From Eucommia ulmoides (lineage: Eukaryota; Streptophyta; Magnoliopsida; Garryales; Eucommiaceae): a stretch of 64,000 nt of DNA. The stretch covers positions 23,166,905 to 23,230,904 of the forward strand of contig CM028335.1 in the NCBI GenBank assembly GCA_016647705.1, given 5' to 3'. The first letter of the stretch is position 1. Every line of letters begins with the position of its first letter. Both the position numbers and the translations under genes were made by a program. This document shows, piece by piece, positions 1-64,000 of the stretch. The notes below the pieces were generated by a model. The model made no database searches. It was given only the letters and a program-made list of their open reading frames with translations, and was not told the DNA's origin.

Positions 1-439
1 ATAAAGAAACATGTAATCTTTAATGCACTAGGACAAGAAGCATATATCACTGATAATTTGTGAAACTATCAACATAAATCTAGTGCATGATTTACACATG
101 GATAAGTGCACATTTATCTCATAAAATTTCAGCTACCTTTTAGAATAATAATCATTTAGAAAAAGGAGACATTACATGAATGCAAGACACATAATACCTA
201 TAAGGATATTTGTGTGCAATAGTATCAATATATTAATAATCCATATATATTCAAGATCATGCAGATTAACAAATCAACTTAATTTGACAAGTCATTGATT
301 GATATAACATGTTTTATATATTTTTAAACATAGCTTTTAGTGGATCTAATGTAGCATAACATAAGAAAATCATACATATATATGTAAGCTTATTTGATTA
401 TCATGTAATAATTCTATGACAATTAAAGAATATGTAAAA
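1..439 (-). other. Degenerate AT-rich DNA, probably SIRE pol decay
   Basis: No reading frame or RNA gene is recognisable here. The stretch lies directly downstream, on the minus strand, of the protease relic of the SIRE-type Copia element, so decayed pol is the simplest reading. I could not align it to integrase or reverse transcriptase motifs, and it could instead be an unrelated AT-rich insertion. Confidence 0.3.
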
Positions 440-830
440 CAACACAGGCCTTAGAAATCCTTACCAACTTATTTAAATTGATTTTCTTACTCATGGCATA
501 GTCTCCAGACATCACATGACTTTCGTCTTTAGGTGTCAAAGACGTAAATTTCACTTTTATCCCCTATCATGTGATGGGAACCACCACTTCCTAGGAATAA
601 GTTATTCTTACCCATAATTGTTTATTAGATTAATCTGCAAGGAGCACCTCAAAAAATTCGTAGGTGGTACCCAATCTAAGTGGGTCCGATCTTGTTAGCA
701 GGGATAATTCTTTATCCTTTAGGAACCCAAACTTGTCAACATTTATATGCTTTTGAAAAAAATTTGTTAATGTTATGCCTCCACAATGTTATATTTGAAC
801 CATCTAACAAGATTCTGGGTTTTTTTAAAA
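440..830 (-). pseudogene. SIRE-type Copia pol fragment, protease region
   Basis: Minus-strand translation at about 500-620 gives a stretch ending GGSHHMIGDKS, which matches the Copia protease context normally read as DSGCSRHMTGDKS. The catalytic Asp appears as Gly and the following Cys as Gly. Downstream pieces keep the SIRE order of residues only after frame changes. The protease would normally cut the Gag-Pol polyprotein; this copy cannot. It follows the gag relic in the expected order for a Copia element transcribed right to left, and the rest of pol lies beyond the window or has decayed. Confidence 0.55.
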
Positions 831-2058
831 GAATTTATGAAATCTCTTTTGTTTAAGATTTTTCTGAAAACTCATTTCAGCTTTATAAAAAATCCCTCTT
901 GAACTTCCCAAAAGTATTTTCAAATTATTTTCACCACTCTGAATTTGAGAACAATCGAATGTAAATCCGAAACATTAGATTTCAATTCAATTTTTTCATA
1001 TTCGAATTTCATCACTTGCTTGTTAAGTGTGTTAATTGTACTTCGTAGAGCATTAATTTTAGAACACTAGTTTCTATAATCATGCGTTAGTTCTTGATAA
1101 ACATCAAATAAATAATCAAAATCTAAAGGGAAAGAACTAGAACATTTCTTTACCTCATCTCTAGTGGCCATCAAAGAAAGTATAGATGAATCATCACTAC
1201 TCGACTCTGAGTCATCCCAGGTGGCTTTCATTGACTTCTTCTTACTCTTCTTCACCTTCTTATTTTCCTTTCTATTTTTCTCATTTTTATTCTCTGGATC
1301 GGAACATTCAGATTGAAAATGTGTGGTTTTATGACAATTGAAGCACTCAACATTATTCATCTTGAAGTTTTTTTTTTCTACGAAATGTTCGTCGGGTCAT
1401 CTTTCTAAAAATGTTCGTGAGAAACGTCATTTCTTTTTCTTGCTAGCTGTGAAAACTAATGTCATCACTATAGTCTCTTTCGTCGGTCTTTTGAACCTTC
1501 AATACCATGGACGTCTTTTTCTATTCCCTGTTTCATCCTTATATCCTCGAATAGTCGTCTCATGGGTCATTAGGTTGCCAATAAGGTCATCAATGGTACC
1601 CATTATGAGATCCTTAGCTTCCTCCATTACAGTCACTTTTGGCTCCCAAACTTTTGTCAACGATCTCAAAATTTTCGTATTTTGTTCTCCATAGAATAAG
1701 GCTTTCTGAATTGACCAAGGTGGTTGTAGTTATTATTGAATCTCGTGTACATTTCAGAAATTCATTCTGCATCACCCATTCCGAGTAGTTCGAATTAATG
1801 AACTATGGCATCGATCTTAGACTATTTCACCTGATTTGACCTTTCCTATGTGATTCGCAATATATCCCACATTTCTTTTTTCGATCCACAACCTGAAACC
1901 CTAGTATATCTATTTGCATCTAAAGAGTAAAAAAGACTGTTAATAGTTTGAGAATTGATAGATAATTTATGTTTATCTGAGGGAGTCAATTTTTTGTTCT
2001 TCTTAATCACTCTATTCTCCTTAGGAATGAATAAACCATCCTCAATGGCCAGCTCCAC
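800..2058 (-). pseudogene. SIRE-type Copia gag, broken by stops and frameshifts
   Basis: The start at 2058 opens a 70-residue piece containing NSLFYSLDANRYTRVSGC followed by KKEMWDIL, the usual UBN2-type Copia Gag pattern. Further pieces in shifted frames carry EMYTRF-like Gag text. Next, at 1067-1360, comes a zinc knuckle with exact CX2CX4HX4C spacing (CFNCHKTTHFQSEC), then a Lys/Ser-rich segment with ATWDDSESSSDDSS, typical of SIRE/Maximus Gag. A C-terminal piece (LKILLGSSRGIFYKAEMSF) lies near 860-930. Gag would form the virus-like particle and bind the element RNA. Several stops and frame changes make it non-functional. The upstream LTR and primer site fit. Confidence 0.8.
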
Positions 2059-2221
2059 ATTATAATTAGTGGTTCAAAGAAAAATGATCATTGAATCCTT
2101 TTAGAATGAATAATTTTTACCTGCAAACAAAAGTGGATGGTGTATAGACTACCCCTCACCTAGAGTGCCTATGGGGTGTGCCATGTGATCTTTCTTCGAC
2201 AGGATATTAAGCTAAACGAGC

Positions 2222-2242
2222 TAAACCAACTTTGGTACCAAT
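2222..2242 (-). promoter_or_regulatory. Primer-binding site of the SIRE-type element
   Basis: Read on the minus strand, the LTR end (CCAACA) is followed by ATTGGTACCAAAGTTGG. This resembles the Copia initiator-Met tRNA primer site (TGGTATCAGAGC with downstream TTGG) with a few substitutions. It sits between the LTR and gag, as expected for a right-to-left element. Confidence 0.6.
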
Positions 2243-3429
2243 TGTTGGCCCAAAGAGCTACCTAAGAGGGGAGATGAAATGGGTTTAAACAATTAAACAC
2301 TAAAACACAAATAATTAATTTTCCTAAATCAATTATTATCTTGTTAAGCAACTGAAATGTGTTTAATACTAAATGTACACTCAAACACAATATAAGAAAA
2401 TAAGCAATGCAGCACACAATGATATATCTTGGTTCGGTCAGCTACTCTTACCTATATCCAGTCCCCCGAGCTCCACGGAGATTCACAATCCATAAAATCC
2501 CTGATTCCTTTCCTAGGTTGGAACCAAACCCTTACAATCTTGATTGTTTTCACAAGCTTAGAATAAACCTTTACTATTATCTTTTTCACAGACTCAGGAA
2601 TAACCCTATATTTTTACCAGGCTAAAGACTAACCAAATTCTCTTCCAGGAAGAATCAAAACATAATCATTTTAATAGGCTAAAGATTAAACCTACCACTC
2701 CCTCACACTTTTACACTTTCATTTTCTCAAGTTTAGGAAAAACCTTTGCAATCACTTAATTATATTACAGGGAGAATCAAAACCTAATTATTTTTCAAGA
2801 AAAAATAATAATCTAACCTTTTTACAGGACAAATATCAAATCCCAATCTTTTTCACAGGAAAAAGATCGAAACCTACCTACCCTAACTAGACACAGTCCC
2901 AAATGTGTCTAGTCCGCTTAAACTCACAAATACAAAAAAATGTAAGTTTCTTCCCGCAAGGAGCTTCTACCACCTCAATAAAAATATACCCAAGCACAAA
3001 TTTAGCATGTAATCAGATAATTAGGAAAAAAAAGTTTAAAAAATATTTTCAGGATTTTAAGTTTAAAATGATTTTCTAGCAATTCTAAACCAAGAAATCA
3101 ATAGAAATATAATTTTAAATAAAATAATAAATCTTGGATAGATCTTAGCGTGAAAACACCGAAGATATTGACAATATCGCAATTAGAACCCAAATCGGTG
3201 ATGCTAAATAGCAAGTGCTTTAGTTCAAGAACTTACATAGAATTACACTTTGAAATATCAACAAAAATCTTTGCTCTTATAGAGCCTCAAATTGATGTTC
3301 TTGATGTCTTAAACTCAATCCCGCAGGTCTCTTTAAATAGACCCAAACCTAGATCTCCAACGGCTAGTTTTCAAACGTTATGTCAATAAATGACACATAT
3401 GGACTCCATGTATCATATAGATTCATAAC
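2243..3429 (-). mobile_element. 5' LTR of SIRE-type element, proximal part
   Basis: The plus-strand edge TGTTGGCCCAAAGAGCTACC and the following 1.2 kb are recognisably similar to the solo LTR at 16998-19340. Both share the AAGAGGGGAG edge, a CCGAGC(T/C)C(C/T)ACGGAGA block and a CTTTTT/ACAGG-rich section. The sequence stops at 3429, where Tat element A begins with an ATAAC target duplication, and it resumes at 26193. This LTR is therefore older than A. Confidence 0.7.
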
Positions 3430-4082
3430 TAGTATGAAAAAACTCTCGCTCATGACTATTAAAGGCTCGAATGCATTTGTGGGTCGGATCGGGTCGATGA
3501 TTCGACCCGAGAGATATAACCCGATATAAGATCTGGGCTAAGCGCATTAAGCCCATCGAGAAAAAGATCTTAATGGTCTAGATGCAAACAAAGTAGGACT
3601 CACCTACGGGCCCAACCATTGGAAATCAGAAAGATGGGTAACAAGGCCAAGAATAGGTCAGCCCATCATTTCTACGTCTCCTTTGCATGAGGAACGTTAT
3701 CCACTATTGACTATAATGGCCCATGTTTAATGGAAACGTTATAGAAATCTTCTCCCATATTGAGTGGGAAGAGATCGTATCCATATCCCATGTTAATAGG
3801 GAGGGGATCGTGAAACGGGTGACCTCACCAACAAAACGGCACAATCTTGGAAAGTCTATATAAATGGAAGGTATCAACATATTATTTTTATGATTGATTC
3901 AAGTGCTGGAACTTTCTTTATAAATAGATTGAGTTATTCTCACGTTGGAGGTTCTTTGGTCGACACCACACCGGTGTCCGCCTTAGGAACTAATCCCTTT
4001 TGTAAGTTGAAAGGAAAAGTTGAAAAGGTTTTTTGGCACATGAGAGGTGGACTACACGTGTTGAGAATTTTTGGCAATACCA
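3430..4082 (+). repeat. 5' LTR of element A, with TATA box
   Basis: Alignment with 25536-26187 runs over the full length, with shared blocks such as CGCTCATGACTATTA and CTACGGGCCCAACCAT. The expected start TGATATGG has mutated to TAGTATGA here and to TTATATGG in the 3' copy; the ATAAC duplication fixes the boundary. A TATA box (TATATAAAT, 3857-3865) marks the likely start of element transcription. The LTR ends in ACCA before the primer site. Confidence 0.85.
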
Positions 4083-4084
4083 TT

Positions 4085-4101
4085 TAGCGCCATCTGTGGG
4101 A
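4085..4101 (+). promoter_or_regulatory. Primer-binding site of element A
   Basis: TAGCGCCATCTGTGGGA lies two bases after the LTR. Tat-group elements normally read TGGCGCCGTCTGTGGGA here, and element C has a close version at 41586. Minus-strand DNA synthesis would be primed at this site. Confidence 0.75.
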
Positions 4102-4640
4102 AACACTTATAGAAAAGCTTACCATTGTAATGATGAGGTAACCACGAGCAAGATGAGAAGTACTAAGTCAAAGCAGTGACATTCTACTACTAGCTAACAA
4201 TGAGGTTCTTATAGGGGAGTCAGAAGAAGTTCGTGCTAACCCTCCACCAGAGGTATGGAGCACTGATTCAAAAATCGATGCCCTTAATGAAAAAATATAA
4301 AAAATGGTGGACATGATAAAGTGGATGGCATAGCAATCGCCAAGAACGCACCACAACCCCCTACCGTTAACAAGGGTTTGGGGAAAGAAGCAAAGTCTCC
4401 ATGGTCTGTAGACTGACCATCCCAAGGGGAAATCACTGTCCAGGGAGATACTAGCAACCAACCACCGGAAAAAAAAAAAACCTATTGAAATGAACTGGAG
4501 ACCATTGATTCACATCAGCAACCTAGAAGCATGAAGGAGAGAGGTCTACCCCTGGATGAACTGGATACACTATTGAAATGAACTGAGATATCATTTACCT
4601 CAAACATCTTGACTATACTACTCTCGAAAGAGTTTGACCC
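4102..4640 (+). pseudogene. Element A gag leader and N-terminus, degenerate
   Basis: This is the stretch between the primer site and the insertion of element B. No long frame is open in either direction. By position it should hold the 5' leader and the N-terminal part of gag, whose core resumes at 10602 after B. Only position supports the assignment, apart from the fact that the GACCC at its end is repeated just after B. Confidence 0.5.
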
Positions 4641-5056
4641 TGATAGGTGTAAATTACCTATCTATTTCTAATCCGAACGTTGTTCGTTTTTGAGTATGTT
4701 TAGTACGTTTTAATATGTTTTTATGTGTTTTTGTATAAATCATGTGTTTGAGGTGAAAAGGTATGTAAACGGATAAAAAACGATCAAATCGGATCAATAA
4801 CGGTGGAAAAAAGGCGAAAATGTGCAAAGCTGGTACAGGTGTTGTAACTTCAAGGCTATTTTGGACTATGATGCAATCAGATTTTGGAAACACACAAAAC
4901 ATGGACGTTGTATATCTTTTTCTTATATTTCCATATGTTTTTGAATCACCTCAATCGAAGTTTGGATGAAGAAGTTACAGTCAAAACAAAATGCAAACCT
5001 GCAGTTTTTCGGCCTAGGCAGAAATCTGGCAGAAAGCTAACCAACCTACCTGCAAT

Positions 5057-5076
5057 AACTTCTCCTAGGAGAAGTT
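5057..5076. repeat. Perfect 20-bp palindrome in element B U3
   Basis: AACTTCTCCTAGGAGAAGTT is self-complementary over all 20 bases. The matching place in the 3' LTR (9370-9383) reads TTCGCCTAGGCGAA, self-complementary over 14 bases. A pair of bases symmetrical about the centre differs between the two LTRs, so each copy is still a palindrome. Confidence 0.9.
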
Positions 5077-5586
5077 TCTAGTTTATATATTATTTTAGAT
5101 ATTTTAGGATATTTTGAGCCTAATTTTCTCCTCATATCATCTCCATTAGGCCAAGAGACCCCTTAGAACATATGGAGGGATATTTTGCGAGGTTTTGGGA
5201 GTGCTCAACTAATTCTGAAGGAGAAGATCACGTTCCGATAAAGGAGAAGCGATCTCGAAGCGTTTTTATCGACAAATCTACGGACTAGGCTAAGTTTCTT
5301 TCGTTTCTTCTTTTATTTCTTAACTTCGGTAGTTAGTTGAGCATGTTTAGCTTTGTTTTCATTGTATAACCGGCTATGGCCATGAGCTAAATGGTTTTTG
5401 TCTAGGGATTAAAATATATTTATAAAAGTGTTGTTTTGTTGAGTTTGTGTTTGGTTAGGGGTTGTTCTTCGTTATTTTGATTGTGTTTGCCATATTGTTT
5501 GTTTATTATGCTTAGATTTACATATCGAGAATACGGGGTTTGACAAATTTCGAATTCGGACTAGAATAAACAAATGCCACGATTTT

Positions 5587-5980
5587 ATAACCCGGTCGGG
5601 GTTTGGATTGTGGACAATCAATGACATTGGGGCAAGACTCAAGTGACCTAGGGTCGTTAAGACGTTGAGGGGGACTTCTTTGTTGACTCAAAGTCACGTA
5701 TTTCCTCATCTTACACTCGGGAGAGGTGGCGAGGGAGTTTTAGAATGGAGATTGTCGATAGGGTAAATACAAGGCGACGAACCAATAACCCGAGAGGGAG
5801 TTGGATTGTGTGCAATCAATGACGTTGGGGCGGGACTCACGTGACCTAGGGTCGTTAAGACGTTGAGGGAGACTTCTTCATTGACATAAAGTCGCGTTAT
5901 ATCCCTCGTCTTACACTCGGGAGAGGTGGCGAGGGAGTTTACGAATTGAGATTGTCGGATAAGTCGAACACCGTTAATGT
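5587..5980 (+). repeat. Two 198-bp tandem units inside the element B LTR
   Basis: Unit one starts ATAACCCGGTCGGGG (5587) and unit two ATAACCCGAGAGGGAG (5785). Both continue through CAATCAATGAC, GTGACCTAGGGTCGTTAAGACG and ACTCGGGAGAGGTGGCGAGGG. The same pair is at 9903 and 10101 in the 3' LTR with the same 198-bp period, and in the reversed copies at 48.1, 49.1 and 63.3 kb. The duplication therefore predates spread of the family. Confidence 0.85.
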
Positions 5981-6290
5981 AAACTAAAATGAGACCGAAC
6001 ACGTTTTTGTAAACAAAAGTTAATCCCTAGGAAATACTTTCCCTAAACATTTCATAGTAATATTAGTATAGTTAATTTAATTAGATTAATTAACTTAGTA
6101 TTAGTATAATTAATTTTATTCAATTTATCTTCGCCTAGATAAAATTAGGTTATGATAAACGCGGTATTCAATTATAGTCAAAACCAATCCCTGTGGACAC
6201 GATAACCCTAACTCTCCCGATCTATACTAAAACTTGACCTCGTATACTTGTGAGTGAAAGTAGTGGCATATTTACGTGCTACCAAGTTTT

Positions 6291-6308
6291 TGGCGCCGTT
6301 GCCGGGGA
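6291..6308 (+). promoter_or_regulatory. Primer-binding site of element B (tRNA-Asp type)
   Basis: TGGCGCCGTTGCCGGGGA begins six bases after the LTR and is the standard primer site of Athila-lineage elements. A mutated version (TGGCACCATTGCCGGGGA) follows the LTR of element D at 23162. Confidence 0.85.
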
Positions 6309-6430
6309 TTGTGTTTTTGGTTATTATTGACATTGTGAGTAAATAACTAGAGTTTACTTTAGGCATTTCTTTTGTGTATAATTTTTTTCTTTGTAGTTTT
6401 TGTTTTTCTTTTCTCACAGGGTGCTTGAAG

Positions 6431-7350
6431 ATGGTAGATCAATAGGTACTCTTGTAGTTCTTTCAATGGGATTCCGAGCTATTTTACTGTGCTTGGGATC
6501 GATATAAGGATTTGCTACTCCGGTTTCTGAATCACGGATTCTTGTGGAAGTGTTAACTACTGAACTTCCTCGATAAGTTACAAGCCCAGCCAGAATGTGG
6601 GTTGAAAGAGAAAACGGTACCACCTCTTTCGACCAACTAACCGCGGACGAAGCCCATTGGATGTTGGAAGACATGGAGGCCTTTGATTATCAGAGTTGCA
6701 ATTCTACGGTGCCATGAATTGACACCCCGGACCAATACGTTGAGTCTTCCCCTGGCCTGGAAGAAATACTCGCTGATTTTATTAAGGAGACTCAGACATT
6801 TTGGAGGGAGACGAATGACCTGCTAAATGAGCACGAGGATCGTCTCGACAACATTGAGACAATTTGCACTAAAATCGATGCGACCATAATGTTTTTACAG
6901 ACGCACATTGGTTAGCTTATCTGCTTGATTGAGGCCGAGTCAGACGTGGTGGCACCCGGAGATTCACAAGTCGAATCCTATTGCGAAAGCCACTACGAGA
7001 AACCGGAGACAAGCGAGAGGTACTGGGATGAGATCGACGGAGATTCATACATTAAGTATTGTGAATTTTCACCGTTCGAATTCCAGTTGGTGGTGTCGCA
7101 CTCGATCGAAGACGATCATATTTATGAGGATCCGATGTGGCTCAATGATCCTTCGCCGCCACTAGCAACATTCTTTTATGCTCACCAAGTACATGAGCTG
7201 GTGAGGTATGTCGTTGAAAGCTCGAGCTATACATTGCCACATCTCGCCAGTCTTGAGGGCGTACTGAACCAAGACGCGTATGTGGTGTTGTACGACACTT
7301 ACTACAGTTGGAAGCCACTCTTTGACGAGCACTTCGGCGTGTCAGGCTGA
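6431..7350 (+). pseudogene. Athila-like gag of element B, about 306 codons, broken
   Basis: Translation from the ATG at 6431 gives DSELFYCAWDRYKDLLLRF then LNHGF, matching the Athila Gag core (EAWERYKDLL..PHHGF). After a +1 frame change near 6590 it reads ADEAHWMLEDMEAFDYQ (Athila: EEAHELLEEMA..NYQ), then an ETQTFWRETNDLLNEHEDRL-like coiled segment ending THIG-stop-LI (Athila: LETQIGQLA). The last 141 codons (6925-7350) are open, acidic and aromatic, with no known domain. Stops are of the TAG/TGA type expected from C-to-T change. Gag would build the particle that packages this pol-less RNA. Element D keeps the first 45 codons of the same frame. Confidence 0.75.
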
Positions 7351-7360
7351 CGACCATAAA

Positions 7361-7389
7361 CCAAGCGCTTCTTGGGAGGTAACCCAAGG
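7361..7389 (+). other. Conserved post-gag hairpin of Athila-type elements
   Basis: GCGCTTCTTGGGAGGTAACC followed by CAAG contains a perfect stem CTTGGG / CCCAAG (7371-7376 with 7383-7388) around a six-base loop. I recall the phrase GCGCTTxTTGGGAGGCAACCC as common just after the coding region in Athila-lineage elements. It lies 11 bases after the gag stop. Function is unknown to me. Confidence 0.6.
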
Positions 7390-8929
7390 AAGAGAATAAG
7401 TTAGATCCATCATAACCGATTTGATTTGGAGGCGAGATTCTCTCGCCTCCCAGGTACGTGTTCTAAACCCTAGTCTATATTATAATGCTTTATCATGTCA
7501 TTGGGATCGCTGACTAGGTTATTATGGGAATTTCCTGTTTGAGTCGGATGTGATGTATAGTATGTTTTTAGTATATGTCTTAGTTAGTATGTTTTATTGT
7601 TTCTATGTGTGCATGTCTGTTTAGGATAGTTGTTAAGTTATGTGCTAAGTTTTTACATCATCTGGACCATTACCCAATGATGAGTTTGTCCTCTGGTTGT
7701 TTATTGAGGTTGAGCGTAAAACTCATACATGTATGTTCTATGTACTCAACGTTATGTTTTAGTAATAGTTATTATAGATCCTACTTGCACGAGCATGAAA
7801 ACTTATTATATAACCGTCTAATTGATTTGAAAACGATTATCTGTCACCTAAATTCATGATATTAGGGTTTCTAGAACTTGATTTGGGGGAAATTTGAGGC
7901 GAAATCCTAGGCGAGGTAGTTCGGAAGATATGATTTAGGCATTCATTTTCTCGCTTGAGCCTTTTTAAACTAACCTTATTAAATCATTACCCCTCGTTAC
8001 CCTGTCGAAGCCTAATAGCCATTTCAATTCTGAACACTTAACCAATACCACGTGACCGATTAAACTTCTTTCCAAACCTAAATCGCTAAACCAAAGGCAC
8101 AATTTGAGAGAATCAAGTTAGCATTCATTACACTACTTGAAGTGAGCGGTTGAGTTTTGGGCGAACTATTAATTGGTTCGGTATTCGAGTACTCACTTGT
8201 CATTTTTTTGTTCATATTTCACACACCCTTTAAATTGTACAAATCAAATAAGTTTGGGGGTGTATTTGTTAAAAAAAATAAAAAAAATAAAAATAAAATC
8301 AAGTGTACATACTGTTTTTATTTTTTGTTTCCTTTTGATAAGTGAGTACAAAGTTCTTAAAATTATGTTCAGGGTTGTTTCAGTTATATTTATGGGGTTT
8401 CGAGAGTGAAAGAGTGCCAAGTGATGTGCCTTGGGTAATGCCATGTTAACGACGTTAACCCGTTTTCTTTTTCAAATTTACCTTGGCCATTTGTCCTAAA
8501 CTGAACCAAGACCTATTGATATTTTTGAACTTTCGAGCCTACATTAGTGGAGAATAGATCCCGGGTCAAGCCTATGGATTCCCTATACCTTTGGATTTTT
8601 TTCTATCATGCACTTATATGGTGGATAATCCAATCCGATTAACGGACAGTTATATATTTGAGTTTTTAAACACGCATACACACTTTAGCAAGATCTATAA
8701 CGACATTTATTATTATAAATGTTGAAATTCTAGAACATTACATGATGTGTTTTATGCCTGAACTTGATAGGATTGAGGGCCGATGAGGGATATTTCGTTT
8801 GGCCGGTAGATGATACTCAAAACTTGCACATATTTGTTTATCGTGTTTTTCATTTTTAGTTGTTATATTTGCTTTTATTGTATGGGTATTTTGCTCGAGG
8901 ACTAGCAAAATTCCGAGTTTGGGGGTATT
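7390..8929 (+). other. Element B 3' untranslated interior
   Basis: There are 1.5 kb between the post-gag hairpin and the 3' LTR. No reading frame of recognisable origin occurs in any of the six frames; the short frames around 8157-8444 are A/T low-complexity. The region ends in the polypurine tract GAGTTTGGGGG next to the LTR, which primes plus-strand synthesis. An autonomous Athila would have pol in this interval, so this is the site of the missing genes. Confidence 0.65.
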
Positions 8930-10601
8930 TGATAGGTGTAAATTACCTATCTATTTCCAATCCGAACGTTGTTAGTTTTCGAGTATGTTCAGTACGTTTT
9001 AATATGTTTTTATGTGTTGTTTTCTAAATCAGGTGTTTTAGGTGAAAAGGTATGTAAACAGATCAAAAACAATCAAATCGGATCAAGAACGGTGGAAAAA
9101 TGGCAAAAATGTGCAAAGCCGGTACAAGTGTTGTAACTTCAAGGAGATTTTGGACTATGATTCAATCCTATTTTGGAAATATTCAAAACATGGAAGTTGT
9201 ATATATTTTTCTTATCTTTCCATAGGTTTTTGAATCACCTGAATCAGAGTTCGGATGAAGAAGTTACAGTCAAAACAAAATGCAAACCTGCAGTTTTTCG
9301 GCCTAGGCGGAAAATTCTACTGCCTAGGCGAAAATCCGGTAGAAAGTTAACCAACCTACCTACAGTAACTTCGCCTAGGCGAAAACCTCTGCGCTAGTTT
9401 AGATATTATTTTAGATATTTTAGGTATTTTGAGCCTAATTTTCTCCTCCTCTCCTCTCCATTAGGCCAAGAGACCCCTTAGAACATATGAAGGGATATTT
9501 TGAGAGGTTTTGGGAGTGCTCAACCAATTCCGAAGGAGAAGATCGCGTTGCGGTAAAGGAGAAGCGATCCCGAAGCGTTTTTAGCGACAAATCTACGGAC
9601 TAGGCTAAGTTTCTTTCGTTTCTTCTTTTATTTCTTAACTTCGGTAGTTAGTTGAGCATGTTTAGCTTTGTTTTCATTGTATAACTGGATATGGCCATGA
9701 GCTAAATGGGTTTTTGTCTAGGGATTAAAATATATTTATAAAAGTGTTGTTTTGTTGAGTTTGTATTTGGTTAGCGGTTGTTCTTCGTTATTTTGATTGT
9801 GTTTGCCGTATTGTTTGTTTATTATGCTTAGATTTACATATCGAGAATATGGAGTTTGACAAATTCCGGATTCGGACTAGAATAAACAAATGCCACGATT
9901 CTATAACCCGGTCGGGGTTTGGATTGTGGACAATCAATGACGTTGGGGCAAGACTCACGTGACCTAGGGTTGTTAAGACGTTGAGGGAAACTTCTTCATT
10001 GACTCAAAGTCATGTATTCCCTCATCTTACACTCGGGAGAGGTGGTGAGGGAGTTTTAGAACGGAGATTGTCGATAGGGTAAATACAAGGCGACGATCCA
10101 ATAACCCGGGAGAGAGTTGGATTGTGTGCAATTAATGACGTTGGGGTGAGACTCACGTGACCTAGGGTCGTTAAGACGTTGAGGGGTACTTTTTCGTTGA
10201 CACGAAGTCACATTATATCCCTCGTCTTATACTCGGGAGAGGTGGTGAGGGAGTTTATGAACTGAGATTGTCGGATAAGTCGAACACCGTTAATATAAAC
10301 TAAAACGAGACCGAACACGTTTTTTGTAAACAAAAGTTAATCCCTAGGAAATACTTTCCCTAAACATCTCATAGTAATATTAGTATAGCTAATTTAATTA
10401 GATTAATTAACTTAGTATTAGTATAATTAATTTTATTCAATTTATCTTTGCCTAGATAAAATTAGGTCATGATAAATGCGGTATTCAATTATAGTCAAAA
10501 CCAATCCCTGTGAACACGATAACCCTAACTCTCTCGATCTATACTAAAACTTGACCTCGTATACTTGCGACTGAAAGTAGTGGTGTAATTACGCGCTACC
10601 A
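8930..10601 (+). repeat. 3' LTR of element B
   Basis: The LTR is 1672 bp and aligns along its length with 4641-6284. It starts TGATAGGTGTAAATT and ends TTACGCGCTACCA, next to the GACCC duplication. In U3 it keeps three CCTAGG-centred motifs (9299-9310, 9322-9330, 9370-9383), against two in the 5' LTR, which accounts for part of the length difference. The 198-bp tandem pair starts at 9903 and 10101. Confidence 0.88.
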
Positions 10602-11415
10602 GACCCACACAAAGTTTGAGAAGTATGATGGGAAAGAAGACCCTGTGGACTACATCCAACAGTTCAGACATATCATAGCCTTGTATGGAGCAGGTGACTC
10701 TGCGTTGTGCAGAGCTTTTGCTACGATCCTAAAAGGCTCTGCTCTAGAGAGGTTACATAAGCTTCCGCCTAACCTATCTCATCGTTCAAGGACTTTGGGA
10801 AGATGTTCATAAATTGCTTCATAACCTACCAGAGGTTGATGAAGGGACCTGATTATCTACTGGCCTTACGACAAGAGAATGATGAGTCCTTGTGTTAGTA
10901 CATGAATCGATTCAATTAGGAGTTGATGCGTATTGAGGGTTGTGACACTAACTAAACAATTAATGCTTTTACTTCGGGGTTGCGCCATAGTAGATTCCAA
11001 GACTCCCTTACCAAGCATAACTCGAAGAGCATGTCTAAGTTGATGGAGAAATCTAAGCCCTACATGAAACTAGAGGATGTCAAACTTGCGAGAGAAGAAA
11101 ATGAGTCAACCAAAGATCACCCTAAGAAAAGCGAGAAGGACCACAACAAAATAAAGTCTAGCAGCTCAGATAGGCCGAATGATTGTCCCAGAAGTTCAGG
11201 TTCTAAACTGGATGCACGTAAAAAACCAAACCTCCTAGGCCTACAAATGTTAATCTCCAAGATTTTGCCTGAAATACGGTCATCTGAGGTGGTTCAATAG
11301 CCTTCCAAGCAAAATATGAGGACCAACAGAAAGAACAAATCAAAGTATTACGATTTCTGTAAGGACCATGGCCATGTCACAGACGATTGCTGGGAGCTCA
11401 AAAAGGAGATAATGT
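10602..11415 (+). pseudogene. Element A gag, core and C-terminus
   Basis: Directly after element B the frame reads TKFEKYDGKEDPVDYIQQFR, the start of the retrotransposon Gag core of Tat elements (FDGxxDPxxHLxxF). It continues ALCRAFATILKGSALERLHK, and after a frame change LMKGPDYLLALRQENDESL and EGCDTN. A Lys/Ser-rich linker (10980-11300) leads to YYDFCKDHGHVTDDCWELKK. This is the Tat-type knuckle-like motif (YCxxHxxHGHxTxDC) in place of a classic zinc knuckle. Stops occur at CAG- and CAA-type positions. Gag would assemble the particle in the cytoplasm. Confidence 0.8.
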
Positions 11416-11539
11416 GAATAATTGATATAGGTCAGTTATGTGGCTACTTATAGGAGCGTTCAAGGGATAGGAAGATATCCAAAAGCGAGAGCCGTCATGA
11501 AAATCGTGAAAAAGAGTACAAAGATGATCATGCCAGTGG

Positions 11540-13780
11540 TAATCGTAAGGTCATCTACATGATAAACACTGTTGGACTTGCTATTGGAGAAACCAACTTT
11601 GAACGGAATAGGAAAATTCGTAAAGTAGCATTGGAGCGCTGTAATAGAGAAGCAATGTCAATAACTGCAAAGCCAGGACCAGTCATCACCTTCTTTGATG
11701 AGGATTGCACAGGGACAGTGCACCCCCACGAAGATGCCCTGGTCATTATTCTATGGATCTCCAGTTTCAAGGTAAGACAAATTTTGGTTGATACAGGTAG
11801 TTCTGCTAATATCATCTTTTGTGGACACATTAAGTAGATGGGACAGCCCAGCTTAGATGTTAGCTTGACTCAGAAAGTCATGACAGGGTTCAATGGAGAC
11901 CTCAACTCTTCCAGAGAAAATATCACTTTGTCAGTCAAGGCAAACAAGGAAGAGAATGGGTACACAAAGGCAACAGAGTTCATGGTGATGGACTATTTAT
12001 CATCTCCATACAATGCAATATTGGGATGACCATGGTTGTATGCAATAAAGACAATGGCTTCGACGTATTACCAATGCATCAAGTATGCAAAAGATGGCTC
12101 AGTGGTGGTGATACGTGGAGACCAAGTGGCATCTAGGAAGTGCTTCAATAGTTGTGAAAGGGATGAAGAAGACCTTATAGCAATTAAATCCAGAGCAGGA
12201 AGAAGCTCCACCAATTAGCTCAACTCAGGAGAGAAAGCACCCCAGTGTTTTCCAACCTTCTGAGCAAGTACAAGAGATCAACTTCAAATGAGGAACTTAG
12301 AAGCTATTGATAGGGGAATCCCTAAGCCAAACTAAGGTAGAGGAGATTAGGAGGTTGCTAAAAGAAAACCTAGACATCTTCGCTTGGTCTCCAGAAGACA
12401 TGAATGGCATCAGCCCTAGTATGGTGGCCCATCGACTTGACATCTCCAGGTCTTACCCACCGGTCAGACAAAAGAAGAGGACATTCAGCCTTGAAAAAGA
12501 AGAGATGATTGAATCTGAGGTGCAAAGGTTGCTTACAATTGGTCACATAAGGGAGGTGATATACCCAAAATGGTTATCTAACCCTGTTATTGTTAAGAAG
12601 AATAATGGGAAGTAGAGAATATCCGTAGATTTCACTGACCTCAACTAGGCATACCCAAAGGACTGCTACCCAATGCCAAGGATAGACCAAATAGTGGATG
12701 CAGCAGCAGGGCACCAACGGCTAACCATGATGGATGCATACTTAGGTTATAATAAAATCCTGATGGATAAACATGATGAGTAAGGGATAGCTTTCGTCAC
12801 TCCAAGAGGTATTTACTACTACAAAGTAATGCCCTTTGGCTTAAGAAATACAGGAGTGACCTATCAACGACTGGTGAACCACATGTTCCGAGAGCAAATT
12901 GAAGCAACTATTGAGGTCTACATATACGACATCCTGGTTAAAAACTCTAAGAAAGAAGATCACCTGGGGCATTTTGAAGAAGCTTTTGCTATACTAAGGA
13001 AGTTCAATATGAAGTTGAACCTAGAAAAATGCGCTTTCAATGTGGAATCTGGCAAATTTCTAGGCTTCGAGGTGAACCAATCAAGAATCATGGTGGATTC
13101 AAGGCAGATATAAAATGTTGAAACATGAAGTCCCTCACAACCATGAGAGAAGTCCAAGTGCTGATAGGAAAGTTGGCTACGCTAAACAGATTTATCTCCA
13201 AGTTTACTGATAGGTGTGTTCCTTTATTTAAAATCTTGAAAGGAAGCAAGAACTTTCAGTAGGATGAGGACTATGAACAAGCATTGTAATCCATCAAGGA
13301 CTACTTGGGCTCAGTTGAAATGCTAGCCAAAGTAAACCCAGGGGATGAGCTTTACTTATACTTCGCAGTGACCTCAGTCGCAGTAAGTGTAGCGCTGGTA
13401 AAAGAATGCTTAGGAGGGAAAATGCCAGTTTATTACATAAGCAAGTCGCTAGTCCCAGTAGAGACTTGTTTTACTAAACTGGAAAGCATGCTCTAGCCTT
13501 GGTAACTTTAGCTAGGAAGCTCATACCGTATTTTCAAGCACACGAGATCAACGTGCTGACCTCTTACCCCTTCAGAGCTATAATACACAGACCAGAGGCT
13601 TCTGGACACCTCATGAAATGGGCTATAAAACTTGGTGAGTTTTTCATCAAGTATAAGCCTAGAACTACAATCAAAGGGCAAACCCTAGTAGACTTTATTG
13701 TTGAGTTGACTCTTCCAGGTAAAACGATAATGGAAAATGGAGAGTGCCCTGATCAGTCAGCTACACCGTGGAAGCTGTAG
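11540..13780 (+). pseudogene. Element A pol: protease, reverse transcriptase, RNase H
   Basis: Protease is shown by KVRQILVDTGSSANIIF (11780-11820), with the catalytic DTG kept. RT spans about 12340-13150: KENLDIFAWSPEDMNGI, then RISVDFTDLN, VMPFGLRNTGVTYQR and the palm motif VYIYDILV. The family reads YVDD or YIDD, so the first catalytic Asp is Tyr here and polymerase would be inactive. RNase H follows (13305-13500), ending in ISKSLVPVETCFTKLE, with the connection motif YKPRTTIKGQTLVDFIVEL. In-frame stops at 12613, 12648 and 12781 replace Gln codons. There is also a frame change near 13495. Confidence 0.88.
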
Positions 13781-15484
13781 GTTATGGAGCCTCAAACATG
13801 AAGAGACATGGCATAGACATAGTCCTAGAAACACCTGAAGAGCATCAGCTCAAAAGAGTAGTACAACTTGGTTTTTGAACCTCCAACAATGAAGTAGAAT
13901 ATGAAGCAGTAACCATTAGGCCGACTCTCACCAAAGAATTAAGAGCCCAGAATTTGGAAGTGAGTTCAGACTTACCATTGGTGGTCAACTAGATAAACAG
14001 AGTATACATGGTGAACGAAGAAATGTTTCACCTTTATGTGGAGAAAGTGAAAGAGTTAGCCTCCTCACTGTAGAGTTGTAAATTCAAAGCTATCCTAAGA
14101 GCTAAAAAAGAGAACACAGATGCATTGTCAGTACTAGCTTCTTCATTCGGATCTAAACAGTGGGTCTGAAATAGTGGAGTTCCTTAAGCAACCATCCATA
14201 GTAGCACCAGCCAACCTTTGCGCATGCATAGGCGAGCTGGATCAAGAAAACGACTGGAGAACCCCTTCCGTTCAGTATCTAAAGGAAGGGACTCTACCAG
14301 ATAACAAGGAATTAGCCAGAAAAATCTTGTACAAAGTGTTAAAGTATGTACTGATCAATGACAAACTGTATATGAGATCTTTTTTCCAACCTCTATTGCT
14401 TTGTTTAGGACCAATGGAGGCCACATATATCCTATAAGAGATCCATGAAGGGGTTTGCGAAAATAATCAAGGAGAAAGAAGCTTGGTGCACAAGGCACTA
14501 AGAATTGGATACTATTGGCCAACAATGCGCGTTGATGCGTAAGAATACGTCAAGAAATACGATAAGTTCCAACAGTTCTCCAATGATATCAAAGTCCCAG
14601 CTCAATGGTAGACATCGATAATCAGCTCATGGCCTTTTTCTCAATGGGAGATGGATGTACTGGGTCCGTTCACCCTAGCTCTAGGGAACAAAAAATACTT
14701 ACTAGTGGTACTTGACTACTTTACTAAGTGGGTTGAAATTGAAGCCTTCATGACTGTAAGATAAAATGAAGTGAAGAACTTCCTTTGGATGAATGTGATA
14801 TGTCGTTTCGGCATTCCAGCGATACTCATATTTGATAAAGGAGCACTATTCACCAGTGACAAAGTTGCATGCATGTACGACGAACTGAAAATTCAGCACT
14901 GGACGTCTTGCCCGGCGTATCCACAGGCCAATGGACAAGCTGAGGTAACAAACCATTCTATCAAGAAAGTATTCAAGAAACAACTAGATGACACCAAAGG
15001 TAAGTGGGTTGAGGAACTACCAGGAGTCTTGTGGGATTACTGAACCACTCGAACATCCTCCACAGAGGAAACACCATTTTCCACGACTTATGGAACTGAA
15101 ATTGTTGTTCCAGTGGAGATTGGGTTACCATCAAGACAAGATGGCACAATCAATGTTATGGAGAATGAAGAAGCCATATGACAAGAGATGGATCAGTTGG
15201 AAAAGAGACGTGACAAGGCAGTAATGAGGATGGTGGCCTATAAGTCAAGAGTGGCAAGGATGTTCAACCATGCAGTACGTCCAAGGCACTTTGTAGTAGG
15301 AGAACTGTTACTCAAAAGAGTGCATTGCCTAGAGGCTCGTTTGGGAAAACTAGCCCCTAATTGGGAAGGTCCTTATTGAGTAACCAGAGTTAACAGGATA
15401 GGGACCTATTGGCTAGAAGATTTGGATGGCGTGGCAATCGTAAGGCCTTGAAACATCTCTAACTTGCCAAAGTACTTCGTTTGA
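13781..15484 (+). pseudogene. Element A pol: second RNase H and integrase
   Basis: TSNNEVEYEAVTIRPTL followed by LEVSSDLPLVVN (about 13880-13995) is the extra archaeal-type RNase H seen in Tat elements. Integrase begins about 14440. The zinc-finger end reads YVKKYDKFQ where YVKKCDKCQ is expected, so both Cys are lost. The core keeps D in WEMDVLGPF, D in FDKGALF and E in GQAEVTN. The C-terminal part reads LGKLAPNWEGPY, and the last stop is at 15482-15484. Integrase would insert the cDNA. Stops occur at CGA-, CAA- and TGG-type codons throughout. Confidence 0.85.
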
Positions 15485-15689
15485 GATTTCTTATCTTCCT
15501 AAATTTCATGTTTTTTTTTTTTTATTGAATTTTGAATTTTATTTTTATCTCTATGTGAGACATTCATTAAATGAAACAAATAAACAAAGTTTTCGTTACC
15601 AACTATTGCAAACACTTATTTTTGTCATATTCTGATCTAAACAAAGTGTAATAAACATTTAGTGAATTAAACATAAGTGTACAAAAGCA

Positions 15690-16430
15690 TTTGGTACTGA
15701 AACCAGATGTAGAATAGCTGAGCAGATCAACTCAGACATGAGTAGAGTAGATCAACTCACTAATTCACAAATAAGCAGAGTAGATCATCTTACTCATAAA
15801 ACACTTAGCATAGGAAAACTAAGTGTGAAACAAAAGTGAAGAGGGCAGGTTAGCTCACTCACTGAATATAAATAACTGAGTTGATCAGCTCACTCATTCA
15901 CAAATGAGCAGAGCAGATCAACTTACTCATGAAACACTTAGCATGTAAAAACTAAGTGTAAAACAAAAGTGAGGAGGGCAGGTCAGCTCACTCACTAATT
16001 ATAAATAGCTGAGCATATCAGCTGAGACTTGAGTAGAGTAGATAAACTTACTCATAAAAATACTTAGCATGTAAAAATAAGTATGAAACAAAAGTGAGAA
16101 GAGCAAGTCAGCTTACTCACTACGTATAATTAATTGAGTAGATCAGCTCAGACAGAGTAGAACAGATCAACTCACTCATTCACAAATGAACAGAGCAGAT
16201 TAGCTGACTCACAGAGCAAAGAAAATAAGCTAACTTATTCACAAATGAGCAGAAGGTTAACTCACTCATAGCATAGCAGATCAGCTCACTTGCAAGGCAA
16301 AGTTGATCATCTCGCTTAGCAAAATTGATCAGCTCAGTCACAGAGCAGAGCTAATCAGTTCACCAATTACAACATTTAGTGTTCAAAACTAATTGTGAAC
16401 ATAGCAGACTTATTAGTCACCAAATAAATT
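15690..16430 (+). repeat. Tandem repeats after pol in element A
   Basis: A unit of about 130 bp recurs at roughly 15815, 15947 and 16073, marked by AACTAAGTGTGAAACAAAAG followed by a short GAGGGCAGGTxAGCTCACTCA block. Short words (GAGCAGATCAxCTCACTCA) are spread through the rest to 16330. No gene lies here. Element C has tandem repeats of different sequence in the same place. Tat elements such as Ogre are known to carry tandem repeats between pol and the 3' LTR. Confidence 0.75.
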
Positions 16431-16997
16431 CCTACAATGACTCCATCAAATATGGAATTCTCGTCTTCAACACAGTACTTATTCAGTCAAGATTAAAATC
16501 CAGAACATTTGTTTAAGTCTACGCTAACTCCATGGTAAGGAGTGATAAGTCCAAGACTCGAAAAGAACAATATCTTGAGAAGGATGTTGCAGAATAAGAC
16601 GAAAGAGAAATTTTCCTTAGAAGGATTCCTGTGATGGTAAAATCTGATTTATTTTGATCTAGTGGCCTTGCTTACTATGATGGAGTTCATGTTTGAATAT
16701 CTTATCTATTTTAGCCAAAAGCCTAAGTTGGTTCATAACTCGCTTTGCTTACTAACCAAGTTATAAAGGAGGGCAAGTAGAAGAAAAATGAACAAACACA
16801 ACAACAATGCAAATATCAAAACCCATCATTTTATATTAACAAAAAAAGGGGTATAATGTTACAAAATAAATAAATAAATAAATAAATAAAGGGAACAAAA
16901 CACTGTTCATCATACAAAAAGGAAAGAAAAAAGAATAGAAAATTGTTCACTTAAAAAAAATTCTAAAACTTCTTCTTTGAAACCAGGGCTGAATGGG
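16431..16997 (+). other. Element A spacer with an AAAT microsatellite
   Basis: No reading frame is recognised. A short AAAT microsatellite lies at about 16866-16890. The stretch separates the post-pol repeats from the SIRE solo LTR insertion. Confidence 0.4.
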
Positions 16998-19340
16998 TGG
17001 TGTTAGCCCAGTAAGCTACCCAAGAGGGGAGTGAATTGGGTAGTAATAAAAAGTTACCAAATAATAACACTTCAAAATTCAAATAATTAATTTTATCATA
17101 AATTAATTATTATCTTTATTGCAACGGATAAGTGTTATAGACTAGGTGCATACCCAAACAACAGAATATAAATAATGTAAAGAAAGCAGCATACCAAAAT
17201 TTATATTGATTCACCAAGCTACTCTTGGCTAATCCAATCCTCCGAGCCCTACGGAGAGTCGCACCAACTAATCACTATGATCCCTTTAATCTGGTAGGAA
17301 CTAAACCCTTTAAAATGATTATTTTCGCAAGCTCAGAATCATATTTACAATTCCTTTTCACAGGTTAAGGAATAACCCTATCTTTTTCCCAAGCTAAAGA
17401 TTAACCTAATTCTTTTATACTTTGGCTAAGAATTAAACCTCACAAAAACACTCCAAGTATCATTTTACCCACTAAGGATTGAACCATTACAAATTCACTC
17501 AAAATAATTCTAGTCAGAAAGAATTACCCCTAGCTCTTTTCACGGGAAAAGAGTAACCTAATCTTTTTTGTACTCTAGGCAAAGATAAAACCTCAATCTC
17601 TTTACCAGAAGAGATTGAAATCAGCTACCTCTGATTAGATACTCTCAATAGCATTTAATTCGCACACAACTCATCAATTACAAAATTGATAAACTTTTTC
17701 TCACTTAGAGCTTCTACCACCCCAGATTAATTTGAACTCAATTAATGTCCCGATACTAGTGATAGAAATAAAGTGAGAATTTCAAAATATGATTTTAATA
17801 AAAATAGGTAGTACATAATTTAAAACGTAATCAGATTTTCACAAGAAATTGTTTAAAAAAAAATTCAATCAATTTAATGTTCAGAAAAACGATTTCAAAG
17901 ATCAATATTCTAAGTAGTAAACAATAATATCAAACAACAATTAACAGCAGAGACTTGGAACGATCTCACCAGGAACTCACCGAATGAATAAAGTATGAAT
18001 AACAATGAAACTCTAAATCGGTAGTAGCAATAATCCACATTAAATTTTCTCAAGAACACTTCTCAAGAATAACCTCACTATTCTTTCAGTGTGAATTCAG
18101 AATAATCACTCTCAGAGATCTCAGGAATTGAATAGCTCTTTTAAATTTGATTGATTGGGATTAAAGGAATCTTAAAAACGCATGTCTATTTATATGGAAT
18201 TGAAACAAGCCCTCCAATGGCTAGTTCCCACATATTATGACAATTAATTGCACTTACAGACCCATTATATCATTATGACTCAATCTTGGTTCAATTCACT
18301 CAATTATATCTTTTAAACTATTTAATTTAGTCCCTTAAATATTTTCTCAAACTCAATTAGATAGAATAGAAAGTATTAAATGCACCAATTTGAGAAATAA
18401 TTAAGTTATATAAACCATATCTATAGGGATAACAAAATATTAATTACATATCTTAAATATCATCAGATCCCTAAGATATCTCTCAGATATTAACCATAAA
18501 ACAGCTAGTAACGGCTATTTTTTGGAAAAGATCCACAAAATCCTCTAAACTTGAAACAGTCCATAAGTTGACCAACCAAAGTCCATAGGTCGACCGATTG
18601 ATTCAGGTTGTAGCCCAAGCCAAAAATTCTAGCTCGTTGGTCTGTCGCTACTCCTTGGTCTATCGACCGAACAATTCAGAGAGTTCCCCAGGCCAAAATC
18701 CCATTATGGTAGATCGATTGCTCCACTTTGGTCTATCAACCTAACGATTCAGAGAGTTTCACCATTGGCCAAAGGTCAACCTAGTTGTCGATCGAACGAT
18801 TTAGAGACTGAACTATTTCGCAGCTCTTTCTCATCAGTTGACCGAACCATGTTGGTCAGTTGACCGATCCTGCTGGAACTCTTCTTCCTTAATCAATTTT
18901 TAACTCAACTCTTCAATATTTTTGCCCCTTTAATCGATTTCTTTTCTCGGTTAACTTAATTGACACTTTAAATCAATTTTAATTTCTAATCTTTCTTAAA
19001 TTAATATTTCTTCTTCATTTTCACATAGGAGCAAATATGTTTAACTAATTAGGATCCTATAAAAAACACACATAATCATAAAATCATTTTTGTGTCGTGT
19101 GTGATCCTAATCGGGATACATTAAGAGCAAAAATTAACCTGAGTTGTTTTCGCTTAGATTCTTCAAAATCTTCGATCTCTTAGTGCTCTTCTTTTTGTCA
19201 GTCTCTTGTATCCATAACTTTCTTCAACAATTTCTTCATGATTAAAACGTCAATGGAACTTTATCACTAAAACACTCAATAAACTCATTAATTCCACAAA
19301 AAATATCAACATTTAATTGTCCTTCAAAATCTTAGGATCA
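16998..19340 (-). mobile_element. SIRE-type Copia solo LTR inside element A
   Basis: About 2.34 kb aligns with the SIRE LTR at 2243 (shared AGCTACCCAAGAGGGGAG edge and the blocks after it). No coding text or second copy is next to it, so it is a solo LTR. Possible edges are TGGTGTTAGCCC at 16998 and TTAGGATCA at 19340, which leave ATGGG on the left and ATAGG on the right: a 5-bp duplication with one difference. A start three bases later is also possible. A TATA-like ATTTATATGG near 18188 fits minus-strand orientation. The centre (18.5-18.9 kb) repeats variants of GGTCGACCGA. Confidence 0.7.
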
Positions 19341-19437
19341 ATAGGTGGCATCAATCCGACCCAGGAAAAAGAAGGGGACCTAGTCCTTCAAAGTCCGAGT
19401 GGGAGTGGTACAAGTTATGCTTTTCATACCAGTTGAT

Positions 19438-21047
19438 CTAGAGGACCAACTCTAAAATCTTTGTTTTTTTTTTTTTTTTTTTCTTCTTGTTCTTCTCCCA
19501 GAGCTTGTCGTGCTTCTCCTTTATGGAATTGGCATACTCTTTATGGAAGTGCAAATTAGCAGACAACTCACAAGTCTTCCTCTCTGACTTCTTCAAATGG
19601 CCTCTAAGTTTATGGAGTTGTGAGATAGCATGGAAGTGCGCCGCCTCTATAGCACAGAAGACGACGCAGGTGGTAGCGCATAGATACGCCACTATTTTCA
19701 CTGCAAGTGTACGGGTCAAGTTTTAATACAGATTGGAAAGAGTAGGCGTTTTCGTATCCACAAGGATTGGTTGAGATTATCGTCGAGTACTGCAATTATC
19801 ATAACCTAACTTTATTTAGGTAATCAAAATATGTTTTGTTTATAATATAAATACTAATCTAAAGTACTAATTAAACTAATTATACTATAATACTAATATT
19901 ACGATGTTTAGGGGAATGAATTATCTAGGGATTAACTTTGTTTATAAAAATGTGTTTGGTTTTGTTTAGTTATCAATAACGGTATTTAACCTATCCGACA
20001 ATTCTTGTATCATAAACTCATTTACTCCCTCTCCAGAGTGACAAGTGAATGAATATGTGATTTCGTGTTAATGCTAACGTCCCTCTCTAGCATTTTTTAG
20101 AACACATATTCACATGAGTCTTGCCCCAACATCATGGATTGTATACTTTCTAACACCCTCCCGGGTCGTTAGATAGTCGCGTTGTGTTTAACCCTAGTCT
20201 GAATTCGGGGTTACCTCTCTCGAGTGTCAAACCCTAATTTCTTAATATATCTAAACAAACATATAAACATGAAAAAATGGTAAACACGATCGAATAGTGG
20301 AGAACAACCGTTAAAGAAACACAATTCAAACAAACGACATTTTCATAAATTACATTAATCTCATAGATAATTCATGTTTAGCCAATGGCCATAACTATAT
20401 ATACAATAAAAAACGAGCTAAACATGCTCAAACAATAAACCAAAGTTAAGAAATGAAGAGAGAAATGAAGGAACTTAGCCGTATTCTGAAGATCTGCTGC
20501 TAAAACCGCTCTGAGATCGTTTCTCATTTTTCGCTTTGTGTTCTTCTCCTTTGGATTTGGTTGAGCACTCCCCAAAAATCTCTCTATTATATTCTAAATG
20601 TCTAGGAGTTCTCTTGACTGAAATAGAGAGGAGGAAGAAGATAAGAAGGGCCAAAATATCTAAAAAAATACTTTACAGCTATAGGGGTCACCGCTGCTAC
20701 GGTGGGCATATCGGCAGGGTCACCGCTGCAACGATAGCTTTGATCGCTATAGCGGTAGAATAGTAGGCAAACTCTCTGTACTTTGACCGCCGTGGCAGTG
20801 GTCCATTCAGTCAACTCTCTGTATTTTCACCGCTTCGAGGGTGCATGCAAGCTCATTTTCACCCCAAACACCTAATTTGTACAAAAATAAAATAAAAGCT
20901 AATTAAAACATAATAAAACACAATAAAAATATTCGAAAACTACCAAAATTGTCTTGGAAATATATAGACAAATTACCCCTATCAACAGGCATCCTCCAAG
21001 GCTTTGGGACGAGAATGCTTGTGAGTAAGGGTCTTTGCCATTGTCAT
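19438..21047 (-). pseudogene. Element A antisense ORF 2, split by a solo LTR
   Basis: The frame starts at 21047 with MTMAKTLTHKHSRPKALEDA. It meets the solo LTR at 20984 and resumes at 19670 as VVFCAIEAAHFHAISQL, then a charged, probably coiled-coil stretch (LKKSERKTCELSANLHFHKE) and a Lys-rich end. If the LTR and one 5-bp duplication are ignored, the frame continues without a stop for about 97 codons. I recognise no domain. A TATTTAAA box on the minus strand (21249-21256) lies about 200 bp upstream. It is downstream of the larger antisense gene of A and may be a separate transcript or its far 3' exon. Confidence 0.5.
19671..20984 (-). mobile_element. B-family solo LTR in element A
   Basis: In minus orientation it starts TGATAGGGGTAATTTG (20984) and ends GCTACCA (19671), with the family phrases AACTTGACCCGTACAC and a TATCCACAAGGATTGG complement. 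Flanks are GCAGG (19666-19670) and ACAGG (20985-20989), a target duplication with one change. It is 1314 bp, shorter than the B LTRs, and belongs to a diverged subfamily. Its U3 holds CCGCTATAGCGG-type inverted motifs (20670-20840) where B has CCTAGG palindromes. Confidence 0.8.
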
Positions 21048-21248
21048 TAAAGCTAAAAGATTCTCCCCTAACTCAATCTCTTGCTGCCTCTCATTTTATA
21101 TAGTCGCAAAGGAGGATGAGGATGGCCACGACATAGTTACAAGAGGAAAGGGATGAGAGAAAGAAAGAAGTAAGAAAGATTATGTGAAAATGTAAAAAGA
21201 GAAAGAGAAAGCATTGGATTTGTGAGAAATTTCAACGCATGGTTTAGC

Positions 21249-21256
21249 TTTAAATA
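21249..21256 (-). promoter_or_regulatory. Putative TATA box for antisense ORF 2 of element A
   Basis: TATTTAAA on the minus strand is followed by a CT-rich leader (TTTCTCTTTCTC) and the ATG at 21047. Spacing would give a leader of about 170 bases. Only sequence appearance supports this. Confidence 0.4.
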
Positions 21257-23161
21257 GCCAAACCAAGGAAGAGAGTAACGCCAAAGAAGTGTAAATGAAA
21301 CGTCAAAAAATTTGCATTTATAAGTGAATGACGTGTGCTGACAGAATACATACTGTAATCATGACATTGTAATTCCCAAATTAATTGGCGGCTATTGTTT
21401 TAAAATAGTTCATAATTACAAACACGATCATTATTACAAAATAAAAATTACAGGTATTAAAAACTAAAAAGACAGATTGTCAAATCAAAGGACGACACTC
21501 TAGTTAGCAACATTTGGTTGGCTAGAGATCTACAATCCAGCAGGATTAGAGGTAACATCACCAGGCAAAGCATAAGCTTGATCTGAGCTTGGGACGAGTT
21601 GACCAGAAGGATTTGGATTTGAGCTCATTGTGGGCACCTCAGCTACTGATATAGCAATTTCTAATGGAAGCCCTTCACTTTCAGCACATAGGATTACAAA
21701 TAAATGGAAAAAATGATGTAAAATACGTGTAAATGTTGTAACTTCAAAGTCAAGTTTGACCATGATTTAATTTGAGCGCGCTGTAGTGCGAAATTGAGTG
21801 CGCTGCAGCGCTCTCCCATCAGAGGGTTTATGGCCTTAGTGTGCTGCAGTACGCTAAAATGCACACTATAGTACCGTCTAACGCATCTGAACCCTATTTT
21901 AGGGAATTTAAGCTTATTTTGATGGAAAAAGAAGGGAGAGACGAAGGAAGAACAGAGGGGAGGCAATTTTGGGAGCAAGATAAGACAATTTTGGACAAGA
22001 AAACACCGGATAATGGCATTTTGATATGAGATCGATGAAGAAAATATCATTGGTGGCACGTGGGATTGAAGATTTGGAGCCCAAACCCACAATAAGCATT
22101 TTCTATTCCCTTCTCTTTTCCCAATCTTGATTTAACTTTGTATTTGTAATAGTGTGTTGAACATGTTTACAATTATGAATTTATTGGAAATATTGGTTAT
22201 GGATTTGTCTATATTGAGCTAATATCTGGATCTAGGGTTTGATGTAGTCTCGTTTGAACCATGTTGTGAATATTTTGTAAATTATTAGATTTAATTCCAT
22301 TTTATGCATCCCTTAGGCCTAATGTGTTTGATTCATGAAGTCAATGAGTTAGATGATTTTAGGTTGCGAATTTTATACTCGGGTGAGGTTGAATTCGTAA
22401 CCGGAATTAGGAGTGCATAGTTTAGGTTGTTGTGAGTGTGAGAGGAAATCAACACCTAATTAATCTAATTGGGAATTTAGGATTTGTGAAATCGGGAGGT
22501 GATCAAGTTCTAGATTTACCATCTAGGTTTTCCATTCAATTGTGTTTGCCTTCTTCATGCTTCCATTATATGCTCACATACGGTATTTTGGTTAAATTGA
22601 GAACTTGGGATTTGACACTCGGGAGAGGTAATCTTGGGTTCGGACTTAGGTTAAACACAACTAAGATTTAATAGATCGAGAGATATTTAGAGCTTGCGTA
22701 ATCTATAAGGTCGGGTATAGAGAATATTTTCACCTAAATACAGGATAGAGATTTTGATATTGAAGTGAGTATATATTCTCTCACTTGACGTTCGGGAGAG
22801 GTAGTGAGAGAGAAATAGCACGAGGACCTTAATTATTGAATGAACGGAATTAACTAATAATTACTATATAGGAGAACACGTGAATAACGAGATGAAATCA
22901 AGCCCCTAGAACATTTGGGCATAGATAATCTATATTTTATTTTATTTTTGTATTTATATTTAATTTAGTTGTTTTAGATTTATTAATTTAAAAACCCCAA
23001 AATTCGATCGCCTAAATAAACTTAAGTTACAATAATTGCAGTACTTAACGACAATTTAAACCAATCCATGTGGATACAACAACCCTACTCTTCCTATACT
23101 ATTAAAACTTGACCTGTACACTTACGGTATCGTAGTGACAAATAGTTCGCTATCAAGTTTT

Positions 23162-23179
23162 TGGCACCATTGCCGGGGA
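23162..23179 (+). promoter_or_regulatory. Primer-binding site of element D
   Basis: TGGCACCATTGCCGGGGA differs from the B site by two G-to-A or C-to-T changes and sits seven bases after the LTR end. Confidence 0.75.
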
Positions 23180-23294
23180 TTGGTTTTTTAGATTGTTGTT
23201 AATATTATAAATAAGTAACTTCATTTTAATTTAGGCATTTTTTTCCTTCTAATTTTTGTTTTTGAGTTTTGTTTGTATTGCGAGGTACTTGAAG

Positions 23295-23439
23295 ATGTTT
23301 GATCAACATGTTCTCTTGCAATTTTATCAACAAGATTCTGAGCCATTTTATTGTGCTTGGGATTGATATAAGGAGTTCCTCATTTAGTTTCCCAATCATG
23401 GTTTCCTGAAGGAGTGTCAACTACTCAACTTCCTTGACC
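23295..23439 (+). pseudogene. Gag N-terminal fragment of element D
   Basis: The frame reads MFDQHVLLQFYQQDSEPFYC followed by AWD-stop-YKEF and NHGFLKECQLLNFLD. It aligns with 6431-6570 of element B and so confirms that B's interrupted start is real gag. Two stops are present. The frame ends at the CTTGACC deletion junction. Confidence 0.7.
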
Positions 23440-25535
23440 CGTACACTTGCGGTATCGGAGCGACTAATAATTCGCTACCACTTAGAGAGCAATTTCTTTA
23501 GCCTGAAGGGCAAAATCCTTAACCTGGAGGTCAGCCCTCAAGAGATATACCTCTGAGCGTATTGAGTTGACCTCTCCCTTTACAGCGAAGATCTTCTCTC
23601 TCAAAGTAGAGTTCTTTCCCCTTAGAGTATAGTTCTCCACTTGAAGCCTACTATTCTCTGTGTAGAATAGCTTATTACCCCTCTGCAGCGCTTTACATTG
23701 TTCGTTAACTAAGCGCAGCTCTATTTCAAACCTCTCTTGAGATGACAGTGCCACTGCTAATTCTGTCTCAAGAGAGACTTCCTGTTCCTAAAGAGCACAT
23801 AGGTCTTCTTCCAGGCGACTGGATTGAGTTAACTTATGCATAAGCTGAGTATCTAACTCATTCACGTCATCAGAACTTCCTGCCAATGCAGAAGAAACAT
23901 GGATACTCTACAAACCAAAGGCAGTTGATCAGAAACCAATGTAAACAACTCAGAAAGTCGGACTTATTGAAAATAAAGACAATTACCTGAAGGAGTGCGT
24001 AGATGAGGATTTTGAAGAGTTCAACCTTGCTATGACTCCAAATCATGGCCCGGCCCCTATTCCAGGACTTCTCATATAAGAATTTGATAGCGTTGTCAAA
24101 AATTCCTTGGCAATCAGGAATTGAGGGCCCAACCTCATTCATCAGATGACACATCTGCTCACGAGACATGCCACGACTGCTTGACCTCCCTTGACAAAAA
24201 GCAATTGTTGTAAGAAAAGGAGACTGAGGGTTTGTTGAAGCAGGCTTTACAATGCGATTGGTAGGAAAGCCAGTTGCACAAATGGCAAGCTCTAATCCAC
24301 TAATCTCTGTGAGAACTAGAACTTGGGCTAGAAAAACCGTCACAAAGACAACACCACGCCTATATCTGCTAAGGGTTAAGAATCATCATCAAACTCAAAG
24401 TCCGTAGAAAGAATGAGGCAAGGACGAGAAGCTGCCGGTTGAGTAGCAGGCTGAATTGTAGACCTAAAAGTGACAAGGGCAGTAGGCTGAGCTGATGACT
24501 GCTAAGATGGCTTAGAAGGTTTCTTTGCCGATCGCTTCTCTTCTTCCCGATCTTCAACTCTTCCAGTTGGTTAAATTTGGATGCGTCCATTATTGGCGGA
24601 ATGAAAGGAGAGAAGCAAGAACCTTGCAGGACCTCTTTTTTGGGACCAACAACTTTCTTAGTTTGTCCTCAACTTTGGTTATAAGGCGAAGACTTAAGCT
24701 TCTCCACCTACACATGACAACCCAAGAAGACATCAAGACTACTGTAGCAAAATTTCTAAATTCGAATTGCAAAGAGAACATAAGTAAAGAAAATTACTCG
24801 GGTAATTGAAATGTCTTAGCATAATTGGAGGCTGCCCAATTTCTTCAGGAGAAAACTCCCAATTACCCTTAAAGAAGAGGTACCGCCTTGGCCAATCTCC
24901 TCTCACTATAGCAGGAAAGTCAGTAAGGAAGAAAAACCTCTTAGCAATGGAATAATAAAATCTCTCAAGTTTAGAAAGAAATTTGAGGGAACCAACACTC
25001 CTAATCATATCTACAGTAAGGAGGACGTTATTTACATGAGAAAAAACAATAGCTCCCATGATCTGACGGAAGCCATTGGGGGTTAATTGAGCAGGGGTAA
25101 TTTCTAGTTGGAGAAAAAGATTGCGAAGGAAAGGAGTAAAACGAAATGTGAGTCCGTATTCGAATATCCATACAAAGAAGCATATTTCACCCTCTTTAGT
25201 GTTGTAAGGGTGTTCATCGTCGGATAGAACCCTAATCGACACGGACAAAGAAATGTTGTACTGTTCTCGAAATGGCTCAAGCCATTCTTTTGGTATAGAA
25301 CCTGTACCGTGATCTACCCAGTTAACTGAGAAATCGGTGAACTGAGAAGTCTGGGTTGTCGTCGTCTTCTCCGCAAGGGAATTCGATGACAAACTAGCCT
25401 CAGCATGACTGTTTGATGCACTTAACGACATCTCAAACAGAGCAATAAAAATCGAAAGACGAGAACTTACGTGAACGGGATAAGTGATCTTGCGTATCTT
25501 TTCTCTGAATTGTCACGAAAGTCAGGATAGAAAAA

Positions 25536-26187
25536 TTATATGGAAAAACTCCCGCTCATGACTATTAGAGGCTAGAATGCCTTTGTGGGTCGGATTGGGT
25601 CGATGATCCGACCCGAGAGATATAACTCGATACATGATCTGGGCTAAGTGCATCAAGCCCATCGGAAAAAAGACCTTAATGGTCCAGTACGCAAACAAAG
25701 CAGGCCTCACCTACGGGCCCAACCATAGGAAATCAGAACCCACGGTAACAAGGCTAAGAATAGGTTAACCCACCATTTTCACGTCCTCTATGCCTGTGGA
25801 ACATTACCCCCTAGTGACTGTAACGAACCATGTTTAATGGGAATGTTACAGAGATCTTCTCCCATATTGAATGGAAGGAGATCATGGCCATATCCTATGT
25901 TAATAGGAGTGGATCACAAAATGGGCGACCTCACCAACAAAATGAGACAATCTAGGAAAGTCTATATAAAGGGAATGTATCAACATTTTATTTTTAGGAC
26001 GGATTCAAGTGTTTGATCTTTCTTCATAAACAGATTGACTATTTCTCAAGCCGAATGTTCTTTGTCTGACACCACATTGGTGTCCTCCTTAAGAACTAAT
26101 CGATTTTGTAGGTTGAAATGAGAAGTTGAGAAGATTTTTGGCAAGTGAGAAACTGATTACACGTGCTGAGAATTTTCGGCAACATCA
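25536..26187 (+). repeat. 3' LTR of element A
   Basis: The LTR is 652 bp and similar throughout to 3430-4082. It starts TTATATGGAAAAACTC and ends GGCAACATCA, directly before the ATAAC duplication. A TATA box (TATATAAA) is at 25963-25970. The purine-rich tract GAAAGTCAGGATAGAAAAA next to the start would be the plus-strand primer. Confidence 0.85.
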
Positions 26188-26290
26188 ATAACAACTATAT
26201 TTCACCAACAATATAACTTTTAAAATTCTCAATTTAGTTCCAAAAATAATTTGATATTAGTCAATGAAAGTATAGAAAGAAAGAAATTTT
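26188..26290 (-). repeat. Resumed SIRE-type LTR beyond element A
   Basis: After the ATAAC duplication the sequence CAATATAACTTTTAAAATTC then CAATTTAGTTCC aligns with the solo SIRE LTR at about 18298-18380. It continues the LTR cut at 3429. Similarity fades after the AAGTATAGAAAG block, so the true outer edge is not visible. Confidence 0.55.
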
Positions 26291-28400
26291 AAAATATCTC
26301 TTTTAAAGTATGTTTTAAATATGTCTCAAATAATATATACTCATCTAAGGACAAAATATGTAGGCAAAATATAATACGAATTGTTTTGTAATAAACTGAC
26401 ATATGCCTGAAAACAAGAACTAAAATATATAACCGTAACTTGTGGAAAAAGAAACCTGATAAAAAATGATCAACCTTAATATTTAACATGTTATTAAATA
26501 CAAACAATATCTTCTGAAAATGCAGTTCGAATCTATTCTCATGTATAATATAATATATAGATATGTCATAAACTATTTTACTACTTATTAAGGGAGAAAA
26601 TTATTCACTATCTATATTTTTACTTTTTTTTCTTCAATTTAGATCAATTTATTTTTTAGTCATTTTCAACTTACTTTTAATCTTAGTTGAGATTGATCAT
26701 ATAAAGTTAACATTACTTGATATTAAATGAAAAGTTAACTAACTAGTTAATATGAACTTAATAATAAAAAATTATAAGTTACTTGACCAAAAATTTCTCC
26801 AAAATATTTTTATTTCTATTTTAATAGAAAAATAGGAATGAAAAAGAAGTACCTTAAAAATAGATGAGGGAGAAAGAGTGCACTTGAATACTTGGCCCGT
26901 GGAAAGAGAGAGACCTTATTTTTGTTTGAGTAGGAATTTAATTTTTTTTTCTCAAATTCGATTTTGTCTTTATTATTTTTTAAATTCAATGGTTAATAAT
27001 GTATCTTAAAAATATTACTATTTCTTATTTTATTACATAAATCAACAAATAAAAATAACAAATATATAGGGTAATGGAATTTGGATGATTTTGAACTAAA
27101 AAATAAAAAAAAATAACTTAAAAAATAAATAAGAGAGAAATGATAGATTTTGATACTTGTTCAGTGAAGATGAAGAGGAATAAAACGAGGCTCACTTATT
27201 TTGAAAATATCTTTTAAAAATATATTTGAAAATATCTAAAAACAAATGTATACTGAAGTGTTTCTTATTTTTAAATGTAATAGTTGATAATGTCTCTAAA
27301 AAATATCTTTTGAAACTATAAAATTTCATATTTTAAAACATTAAAAATGAAAAAGAGATAAGTTTAAGCAGAGAGTTTAGTTACATTACATTTAAAATAG
27401 TTAAGGTTTGAGAGAATAGAATATATTTAAAATATTTAAGACTTGGAATATAGTGAAGTACGGAAAATAGGGAAATAGAGCACAACTGACTGTTTTATAT
27501 AATATTTTATGACAATTTTAAATATCAAAATTAATTTGACAAATAAGAATAGAATAAATTAAAAAAATTTAAATAAAATTTTATTGCAATCAAGAAAATA
27601 ATCACCAAAATTTATGCTTAACTGCCAGTTAAAAATTAAATTGAAACAAAGAAAAATGTGAAAATTATTTTGTTTCAATTCAACCAAATAGGGCATAAGG
27701 TTTTCAAATTGGGAGAAGATTTTTTATTTTTTTTTTATTTTAAATTTTAATATAATAATAATTATTAGTACCCGTATTTATAACTTGTCATTTGCCGATT
27801 CTAGGAGTGAACCGAAATTTTGTGTAATTATTTATTTATTAATATTTTATATAAAAAGGAATAGAGTGTATATATCTTATAATCACAAAAACAAAAATTA
27901 CATTTTATCTCCGGAGAAAGATAGAAGACGACTTGTGAGAAAGAAATATACTCCAAGTCCACCGCCCCTCCCCCCCCCCAAAAAACACTCGAAAGGTGGC
28001 ATTCGGTATGAAAATGGTGTCTTGGGGTTGAAATCAGAAATAAAAACAAGTAAATATTGATGAATTTTTGTATGGATTAATTTCTAATTCCAACTCCTGC
28101 TTAAAAGAGGACCATGACTAAACCCACGTACTCAGATCACCAAAGTTCACTAGTCAAAATCCTAGACTTAACTATCAATTTCTATGAATAACAAACCCCA
28201 AAAGCTCTAATCAATTTCCAACATCCCTGTTATTATGTTACACAGAAAAACGCGAGCAATCCAAAAAATTACAATTGTAAGGTTCCAATTCCAATTCAGA
28301 GGGTTCAATTCCATGTATCCAAACCCCACCTAAGAAATTTTTTGAAGAAATATACAAATCCCTCCATTAATTTAATAAATTATTTTTATACCCCCAAATT
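26291..28400. other. AT-rich DNA without recognisable genes
   Basis: Long A/T runs and short low-complexity frames only. A poly-C run is at about 27967-27979. The 91-codon frame at 27785-28060 spans that run and has no domain. Decayed repeat DNA is likely. Confidence 0.5.
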
Positions 28401-28439
28401 ATCCAATATTATAATTTATTTTTTTTATAAATAAATTTT

Positions 28440-28730
28440 GTTAACATTTTGTCAACTTAAAAAGATTGTTAATGAGTAAGTTAACGTGTAATAAAAATCT
28501 ATCAGATAATCTTATCGTGTCGCGTTTACCTAACATGTTTCGTGTTTTTGTGTAATACGAAAAATTATCGTGTCGTATCGTGTTGTCACGATAATTTTCA
28601 TGTCGTGTTCGTGTTTGGGTAATCTGACACGATATGTTTATCGTGTCGTGTTTATATTTGCTCTTATCGTGTTATCGTGTAATGACCTGTTACACGACCT
28701 GTTACATGAATTGTCAGCCCTAGACGATTC
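28440..28730. repeat. CGTGTCGTGT-rich repeat, possibly a hAT-like end
   Basis: Multiple copies of ATCGTGTCGTGT, ATCGTGTTATCGTG and TTACACGACCTGTTACA lead to TGTCAGCCCTA. On the minus strand this begins TAGGGCTGACAATTC, a start I associate with small non-autonomous plant DNA elements. Only one end is clear, so the class is tentative. Confidence 0.35.
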
Positions 28731-29447
28731 CCCACCTCTGCCAAGGAGCATTGCATCCTAAAACCGAGATCTATACTGCAGAGGTCCCTACCGTGCACAT
28801 ACTGTAACAAAATCCTAGAAGCCAAACACAAGAACCACTGCGGCATTGAAACCCTACCTCTGATCGTCCCAAAACCTGCCTCTGGTGAGACTCAAAAACA
28901 GCCTCAACCTACCCTTGACAGTGTATCTAAATAACCCTGTATACTCTGTTGCAGGATACTGAAAATTAGACTAGGGAGAAACATTAACTAACCATATAGC
29001 AGCTCACACCAGAGCATCAAATGGGGTTTTTATCTGCCATGAATTGCCAATCTAATGGATGAAGTTATAAAAAGTATCACCCTGATGTGTAAGCATTTCC
29101 TATACCAAAGCTATGGATGGGGATACATATTTACATTAGCAATGGAGTATTGAAACTTGGGTGCCTAAATTAACCCTAATTTTGCAAGCCAATTACAAGG
29201 AAAATCAGCATCAACATTAAATCAAGAACCATCACAAAAAAATCACATTTAACCAAAACGATCAGGTCTTATCACATGATTTGAATATTAAGAGATCTGT
29301 AACAAACAACAATCTCGGAAAAATATGCTAAATACCTCGTTAAAGAGTGCACACAACTGAAACAAAGCTAACATAAATAAACTCAAAAAAAAAAAAACAC
29401 CAGAATATTGAGGTCTCGATTGAACTGAAAGGTCCGCACACTCCACC
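28731..29447. other. RPL39 3' flank, no other gene seen
   Basis: Downstream of the RPL39 stop on the minus strand. It should hold the 3' UTR and polyadenylation signals, but no clear boundary is visible. Frames at 28664-28846 and 29288-29491 lack domains; the second includes the RPL39 last exon in another frame. Confidence 0.4.
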
Positions 29448-29849
<402 letters not shown>

Positions 29850-29900
29850 TTTCGCAGTCCTGAAGAGCTCGACGACGACTGGAGGCTGAAATGCGAAGAG

Positions 29901-30042
29901 AAACCCTAGTTTATGCTCTTATACTGATGAGTTTATACGGTGAATGGAACAAGGCCTGTTTCTGAGAATTTGGGCATGAAGCCCATAGGACAATTTATTA
30001 ATTCATGAGGCCCAACTACAGGCTCTTTCGTCTAGTGGGCTT
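29901..30042 (-). promoter_or_regulatory. RPL39 promoter: telo-box and site II motifs
   Basis: A telo-box AAACCCTA (29901-29908) lies about 50 bp before the ATG. Three site II elements of type TGGGCY follow upstream: AAGCCCA (29979-29985), AGGCCCA (30008-30014) and TGGGCTT (30036-30042), with another TGGGC at 29971. Telo-box plus site II is the known promoter signature of plant ribosomal protein genes and binds TCP-type regulators linked to cell growth. Confidence 0.8.
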
Positions 30043-30059
30043 GAAGTATAATATGATTG

Positions 30060-31056
30060 ATTTTTTTTTTAGGTTTTTATTATTTAGTTCTGATTTAAGA
30101 CATCAGGTAGGTTTAAGCTTTTAGTCCTTTTGGCAAATAAAATAACATATAAAAGATTTATATATCCCTAAATACATTAACACCTTAAACAAGACCTCAC
30201 GTTAACATCACTCTAAATGATCTCTCTCTATTTCTCTCTCTCTAACACCTCAAACATAACCCTCACCTCAAACAAGACCCTCAATATCATCTCTCTCTCT
30301 CTAAATTGGGTAGTCCAAGTCCACTCTATCATCTCTCTCCACCCTAACCCACCTTCTCTCATATCTCCTGAAGCTTTCTCTCTCTTTTAATCGGTAGAGA
30401 AGACGATGGTCGGATCTGGAATAATCCGGAGCTCCGATCGCACATCTCTCTCTCTCTCTCTCTCTAAAACCTACCCACACAAACTTTCTCTTTTTATCTC
30501 TCATCGCTAATGATGGTGAAGTTGATTTTGGATGGTGGGCTGGAACAGATCTAGACGATGGCCTGGCCGCAGTAGGTTGGACAGTGGCTTTCCAGATCTG
30601 AATTTCAAGACCCTTTAATGGATTCGAATTTCGCCAAGGGGTACTGGTAAAAGACCAAACCCTTCTTAGTAGAGCATTGACGGCGGCGATGGTGAGGGAA
30701 AACGTGAAGCACGACGATGAATGGGCTCGTAATTGTATTAATATCCTTCCACGTTATTATTTTTTTAATTGAAAATTGTACTCTGTCTTTCTTTTTTTTC
30801 TTTTTTTTCGATTTGATGAAATGGGTTTTCTGCGGTGTGTTTTCAGGTGGATTCGACACCACTCATTCTGCCGCACAGTGAGTTCTTGCAACCCATCTCT
30901 CTCTATGAACGGCAGGGTACAAATTGGATATAAGAAAATTTAGCACATCTGGACCGTTAAATCTATCATAGATCCCGACGAAAACCCAGTCGTGCTATTC
31001 AGAGACGAAAACGTGAACTCGATCCTCTCCGACGAATATATATATATATATATGTA
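30060..31056. other. CT-rich, partly gene-like stretch of unclear origin
   Basis: It contains several CT runs, the longest a 21-base run at 30445-30465, and a repeated phrase AC(A)CCTCAAACAxxACCCTCA near 30190-30290. A minus-strand frame at 30301-30504 consists mainly of the CT repeat. A possible acceptor (TTTTCAG before GTGGATTCG) is near 30846 on the plus strand. There is no domain. A (TA)n tract at 31037-31052 ends at the Helitron terminus. Confidence 0.35.
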
Positions 31057-31088
31057 CTAGTGTATAACCCGTGCCTAAAGGCATGGGC
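31057..31088 (-). mobile_element. Probable Helitron 3' terminus
   Basis: Read on the minus strand: a hairpin CCCATGCC-TTTA-GGCACGGG (31068-31087, one mismatch), a 7-base spacer and terminal CTAG (31057-31060), followed by T. Helitrons end with a short GC hairpin 6-12 bases before CTRR and insert between A and T; the neighbouring (TA)n suits that. The 5' TC end should lie at a higher coordinate but I could not identify it, so the element's extent is unknown. Confidence 0.5.
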
Positions 31089-34000
31089 ATAAAACAACAA
31101 AAACACAAAAAATATTGTTTACATTTTTTGTCAAAATCACTTATGTTTATACAACATTTCATACTTATTTCATTTGAACATTAATAATAATAACAATTGA
31201 GTATCAATAATAACTAACAATTGAGATCAAACATCATTTTACACATTAATTTCCAATTAAAAAAAGAAAAAGACATTTATCAATACACACGAATTATAAA
31301 GAGCTTCCAATAAATTCTATTTCTGCTTCATCTACACCCCTAAAAAAGTAAAAAAAAAAAAAAATACAAAAGAAACAAATTTAGACAAAAAATTACACGG
31401 AAAGAAAAGAAAAATAACTCATTGAAAATACCTTAAATAATTCTCAAATATTGATAACGCACAATAAAAGATAACTACTTGAGGTTATAAATCGATTGCC
31501 CGTGGAGATCAATAAAATTCAAAAAATGCTCTTGTACTACTTTAGCAAATGAAAAATAAGACCAAACTAATACATTATGTCCTATCTCACAACAATCATG
31601 AATAAAATGCTTAATGTTATAACAATATATCATATTAACAAATAAAGGATTATGACAACATTAATTGAACTATAACAACAACAACAAAAAAAAAAATTCT
31701 AAATAAAGGACAACATAAAAATAAAATCAATAATTACAACACAACTTAACTTGGAGAAATATTTCAAAATTAAAAAAACAAAAATCTGATAGTGTCTTAA
31801 TTTTACCTTATCAAATGTTGCAATCTGATATATGGTTTAAAGTGACCGAAAGGAGAGATGGTACGCCATAGAAAAAGTTGGATCCGTCAAAGATAATTCT
31901 TTAGCATCCCCACGTAACTGTTGAAGGTCGATGCTATTGAAAAACTCAACTATTAGTCATCCTTGAATGTCGACTACACAACTGAAGACCCTACAGGAAG
32001 AACATTGGCATAGTGATTATAGAACTCATCTAGCCAACACATACTCTAAAAAATAAAACAAATTATTTAACATTCAAATAAAATATATAAATAAATGTTA
32101 CCCGTAATGACAAATCCAAATCACAAACTAAGATTTAATACATACGAAAATAACAAATCCAAATATTAGATTCATGGTAACGAAAACAAATGATTATCTA
32201 CCAAATATCAGTGTCAAAGTTGCTCCAAATAATTTTTAATCATCTAACAATGCAAGAAATTAGTAAAAAGAAAAAAAATCAATGAAAAAAAAAAAGAAAA
32301 AAAAAAGTTACTGTTTCCTCCATGATTTTATTTCCCTCAATATGAAATAAGAAAAGAAAAAAAAATGAAAGATAAGAAAAATTACCAAAATAAAAGGATT
32401 CACATTAAAACACCGTAATTATAGATACAAATTTTTCTTCAGCAACAGACAATAAATTGAAATCTAACTAAATGTATAATAAAATCTTAAAAACTTGAAG
32501 AGGAAATCAAGCGGAATTTTTGTTACCTTACAGAGAATTCCCATTTCAATGGGAACAAAAGAAAAATATAGTTTTTACATGATGACTATGAGTAGGTAAG
32601 AGAATGAGATGAGATGGATCTCTGTTTGTGGATAGTTTGTAAGAGGTGGATAACAAACTCAAAAATTCAAAGAGATGGAATTGTGGATAAGCAGAGTTTA
32701 ACATGAAATCCGTAAATTGAAATTGCAAAAATTCATGCATCAATCTAGATAACAAATCCTAAATTTCTAAACCCATGAATGGACTAATTGAAATACAAAC
32801 AAAATCATTATCAAAGAGATAATCAAAATTTCAGAATCCAATGTGCAAGAAGATATATGAAATAAAATTTGAGTTAACAGAAGACTAACCTGAGGAAATA
32901 AAAATCGTGGTCCCAGTTAATCAAATAATAATTAGTGAAAATAAAATTTGAGTTCACAAAAGACATAGTTGAGGAAACGAAAATTGTGGTCTTGGTTAAT
33001 CGAATAATAATTAGCAACCACAACCAAATCTATCAGATTATGCGGCCAAATTTTGACTTACTGTCAAGGAATAAAAACTAATCCAATATGCTCTCATCAT
33101 GAAAATAGAACTAAAATATAATTAATTTCGAGGTCAGAATTCTATCAAAAGTATGCTATTAAATGAAGAAATAAACTAATAAACAAAGTACGCTACCAAA
33201 TTGATGTTGCGATACACTAATGCAATATATTCAATGTCTAAAGATGATTAGGCACAAAGAAAGCATTTAATAGATCATTGTTGGAGATCACCAAAATTAT
33301 AAATACATTAATGCAAACCAAGAGTTTTGAGAGACATATATCCATAACTACATAGTCATCGAACATGTGCCTAGATACAAAAATTATAAAGCTACCATGG
33401 AGGAAAAACCATGTTCAGAGGAACACATGGCATGGGTGTGGCCATTTGAGGTTTATTTATTTGATTATCTAATAACCCGTATTAAATTATAAAGAGCTAA
33501 AGTAATTTGAAAAAGTAACCCAAACAATGGTTGAGAAGGGGGAGGGGCGGGACTGCCCAAAAGATAATCAAAAGTGAAAACTAATGAATAATTCGATCAA
33601 ACTCAGTTTAAATCTCGTATTCACTTGAAAACAAAAATCAACCACAAAAATAAAATACATGCACATTAGGACTTCAAAGCAAACAATTGAGCATTTACCA
33701 TTTTAAGAGACAATATCATGCCTAGAAAAAACTACAAAAAAAAAATAAAAAATCTTTGATTTAACCAAGCAAAACTTATTTAGGGGGTGAAAAAAACATG
33801 TTAGAATTCAAAAAATTAATTGCTGCAATATATAACAGAAATCAACAAAAGAAAATATTTTCAAAATATTCACTAAATTCAAACCATGAAATTCACATCT
33901 GGACAGGATGTATTGCATTCTTAGGTCACGTGGGCTCATATTTCATCACCTACTGACCAACGATCACTTCGCCCCATATGTTCCTCTTCTGATCCATGAA

Positions 34001-34320
34001 ATTTGTTCTAAAAATAAAACAATAACCAGAAACACCAAAAACTGTTGAATACTACCCCATTGATGAAAGAACCAAAAAACAAAAGCAATCTAAGAGTGAT
34101 TTACCAAATAGTTGAACCTTCAAACAAAAGCGATCCCTATCCTCGGTCTTCCTATCAGGAGAAAAGCTTAAATATTTTACTAAACAAATGTCAGGGAAAA
34201 CATCGGATGAACACTTTCGGATGTCATAAAAATATCACACACACACCACTCCCTCAGAGGAAAGAAGAAGAATTACCAAAGGAGATTCAGCTTTCACAAA
34301 GATAGAAATTAATTGGTACT
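31089..34320. other. AT-rich region, possible Helitron body, no clear gene
   Basis: No long frames and no RNA gene. A slightly GC-richer patch at 31830-32010 might be an old exon on the minus strand (it includes an LDEFYNHYANVLPVG-like text) but is not assignable. No Rep/helicase motifs were found, so if this is a Helitron it is non-autonomous. Confidence 0.35.
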
Positions 34321-34323
34321 CAC

Positions 34324-34462
34324 CTTCTTCACCCTGCATTTCTGGCGAAGACGACATCGCCGACGTGGACGGCAACGGGTTTAGCGACGGTGGTGCTTCA
34401 TGTTCACAGCCTAATTTGAGAAATATAGGGTTACCCGAGATGATATCATCAATAATCGCCAT
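34324..34462 (-). pseudogene. Possible first exon of an unknown gene or gene fragment
   Basis: An ATG in plant-like context (ATGGCGATTATTGATG) opens a frame MAIIDDIISGNPIFLKLGCE, then a Pro/Ser-rich part and an acidic end. It stops at a good donor site (GAAGAAG then GTGAGT, 34323). Upstream DNA looks like a leader, with AGGGTTTC. I found no matching second exon and no known domain. It may be a host gene fragment captured by the putative Helitron. Confidence 0.3.
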
Positions 34463-34812
34463 AGTCTGCCTACTCGATGCGTACTTGAGAAATTCGTACA
34501 GTTAAATCGAGGAAATCTAAGAAGGGAGGGAGACAGAGAGGGCTTCGTAATTGCGTACACCACAAATCGGTTAGGGTTTCACAATTACAAATCGCAGATT
34601 ATGAGGAGAGGAATGGGGGCGGATCGCAAATCGGGAGAGGGAGAGAAGTCTTTGCATCGTAGATATGGGATAGAAGGGTGGGGACAGACTGCAGATCGGG
34701 AGATGGGAGAGAGGGTGTTGATGGCGGTGTTGATGTTCGTTTTGGACAACCATCGGCTACCACTAGCCAGATCCGGCAACCACCGCATGCCACCAGCCAA
34801 ATTCGGACCTCC

Positions 34813-34816
<4 letters not shown>

Positions 34817-34848
<32 letters not shown>
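34817..34848. repeat. (CT)16 microsatellite
   Basis: There are sixteen uninterrupted CT units. They lie in a gene-like plus-strand stretch (34600-34900) that reads into a possible TTTTTCAG acceptor near 34891. The open frames across it are repeats of GAGAGGGAGAG-type DNA. Confidence 0.9.
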
Positions 34849-34849
<1 letters not shown>

Positions 34850-34894
34850 GTTCATGGTATTCTTATTGTTTTCTTTTTTTTGGGTTTTTCAGAT

Positions 34895-36010
34895 GACATG
34901 AATGCGTTAACGGTTGTTCAAACTTTTTCTGTCTAAACTAGACTGTTAACGTTAACGGTAGTATTTGCGTGATTTTCACACATGTTTATCCCCAGACAAC
35001 ATGAAACGCGTTAACGTTAACACATAAGAGTTTTGTCATTTGTTTGATTTTCTTGAGTGATTGTTTTTGGGATCTGGTTGGGATATGATTGGTGTTGGAG
35101 GTGGAGTTGGGTGTTTATTTTCACGTTAACATTAGTATTTCTGTGTGATTTTTCCACATATGTTTTTCTGTATAACATTAAATGCGATAACGTTAATACA
35201 GAGAAAGACAAAAAAAAAGAAGTGAATTTAATGTTAACATAGAGTTTTGTGTGATTTTTGCACATATGTGTTTTTCTGGACAACATGAATGTGTTAACGT
35301 TAATATAAAAGAGACCCAAACAAATGTGCATTTTTAACGTTAACGTCAGGGTTTTTCTTTTTTGATCTCTCACATATTGGGTTCCAGATAACATGAATGA
35401 GTTAACGTTAATACATGAGATCTCTAGGAAAATATGTGTTAACGTTAATGCAAACCATAATACTTTGACATTTTAACACATAGAAGCCCAAAAAATGTTC
35501 ATTAATGTTAATGCACACCCAACTAAAAAAAAAAACAAATATTACAAGCAGTGAGTTAACGTTTTAACACAGAAGATAATAAAAAAATGTGCATTAATGT
35601 TAATGCACACCCAACCTAAACACACATAACGTTAACATAAATATTCCAGGAAAATACATTAAACATAGGCAGGGACATGTGCATTAACATTATCTCATAG
35701 AAAAATCCCAAAAAAAAAATATACATATAACGTTAACACACACAAAACAAATGAATAAGATGTGTTGACGTAAACATACACAAAATAAGCTAAATATGCA
35801 AGGAAACAAATGTCATGTAAAAAAATATGAAAATACGTTAACATTAATGTACAAACAAAATGAGTTAACGCACACAAAATGAGTTTAACGTTAACACACT
35901 CAAAAATGAGTTAATGCACACCAAAAAAATAAAAAAACACACAAGGGAGGGTGTATTGCTGAAAATGAGGACTGAGTTACGATTAACGTTATGTGTGCAT
36001 ATTGTGGTCT
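34895..36010. repeat. Degenerate array rich in GTTAACGTTAAC
   Basis: The ten-base palindrome TTAACGTTAA or a one-base variant recurs more than twenty times. In the first half a longer unit is visible four times (about 34965, 35130, 35244, 35356): GTGTGATTTTT, CACATATGT, CTGGACAACATGAATG, then GTTAACGTTAATA. Unit length varies from about 110 to 165 bp. In the second half the unit breaks into GCATTAATGTTAATGCACAC-type pieces. There is no coding capacity. I do not recognise the family. Confidence 0.75.
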
Positions 36011-37500
36011 TCTTACATATGACAAAATGACAAAAATCGTAAATAAATGTTAACAGGGGGCCAGAATGAAGGATTTTTTTCTAAAGATTTAGTGGGGTCT
36101 GAATTCTTAATAAGTCTCTATAGAAGACTAAATAATAATATTCCTTTTTTTTTTTTTTAGATAAAAATAAAAATAAAAAACAGAAGAACAAATATAGGGA
36201 GTATTATTTTGTTTTTTCTCTTTTTCTTTTTCTTTAAAATATATATGTAGGCGTCCCGTTTAACTTGTAAAATTAATTACATAAGGTTACTAGGTTACTT
36301 TAGGATTAATAAAACTAGTTTAGGGCTGCGGGCTTAAAAAAAATTATAAGATATTTTTCATATTGAAACATGAAATATATACATATTATTTGATTATTTT
36401 AGTAACAATATCTGAGAACGGATGTATAAATTTTATTGAATAATAATATTTTATAAGTAATGAAAATAAATATACTATTAAAAACTACATAAATAATCAT
36501 AAAAGTGATAATATTTTTACAAATTAACTTTTATTAATGTAATATAAAATAATAAATAAATAACCATAAATTAAGATTAATTTTATCATTTTTTGTAAGT
36601 CTAATAAATTATAATTTAATTAACTTATATAATATTTAATTTATTTTGGGTAAAAATATTTTTTCAATCACACTTATTTTTTAAATAATTTAAAGTATGA
36701 ATTAGAAAACTTAATCATTTACTAGTGTATTAATTAAAAAAAAAATTAACTAAAACAAAGATAAAAAAATTGAGTGAGACTAATCATTATTTGATATATA
36801 AAAAAAATGAAAATAAAAATAAAAATAAATATATAACAACTCACCGAAAGAGAAGCTCATTAAAATCTTATCCTTTCCATTTTTTTAAGTATTTCTAGGT
36901 ATTAGTGTTAGATGTTATTCAACATGTGCTAAATTTGCATAGGTCAATGTTGAGATTCAATAGTTATATGCCTGGTTGAGAATCTTTGTTAAAAGTACTA
37001 GTAGAAAAGAACTTAGCAAAAGAAAAAATAGTGTAATATTGTTACCTATTACTTCTTTCATTTGTCTTTGCCATATATTAGGCAGCTTGAATCATTTAGA
37101 TATTTAATTGGTCTCGAAAATATGCTTTGTTTATCATCTTTGATACCTCTAAACTGCATGACATATAATTAATACCATAGGTAAATCTTTAATGGAAGAC
37201 AATTCACACTTTTTTATTTTTGATATATTGTATAACTAATTTAAGTCAACCACATTCTCGACTTGCTTCATCAATGGTAAGTTTTTACTTGCTTCATTAA
37301 TTGTAAGTTTTTTCAGAATAATTTATTGAAGGGACTATGTATTAGTGGTAATTACCGAAATTTTAAAATAAATATTTAAATTATTATGAAAGTTGTTACA
37401 CAATATTAAAGTGAATATTAACTAATTATATGTGGGAAGTAAAATCAAAATATGAAAAAATTTGTGAAACAACTTAAAGTGTATATTAAACCAAAATTCT
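36011..37500. other. AT-rich DNA, no feature recognised
   Basis: Very AT-rich, with no frame above background and no terminal repeats seen. It lies between the GTTAAC array and the 48-bp minisatellite. Confidence 0.45.
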
Positions 37501-39410
37501 GACGTTAACGTTTACGTAACAGAAATATGACCAGTAAAGAAAATAAGGCCCCGTTTGGTTAGTGTTCCCAACTCAACCCAACTCAAAATTTTTGGGATTG
37601 ATGTTTGGGAATGCATATGACAAATACAAAATTTAATCCAATCCAACCTAAAAAATGAGAATTGATTCTCAAAATTCTTAAAAAATGAGAAACAATTTTT
37701 TTTTTTTTGTGCCCAACTCAACCCATTCTAGATCAAGGACACGCTCAGAATTACCAAAATTGTTTAATGAGATCTTCTCTTCAACTTTGTTAAGCTCATT
37801 TCATGATCATTTCTTCCTTCGTCCTTCTATTCTTCGTGTGTCTTCATGTTCTCCATCTCTAGCGTCGACATCTCCATCGCTACTGTGATCTTCTCGTTCT
37901 TCATCGCTCCCACGGTGGTCTTCTTTTCGTCTTTATCTTCGCTTTCGTCTTCATTGCTTCCATGGTTATCCTATTTCTTCGTCAATGAAATAGATTTTAT
38001 CTTCATCAATGAGCTAGGGTTCGTTAGTCCCATCGAGCTAGGCTTCGTTGCTCCATTCGTCAACGACATCTTCATTGCTCCCATCGTCGTCTTTGTGTTT
38101 GTCAATGAGTTAGGGTGTTGATTCAAGCCTGAATGTTTCGTATGTACTCGGATCCAGCAAGTGTTAATGACGAAGGTATTCAACTATTAAAGATCGTGAA
38201 TTTTCAGGTTAATCGCGTGTTTAGTTTGTTGGTTTTCAAATTTGCCAAGTAAAGTTTGTAATTCAATCAGGGTAAAGTTTGTAACTGAACTGATTTTTGT
38301 TCTTCATGATCCATATCTCCTTCTTGCTTTCTATTTTGGAAAGAAAAGAGGAAATTCTCCTTCTTGATTTAAGATTTGGTTGCTAAAATCAATTTCCCCA
38401 AATGTTCAATTTGAATCTGGCTTGTATAGTATTGATTTTTGTTGTTGTCCATGTATATACCTTATAAATGTCGTTCCAGTTGTTGATTCAGTAATGATTA
38501 ATGAAATTGTATTCTGGTTATGAGGATTTCTTACACTGGAAAAAGGAAAGATTTGTTGAAATTGTTTGTTCGCTGACATAATCCGTATTAATGCTCCATG
38601 ATGATTAACTTTATGCTTCAATTCAACTAAATAATGTAGCCTGAAAAGGAAGAAGAAGAAGCTAGCATAATTGGAGTTATCTTGAAAGTCTTATTGTGTA
38701 TATGCATCATCAAGTAGGTTTCGATTTTGATTTCGTTACTGAAATCGATCACGATATCAATTTTAATTTTATTGCTAAAATCGATTTAGGGTTTGGTTAT
38801 TGATTTTGTTTTAGCCTTCGTTCTTGATTTTGGTTTAGGGTTCGTTCTTGATTTCTCAATGATTTCTTGGCGATTTTAGTATTTAAAACACTTGATGTTC
38901 AACTGGGTTTTGCATTTTGAAGTACGATTCTTGTGAAATTGGTGTTTTCTTAGCACAGAACTGATTTCTGATATCAAAGTTTGTTTATCTTTGAGCTTGA
39001 GCTGGTATATCTATTTATTTTCGATTTTTTAGGGTTGTTTCATCTATTTTTGGCTGAATTTCATCGAATAATTGGTTCTCTTGAGTAGGGGGTTTGGTTG
39101 CTGAAATCAATTCTAGGATAATATCATTATTAAACGCGATTTTATTCCCAGCACAAAAAAAAAAAAAAAAAATTGTTGTTACCAAACGCGATTCTGTTCA
39201 CAATAGGGAACAAAATTCTCAACTCAACTTAACCCAATCCATCCCAGTTGGGTTGAGAAAAGTGAGAACACTAACCAAACGCCACCTAAATAAACGTTTA
39301 CGTAATAGAAACAAAAGAAATAGCCATGATAGAATGTGTTAACATTAACGTAATAGAAACATAAGAAGTAGTATTGACTGAATGTGTTAACGTTAACGTA
39401 ACAAAAACAG
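37501..39410. repeat. 48-bp minisatellite interrupted by a DNA element
   Basis: Outside the Harbinger-like insertion, the sequence on the left (ACGTTTACGTAACAGAAATA) and right (ACGTTTACGTAATAGAAACA) is the same unit. The right side then repeats it twice: ACGTAATAGAAACAxAAGAA, a variable part, and GAATGTGTTAACxTTA, with a period near 48 bp. The units hold the same TTAACGTTAA palindrome as the array at 35 kb. Confidence 0.7.
37547..39286. mobile_element. PIF/Harbinger-like non-autonomous DNA transposon
   Basis: The ends GGCCCCGTTTGGTTAGTG and CACTAACCAAACGCCACC are inverted repeats (18 of the outer 21 bases match). They are flanked by TAA (37544-37546) and TAA (39287-39289), the 3-bp duplication of PIF/Harbinger elements. 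Subterminal CTCAACCCAACTC words also occur in inverted form. At 1740 bp it encodes no DDE transposase I can see. The frame at 37846-38121 is a repetitive FVNELGF-type text with no domain, and a poly-A run lies at about 39155-39172. Confidence 0.75.
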
Positions 39411-40660
39411 TGTTTTAAACTCTAAATAAAAACTTACCCGGATATTCAAACAACTAATTGAATTGATGTAGATCGAGGCTAGAGTTTGACTTTATGCCCT
39501 TAAAGCAGATTCGTGCCCCCCCCCCCCCCATTGGTGCTAATAGTTGAATAGATGTCTACCTCTAGGGTACAACGATCTTCAAGTTTTTGGTACAAGTACT
39601 TGAAACCAAAAATTTTGACGAACTAAACTTCTACTTGAACTCTCACAAAATTCTAAATATTCTGTGCTGTGGTGGTGATATGAAGTGATAATGTTGTGTA
39701 TGAGATGAAATGAAATGAATAAGAAGTCTTCTATTTATAGAAGATCAAAAGCCACCATTGAATGGATGCAACTTTGGAAAGACGTCTGTTTGCGTTAACG
39801 TTAACATGAACCGTCACCTAATGAATCTTCAAATCTGTTCATTGGTGCTAATTTAAAATTAACTGTTAAGCAGTTAATTAACTGCTTAACTACCACTAAT
39901 TAAACTTTAAATTGTTCTAGTGGGTCAAGATCCGACCTGGATCCGACTCAAACTCGACCCATATTCAGCTCGAACCCGATCCAAATATGGATCGGATTAA
40001 CCGGACCCAAACTCGACTTGAACCCTAACCTGCCCCGATTCGAGTTTGAAGGTTTGGTGGTTGGTAGCTTGCTTTTGTTCTCAACTTATAATTCGATACA
40101 AGTTTAAGTTTTTCCTCCACAATTAATGTGGGGCAACTACATTTTACAACTCAAGTTCTCATTTCCATGTAATGTGGGATAATTACACCTTACAACTCAA
40201 GTTCTCCCTTCTCAACCAATTTGGGATAACTTATCCATTATATTTTCAACCAATCTCATATGGGTTCTTTATATTAAAATCTCATTCAAAACTTAATTAT
40301 TTTTTACATATAGATATACTACGTCGATCCTCAAACGACAAGGAATGCAACGGAATAATAATCCCATTAAATTAATCGATGGGTCTCATTTTAATTAATT
40401 AATTAAAGTAGTATAAAATTCTAATGCTATGATCGTTTACTTCACAATTTGCCAAGAGATAATAATTCCACCACAAGTAAAAACATTCTCGATTTGTGAT
40501 CAAGCTTTATGAGGTTCGAAAGATACCCATATCAACATATTCAATTAATTATGTTTTAGATCCAATTGGATAAAATAGACTGAAATTAGTTGTTCCACGA
40601 AGATTGTGTAATTCTATTCCATACAAGAAATAAAACCTTTTACAACATAGGTATATACAG
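39411..40660 (-). mobile_element. Copia-like LTR, probably solo
   Basis: In minus orientation there is a U3-like AT-rich part, a TATA box (TATAAATA, 39732-39739) followed by GAAGACTTCTTATTC, then a U5-like part ending near GTTTAAAACA (39411). The 5' edge is probably near 40660 (TGACTGTATATACC). No coding text is attached. I could not find a convincing target duplication, so the boundaries are approximate. A poly-C run (39517-39529) and one GTTAACGTTAAC (39793-39804) lie inside. Confidence 0.45.
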
Positions 40661-40734
40661 TCATTTATGGAGACAAAAATGATAATTTAAACAAAAGCGT
40701 TGTTTGTACTAGATGCCACATCGATTTTCTTAAA

Positions 40735-40809
40735 GGCTTAGATTAAAAACGACGGTTATCCCTTACACTGTCGCTTTTTCCTTTTCCACACTTACATATT
40801 GATACATAT
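40735..40809. repeat. Left flank of C: CACTA-like subterminal repeat relic
   Basis: AAAACGACGGTTATCCC and ACTGTCGCT here, and AAACGGCGGTTTGAAACC with GAACCTCCGCTTATAGG right after element C (55216-55300), resemble the GCGGCGGTTTxGAACCGCCGC motifs near the ends of plant CACTA elements. C appears to have inserted into such a relic. Confidence 0.35.
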
Positions 40810-41582
40810 TGATATGGGTAAAATTGGGCCCTTCCCCGTGTCTGTCGATAAGGTCATATTCGCCGTGGAGCCACCTTCGTTCTAGCCCGGTGGTAGGCAG
40901 CCCAGGCTGGTCTTGTTCGGCAACCCGCGGGAGGTCGGGGTGCCCAAACCTACCTCCTCAAGAGTAGCCTGTCTGATCTGCGCTTCTCAGCCCGCAGGAG
41001 GTTGGAGTGCCCAGACCGATCTCCTCCGGCAAAGCCGACCTCACTTGCCACCTCAGGAGGTCGGGTGCTGGCCTCATCCTCAACAGTGATTAGCCCAAGG
41101 CCCAGGCTCATAGCTCTAATCCGCCGTGCCACCCACGCGCCTGACTGCTTACCAGTAATCCGAGCTTAAGGTCTTAATCTTGTTTATGCTAATCACTCTT
41201 TCGCCTATAAATAAGAGGCTTTCTCCACACTTTACAAGGACGAGAAAACCATTCTAGAGAGAGAAACTTTACCTCAGATCGGTTAGATAGGTCGAGGTAA
41301 CAGTAACTCTCTAACCTATCTTTCTCTTCGGATCCTTACTCTTACGCCAGAGGGGACACGCTGGGACCAACCTGGCTGTCCCTTGTACAGGTGACGACCA
41401 GGAGCTCAGCCCGGACAATGGCAGGAATAAGGAGGGGAATCAAGACCCGGGCCCAGACTTAGGCCAATTCGATCAATTGGACCGGTTGCAGTACGAAAAC
41501 AAGCGAGATTAATAACTCTATTGTCCCTGATCCGAGAGTGTTCGGACCATACTGCTGGTTGGACCAATTCCAGACACCAACA
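40810..41582 (+). repeat. 5' LTR of element C, with TATA box
   Basis: The LTR is 773 bp, with a TATA box TATAAATA at 41206-41213, followed by AGAGGCTTTCTCCACACTTT, the likely start of R. Compared with the 3' LTR it has an extra TGGTAGGCAGCCCAG near 40890. It ends ACCAACA before the primer site. Confidence 0.9.
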
Positions 41583-41585
41583 GTT

Positions 41586-41602
41586 TGGCGTCGTCTGTGG
41601 GA
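41586..41602 (+). promoter_or_regulatory. Primer-binding site of element C
   Basis: TGGCGTCGTCTGTGGGA lies three bases after the LTR, one substitution from the usual Tat form TGGCGCCGTCTGTGGGA. Confidence 0.85.
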
Positions 41603-41656
41603 ATCATTGCTAAAAGCCTCATCTGAATCATCAGCTACTCGTTTGGCTAGGGTTTA

Positions 41657-43310
41657 ATGAACACAAGGTCTGGTCACTCTCACCGATCAGATAACATAAT
41701 CCACCCAGTGAATAGACAGCCTGGGGAGGATATGTCGCGGGCTCCAAGGTCGAAAAGTTGGGCTACTGCCTGCCGAGTGACAAATAAAAAAGACACAGAC
41801 GCAGAAAGGCGAAATATCGATATCGAGGGGCTCTACCCGGGGCAGGCGTCCGGGGCCGTCGAAGCCGCTAGGCTCGACAACGTGGAACGCCAACTTCGCA
41901 AGTTCCAAGAATACTTCGACATCCTCCTCTCTCGCATACCTCCACTCCCGGTTGAAGGGGGCCAGACCTCTATGTTGTGGAGGGGAGGGCCCACCCACAG
42001 AAGTTCGATAATCAAGCGTTGGGCTCTCACGGGTAGATGGCACGGGCTCGGCCTCAGGCCATTAATCAGGCACTGAGGGATAGGGACCTTGATCCTCTAG
42101 TAGCTTCGGCGAATATTTCGAGATCAACTCGCGGTCGACGATCCCACGATCAGCCGGGATCACCGTCGGCTTGGGAGTATAGTCTCCATAAGCGATCTGA
42201 ACATCGATCTTCTCAAATTAGGGAGGTAGACTCCCACTCCCCCCCACAGGCTTGTAGGAGGGAGCCCAGGCTCGCTGCCAGTTAGATCGTCACCTCGGAG
42301 AGGGTGACAACCACAATGAAGCAATGCCTGGCAGAGATAGAAGCCGTCCTTAGTCTCATGCGCAACTCCGGGAGAGCCCCCGGGCTTTATGCTGGGGTCA
42401 GGTCTTATTTCTCTGCGGAAATCACCGAAGAGGCTATTCCATACCGGTTTTCCAACCCACCGGCGGCCCAGTATGATGGGACTACCGACTCGCTGGATCA
42501 CCTTTCCGTGTATGTTTCCCACATAGATGTACACGCTGCCACAAATACCATTAGGTGCAAATTTTTTCCACTCAGATTGATTGTTCAGCCAGGTCATGGT
42601 TTAACGATCTCCCGTCGGCCTCAATCTCCACTTTCCTCCAGCTCGAACAACAGTTTATGGAGAGATTTAGTCAGTCGCACTGCAGGTTGAAAATGGCATC
42701 TTACCTCCTCGGTGTTAGGTAGGAGAAAAACGAGAATCTCGCTGATTACGTGCACCGATTTTGGATGGAGTCCCTCGCATGTGAAGGAGTTTTTGATTAG
42801 GTAGCGCTCAATGCTTTCATTAGTGGGCTAAGGCACCGAAGGCTTTTGTATGACCTAAATTCGAGGCTGGCCGTTAGCCTTCGCAAAGCACTCGACCTTG
42901 GTGCCAATTTCTACAAAGCCCACCTCGTCGATAAAATCACGAAAGAGAAGGAAGACCTTATCAGGAAGAAGTCCCGAGCCGATGAGGGAACGAACTGGTC
43001 CTAAGCGTCTAGAAGACTCTAGGCAGAGGGAAGGTTAGGCCCGCTACCCAGAGATCGGAGACTACCATCGGGCACCTATCAGGTCATCTACACTCCCCTG
43101 ACTGCTTCCATCGCGACCATCTTCACCGAGAATGCCGAAAAAGGCCTTTTCTCGCCCGCACCTCCCTTTAGAGGAGAGCCACTCAGGAAGTCGACTAATA
43201 AACACTGCGACTTCCACAGGAGTAATGGTTACTCCACCGACGAATGCTTCCAGTTAAAGGAGAAGATTAAAGTCCTCATCCGAAGGGGCGACCTCGGGAA
43301 TTACGTTCGC
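41657..43310 (+). pseudogene. Element C gag
   Basis: The start at 41657 (MNTRSGHSHRSDN) opens 139 codons with a heptad-like LDNVERQLRKFQEYFDILLS, then frame changes occur. The Gag core is clear at about 42570-42860: ARSWFNDLPSASISTF, LEQQFMERFSQS, ESLADYVHRFWMESLACEGV and LNAFISGLRHRRLL. A Tat-type knuckle follows (CDFHRSNGYSTDECFQLKEK, 43205-43264). Stops at 42717 and 42798 replace Gln-type codons. Gag would form the particle and carry the RNA. Confidence 0.85.
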
Positions 43311-43334
43311 CGACCTGACGAGGAAAGGGTCTGC

Positions 43335-45760
43335 TTGAATGATCGCAGTGACGGCCGCCGAGGATATCGCCGAAAGCGGAATGATAACCAAAACCAACCC
43401 CGTGGTGACCGAGCTGAGGATGACTCTGAGCTAAGAGTCGACGGTAAAATAAACGTCATCCATGGTGGCCTGGGTTTTGCGGGGAAAACGTCTTCTTCTC
43501 GGAAGCGGTGCGAATGCAATAGTAATAAGAAAGCGGAACAGAGTGTTTATGAGGTTAGCGCAATAGATGTGGCCTTCCACAATGTGATTTTATTCAGTGA
43601 GGCCGATCTAGTAGGGGTACACGTTCCGCACGACGACGCCCTAGTCATCGCAGCCTTAATCAACCATTTTAAGATAGCGAGGATACTCGTCGATGGAGAA
43701 AGCTCGGTAGATATTCTATTCAAGAGAGCCTTCGACAAGATGGGCATAGAAGCAAGCTCCGTGCAGTCCGTCAGATCCCCACTCGTCGGGTTTGGTGGCG
43801 CTGTAGTCAGTTCAGTCGGCTGGGTGTCTTTGCCCGTCACCATTGGTTCTAGCCTTGATGTTGCCACCGTCTGGTCCAAATTTCTTATAGTGGACAGACC
43901 ATCGCTGTACAATGCAATTATGGGACGACCCACCGTGGCCTCCTTCAAAGCCATATATTTCCCCTATCACTAGAAAATGAAGTTCCCCACGGATTCCGGG
44001 GTGGGGGAGGTTCAGGGAAACCAGGAAGCCACGCGGTCTTATGTAAAAAGGGCCTTGGAGAAAAAATAGCAATTACAGTCTGGACCCAAGTTGTTTACCC
44101 CTCGATTAAACGAGGAGCTCGTGGTCCTCGCTCACGGGGTGGAGCCCATTTCAATCGATGATCCGTGTGATGACGAGCCCATCCCAAGGCCCCATGAAGA
44201 TCTGTTCGATATTCCCATTCATCCCACTATCACAGAGAGGACAGTAAGGATTGGAGCTCGGCTAAGCCCGAAAGAGCAGTCTGAACTCACCGAGCTACTG
44301 GTAATAAACCACGACGTGTTTGCTTGGTCACACAACGAGCTTCCTGGTATCGATCCAAGTATTGCCATGTACCGGCTGCACGCTGACGTCTACCATTCAC
44401 CTGTTCGCTAGAAGATGAGAAAATTTTACCCAAATTGGCAGAAAATAATTGAAGAGGAGATGGACAAGCTTGTCAGGTCGGACATCGTCAAAGAGGTAAA
44501 GTTCCAGGACTGGCTCACGAACGTCGTGCTGGCCCCCAAGGCTGGCAATAAATGACGACTTTGCGTCGATTTCAAAGATTTGAACAAGGCTTGCTCGAAA
44601 GACTTTTTTCCACTCCTGAGGATCGACATTGTGATCGATGCCACGACGGGGTACGAGCGACTCGGCCTCCTTGATGCTTACGTCGGCTACAACAAAATTC
44701 CCATGTATCTCCCAGACAAAAGCAAGACCTCTTTTATCACCGATCGAGGTACTTATTGCTACAAAGTCATGCCCTTTGGCCTCCGCAATGCCGGAGCCAC
44801 TTATCAGAGACGCTTATCAATAAAATGTTTAAGAAAGAAACAGGAAACACGATAGAGGTAGACATCGACGACATGCTCGTGAAGAGTGTCCGAGCCAAGG
44901 ACCACCTCACCCATCTCCAGGCTTGTTTTGACAAACTCCGAGCTCATCGCATGAGGCTGAATCTAAACAAATGTATTTTCGGTGTGTTCGCGGGTAAATT
45001 CCTAGGGTTTATGGTATCCCAGCGCGGCATCGACTCCAACCCCGACTAGATCAGTGCAGTGCTTGGTATGGTACCTCCTTGGAACAAGAAGGAGGTCCAA
45101 ATGCTTATAGGTCGGCTAGCCGCCCTGAATCGGTTCATCTCTAGATCGTCCGAGAAATGCCTCCCATTTTTCAAAATTCTCTGGGGGAATAAGGTATTCG
45201 AATGGAACGACGAGTGTGACTGCGTCTTCATGGAGCTAAAAAGATATTTCTCGTCGGCTCCTCTGCTCACTACGCCCCAAAAGGGTGATGACCTGCTCTT
45301 CTACGTCGCGGCCTCCCCCATAACCATTAGTTCCGCCCTGGTCCGGGAGGACGCTGGTGTCCAGAGCCTAGCGTACTACTCTAGTCATGTCCTAACTGAT
45401 GCAGAGACAAGATACACGAAGTTCGAAAAGCTGGCCTATGCCCTGTTGATTGCCTCCAGGAAATTATGCCAGTATTTTCAAGCCCACACGATTGTGGTTT
45501 TGACGGACCAACCATTGAGGCAGATCCTTTATTCCCCTGACATATCTGGGAGATTAATGAAGTATAGCCTGGAGTTAGGCCAGTTCCATATCGAATATCG
45601 CCCTAGGACGGTAATCAAGGGACAAGTTCTCGCTGACTTCATAGCTGAGCTGACCTTTCCCGAGGACAAAACTGCCACCGACTTGGGTCATTGCACACGA
45701 AACTCCGAAAGCCTGGGGAAGGCCGGTATCTTGGACGAGCTAGCGCAGTACCAGGACAAC
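43335..45760 (+). pseudogene. Element C pol: protease, reverse transcriptase, RNase H
   Basis: The protease frame is open for 212 codons (43335-43973) with HDDALVIAALINHF and ARILVDGESSVDILF; the active-site D is kept but DGG/DTG has become DGE. RT runs about 44410-45060: RLCVDFKDLNKA, VMPFGLRNAGATYQR, a +1 frame change near 44815, then EVDIDDMLVKS, where YIDD has become DIDD with both Asp kept. RNase H is open in a 275-codon frame (45059-45886) with YYSSHVLTDAETRYTKFEKL and YRPRTVIKGQVLADFIAEL. Stops replace Gln (44410) and Trp (44553). Only a few repairs separate it from an open frame. Confidence 0.9.
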
Positions 45761-47507
45761 CTCGGACCCGACTCATGGCAACTGTTTATCGACGAATCTT
45801 CCAATCAGAGCGACTCGAGGGCTGGGATAGTCCTCGTGGCCCCAGATAAAGAAGAGGTCGAGTACGCCCTCAGACTTGAATTCTGAGCTTCAAACAACGA
45901 GGCCGAGTACGAAGCGTTGTTGGCTGGAATTCGTTTAGCCCGGGATTTTAATGTAAGATCCATCTTGGTAATGTGTGATTCCCAGCTCGTGGTCAACCAG
46001 GTCAACGGTGATTACCTCGCAAAGGACCCGAGCATGGTAGCCTACCTAGAGAGGGTAAAATACCTGATAAAACTCGTAGAGAACATGAGGGTCACGCAAA
46101 TACCCCGAGAAGATAACAGGCACGCCGACGCCCTGGCTAACTTGGCCTCCGCTGTCGAGTAAACCCTCAAGGGGACAGTCCCCGTTGAATTCCTCGTCGA
46201 ACCGAGCATAGCTTCCTCGGACTAGCCCGCAGTCATATGCGCCCTGAATTCGGAACCGACCTGGATGGACCCCATAATGAGCTATCTTACAAATGGGACG
46301 TTACCCAGTGATCATTTTCACTCTCAAAGAATACGGTACCAGGCAGCATGGTACACGGTCATCGACGGTGTCCTTTACCGTAAATCCTTCTCCGGGCCGT
46401 ATTCCCGATGTCTCTGACTTGAAGAGGTCGAATATGTTATGAGGGAGGTCTACGAGAGAATTTGCAGAAATCACTCAAGGGGCAGATCCTTAGTTCGGAA
46501 GCTGCTCCTGAACGGGTATTACTGGCCTAAAATGCTGGAGGACGCGGGAGAGTTCGTGAAAAAGTGTGACAAGTGCCAGCGATTTATCGCGCACCCTTAC
46601 GCCCCTCCGAATGATCTCGTCCCAATGTCCAGCCTATGGCCATTTGCCTAATGGGGTATCGACTTCCTCGGCCCCTTTCCCCTGGGGTCCGGCCAGAGAA
46701 AATTTCTGGTCATCGCCATTGACTACTTCACTAAGTGGGTTGAGGCCGAGCCACTGGCGACGATAACCAAGAAATGGATTCGAGACTTTGTATGAAAACA
46801 CATAATTTGCAGGTTTGGAATAACCCTTTATCGTCTCCGAAAATAGAAAACAGTTCGATAACGACCTGTTCGCTGAGCTATGCGTCGGGCTTGGGATCAA
46901 AACAAAATTCTTCTCCCCCAGCCACCCTTAAGCCAACGAACAGGTCGAAGTTACTAACTGGACTATCTTGCAAAATCTGAAGACCAGATTGGACAAATCA
47001 AAGGGGTTATGGGTGGAATATTTGTACCCCGTGTTGTGGGCTTATCACACAACAGCCCGGACCCCGACAGGCGAGACTCCCTTTGTGATGACATTTGGGT
47101 CGGAGGTGGTGATCCCCGTAGAGGTCGGAGTACCATCTCCCCACATCGCTCACCTGCCCGACCTAGCCGTGAACGAAGCCAGTCTGGCTTTGAGCTTTGA
47201 CCTACTCGAAGAAAGAAGAGAACGGGCTCAGATCCATCAGACCGCCTACCAACAGAGGGTCACCCGGTACGACAACCGCCGCGTCCGTCCTCACTCTTCT
47301 GAAGTAGGGGACCTTGTCCTAAGGAAGGTCACTTTAGCGACGAAGGAACAAAATGCCGGAAAGCTAGCACCCACCTGGGAGGGTCCCTACTGTGTAGTTA
47401 GCATAGCCCGGCCAGGCACGTACAACATGGAAACGGAGGAAGGGGTGCCACTCAAGCACCCCTAGAACGCTGAACACTTCAAACGCTACTACAAAATCAT
47501 CTCTTGA
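45761..47507 (+). pseudogene. Element C pol: archaeal-type RNase H and integrase
   Basis: The second RNase H is well kept: WQLFIDESSNQSDSRAGIVL, stop at 45884 (Arg-type), ASNNEAEYEALLAGIRLA, DSQLVVNQVNG and REDNRHADALANLA. Integrase: H..H with KKCDKCQRF intact (46560-46590), then GIDFLGPF and IDYFTKWVEAEPLA. The second acidic position reads SENRKQF where SDNGKQF is expected, so D has become E. EVTN keeps the Glu, and LWAYHTTARTPTGETPF and LAPTWEGPYCV follow. The last codons end at TGA 47505-47507. Integrase would need the altered D. Confidence 0.9.
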
Positions 47508-47771
47508 GAACTACAAAACTTGCCCAACACTTTGTATTTTGATCTTGTACAACTTGTAATGTCAAAAGATTATGGTAAATGAAAAGAAAGCATTTTTGGT
47601 TCAATGAACTTTTAGTTTTTACAAGGTAGGTCCCTCACGGATCGAACCCTGAGGAAGATCGACAAGCTCGGCCATACCAAGCTCGCAAATCACTTGGGGG
47701 GCAAAACGATCCCAAAACAAAAGTGAAACCAAGCCCAACTCCAGCCATCAACCCAGGCCGAGGTAGCCCTC
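47508..47771 (+). other. Element C post-pol spacer
   Basis: Non-coding. It includes the first hairpin-type unit (CAAGCTCGGCCATACCAAGC, CACTTGGGGGGCAAAA) that recurs after 50480. It ends at the target duplication CCCTC (47767-47771) of the B-family insertion. Confidence 0.6.
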
Positions 47772-50473
47772 TGGTAGGGCGTGAAATACACCGCTACTTA
47801 CTTTCGCAAGTATACGAGGTCTAAGTTTTAGTATAGTGTGATCGTTAAGATCGAGTTATCGTATCCACAGGGATTGGTGTCGTTACTATCGAATACCGCG
47901 TTTGTCGTGACCTAATTTTATCTAGGTGAAAAACAAATGTATTTAATTAATTAAACTAATACTAATATAACCTAAATTAACTACACTAATATGCTAATAT
48001 ATTTTAGGGTGAAGAATCGCCTAGGGATTAACGTATTTACAAATACGTGTTCGATCTCGATTTACTTACGTTTATGATGTTCGATCTATTTGACAACCTC
48101 GGTATGTAAACTCCACCGCCACCTCTCCCGGGTGTAAGACGGGGGAATACATGACTTCGAGTCAACGTAAAAGTCCCCCACAATGTCTTAATGACCCTAG
48201 GTCACAATACTCTCGCCCAGCATCATTGATTGCACACAATCCAACTCCTTCCCGGGTTATTGGATCGTCGCGTTGTATTTACGCTATCGATAATCTCAGT
48301 TCTAAAACTCCCTCGCCACCTCTCCTGAGTGTAAGACGATGGATATAACGCAAATTCGAATCAATGAAAAAGTCCCCCTCAACGTCTTAATGACCCTAGG
48401 TAGCGTGTGTCTTGCCCCACATCATCGATTGTCCACGATTCAAACCCCGACCGGGTTATAGAATCGTGGCGTTTGTTTACCCTAATTCGAATAAGGGGTT
48501 TGTTAAAACCCCATATTCTCCATTTATCTAACTAAGCATGATAAACAAATAATACGATAAATACAATCAAACTACGAAGAACATTCATAAACGAAACACC
48601 GAAATCATCCAAACAACGTATTTATAAATTATATGTTAATCCCTACTACAATCCATATTTAACTTGGGGCCATAGACGCATATACAATGAAATAATGAGC
48701 TAAATATGCTCACATGATCCTAAGATAAAGAAATAAGGAAAAACAATCGAAGAACTTATCATCGTCTGAAGATAAACCACTAAGAACGCTCAACGATCGA
48801 TTCGTCGTCTTCTCCACTTCGGTAGTATAGTGTGATCGTGAAAGATCGGGTTATCGTATCCATAGGGATTGGTGTCGTTACTATCGAATACCGTGTTTGT
48901 CGTGACCTAATTTTATCTAGGCGAAAAACAAATGTATTTAATTAATTAAACTAATATTAATATAACCTAAATTAACTACAGTAATATGCTAATAGGTTTT
49001 AGGGTCAAGAATTTCCTAGGGATTAACGTGTTTACAAATACGTGTTCGATCTTGATTTACTCACGTTTACGGTGTTCGACCTATTTGACAATCTCGGTAC
49101 GTAAACTCCACCGCCACCTCTTCCGAGTGTAAGGCGGGAGAATACATGACTTCGAGTCAATGAAGAAGTCTCCCTCAATGTCTTAACGACCCTAGGTCAC
49201 GTGAGTCTCGCCCAGCATCATTGATTGCACACAATCCAACTCCCTCCCAGGTTATTGGATCGTTGCGTTGTATTTACCCTATCGACAATCTCCGTTCTAA
49301 AACTACATCGCCACCTCTCCCGAGTGCAAGATGAGAGATATAATGCAACTTTGAGCCAACGAAAAAGTCCCCCTCAACGTCTTAACGACCCTAGGTAGCG
49401 TGTGTCTTGCCCCATGTCATCGATTGTCCACGATTCAAACCCCAACCGGGTTATAGAATCGTGGCGTTTGTTTACCCTAATCCGAATCCGGGGTTTGTCA
49501 ATACCCTATATTCTCCATTTATCTAACTAATCATGATAAACAAACAATACGATAAATACAATCAAACTACGAAAAACAATCACAAGCGAAACACCGAAAT
49601 CATCCAAACAACGTATTTATAAATATGGTGTTAATCTCTACTACAATCCATATTTAACTCGAGGCTATAGCCGCATATACAATAAAATAACGAGCTAAAC
49701 ATGCTCACGTGATCCTAAGATAAAAAAATAAGGAAAAACAATCGAAGAACTTAGCCTCGTCCGAAGATAAACCGCTAAGAATGCTCTACGATTGATTCGT
49801 CGTCTTCTTCACTTTGGGATGTGAGCTCCACCTCTAAAACTACTAAAGATACCCTTATATATAGCCTAGGGGGCTCAAAAAGCCATGGGGGCAAGAGAAT
49901 CACCGGCCAAGGGGGAGGAGATGGGGTATTTATAGCCAAAATATCTCAAAAATATCTAAAAATATCTCAAGACTGTGCAGTGCAAATCTGTCTAGGCAGT
50001 GGATTCTTCGCCTAGGCGGAGTTAGGTCGGTTCGGTCGGATCTCCTAGGCGGTGAAGTAGGCGGTGGACTGGGAGAACATTTTGTTGGATTTTTGCTTAG
50101 GCAAACAACTGTCAGTAGCCTATCTGCGTCTTTTGCTGAATTTCCGCCTAAGCGATAGAATCTTCGTCTAGGCAGTCGTCCGTCAGTAACATTTTTCTCT
50201 TTCTCAGCTTTTTCACCACTTAGGCGGTGGTCTAGACGCCTAAGCGATGGGCCTATTTTATTTTTCAACCTCCGAGCTTGTTTATCCACCGTAACTTCGA
50301 ACCGCTTTGGTTCGATCTCATCGTTTTAGCTCTAGTTTCCAATCTTTTTTGCCCCACACACCTGATTTATACAAAAAGATAAAAACTAATTAAAACATAA
50401 TAAAAATAACTATAAACATATTCAAAAACTAACAAATTCAGATTGGAAATAGATAGATTTTTCACACCTATCA
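47772..50473 (-). mobile_element. B-family LTR insertion with 1-kb internal duplication
   Basis: In minus orientation it starts TGATAGGTGTGAAAAAT (50473) and ends GCCCTACCA (47772). It is flanked by perfect CCCTC duplications (47767-47771, 50474-50478). Length is 2702 bp against about 1650 for other LTRs because a segment is present twice in direct orientation: 47829-48819 and 48823-49815, period about 995 bp. Both copies hold the 198-bp pair and the GGGATTGGTGTCG block. There is no gag or primer site, so this is a solo LTR that duplicated internally. U3 (49985-50260) carries several CGCCTAGGCG and CGCCTAAGCG motifs. Confidence 0.85.
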
Positions 50474-50479
50474 CCCTCT

Positions 50480-51340
50480 AAGCCTAGGGATTGACCCAGG
50501 GATGAAAATTGAGTGAAAGACTGCAATTTGGAGAAGATCGATGAACCCAAAAATTGGGCTCGTCAATCATCTGGGGGGCAAAATAAAAACCGCCAGACAC
50601 ATACGACTTCAGCAACTCGCTCAGAGCGAGCTTCTTTAATCGTCTGGAGGGAAAAATAAAATCCACCCGAAATAAACGACTTTAGCAACTTGCTCAGAGC
50701 GAGCTTCCTTGATCATTTGGGGGAAAAATAAAAACTGTCGTATTGCACCAGCCTATTTTAAGGCCGTTAACGAGCTCAATAAAAGTTTGCCTGTCTTGCA
50801 AAAGACGTCCTCGACAGACTACTGTTGACGAGCTATCTTAGACGTCTGGGGGGGGGGGCAAAATCAAAGTAACGTGGCGAAATTGTTCTGATTACCCCAA
50901 AAAATACATCCTCGACAAACCACTGTTGACAAGCTATCTTAGATGTCTGGGGGCAAAATCAAAGTAACGTGGCGAAATTGTGCTAATCACCCTGAAAAAG
51001 ACGTCTTCAACAGCTTGCTTGAAGCAAGCTCCCTTGAACGTCTGGGGGAAAAATACAAACTGCCATAGCGTATTAAAAGATTCCCACACGAGAAGACAAC
51101 AATACAGCCCGGCAGTGACGGGCTCTTTGATTGTTTGGGGGGTAAGGTGTCCAAATACAGAACGATCGATGGCCCAAGTGATGAAAGTTGACCGGGCATA
51201 GAACAGTTTATTCAGGTCGACTCGCCTGGGTTACTTGGGCCCAAAAGACTGAAGGAGTTTACCTAGTCGACCACCACAGCTCACTGAGCCCGAGCTCTTT
51301 TGATCGACTGGGGGGCAAGGGCCGTGAGGAGTGCCGGGCA
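50480..51340 (+). repeat. Hairpin-bearing tandem repeats after pol in element C
   Basis: About nine degenerate units of roughly 85-110 bp each end in (T/C)TGGGGGGCAAAA-type text and hold a small inverted repeat: ACTCGCTCAGAGCGAGCTT, CAGCTTGCTTGAAGCAAGCT, ACCCAAAAATTGGGCT, AGCCCGGCAGTGACGGGCT. Two neighbouring units (50770-50990) share AAATCAAAGTAACGTGGCGA almost exactly. The arms differ between units but stay complementary. One further unit lies before the insertion at 47660. Confidence 0.75.
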
Positions 51341-51655
51341 CAAAAGTTGTTCTTCAGCTCGGCAAACCTTGGCCACTGCCACTTGTAAAAATCCATGAGG
51401 AGTGTCGAGCACAGGAGTCGTTCTTCAGCTCGATAAACCTTGGCCACTTGTGGAAATTAAAATTTCTTTTTCGAAAACGTCGACATTCAGCAAACAAAAT
51501 GGACACAAGAGAAAGAAGAGCAAAAGTATTTTATATTCTGGTCGTTTTTTAAATTTACAAAAAAAGAGCAAGATACAAGCCCGCAAGATACAAGCCCGCT
51601 AATTGCTGGGCCGCACAAAAATAAAAAATAAAAGAAGTAGCTAAAAGAGAGTTGG

Positions 51656-54027
51656 TCAGGCTGGGCTGGTGGACTGGTCGGCTGTGGTCTCATCTACCGT
51701 ACCCTCCTCGCGGGTTTCAGATGGTCGGCTCGGCTCGACTACAGGGGTTGTTGGTGCACTATCTAGCGCGGCATCCTGTCTTGTCTCAGCCTCAACAATG
51801 TCCTTACTAGTCAGCTCGAGGGTCAGCCTCGAGGAGTCCACATCTGGGAACTGTTGGTGCAGAGAGTTGATCGCTCCTTTGAAGCCGAGCTCGATCACAC
51901 TGACGGTGATGCGGTCCCGGAGCCCGGTAAATTCTTTGCTTCGCTTGTACTGGGCAACCGCATTAGCCCGGACCTGTACGAGTTCAGCCGCGTGGTCCTT
52001 ACGGAGTTCCTTCAACTTTACCTTGGCCACGTGCTCGGATCGTCGGGCCTCCTTGGCCTTCTCCTCCGCCACCCCCTTCTCCACTTGAAGTCTCTGGTTT
52101 TCCCCGGTCACCCGGTCTAACTCCTTCTTGAAGTCCTCCAGCATCTGGATGTCCTTCTCCCTCTCTTGCACAAGTGCGTTAAGCGCTTGGTTGGACTGGT
52201 ATAGAGGAGAACCGGCCTCCAACGAGGCAAAGAATGCCTATACGGTCAATAACAATGTCGTTAAAAATGTAAAGTATTCTCTAAGTTCTAAAAGCCGACC
52301 GAGAAGGGTTACTTACCGAGAACGTGTTCCAATTCAGGTCGGCACAGAGCTTAGCATCCGTCTTGTCGGTGAACCTCCTCCTATCTACCGAAGGTACTAT
52401 TTACATCACGAACTGCATCAGCATGCTGCCATTCTGAGTCGTCGATTGGTCGGGTCAGAGTCCGGTATGGATGATTAGCTCTGGTCTTCCGGTGCCCTCG
52501 TGCAGCTGCTCCTTATCCTGGACTGGGGTGGCGGCTTGGCTCTTTTTGTGATGACCGAACGGCGCGTCAGATGTCCTCACCTTCCTCTTCCCCTTGTCTT
52601 TCCTTACGAGCGGGGTGGGGTCATCCTCGATGATCTCTATCCGTGTTGCACTCGCGGCCACCGGGGTGTCAGCTCTGTTGGGCATTAAGATAGGCCGAGC
52701 TTGGCTTGCCGGTCTCACCTCTTTTGTCCCCGTCCTGGCCGGTATACTTTGGGCGACCTGCTGAGAGTCTATATTTTTCTTCGCCATCCGGGCTATCGTA
52801 GCCAGGTTCATCACTAAAAAACAAGCAAAACGAATAAACCCATCAGCAGGAAAAAGACCAAGTAAAGAAGAACGACGGGGACAGGCTCAGTGCACTTACT
52901 GTTTTTCGATTTCGGGTTTAGGGTCGGTGCCGGTAAGGTCGGGTTGCTCCAAAAGTAGATGTCGTATAGACACGACGTGAGTAGATGACCGACATTTGTA
53001 AATGGCGTCCTGAGGATTACCTCATTCTCCTGTAAAATGTCTGTGCTGGGCTTCCGTTTATTGGTCATTGAAAAAAAAAAAAAAAAAAAAACTCGTCAGA
53101 ACAAAAACTGGGGTAAAGAGAATGAGGTCTGAGCTGAAAAATGATTACCCATGTCTCTCCAGTGCCTCTGGATCGAAAAATCAAATGAAGGCTTCTCGTC
53201 GGACTCCCAACCGGTACTTTCTAGGCCCTAACTTCCATTCTTTAATGGATTCGGGGTAGCCCTTGAGAAACTTCAGCCGGGCTGATATGTAAAACCAATC
53301 CTTCTCATCGGGCATGGCCTTCTCCAGAAACAAAGTGTAGAACAGGTCGAGGGACGACGTCACTCTCTCGGCCAGGCAAATAATGTGGTACGACACGATG
53401 ATGCGGATGCTGTTGGGAGATAGTTGTGACGGACACAGATCCAAATCCCAACAGACCTCCCTCACCTAGGGGTGGATGGAAAATCGCAGTCTGGCCTGCA
53501 GCTGCTGGTCGTAGACTGCGATAAACCTCTCGGGTGGGTCGCATACTCAGTTATCCAGCCCTACTGCTCGAATTACTATCGAATTAGGCATTGCGTACTT
53601 ATTGTGGAGCTTGTGAACCGCTTTCTCTAAGAGCTTGGATTCTAGCTCCCAAACTGGAGCGTCCCGGGGAACTGTACAGGCTGATCGACACGAAGTCGAA
53701 CTCACCTATGGAGGGTGCTTGGATATGGATGGCCTAGCAGCAGAACCATAGGAGGAGCCTGCCACCCGACCCGTCCTCCGAGATCCACGAGAAGGACTAA
53801 CCGCAAGGAGTGCCCCTACTCCAGTATCACCCTAAGATTCCTCGGACGAGGTCGTCCACTGAAGGGCGGGCTCCTGCCCGCCCTCCGACCCGGAGGCCGG
53901 GGGAACGGGAAGATCCGACTCCGTCGCAGAGAAACTGAGCTCTATTTGGATGCCAGGGGAGTATGCGGCAATCACGTCTATTAAGGATGTGCTGCTTCCC
54001 GACCAGTCGGCCTCGGAGGTAGAAGAC
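51656..54027 (-). pseudogene. Element C antisense gene, multi-exon, last exon open
   Basis: The ATG at 54027 opens MSSTSEADWSGSSTSLIDVI for 65 codons to a TAG. Beyond it the frame continues with the Transposase_28-like text (QLSPNSIRIIVSYHIICLAE, WFYISARLKFLKGYPESIKE; 53465-53181). Splice-like sites follow: a donor after GAGACATGG near 53150, GTAAGTGCAC (about 52900) to TTTTTTAG (52815), and GTAAGTAAC near 52314 to CCGTATAG near 52240. The final exon (52222-51656) is open for 188 codons, strongly coiled coil (LVQEREKDIQMLEDFKKELD), with an acidic Thr/Ser end. Its N-terminal exons are broken. The function of these antisense proteins is not known to me. Confidence 0.65.
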
Positions 54028-54148
54028 ATGAAGAAGAAGAAAGTGAAAATAGGAGAAAAGGAGACAAGGACAAAAGGAGTACCGTGCTCCGGAGGTCGGT
54101 GAGAGCTTTCGCGAAAATTTGTTAAGGAAGTTCGAAAAATGGATCGCG

Positions 54149-54156
54149 TATTTATA
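54149..54156 (-). promoter_or_regulatory. TATA box of the element C antisense gene
   Basis: CCCTATAAATACGCG on the minus strand lies 122 bp before the ATG at 54027, between the 3' LTR and the gene. This spacing would give a leader of about 95 bases rich in CT. It suggests the antisense gene has its own promoter, separate from the LTR. Confidence 0.6.
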
Positions 54157-54458
54157 GGGTGCCGAGAAGTCCAAACGTCGCGTCTCATCATGCGGCTCGC
54201 AGAATATCGATTCTCGCTCTGCAGCCACATGTCAGCCATTTGGATGGACTGACAGTCTGGCTTCCTCGAGAAGCCAAAAGGCGCATCGAACACGTCGGTC
54301 TAGCTTCTAGAAAACACCAACGGACACTCTCAGCCGGACTGTTTTACCCCGATTCCACTGACCGCTCTATCCTCTAGCACGGTGCTCGCTCCGTGAGGCC
54401 TGCCCGCTAAAACCTCAGCGTCTCATGTTCCACTTCCATGTAGAGGCTTGGGGGCAAC

Positions 54459-55215
54459 TGATATAGGTAAAATTAGGCCCCTCCACGTGTCCGCGGATAA
54501 GGTCATATCTGCCGTAGAGCCACCTTCGTTCTAGCCTGGGCTGGTCTTGTTCAGCAACCCGCGAGAGGTCGGGGTGCCTAAATCGACCTTCTCATGAGTA
54601 GCCTGTTTGATCTGCGCTTCTCAGCCTGCAAGAGGTTGGAGTGCCCAGATCGATCTCCTCGGGCAAAGTCGACCTCACTTTCCATCTCGGAAGGTCGGGT
54701 ACCGGCCTCATCCTCAACAGTGATGGGCCCAAGGCCTAGGCCCATTGCTCTAATCCTCCGTGCTACCCATGCGCCTGACTACTTACCGGTAATCCAAGCT
54801 TAAGGTCTTAATCTTGTTTATGCTAATCGCTCTTTGGCCTATAAATATGAGGCTTCATCCACACTTTACAAGGACGAGAAAACCATTCTAGAGAGATAAA
54901 CTTTGCCTCAGATCAGTTAGACAGGTCGACATAACAGTAACTCTCTGACCTATCTTTCTCCCTGGATCCTTACTCTTACGCTGGAGGGGACACGCTAGGA
55001 ACAACTCGCCGTCCCTTGTATAGGTGGCGACTAGGAGCTCAGCCCGAACAACGACAGGAGCAAGGAGGAGAATCAAGACCCGGGTCCGGACTTAGGCCAG
55101 TTAGGTCAACCGGCCCGACTGTAGTACGAAAACAAGCGAGATTAATAACCCTCTTGTCCTTGATCTGAGAGTATTCAGACCATACTATTGGTTGGACCAA
55201 TTCCAGACACCAACA
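54459..55215 (+). repeat. 3' LTR of element C
   Basis: The LTR is 757 bp and similar throughout to 40810-41582. A TATA box is at 54840-54847. It is preceded by the polypurine tract GAGGCTTGGGGGCAAC and followed by the CATAT duplication. Confidence 0.9.
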
Positions 55216-55525
55216 CATATAAACGGCGGTTTGAAACCATCATTGCTTGCGCTAAACTAAAAAATATCATTTTGAACCTCCGCTTATAGGAAAGCTGCTA
55301 TAAATAGTATATTTAAACAGACAGGCCTTCCCTCATCTCCCTCATTTCTTGCGTTTCTCTTTTTTTTTTTTTATGTTCTGTGATTTCTCTCCCTCGCTCA
55401 CTCCCGTCGTACCTTTTTCTGTGGTATTCTGTCATCGTCATTGCTTTTCCTCCCTTTGTCTCTTGTATGTATATATTGTTCTTTCTCTCTCTTGTGTCCC
55501 GCAATGGTGAAACCGCCACCACAAT
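55216..55525. other. CACTA-like relic and gene-like CT-rich leader
   Basis: 55216-55310 continues the CGGCGGTTT-type motifs seen left of element C. After 55320 the DNA is CT-rich and ends with ATGGTGAAACCGCCACCAC (55504-55522), which looks like a plant leader and start codon. A possible continuation (GAGCCATCGCCGCTGGCC, 57631) lies beyond the next insertion. No product can be named. Confidence 0.3.
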
Positions 55526-56898
55526 TGTTTATCCTAGTATTACCTAATGGGGGGGGGGGTGAATTGGGTATTACAAATAGTTCTAACCAAGTTTTAGTTT
55601 TTTTTTTTTTTTGTTCTTTTACTTAACACTTAACAAATATTCAATGTAATCAAAGTACCAAATAAGTGAATCAAAATATTAAAACAAGTACAAACAGACA
55701 CACGTAAGAGATAGAGAAAAAGATAAGAGACACAACAATTTATAATAGTCCATTAAGGCCTCTCTTTATGTTCACTCTCCTGAGCTCCTTTGGGGATTTC
55801 TAATCTACTATAATTTGGATCTTCTTACCTGGTGAAGACCAAACCGTTAGCCCCTTACAAAATAAGGTATGTCTATGTTATGCTACAACTCTCACAATGC
55901 AAGCTACATTTATGCATGACTACAATTCTCTCGCTTAGACCAACACACTGGTCTAAGTTACAATTCACGCTTTTACATAACACAATTTTATCTTGTTTAG
56001 ATTTTGACAAGCCTAACCCTTGGAACTTCTATCAATCACCTACAATCTTAATACCCCTTATATTAACTCTTGTTAGGTGCTAGTAGAAGTGTCTGTACAA
56101 TGATTTGACTATTAACCCAAGAGCTATTTGATAGTTTTGATGATTCAATTAACTTGAATGTTTGGATGGACTAATGTTATTATTGAAGACGTGTTTACAG
56201 AAAATTAGTCAGAAGTAAAGGAGGAATAAAGTTAATGAATTGACAAAATGAGAATCCACGAATGATCAATGGAAGATATGATGAAAAACGATATTTTTAA
56301 GATTTTTCTGTTATTCCTAAGGTAAAACAACATTAACAATTATAAGCTCTTAATATAACCCGACTAAAATCACTTACTGTACATAAAAAAGAACTTATAT
56401 TCTCATACGTGTTTATAATTATGTGTTTAGGAATATTTAAATAATGTTTTGAAAGATTTTTTTTTTTTTTTTTGAAAAAAGATAGTTAGAAATGATCAAC
56501 TGATTTCAAAAATAAGTCAATTGACTGTAACTGAATTTTAAAATTTAAGAAAATTTGAAAAAACACTCAAACGGTTGACTTAAAGTTGATCTGGTTGATA
56601 AAAAATTATAAGTTCCCAGAGATTTTAAGAAATGAGAGAAGTGGTCAACCGATGGGTTAATTAATAGATATAGGTTTTCAAAAAATCATGAAACAATCGA
56701 CTGAAATGGTGAACCGATTGATCTTTGAAATTGTTGAAAATTGGCAACAAAAGGTCAACCAATGAAGGAATCAGTAAACCGATGGCTTGAATTTTTTAAA
56801 ATTTTTTGAATGTTATTCTGAGATATTTTTGCCGAGATATTTATAATTAAATATTTTTAAATCACTTTTAAATAATCTAAAATATTTTAAATATTTAG

Positions 56899-56929
<31 letters not shown>

Positions 56930-57626
56930 TTTTTTTCATTTGAAAATGAGGGTTTTACTGAAAATGTGTTTCGGTCCCTAAAATTTTCAATCTCGTGGTC
57001 TTACCAGTAAAATATCTTTGCATAATCTTTGGGGTAGATCTTTGAAATATTTTGGTGGATGAATATAGACTTAAAGTGAGTTGATTTCAATATGAAACCA
57101 ACCTTTATAGGTAGGGTCAAACATGAGGGTTTAAGGGAGAAGATTTAGGGTGTATCTTACTCAACTAGCTGTTAGAGCTTCTCTTCAAAATTCCTTAAAT
57201 AGACCTACATTTTTCAAAGTTCATACATTAAGGAAAATTAGATTTTTCAGATCAAAAGGATATATTTTATGAAATATTTTTTAGGCATTTTTGTTTTTTG
57301 AAAATCCATATAAAAAGAGAGATAAATTGTGAGAAAATTCTTTTGAAGACACCTTGATCATCTTGAGAAACTGAGATCATTACATTCTTGTTCAAATCAT
57401 TCTAGAGGAATTCTAGGTGAGATTTTTTCAATTTTTATTCTCAAGATCTATCTGTGCTTAGTTTTGTACTTAAACGTTTTATGAATATTTATCGTATTTT
57501 GATCCTCTTTTAGAAGATCTATTTGAAATTCTTTTGAAAATTCGTTTTTGAATAAATATTTGAATCTCATTATTGAACATTTTTTTTAAAGATAAAAACA
57601 GTTTGTGATATCTAATTTGTTATAGT
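55526..57626. mobile_element. SIRE-like LTR fragments, apparently two in opposite directions
   Basis: The left edge (TTACCTAATGGGGGG, GTGAATTGGGTATTA) and the CTCCTGAGCTCCTTTGGGGAT block match the SIRE-type LTRs at 2243 and 17001 in minus orientation. From about 56095 the sequence looks like a plus-oriented LTR, with repeated GGTCAACCGATGG-type words, a TATA box (CATATAAAAAG, 57308) and a GAAGACACCTTGATCATC start region. No clear duplication was found. Composite or rearranged. Confidence 0.4.
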
Positions 57627-57689
57627 TGAGCCATCGCCGCTGGCCACTGTCTCAAAATCATCATCGTGAACCAATAAACCATCCTACTT

Positions 57690-58690
57690 TCTCTATCAAA
57701 TAACAACAACAACTAAGCCTTTGTCCTACTTATGTAGGGTCGGCTACATAAATCCATTTACGCTATAGGGATCGATCAAGGGTCATTCCCTTAGTCAGGT
57801 TTAATGTCATTAAATAAATTCTAATGGTCTTGTCCAACGTCTTCTTAGGTCTACCTCTCCCTCTGGTAGCCTCTTGCACTTGAACTAAATCACATTTTCT
57901 CATTGGTGTTTCAATGGGTCTTCTATACACATGCCCAAACCATTGTAAACGATTTTCTCTAATTTTTTCTTCGATGGATGCTATTCCTAAATTCTCTCTA
58001 ATAGTTTCATTATTAATTTCATCCATTCTTGTCTTCCCACTCATCCACCGCAGTTTCCTAATTTCTGTCACCTCAATTTTCTAGACATGCGTTGTTTTTA
58101 CCGCCCAACATTCTGAATCATACAGAAGCGCTGGTCTTATAGCAGTTTCGTAGAATTTTTCTTTAAGTTTCAATAGAATCATACAATCATAAATCACCCC
58201 AACTGCACTCCTCCATTTTAACCAACCTGCCTTGACTCTATGCGTAATATCATCATCGATTTCACCATTGTTCTAAGTCATTGAACCTAAATATCTAAAA
58301 TGATAAACCTTTGACACCTCATCATCTCCAATTTTGACCTCACAAACATCACTCTGGTTATTACTAAAATTATAATGTATGTATTCCGTCTTACTTCGAC
58401 TAACCTTCAAACCTTGAGATTCTAAAGTTTCTCTTCATCTTTCTAACTTATTATTAATACCTATTATATTTTCGTCAAGTAATACTATGTCATCCGCAAA
58501 CAACATACTCCAAGATACTCTATCTTGAATATATTTTGTGAGATCATCCATCTCTAGAACGAAGAGGTAAAGACTTAAAGATGGTCCTTGATGTAAGCAT
58601 ATATTAATAGAAAATGCATAAGTATCTCCTCCTCCTGTTCGAACACTAGTAACTATACCTTCATACATATCCTTGATTATGAGTTCTTTA
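57690..58690 (-). pseudogene. RTE-type LINE 3' end with RT remnant
   Basis: Minus-strand translation at 58668-58435 gives GGGDTYAFSINICLHQGPSL and SMLFADDIVLLDE, the reverse transcriptase palm motif with FADD. At 58071-57763 it gives TEIRKLRWMSGKTRMDEI, REENRLQWFGHVxRRP-like text and RGRGRPKKTL, the C-terminal signature of plant RTE LINEs. It ends at about 57697 in a TTGTTGTTGTTATTTG tail, typical of RTE. Frames are broken. The upstream limit near 58690 fits 5' truncation during insertion. It would have copied its own RNA at a nicked target. Confidence 0.8.
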
Positions 58691-59599
58691 CCTCATTTTT
58701 TTTTAAATTACTAATGAAATTAGTTTTTCAACTTATATACCAAACCCGAGCATCTCGGTGTTGTGAACACCGAGACTAAGATCCTGGTGTTCGCAACACC
58801 CGAACCAAAAGATTTTTTATTTTTTTTAAATCGAATGGTCTTGGTATTCACAACACCGGGACCAAATGAATTTTTTTTTCTTAATCGAGTGATCCCGATG
58901 TTGTGAACTCTGGGATCACTTAAACCCTTAACGGCACATTGCCGTTTAAAAAACAACGATGTGTTGTTTGGCCGGTCAAACGGTACGTTGTACTGCTGAC
59001 CACGGGGCTTCAATATTTGGTCCCGATTTTCACAACACCGGGACCAAAAGCCTATTTTACCACCCACTCCCTCATTCTTCCTTCCTGCTCATTCATCCTT
59101 CCTCCTCTGTTCTTCCTCATTTCCTGCTCTTCATCCATTCATATTAAGAGAGTTTTGTTCCTTCAATTTTTTTTCTTGGAGTCTTAGAGTGTTCATCATT
59201 TATTTGGCCGATTTTCTTCATCAAAATTTAACAAATATTACAACTTCACAACTCCTACCTCCTACTACAAAGGTAAGTTTTTTTTTTTTTCTTTAATTGA
59301 TTTATTAGTTTGATTAGTATGTTTTTTACTTGTTATTTGTTAGCTTGATTAATTTACTTGTTTGTTAGTTTGATTAATTACTTGTTTTTTACACATTATA
59401 ATATACTGTTTAAAAAAAAATAATTAGTTAGTTAATTAATTAGTTTAGTTGTTAATTTAGTTTTTTAAAACATCAAAAGAACATTAGAGGATAGTTTAAT
59501 TTTAATTTGTTATTTATTTAATTTATTAGTTAATTTGTTTATTTTATTAGTTAGTTTACTTGTTTAATTTCTTGGTTAGATAGTTAATTTACTTTGTTG

Positions 59600-61210
59600 G
59601 TTTAGTTGTTTAATTTATTAGTTAGTTAGTTAGTTTAATTTGTTAATTTAGTTGTTAAATTAAAGATTACACTTTGGTCCCTTTCACATGTGTAAAAAAA
59701 ATATAAATTAATATATTATTTAAAAAAAATTGTTAGTTAGTTAGTTTAATTTTTGAATTTATCTATTTAATTAAAAAAAAAAATGCACTTTGGCCCCTGA
59801 AAGTTTGACAATTAGAAAAATATAAAATTTTAATATATTGTTTTAAAATAAATTGTCATTTAGTCTAATTTTTGAATTTAGTTATTTAATTAAAAAAATA
59901 TTTTTTTTAATTTGTTAATTTAATTGTTAAATTGAAAATTACACTTTGGTCCCTTTCACATGTATAAGAAAATATAAATTAATATATTATTTGAAAAAAA
60001 TTGTTAGTTAGTTAGTTTAATTTTTTAATTTAGCTATTTAATTAAAAAATATGCACATTTGCCCCTGAAAGTTTGACAATTAGAAAAATATAAATTTTTA
60101 ATATATTGTTTTAAAATAAATTGTTAGTTAGTTTAATTTTTGAATTTAGTTGAAATTGTTAATTAGTTAGTTTAATTTATGAATTTAGCTATTTAATTAA
60201 AAAATATTTGTTTAATTAGTTAATCTAGTTGTTAAATTAAAAATTATACTTTGGCCCCTTTCACATGTGTAGGAAAATATAAATTACTATATTATTTGAA
60301 AAAATTGTTAGTTAGTTAGTTAGTTTAATTTTTTAATTTAGCTATTTAATTAAAAAATATGCACTTTGGCCCCTGAAAGTTTGACAATTAGAAAAATATA
60401 ATTTTTTAATATATTGTTTTAAAATAAATTGTTAGTTAGTTTAATTTTTGAATTTAGTTGAAATTGTTAATTAGTTAGCTTAATTTATGACTTTAGTTAT
60501 TTAATTAATTTTTTTTATTTAATTTGTTAATTTAGTTGTTAAATTAAAAATTACACTTTGGCCCCTTTCACATGTGTAGGAAAATATAAATTAATATATT
60601 ATTTGAAAAAATTGTTAGTTAGTTAGTTTAATTTTTTCATTTAGCTATTTAATTAAAAAATATACATTTTGGCCCATGAAAGTTTGACAATTAGAAAAAT
60701 GTAAAATTTTAATATATTGTTTTAAAACAAATTGTTAGTTAGTTTAAGTTTTGAATTTAGTTGAAATTGTTAATTTGTTAGCTTAATTTATGAATTTAGT
60801 TATTTAATTAAAAAATATTTGTTTAATTTGCTAATTTAGTTGTTAAATTAAAAATTACACTTTGGCCCCTTTCACATGTGTAGGAAAATATAAATTAATA
60901 TATTATTTGAAAATATTGTTAGTTAGTTAGTTTAATTTTTTAATTTAGCTATTTAATTAAAAAATATGCACTTGGGGCCCTGAAAGTTTGACAATTAGAA
61001 AAATATAAATTTTTAATATATTGTTTTAAAATAAATTGATAGTTAGTTTAATTTTTGAATTTAGTTGAAATTGTTAATTAGTTAGTTTAATTTATGAATT
61101 TAGTTATTAATTAAAAATATTTGTTTAATTTGTTAATTTAGTTGTTAAATTAAAAATTACAGTTTGACCCCTTCACATGTGTAGAAAAATATAAATAATA
61201 TTTTAAAAAT
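59600..61210 (+). repeat. Six-copy tandem array, period about 300 bp
   Basis: The marker ACTTTGGxCCCTTTCACATG recurs at 59669, 59941, 60246, 60553, 60857 and 61159, giving periods of 272, 305, 307, 304 and 302. Each full unit also holds GCACTTTGGCCCCTGAAAGT, TTGTTAGTTAGTTAGTTTAA and runs of A/T. The whole array is about 80% A/T by eye. It sits in the presumed long intron of the DNA transposon. No coding capacity. Confidence 0.85.
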
Positions 61211-62340
61211 ATAAATTTAATTTGTCAAGTATATATAACGAGTTTAATTTGTTACAAATACATTTTTCAACTTCATCAAGAATTGAATTTAATTTATCAA
61301 AATTTATTTTTAATATTTGATGAAATTGAAAAACCTGCATTGGTTACGTATTTGTAACACATTGAACTCGTTTTTTGTTTGAGCCAATTACACATGTGTG
61401 GGAAAATAAAAATTAATATATTGTTTTAAAAAAACTTGTAAAGTATATATAACGAGTTTCATTTGTTACAAATACATAGCCGTTACTGGTTTTCAACTTC
61501 ATCAATAATCGACTTCAACTGTCGATTATTGATGAAGTTGAAAACCTGCATCGACTACGTATTTGTAACAAAATTTTGGCCCCTCAAAGTGTGACAGCTA
61601 GAGAAACATAAATTTTAATATATTATTTTTAAAGAAATTGTTAGTTATATTATTTTTTAATTTAGTTAAAATTGTCAATTAGTTTGTATAATTTTTGACC
61701 CATCTAAGTTTGACAAATTGGAAAAATATAAATTAAAAGTTGTTAGTTTGTTTAATTTTTTACTTTACTTGTTTAATTAAAAAATGTGCAGTTACAAATT
61801 GTGCACTTTGGTCCCTCAAAGTTTAAGCAAATTGGAAATATATAAAATATTAAAATTATATAAAATAATATTTGAAAATATAAATTTTATTTATCAAGTA
61901 TATTTAATGAGTTTAAGTTGTTAAAAATACGTAGCTAATGCATGTTTTTCGACTTCATTAATAATTTTTTAATTAAACAACTAAATTAAAAAATAAACTC
62001 AAATTAACTAACAATTCATTTTAAAACAATATATTAAAATTTTCATTTAAATTTTATTTTAATTTATAATGAAATTGAAAAATCTGTATCGGCTACGTAT
62101 TTGTTACAAATTAAACTCGTGAGAATATGGCCATGGTAGAAGCAAAAAAGATTTTTTTTTTGCTTCTGCCATGGCCATATTCTTGGCTATGTTCTTCTTT
62201 CACGAGTTTAATTAATTAAAAAAACATGCACTTTAGCCCCTTAAAGTTTGACAAATTAGAAAAATTTAAAATAGTAAACTTATATAAAATAATATTTGAA
62301 AATATAAATTTTATTTATCAAATATATTTAACGAATTTAA
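61211..62340. repeat. Series of fold-back (inverted repeat) segments
   Basis: At least three inverted pairs use the same words, ACGAGTTTAATTTGTTACAA on one arm and its complement on the other (about 61220/61365, 61450/61560, 61905/62110). The best is a perfect 24-bp stem at 61490-61513 with 61521-61544 around a 7-base loop, extended with mismatches to roughly 61461-61576. A second hairpin lies at 62110-62211. No gene. Confidence 0.75.
62110..62211. repeat. Hairpin with a 27-bp near-perfect stem
   Basis: Arms 62123-62149 and 62155-62181 (GAATATGGCCATGGTAGAAG and its complement, then a poly-A/poly-T part) pair over 27 bases with a single G-U-type mismatch and a 5-base loop. Outer arms ATTAAACTCGTGA and TCACGAGTTTAAT (62110-62122, 62199-62211) also pair, with a 17-base bulge on one side. 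The shape could yield small RNAs, but nothing shows that it is a microRNA gene. Confidence 0.7.
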
Positions 62341-62413
62341 GTTGTTAAAAATACATAACTGATGCAGGTTTTTAATTTTTTTATTTTTTCTTGTGAAATG
62401 ATAGCCTCTTGAA

Positions 62414-62985
62414 ATGGATTACGTTCGATTGTTATTGTATTGGGGAGGTAGAATATTGGAAGGTACCGAATTCGGGGTTTGTTACAGTACATCAACTGTA
62501 AAATCTTTGGTTGTCCGTAGGGGAACAACCTTAAATGAATTAATCGAGATGCTAAAACCGTGTGTTCTTGAGGATAGGGCTACTGGAAACTTGATACTGA
62601 AGTGTAGGATGTCGATGGCTCTGTTCGGGGCGAATTATAAATATACATTACTTTCTATCGGGGATGACTCAGCATTAAACCAAGTGCTTGAGTTACCTCT
62701 TTACATACCATCATTTTTTGCTGTTGAGGTGTATGTAGAGGTAAAATGAGCATTTGATGATGGTCCCAATTTTCCCCCCAAAGTGATCATTTTACGAACT
62801 TAATGACTCAGAGTTTTAATCCGTACAGTACCTAATCTGAAGGGCAATATCAAGCAGTCTAGTGTAATTACATCGTACTACCCTCTTATATTCCAGAACA
62901 AGATCATTCCCACAGTACTCCCATACCGCACCCCCAATTACTTGAGTCTAATTACACTGTCCCCACTTGTACGACGAAAGGATTC
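62414..62985 (+). pseudogene. MULE transposase N-terminal region, broken
   Basis: The ATG at 62414 opens 111 codons: MDYVRLLLYWGGRILEGTEF, RRGTTLNELIEMLKP, LILKCRMSMALFGANYKYTL, ALNQVLELPLYIPSFFAVEV, YVEVK and stop. The layout (a short strand pair with WGG, an LxELxxxL helix and an LYVE-type end) fits the PB1-like N-terminal domain of MuDR-type transposases. In another frame 62780-62985 reads DHFTNLMTQSFNPYST and then, past stops, SYIPEQDHSHSTPIPHPQLL, the Pro-rich linker after that domain. A frameshift or a short intron (GAG then GTAAAA, 62739) separates them. The catalytic part is missing. Confidence 0.6.
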
Positions 62986-62989
62986 TACT

Positions 62990-64000
62990 ATCCTTCACGT
63001 ATATGACTACTTGCAAGTGTACGAGGTCAAAGTTTTAGTATAGTGTGATCGTGAAAGATCGGGTTATCGTATCCACAGGGATTGGTGTCGTTACTATCGA
63101 ATACCACGTTTGTCGTGACCTAACTTTATCTAGGCGAAAAACAAATGTATTTAATTAATTAAACTAATACTAACATATCCTAAATTAACTACACTAATAT
63201 ACTAATATGTTTTAGGGTAAAGAATTGCCTAGGGATTAACATGTTTACAAATACATGTTCGATTTCGATTTACTCACGTTTATGGTGTTCGACTTATTTG
63301 ATAACCTCGGTACGTAAACTCCACCGCCACCTTTCCTAAGTGTAAGATGGGGGAATACATGATTTCGATTCAACGAAGAAGTCCCCCTCAATGTCTTAAC
63401 GACCCTAGGTCACGTGAGTCTCGCCCAACGTCATTGATTGCACATAGTCCAACTCTCTCTCGGGTTATTGGATCGTACGTTGAATTTACCCTATCGACAA
63501 TCTCCGTTCTAAAACTCCTTTGCCACCTCTCCCGAGTGTAAGACGGGGGATATAACGCAACTTCAAGTCAATGAAGAAGTCCCCCTCAACGTCTTAACGA
63601 CCCTAGGTTGCGTGAGTCTTGCCCCAACGTCATCGATTGTCCATGATTCAAACCCCAACCAGGTAATAGAATCGTGGTGTTTGTTTACCCTAATTTGAAT
63701 CCGGGGTTTGTCAAAATCCTGTATTCTCCATTTATCAATCTAGGCATGATAAACAAAAAATACGATAAATACAATCAAACTACGAAGAACAATCACAAAC
63801 GAAACACCAAAATCATCCAAATAACGTATTTATAAATTATATGTTAATCCCTATACAATCCATGTTTAGCTATGGCCTTAGCCACATTTACAATGAAACA
63901 ACAAGAAAAACATTCTCACATGATCCTAATATAAATAAATAAGGAAAAAACAATTGAAGAACTTAGCCTCGTTCGAAGATAAACCGCTAAGAACGCTCAA
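62990..64000 (-). mobile_element. B-family LTR, running off the window end
   Basis: From GACTACTTGCAAGTGTACGA onward the sequence matches the minus-oriented LTR at 47772-50473 block for block, including both 198-bp units (ACCTCTCCCGAGTGTAAGAC near 63523, with a mutated copy near 63330) and the GATTGGTGTCGTTACTATCG block. The exact left edge is blurred because the usual TGGTAG end is not visible. U3 would lie beyond 64000. It interrupts the MULE-like frame. Confidence 0.8.

Follow-up and report, generated by a model that had tools for sequence, protein, structure and literature searches.

CGC-GCG palindrome arrays recurring at a common U3 position in LTR retrotransposon copies of Eucommia ulmoides

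The LTRs of Sireviruses, which are Ty1/copia elements, contain palindromic RM boxes; in 12 of 13 cases these carry the signature CGG-CCG, and their remainder is element-specific (Bousios et al. 2010; PMC2829016). According to the cited passages of that paper, the RMs occupy the upper half of the LTR, begin 200-400 bp into it, stand shortly before the TATA box and vary among copies; each element has at least eight of them, together with CpG islands and polypurine tracts of the form AGGGGGAG. The authors described the motif as Sirevirus-specific and absent from the classic elements that they examined. In maize, the palindrome regions of Sireviruses are described in later work of the same group, in the portion cited here, as highly variable, rapidly evolving small-RNA hotspots (PMC5311732), and silencing pressure on such palindromes would have a precedent there. 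Elements of the Tnt1 superfamily have mostly common sequence and differ in U3, where boxes bind inducible factors (cited passages of PMC1838419 and PMC3316501). For the variable CpG islands of Del elements, a link to escape from host control has been proposed in the cited part of PMC4029996.

Here we describe a 64-kb stretch of Eucommia ulmoides DNA (64,000 nucleotides; hereafter, the window) in which a CGC-GCG palindrome array recurs at one U3 position. This is a known kind of array, yet it occurs in another class of element and shows core change within the family. Our quantitative results cover five U3 stretches in the window, which represent four lineages: those of the 5' and 3' LTRs of element B (B5 and B3), of the solo LTRs S1 and S2, and of element D. 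One LTR on a plant-like contig (L005) served as the outside comparison. We propose, with a probability of about 0.58, that the U3 stretch is a promoter-proximal palindrome array for a dimeric host factor.

LTR copies in the window and their class

The elements that concern us are the following.

4641..10601, + strand: element B, non-autonomous LTR retrotransposon (sequence reading, self-BLAST)
6291..6308, + strand: primer binding site of B, TGGCGCCGTTGCCGGGGA
8915..8926, + strand: candidate polypurine tract of B, GAGTTTGGGGGT, before the 3' LTR
19671..20984, - strand: S1, solo LTR (sequence reading, BLAST to the B LTR)
21690..23155, + strand: 5' LTR of element D, 5'-truncated, start approximate (sequence reading, BLAST)
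47772..50473, - strand: S2, solo LTR (self-BLAST, sequence reading)
63008..64000, - strand: S3, partial LTR of the same family, R/U5 side only, U3 outside the window (self-BLAST)

Element B consists of two LTRs (4641-6284 and 8930-10601), 91.7% identical by self-BLAST, around an interior of 2645 bp, and is flanked by the target-site duplication GACCC at 4636-4640 and 10602-10606. We found no pol in B, judging by ORF lengths and a profile scan of one ORF; the sole interior ORF of at least 110 aa (6916-7350, 144 aa) had no Pfam match. Paired LTRs, a 5-bp target-site duplication, a primer binding site and a polypurine tract, without pol, are the marks of a non-autonomous LTR element. We take TGGCGCCGTTGCCGGGGA to be complementary to the 3' terminus of plant tRNA-Asp. 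Primer sites of the tRNA-Asp type are associated with plant Ty3-type LTR retrotransposons (Metaviridae), and B has such a site in TGGCGCCGTTGCCGGGGA at 6291; from the primer site only, we infer that B is of the plant Ty3 type.

S1 is bordered by GCAGG and ACAGG, which agree at four of five positions, and S2 has GAGGG on both sides and contains a 995-bp internal tandem duplication. The LTR of D is followed by the primer site TTTTTGGCACCATTGCCGGGGA, and its end together with the primer-site region is 74% identical to B (BLAST, 6131-6573 to 23008-23437). The earlier note, made from the letters of this DNA, had given all these LTRs a common backbone. We found this to be so for B, S1 and S2, and weakly so for D, which is ~50% identical to B and S2 and 56% identical to S1 in global alignments downstream of U3.

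Several further observations concern the bodies of these and other elements. The tandem pair of S2 (47772-49817) comprises two copies of a 995-bp R/U5 segment, 90.7% alike, and S3 (63008-64000) matches the same unit; duplication and match possibly represent a first step from LTR to satellite. Self-BLAST also revealed that B, S2 and S3 carry in the LTR body a duplicated segment of ~170-200 bp (ACTCGGGAGAGGTGGCGAGGGAGT-like; 5573-5957, 9889-10273, 48092-49479 and 63300-63692). In a separate element, E, an LTR pair at 40810-41582 and 54459-55215 encloses coding sequence that is RT/RNase H-like (45050-45886); by eye, its U3 contains GGAGGTCGG...CCTCC-like dyads upstream of CCTATAAATA.

Palindrome sites in U3, their localisation and spacing

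The palindrome stretches, the individual sites of the two solo LTRs and the candidate promoter element are listed here.

4985..5085, + strand: B5 U3 palindrome stretch (motif scan, reading)
9285..9400, + strand: B3 U3 palindrome stretch (motif scan, reading)
20660..20850, - strand: S1 U3 palindrome stretch (motif scan)
20829-20842, 20786-20799, 20743-20756, 20722-20735, 20690-20703 and 20675-20688, - strand: S1 sites
21774..21860, + strand: D U3 palindrome stretch (motif scan, reading)
49975..50270, - strand: S2 U3 palindrome array (motif scan)
50237-50246, 50229-50238 (2-bp overlap with the first), 50217-50226, 50165-50174 and 50145-50154, - strand: first five S2 sites
50094-50103, 50042-50051, 50009-50018 (perfect) and 49989-49998, - strand: last four S2 sites
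49928..49934, - strand: candidate TATA box of S2, TATAAAT, ~55 bp downstream of the last palindrome

The four LTR types with U3 in the window have a GC-richer, repeat-dense stretch at a similar place, as the earlier note had proposed, and B3, S1 and S2 even have a common left flank, ATTCTAY, at one site. In the four complete LTRs the stretch starts at an offset of 135-356 bp, and its GC content is 0.42-0.50 versus 0.33-0.39 elsewhere in the same LTR. An AT-rich block follows downstream; in B, S1 and S2 it contains GATATTTT-like repeats. A place before the presumed promoter was borne out as well. Apart from the candidate box of S2, B5 has TATATAT downstream of its palindromes; within the 165 bp examined, a TATA-like box was absent from B3, S1 and D.

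Site scans confirmed that CGC/GCG arms are common to the LTR types while the cores differ. The sites have the form CGC-NNNN-GCG, with the core CTAG in B and S2, TATA and TGCA-like cores in S1, and TGCA in D; a single core per type had been supposed, and S1 departs from this, its cores being a mixture of CTATAG and TTGCAG-like. B5 has two sites, 5011-5020 (GGCCTAGGCA) and 5062-5071 (CTCCTAGGAG), of which the latter sits within a perfect 20-mer palindrome (5057-5076). Three CCTAGG-centred sites are present in B3 (9300-9309, 9321-9330 and 9372-9381), the third contained in a perfect 14-mer (9370-9383). With a tolerance of up to 5 mismatches in 14, S1 yielded six ACCGC..GCGGT-type sites, one with a perfect CGCTATAGCG at 20745-20754 and five decayed. 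At 6 mismatches in 16, and with a fourth, overlapping row set aside, D yielded three sites (21776-21791, 21798-21813 and 21839-21854), namely a perfect GCGCTGCAGCGC at 21800-21811 and two decayed copies. S2 is the richest, with nine sites within three mismatches of CGCCTAGGCG between 49989 and 50246. The palindromes named beforehand were present in B, S1, S2 and D, for the most part as stated; CCGCTATAGCGG is not literally there, as its outer pair is T/G and its perfect part is 10 bp. Relative to CGCCTAGGCG, the S2 sites show 14 transitions, each of them C-to-T or G-to-A, along with 2 transversions, a pattern to be expected of decaying methylated DNA.

We compared these sites with shuffled sequence. 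The exact form, CGC and GCG around a palindromic four-base core, occurs at four sites in 64 kb (9372, 20745, 21801 and 50009), all of them in the U3 stretches, with each LTR type contributing one; in 200 dinucleotide shuffles made block by block, the mean was 0.10 in the window (maximum 1) and 0.005 in the stretches. When any core was allowed, CGC-NNNN-GCG occurred six times, 6 of 6 in the stretches, in a total that is itself ordinary (shuffles averaged 2.48 and reached 7 at most). When one mismatch to any of the 16 palindromic forms was tolerated, there were 13 sites, with 10 inside the 810 bp of U3 stretches, versus means of 4.6 in the window and 0.30 in the stretches from 10 shuffles. All seven window sites within one mismatch of CGCCTAGGCG fall in the U3 of B3 and S2 (shuffle mean 0.2). 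At two mismatches the localisation to U3 blurs: CGCCTAGGCG has 22 sites, 11 outside the stretches (shuffle mean 5.3), CGCTGCAGCG has nine, four outside (4.2), and CGCTATAGCG has 10, six outside, with no excess over the shuffle mean of 8.2. The motif was picked after these sites had been viewed, and the motif statistics are therefore somewhat inflated; that four diverged LTR types agree is a stronger argument than the counts.

Generic measures of palindromy gave a different picture. Perfect-dyad cover was marginal in S2, where it was equalled by 5 of 100 shuffles, and ordinary in B5, B3, D and S1, where 17, 44, 50 and 100 of 100 shuffles reached it; it was not raised in either LTR of element E (40810-41582 and 54459-55215), used as controls, and TRF on one of these found no tandem array. 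An unbiased best-palindrome scan of 1275 windows placed the S2 stretch tied first, with B, S1 and D unremarkable among many windows with three matches. The best repeated 10-mer palindrome of each stretch was reached by 0 (S2), 1 (B3), 3 (D), 8 (S1) and 113 (B5) of 200 shuffles; CGCCTAGGCG itself came out as the top word in S2 and B5 only. When imperfect palindromes were counted in a sliding frame across the window, the maximum fell in AT-rich DNA; the count stood at 3 in each of 4876-5125 and 9251-9500 (reached by 4 and 3 of 200 shuffles, respectively). Inverted-repeat density against shuffles, the check proposed in the earlier note, was thus not raised within the window except marginally in S2, and we dropped generic density as a test since most LTRs do not rise above shuffles. 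Because generic palindrome density is not raised and the exact motif is enriched, the signal is a recurring motif.

These results also bear on whether GC-rich stretches were simply picked out by eye. The ordinary generic tests of B, S1 and D and the choice of motif after the fact are what such an accident would produce, but the localisation of the motif (4/4 exact, 10/13 near and 7/7 within one mismatch of CGCCTAGGCG) and the nine sites of S2 are not, and we regard chance as extremely improbable.

Other repeats were noted in passing. The palindrome TTAACGTTAA is dense at 34946-35992 and recurs at 37505 and 39339-39804; 20 sites with at most one mismatch, 16 of them in ~1 kb, compare with 5.3 expected in the window. 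This cluster perhaps consists of the subterminal repeats of a DNA transposon, and the search made around it found no clean terminal inverted repeats. Tandem arrays lie at 59860-61205 (AT-rich, 304-bp units, 4.4 copies) and at 15745-16179 (125-133 bp units, with repeated GATCAGCTCACTC-like dyads by eye); scan window 16101-16400, which overlaps the latter, ties with S2 in the palindrome scan.

Successive sites are 20, 52, 20, 51, 52, 33 and 20 bp apart in S2, 21 and 51 bp in B3, 43, 43, 21, 32 and 15 bp in S1, and 22 and 41 bp in D, and each LTR type has a pair 20-22 bp apart. B5, whose one spacing is 51 bp, has no such partner, having lost it through a 21-bp gap relative to B3. With duplicates collapsed, and with the overlapping S2 site (50229-50238), the overlapping D and S1 rows and B5 left out, the spacings fall preferentially close to multiples of 10.5 bp (R=0.67, P ~0.016 versus uniform); as duplications and site choice are non-independent, we treat this helical phasing as suggestive only. 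Such spacings would lean weakly toward protein binding over a hairpin. S2 and B3 have a 72-bp unit in common; the S2 array consists in part of this repeat, which is homologous to B. Aligned to B3 and to S2 unit 1, S2 unit 2 scores above 500 of 500 shuffles; S2 unit 1 aligned to B3 does not score above all 500.

Folding scores were mixed, and the hairpin as sole cause was dropped for that reason. B3, D and one half of S1 fold beyond shuffles (z of -3.12, -2.84 and -2.43), one S2 piece and B5 do so more weakly (-1.84 and -1.78), and other pieces fold no better than shuffles (+1.27 for the second half of S1, -1.16 and -0.30 in S2). The better-folded pieces would suit a purely mutational origin, in which a GC-rich U3 minisatellite acquires and keeps palindromes by template switching during replication, at imperfectly paired hairpins (quasipalindrome correction), and by slippage, without a bound protein. 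The poorly folded pieces do not suit it, and by itself this origin explains neither the recurrence of CGC arms in four diverged LTR types nor the near-helical spacing and the place before the promoter; we consider it rather unlikely. We think still less of a role in RNA, in which hairpins in a U3 transcript would give rise to small RNAs, make the stretch a silencing hotspot and favour change as escape. Some site pairs fold with each other (DNA parameters), and the LTR palindromes of maize Sireviruses are, in the cited passages, small-RNA mapping hotspots in highly variable regions (PMC5311732). However, the stems are short, three of eight pieces are not clearly better folded than shuffles, and the C-to-T and G-to-A differences of S2 (14 of 16) are explained as well by decay of methylated DNA; this role is quite improbable.

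Cores, arms and the LTR pair of element B

A tree of the backbone separates {B, S2/S3} from {S1, D} with support 0.998, D standing on a long branch (50-56% identity to the others). CTAG cores (B and S2) fall on one side and TATA/TGCA cores (S1 and D) on the other, and descent thus explains the cores. Modular exchange, as put forward in the earlier note, found no backing here: among four lineages, which give little power, cores follow the backbone split, and the expected core clades unlike the backbone tree did not appear within the window, where core types agree with the tree. Swapping of whole palindrome cassettes between subfamilies, by recombination or conversion, has a parallel in crapaud, whose copies can pair LTRs of different U3 subfamilies, read as conversion in the cited part of PMC10787394, and the divergence of B5 from B3 does peak in the palindrome stretch. 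We saw no sign of it between types in the window and, at the low power of four lineages, the agreement of core type with the split leaves it very improbable. At the site with the left flank ATTCTAY, the core is CTAG-type in B3 and S2 and TATA in S1; given the common flank, the site is plausibly homologous, with its core altered on both sides.

The two arms of a site tend to differ together. Within single sites, arms match in 88 of 115 pairs versus 79.6 after permutation within LTR type (P=0.003), for sites that had been picked by closeness to a palindrome. S2 and B together gave P=0.018, and the single sets S2 (0.12), S1 (0.11) and D (0.33) were not significant. Compensatory change within S2 alone was accordingly not retained (P=0.12).

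Element B offers a case in which such change can be followed. The two LTRs of a retrotransposon are identical at insertion. B5 and B3 now have 112 differences in 1643 aligned bases, and the most diverged 75-bp bin, 5016-5090, is the palindrome stretch, with 13 substitutions (10 in the next most diverged bin) plus indels of 21 bp and 6 bp; of the supposed quick change of this segment, the B pair is suggestive. Where B3 reads TTCGCCTAGGCGAA, B5 reads AACTTCTCCTAGGAGAAGTT, and a perfect 20-bp palindrome in B5 stands against 7 of 10 pairs in B3. Two inner differences are symmetric, and three further ones complete the 20-bp palindrome. Five random substitutions from B3 would give the B5 palindrome with P=4e-5; from B5, two random substitutions would leave the inner 14-mer perfect with P=0.025. 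As the B3 form is closer to S2, B5 is probably the derived one.

That these symmetric differences keep the palindrome perfect suggests arm templating or conversion. Template switching can give rise to stems of this kind and fix them (cited passages of PMC8794818), and at an imperfect palindrome it can produce the B5 change in one step after a first mutation. The purely mutational origin considered above gains from this, from the improbability of the symmetric change under random substitution and from the concentration of differences in the palindrome stretch of once-identical LTRs, but conversion from another copy accounts for the B5 change equally well. In B, a palindrome in LTRs that were once identical now differs on both arms and yet is perfect, which makes it testable how dimer-type regulatory sites change without loss of symmetry.

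A proposed array for a dimeric factor, compared with known systems

On the reading that we favour, in which the U3 stretch serves a dimeric host factor as a promoter-proximal array, the working unit would be CGC-NNNN-GCG, 10-16 bp with flanks. This unit and its spacer would have been amplified as a minisatellite upstream of the AT-rich block, with a TATA box in one copy. The CGC half-sites would most likely be bound by a dimeric transcription factor of the host, either an activator or a repressor; adjacent dimers would be separated by two, four or five helical turns, and the timing of LTR transcription would depend on the array. LOB-domain proteins are presumably candidate binders, as a lead only. 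A LOB dimer discriminates palindromic DNA, and the LOB domain binds GCGGCG, according to the cited passages of PMC10118128. Point mutations, chiefly C to T in the copy at 50 kb, may alter arms and core together, slippage may gain or lose units, and one arm may be copied onto the other or replaced by conversion between copies. Because such change is linked between arms, cores could drift while dyad symmetry survives, and subfamilies would come to carry new cores at the same position. Silencing may be the pressure that drives this.

A more far-reaching proposal, which we put forward tentatively and think unlikely, is that pre-promoter palindromic operator arrays arose separately in Sireviruses (CGG-CCG) and in tRNA-Asp-primed Ty3-type elements (CGC-GCG), and that in the latter arm-templated template switching drives core change with the dyad kept. 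If this were true, one mutation and one copying event would yield a novel binding site without loss of symmetry, which would open a mutational path to rapid turnover of cis-regulation under silencing or when a dimeric factor is competed for.

For an outside comparison, the primer-site pattern was matched to other contigs. Four matches in viral contigs, all GC-rich, were taken as chance. Two plant-like contigs of 37% GC, L005 and L006, lie inside bacterial assemblies. In L006, which appears to begin inside an LTR so that U3 lies outside the contig, the tRNA-Asp-type primer site precedes an ORF with pieces of Retrotrans_gag and aspartyl protease. The U3 of L005 has a minisatellite (46 bp x 4.2) upstream of CTATAAATAG, in which there is no perfect 12-bp palindrome; as this minisatellite is at the same place, repeat arrays may be widespread at this position, with palindromy as one of their forms. 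The assemblies are those of Streptomyces clavifer and Blastococcus endophyticus; the contigs carry plant-type LTR retrotransposon sequence, which together with 37% GC makes them look like contamination.

Among the matches listed, mainly of freely readable literature, none reported such arrays in Ty3 elements, and for the literal motif nothing relevant appeared among the matches listed. Of the systems that we compared, as far as the cited passages describe them, crapaud of Podospora is like the present case in its U3-specific subfamilies over one LTR backbone and unlike it in being fungal, with no palindromes mentioned there (PMC10787394). The 5' CpG islands of Del LTRs are likewise low-conservation, GC-rich segments before a promoter, but they are defined by CpG content, and no word starting with palindrom- is present in that paper's text (PMC4029996). 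Tnt1 differs in belonging to Ty1/copia, and no palindrome series with constant arms and variable cores is described in the cited parts of PMC1838419 and PMC3316501.

Sireviruses are closer. As in the Sirevirus RMs, as far as the cited text describes them, there are several dyad sites in the upper LTR with a constant trinucleotide signature and variable middle and flanks; the repeated palindromic sites are weakest in D (three) and B5 (two). Unlike those of Sireviruses, the sites here are CGC-GCG, number 2-9 per LTR and come with no CpG excess. Copy number is below the Sirevirus figure of at least eight except in S2 (nine), and a canonical TATA box lies downstream only in S2. The CGG..CCG signature is absent from 5 of 5 stretches; CGC..GCG is found in four (B3, S2, S1 and D, not B5), and S1 has one CCG..CGG. 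CpG observed/expected is 0.23-1.09 in the stretches, and D alone has a stretch with a value above the remainder of its LTR (0.99 vs 0.83); a Sirevirus-like CpG island built from the motifs is thus not seen, and a CpG-island reading, judged by this ratio rather than an island caller, was dropped. In B, the element tested, no AGGGGGAG polypurine tract occurs in the interior even with one mismatch, and in place of the AT/TG attachment site there is ...GGTATT/TGATAGG, that is, TT/TG. Polypurine tract, attachment site, signature and CpG content rule out B as a Sirevirus; it also differs from these Ty1/copia elements, as they are described in the cited passages, in its tRNA-Asp-type primer site and in that no pol was found. 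Variable LTR palindromes in a regulatory region are found here as in maize Sireviruses; the small-RNA hotspot is a feature reported, in the cited text, for the maize elements.

The array described here is real, and it looks like a CGC-GCG counterpart of the Sirevirus architecture, in elements with what appears to be a tRNA-Asp-type primer site. If this is borne out genome-wide, palindromic promoter arrays would reach beyond Sireviruses and would probably be a convergent feature of plant retrotransposons.
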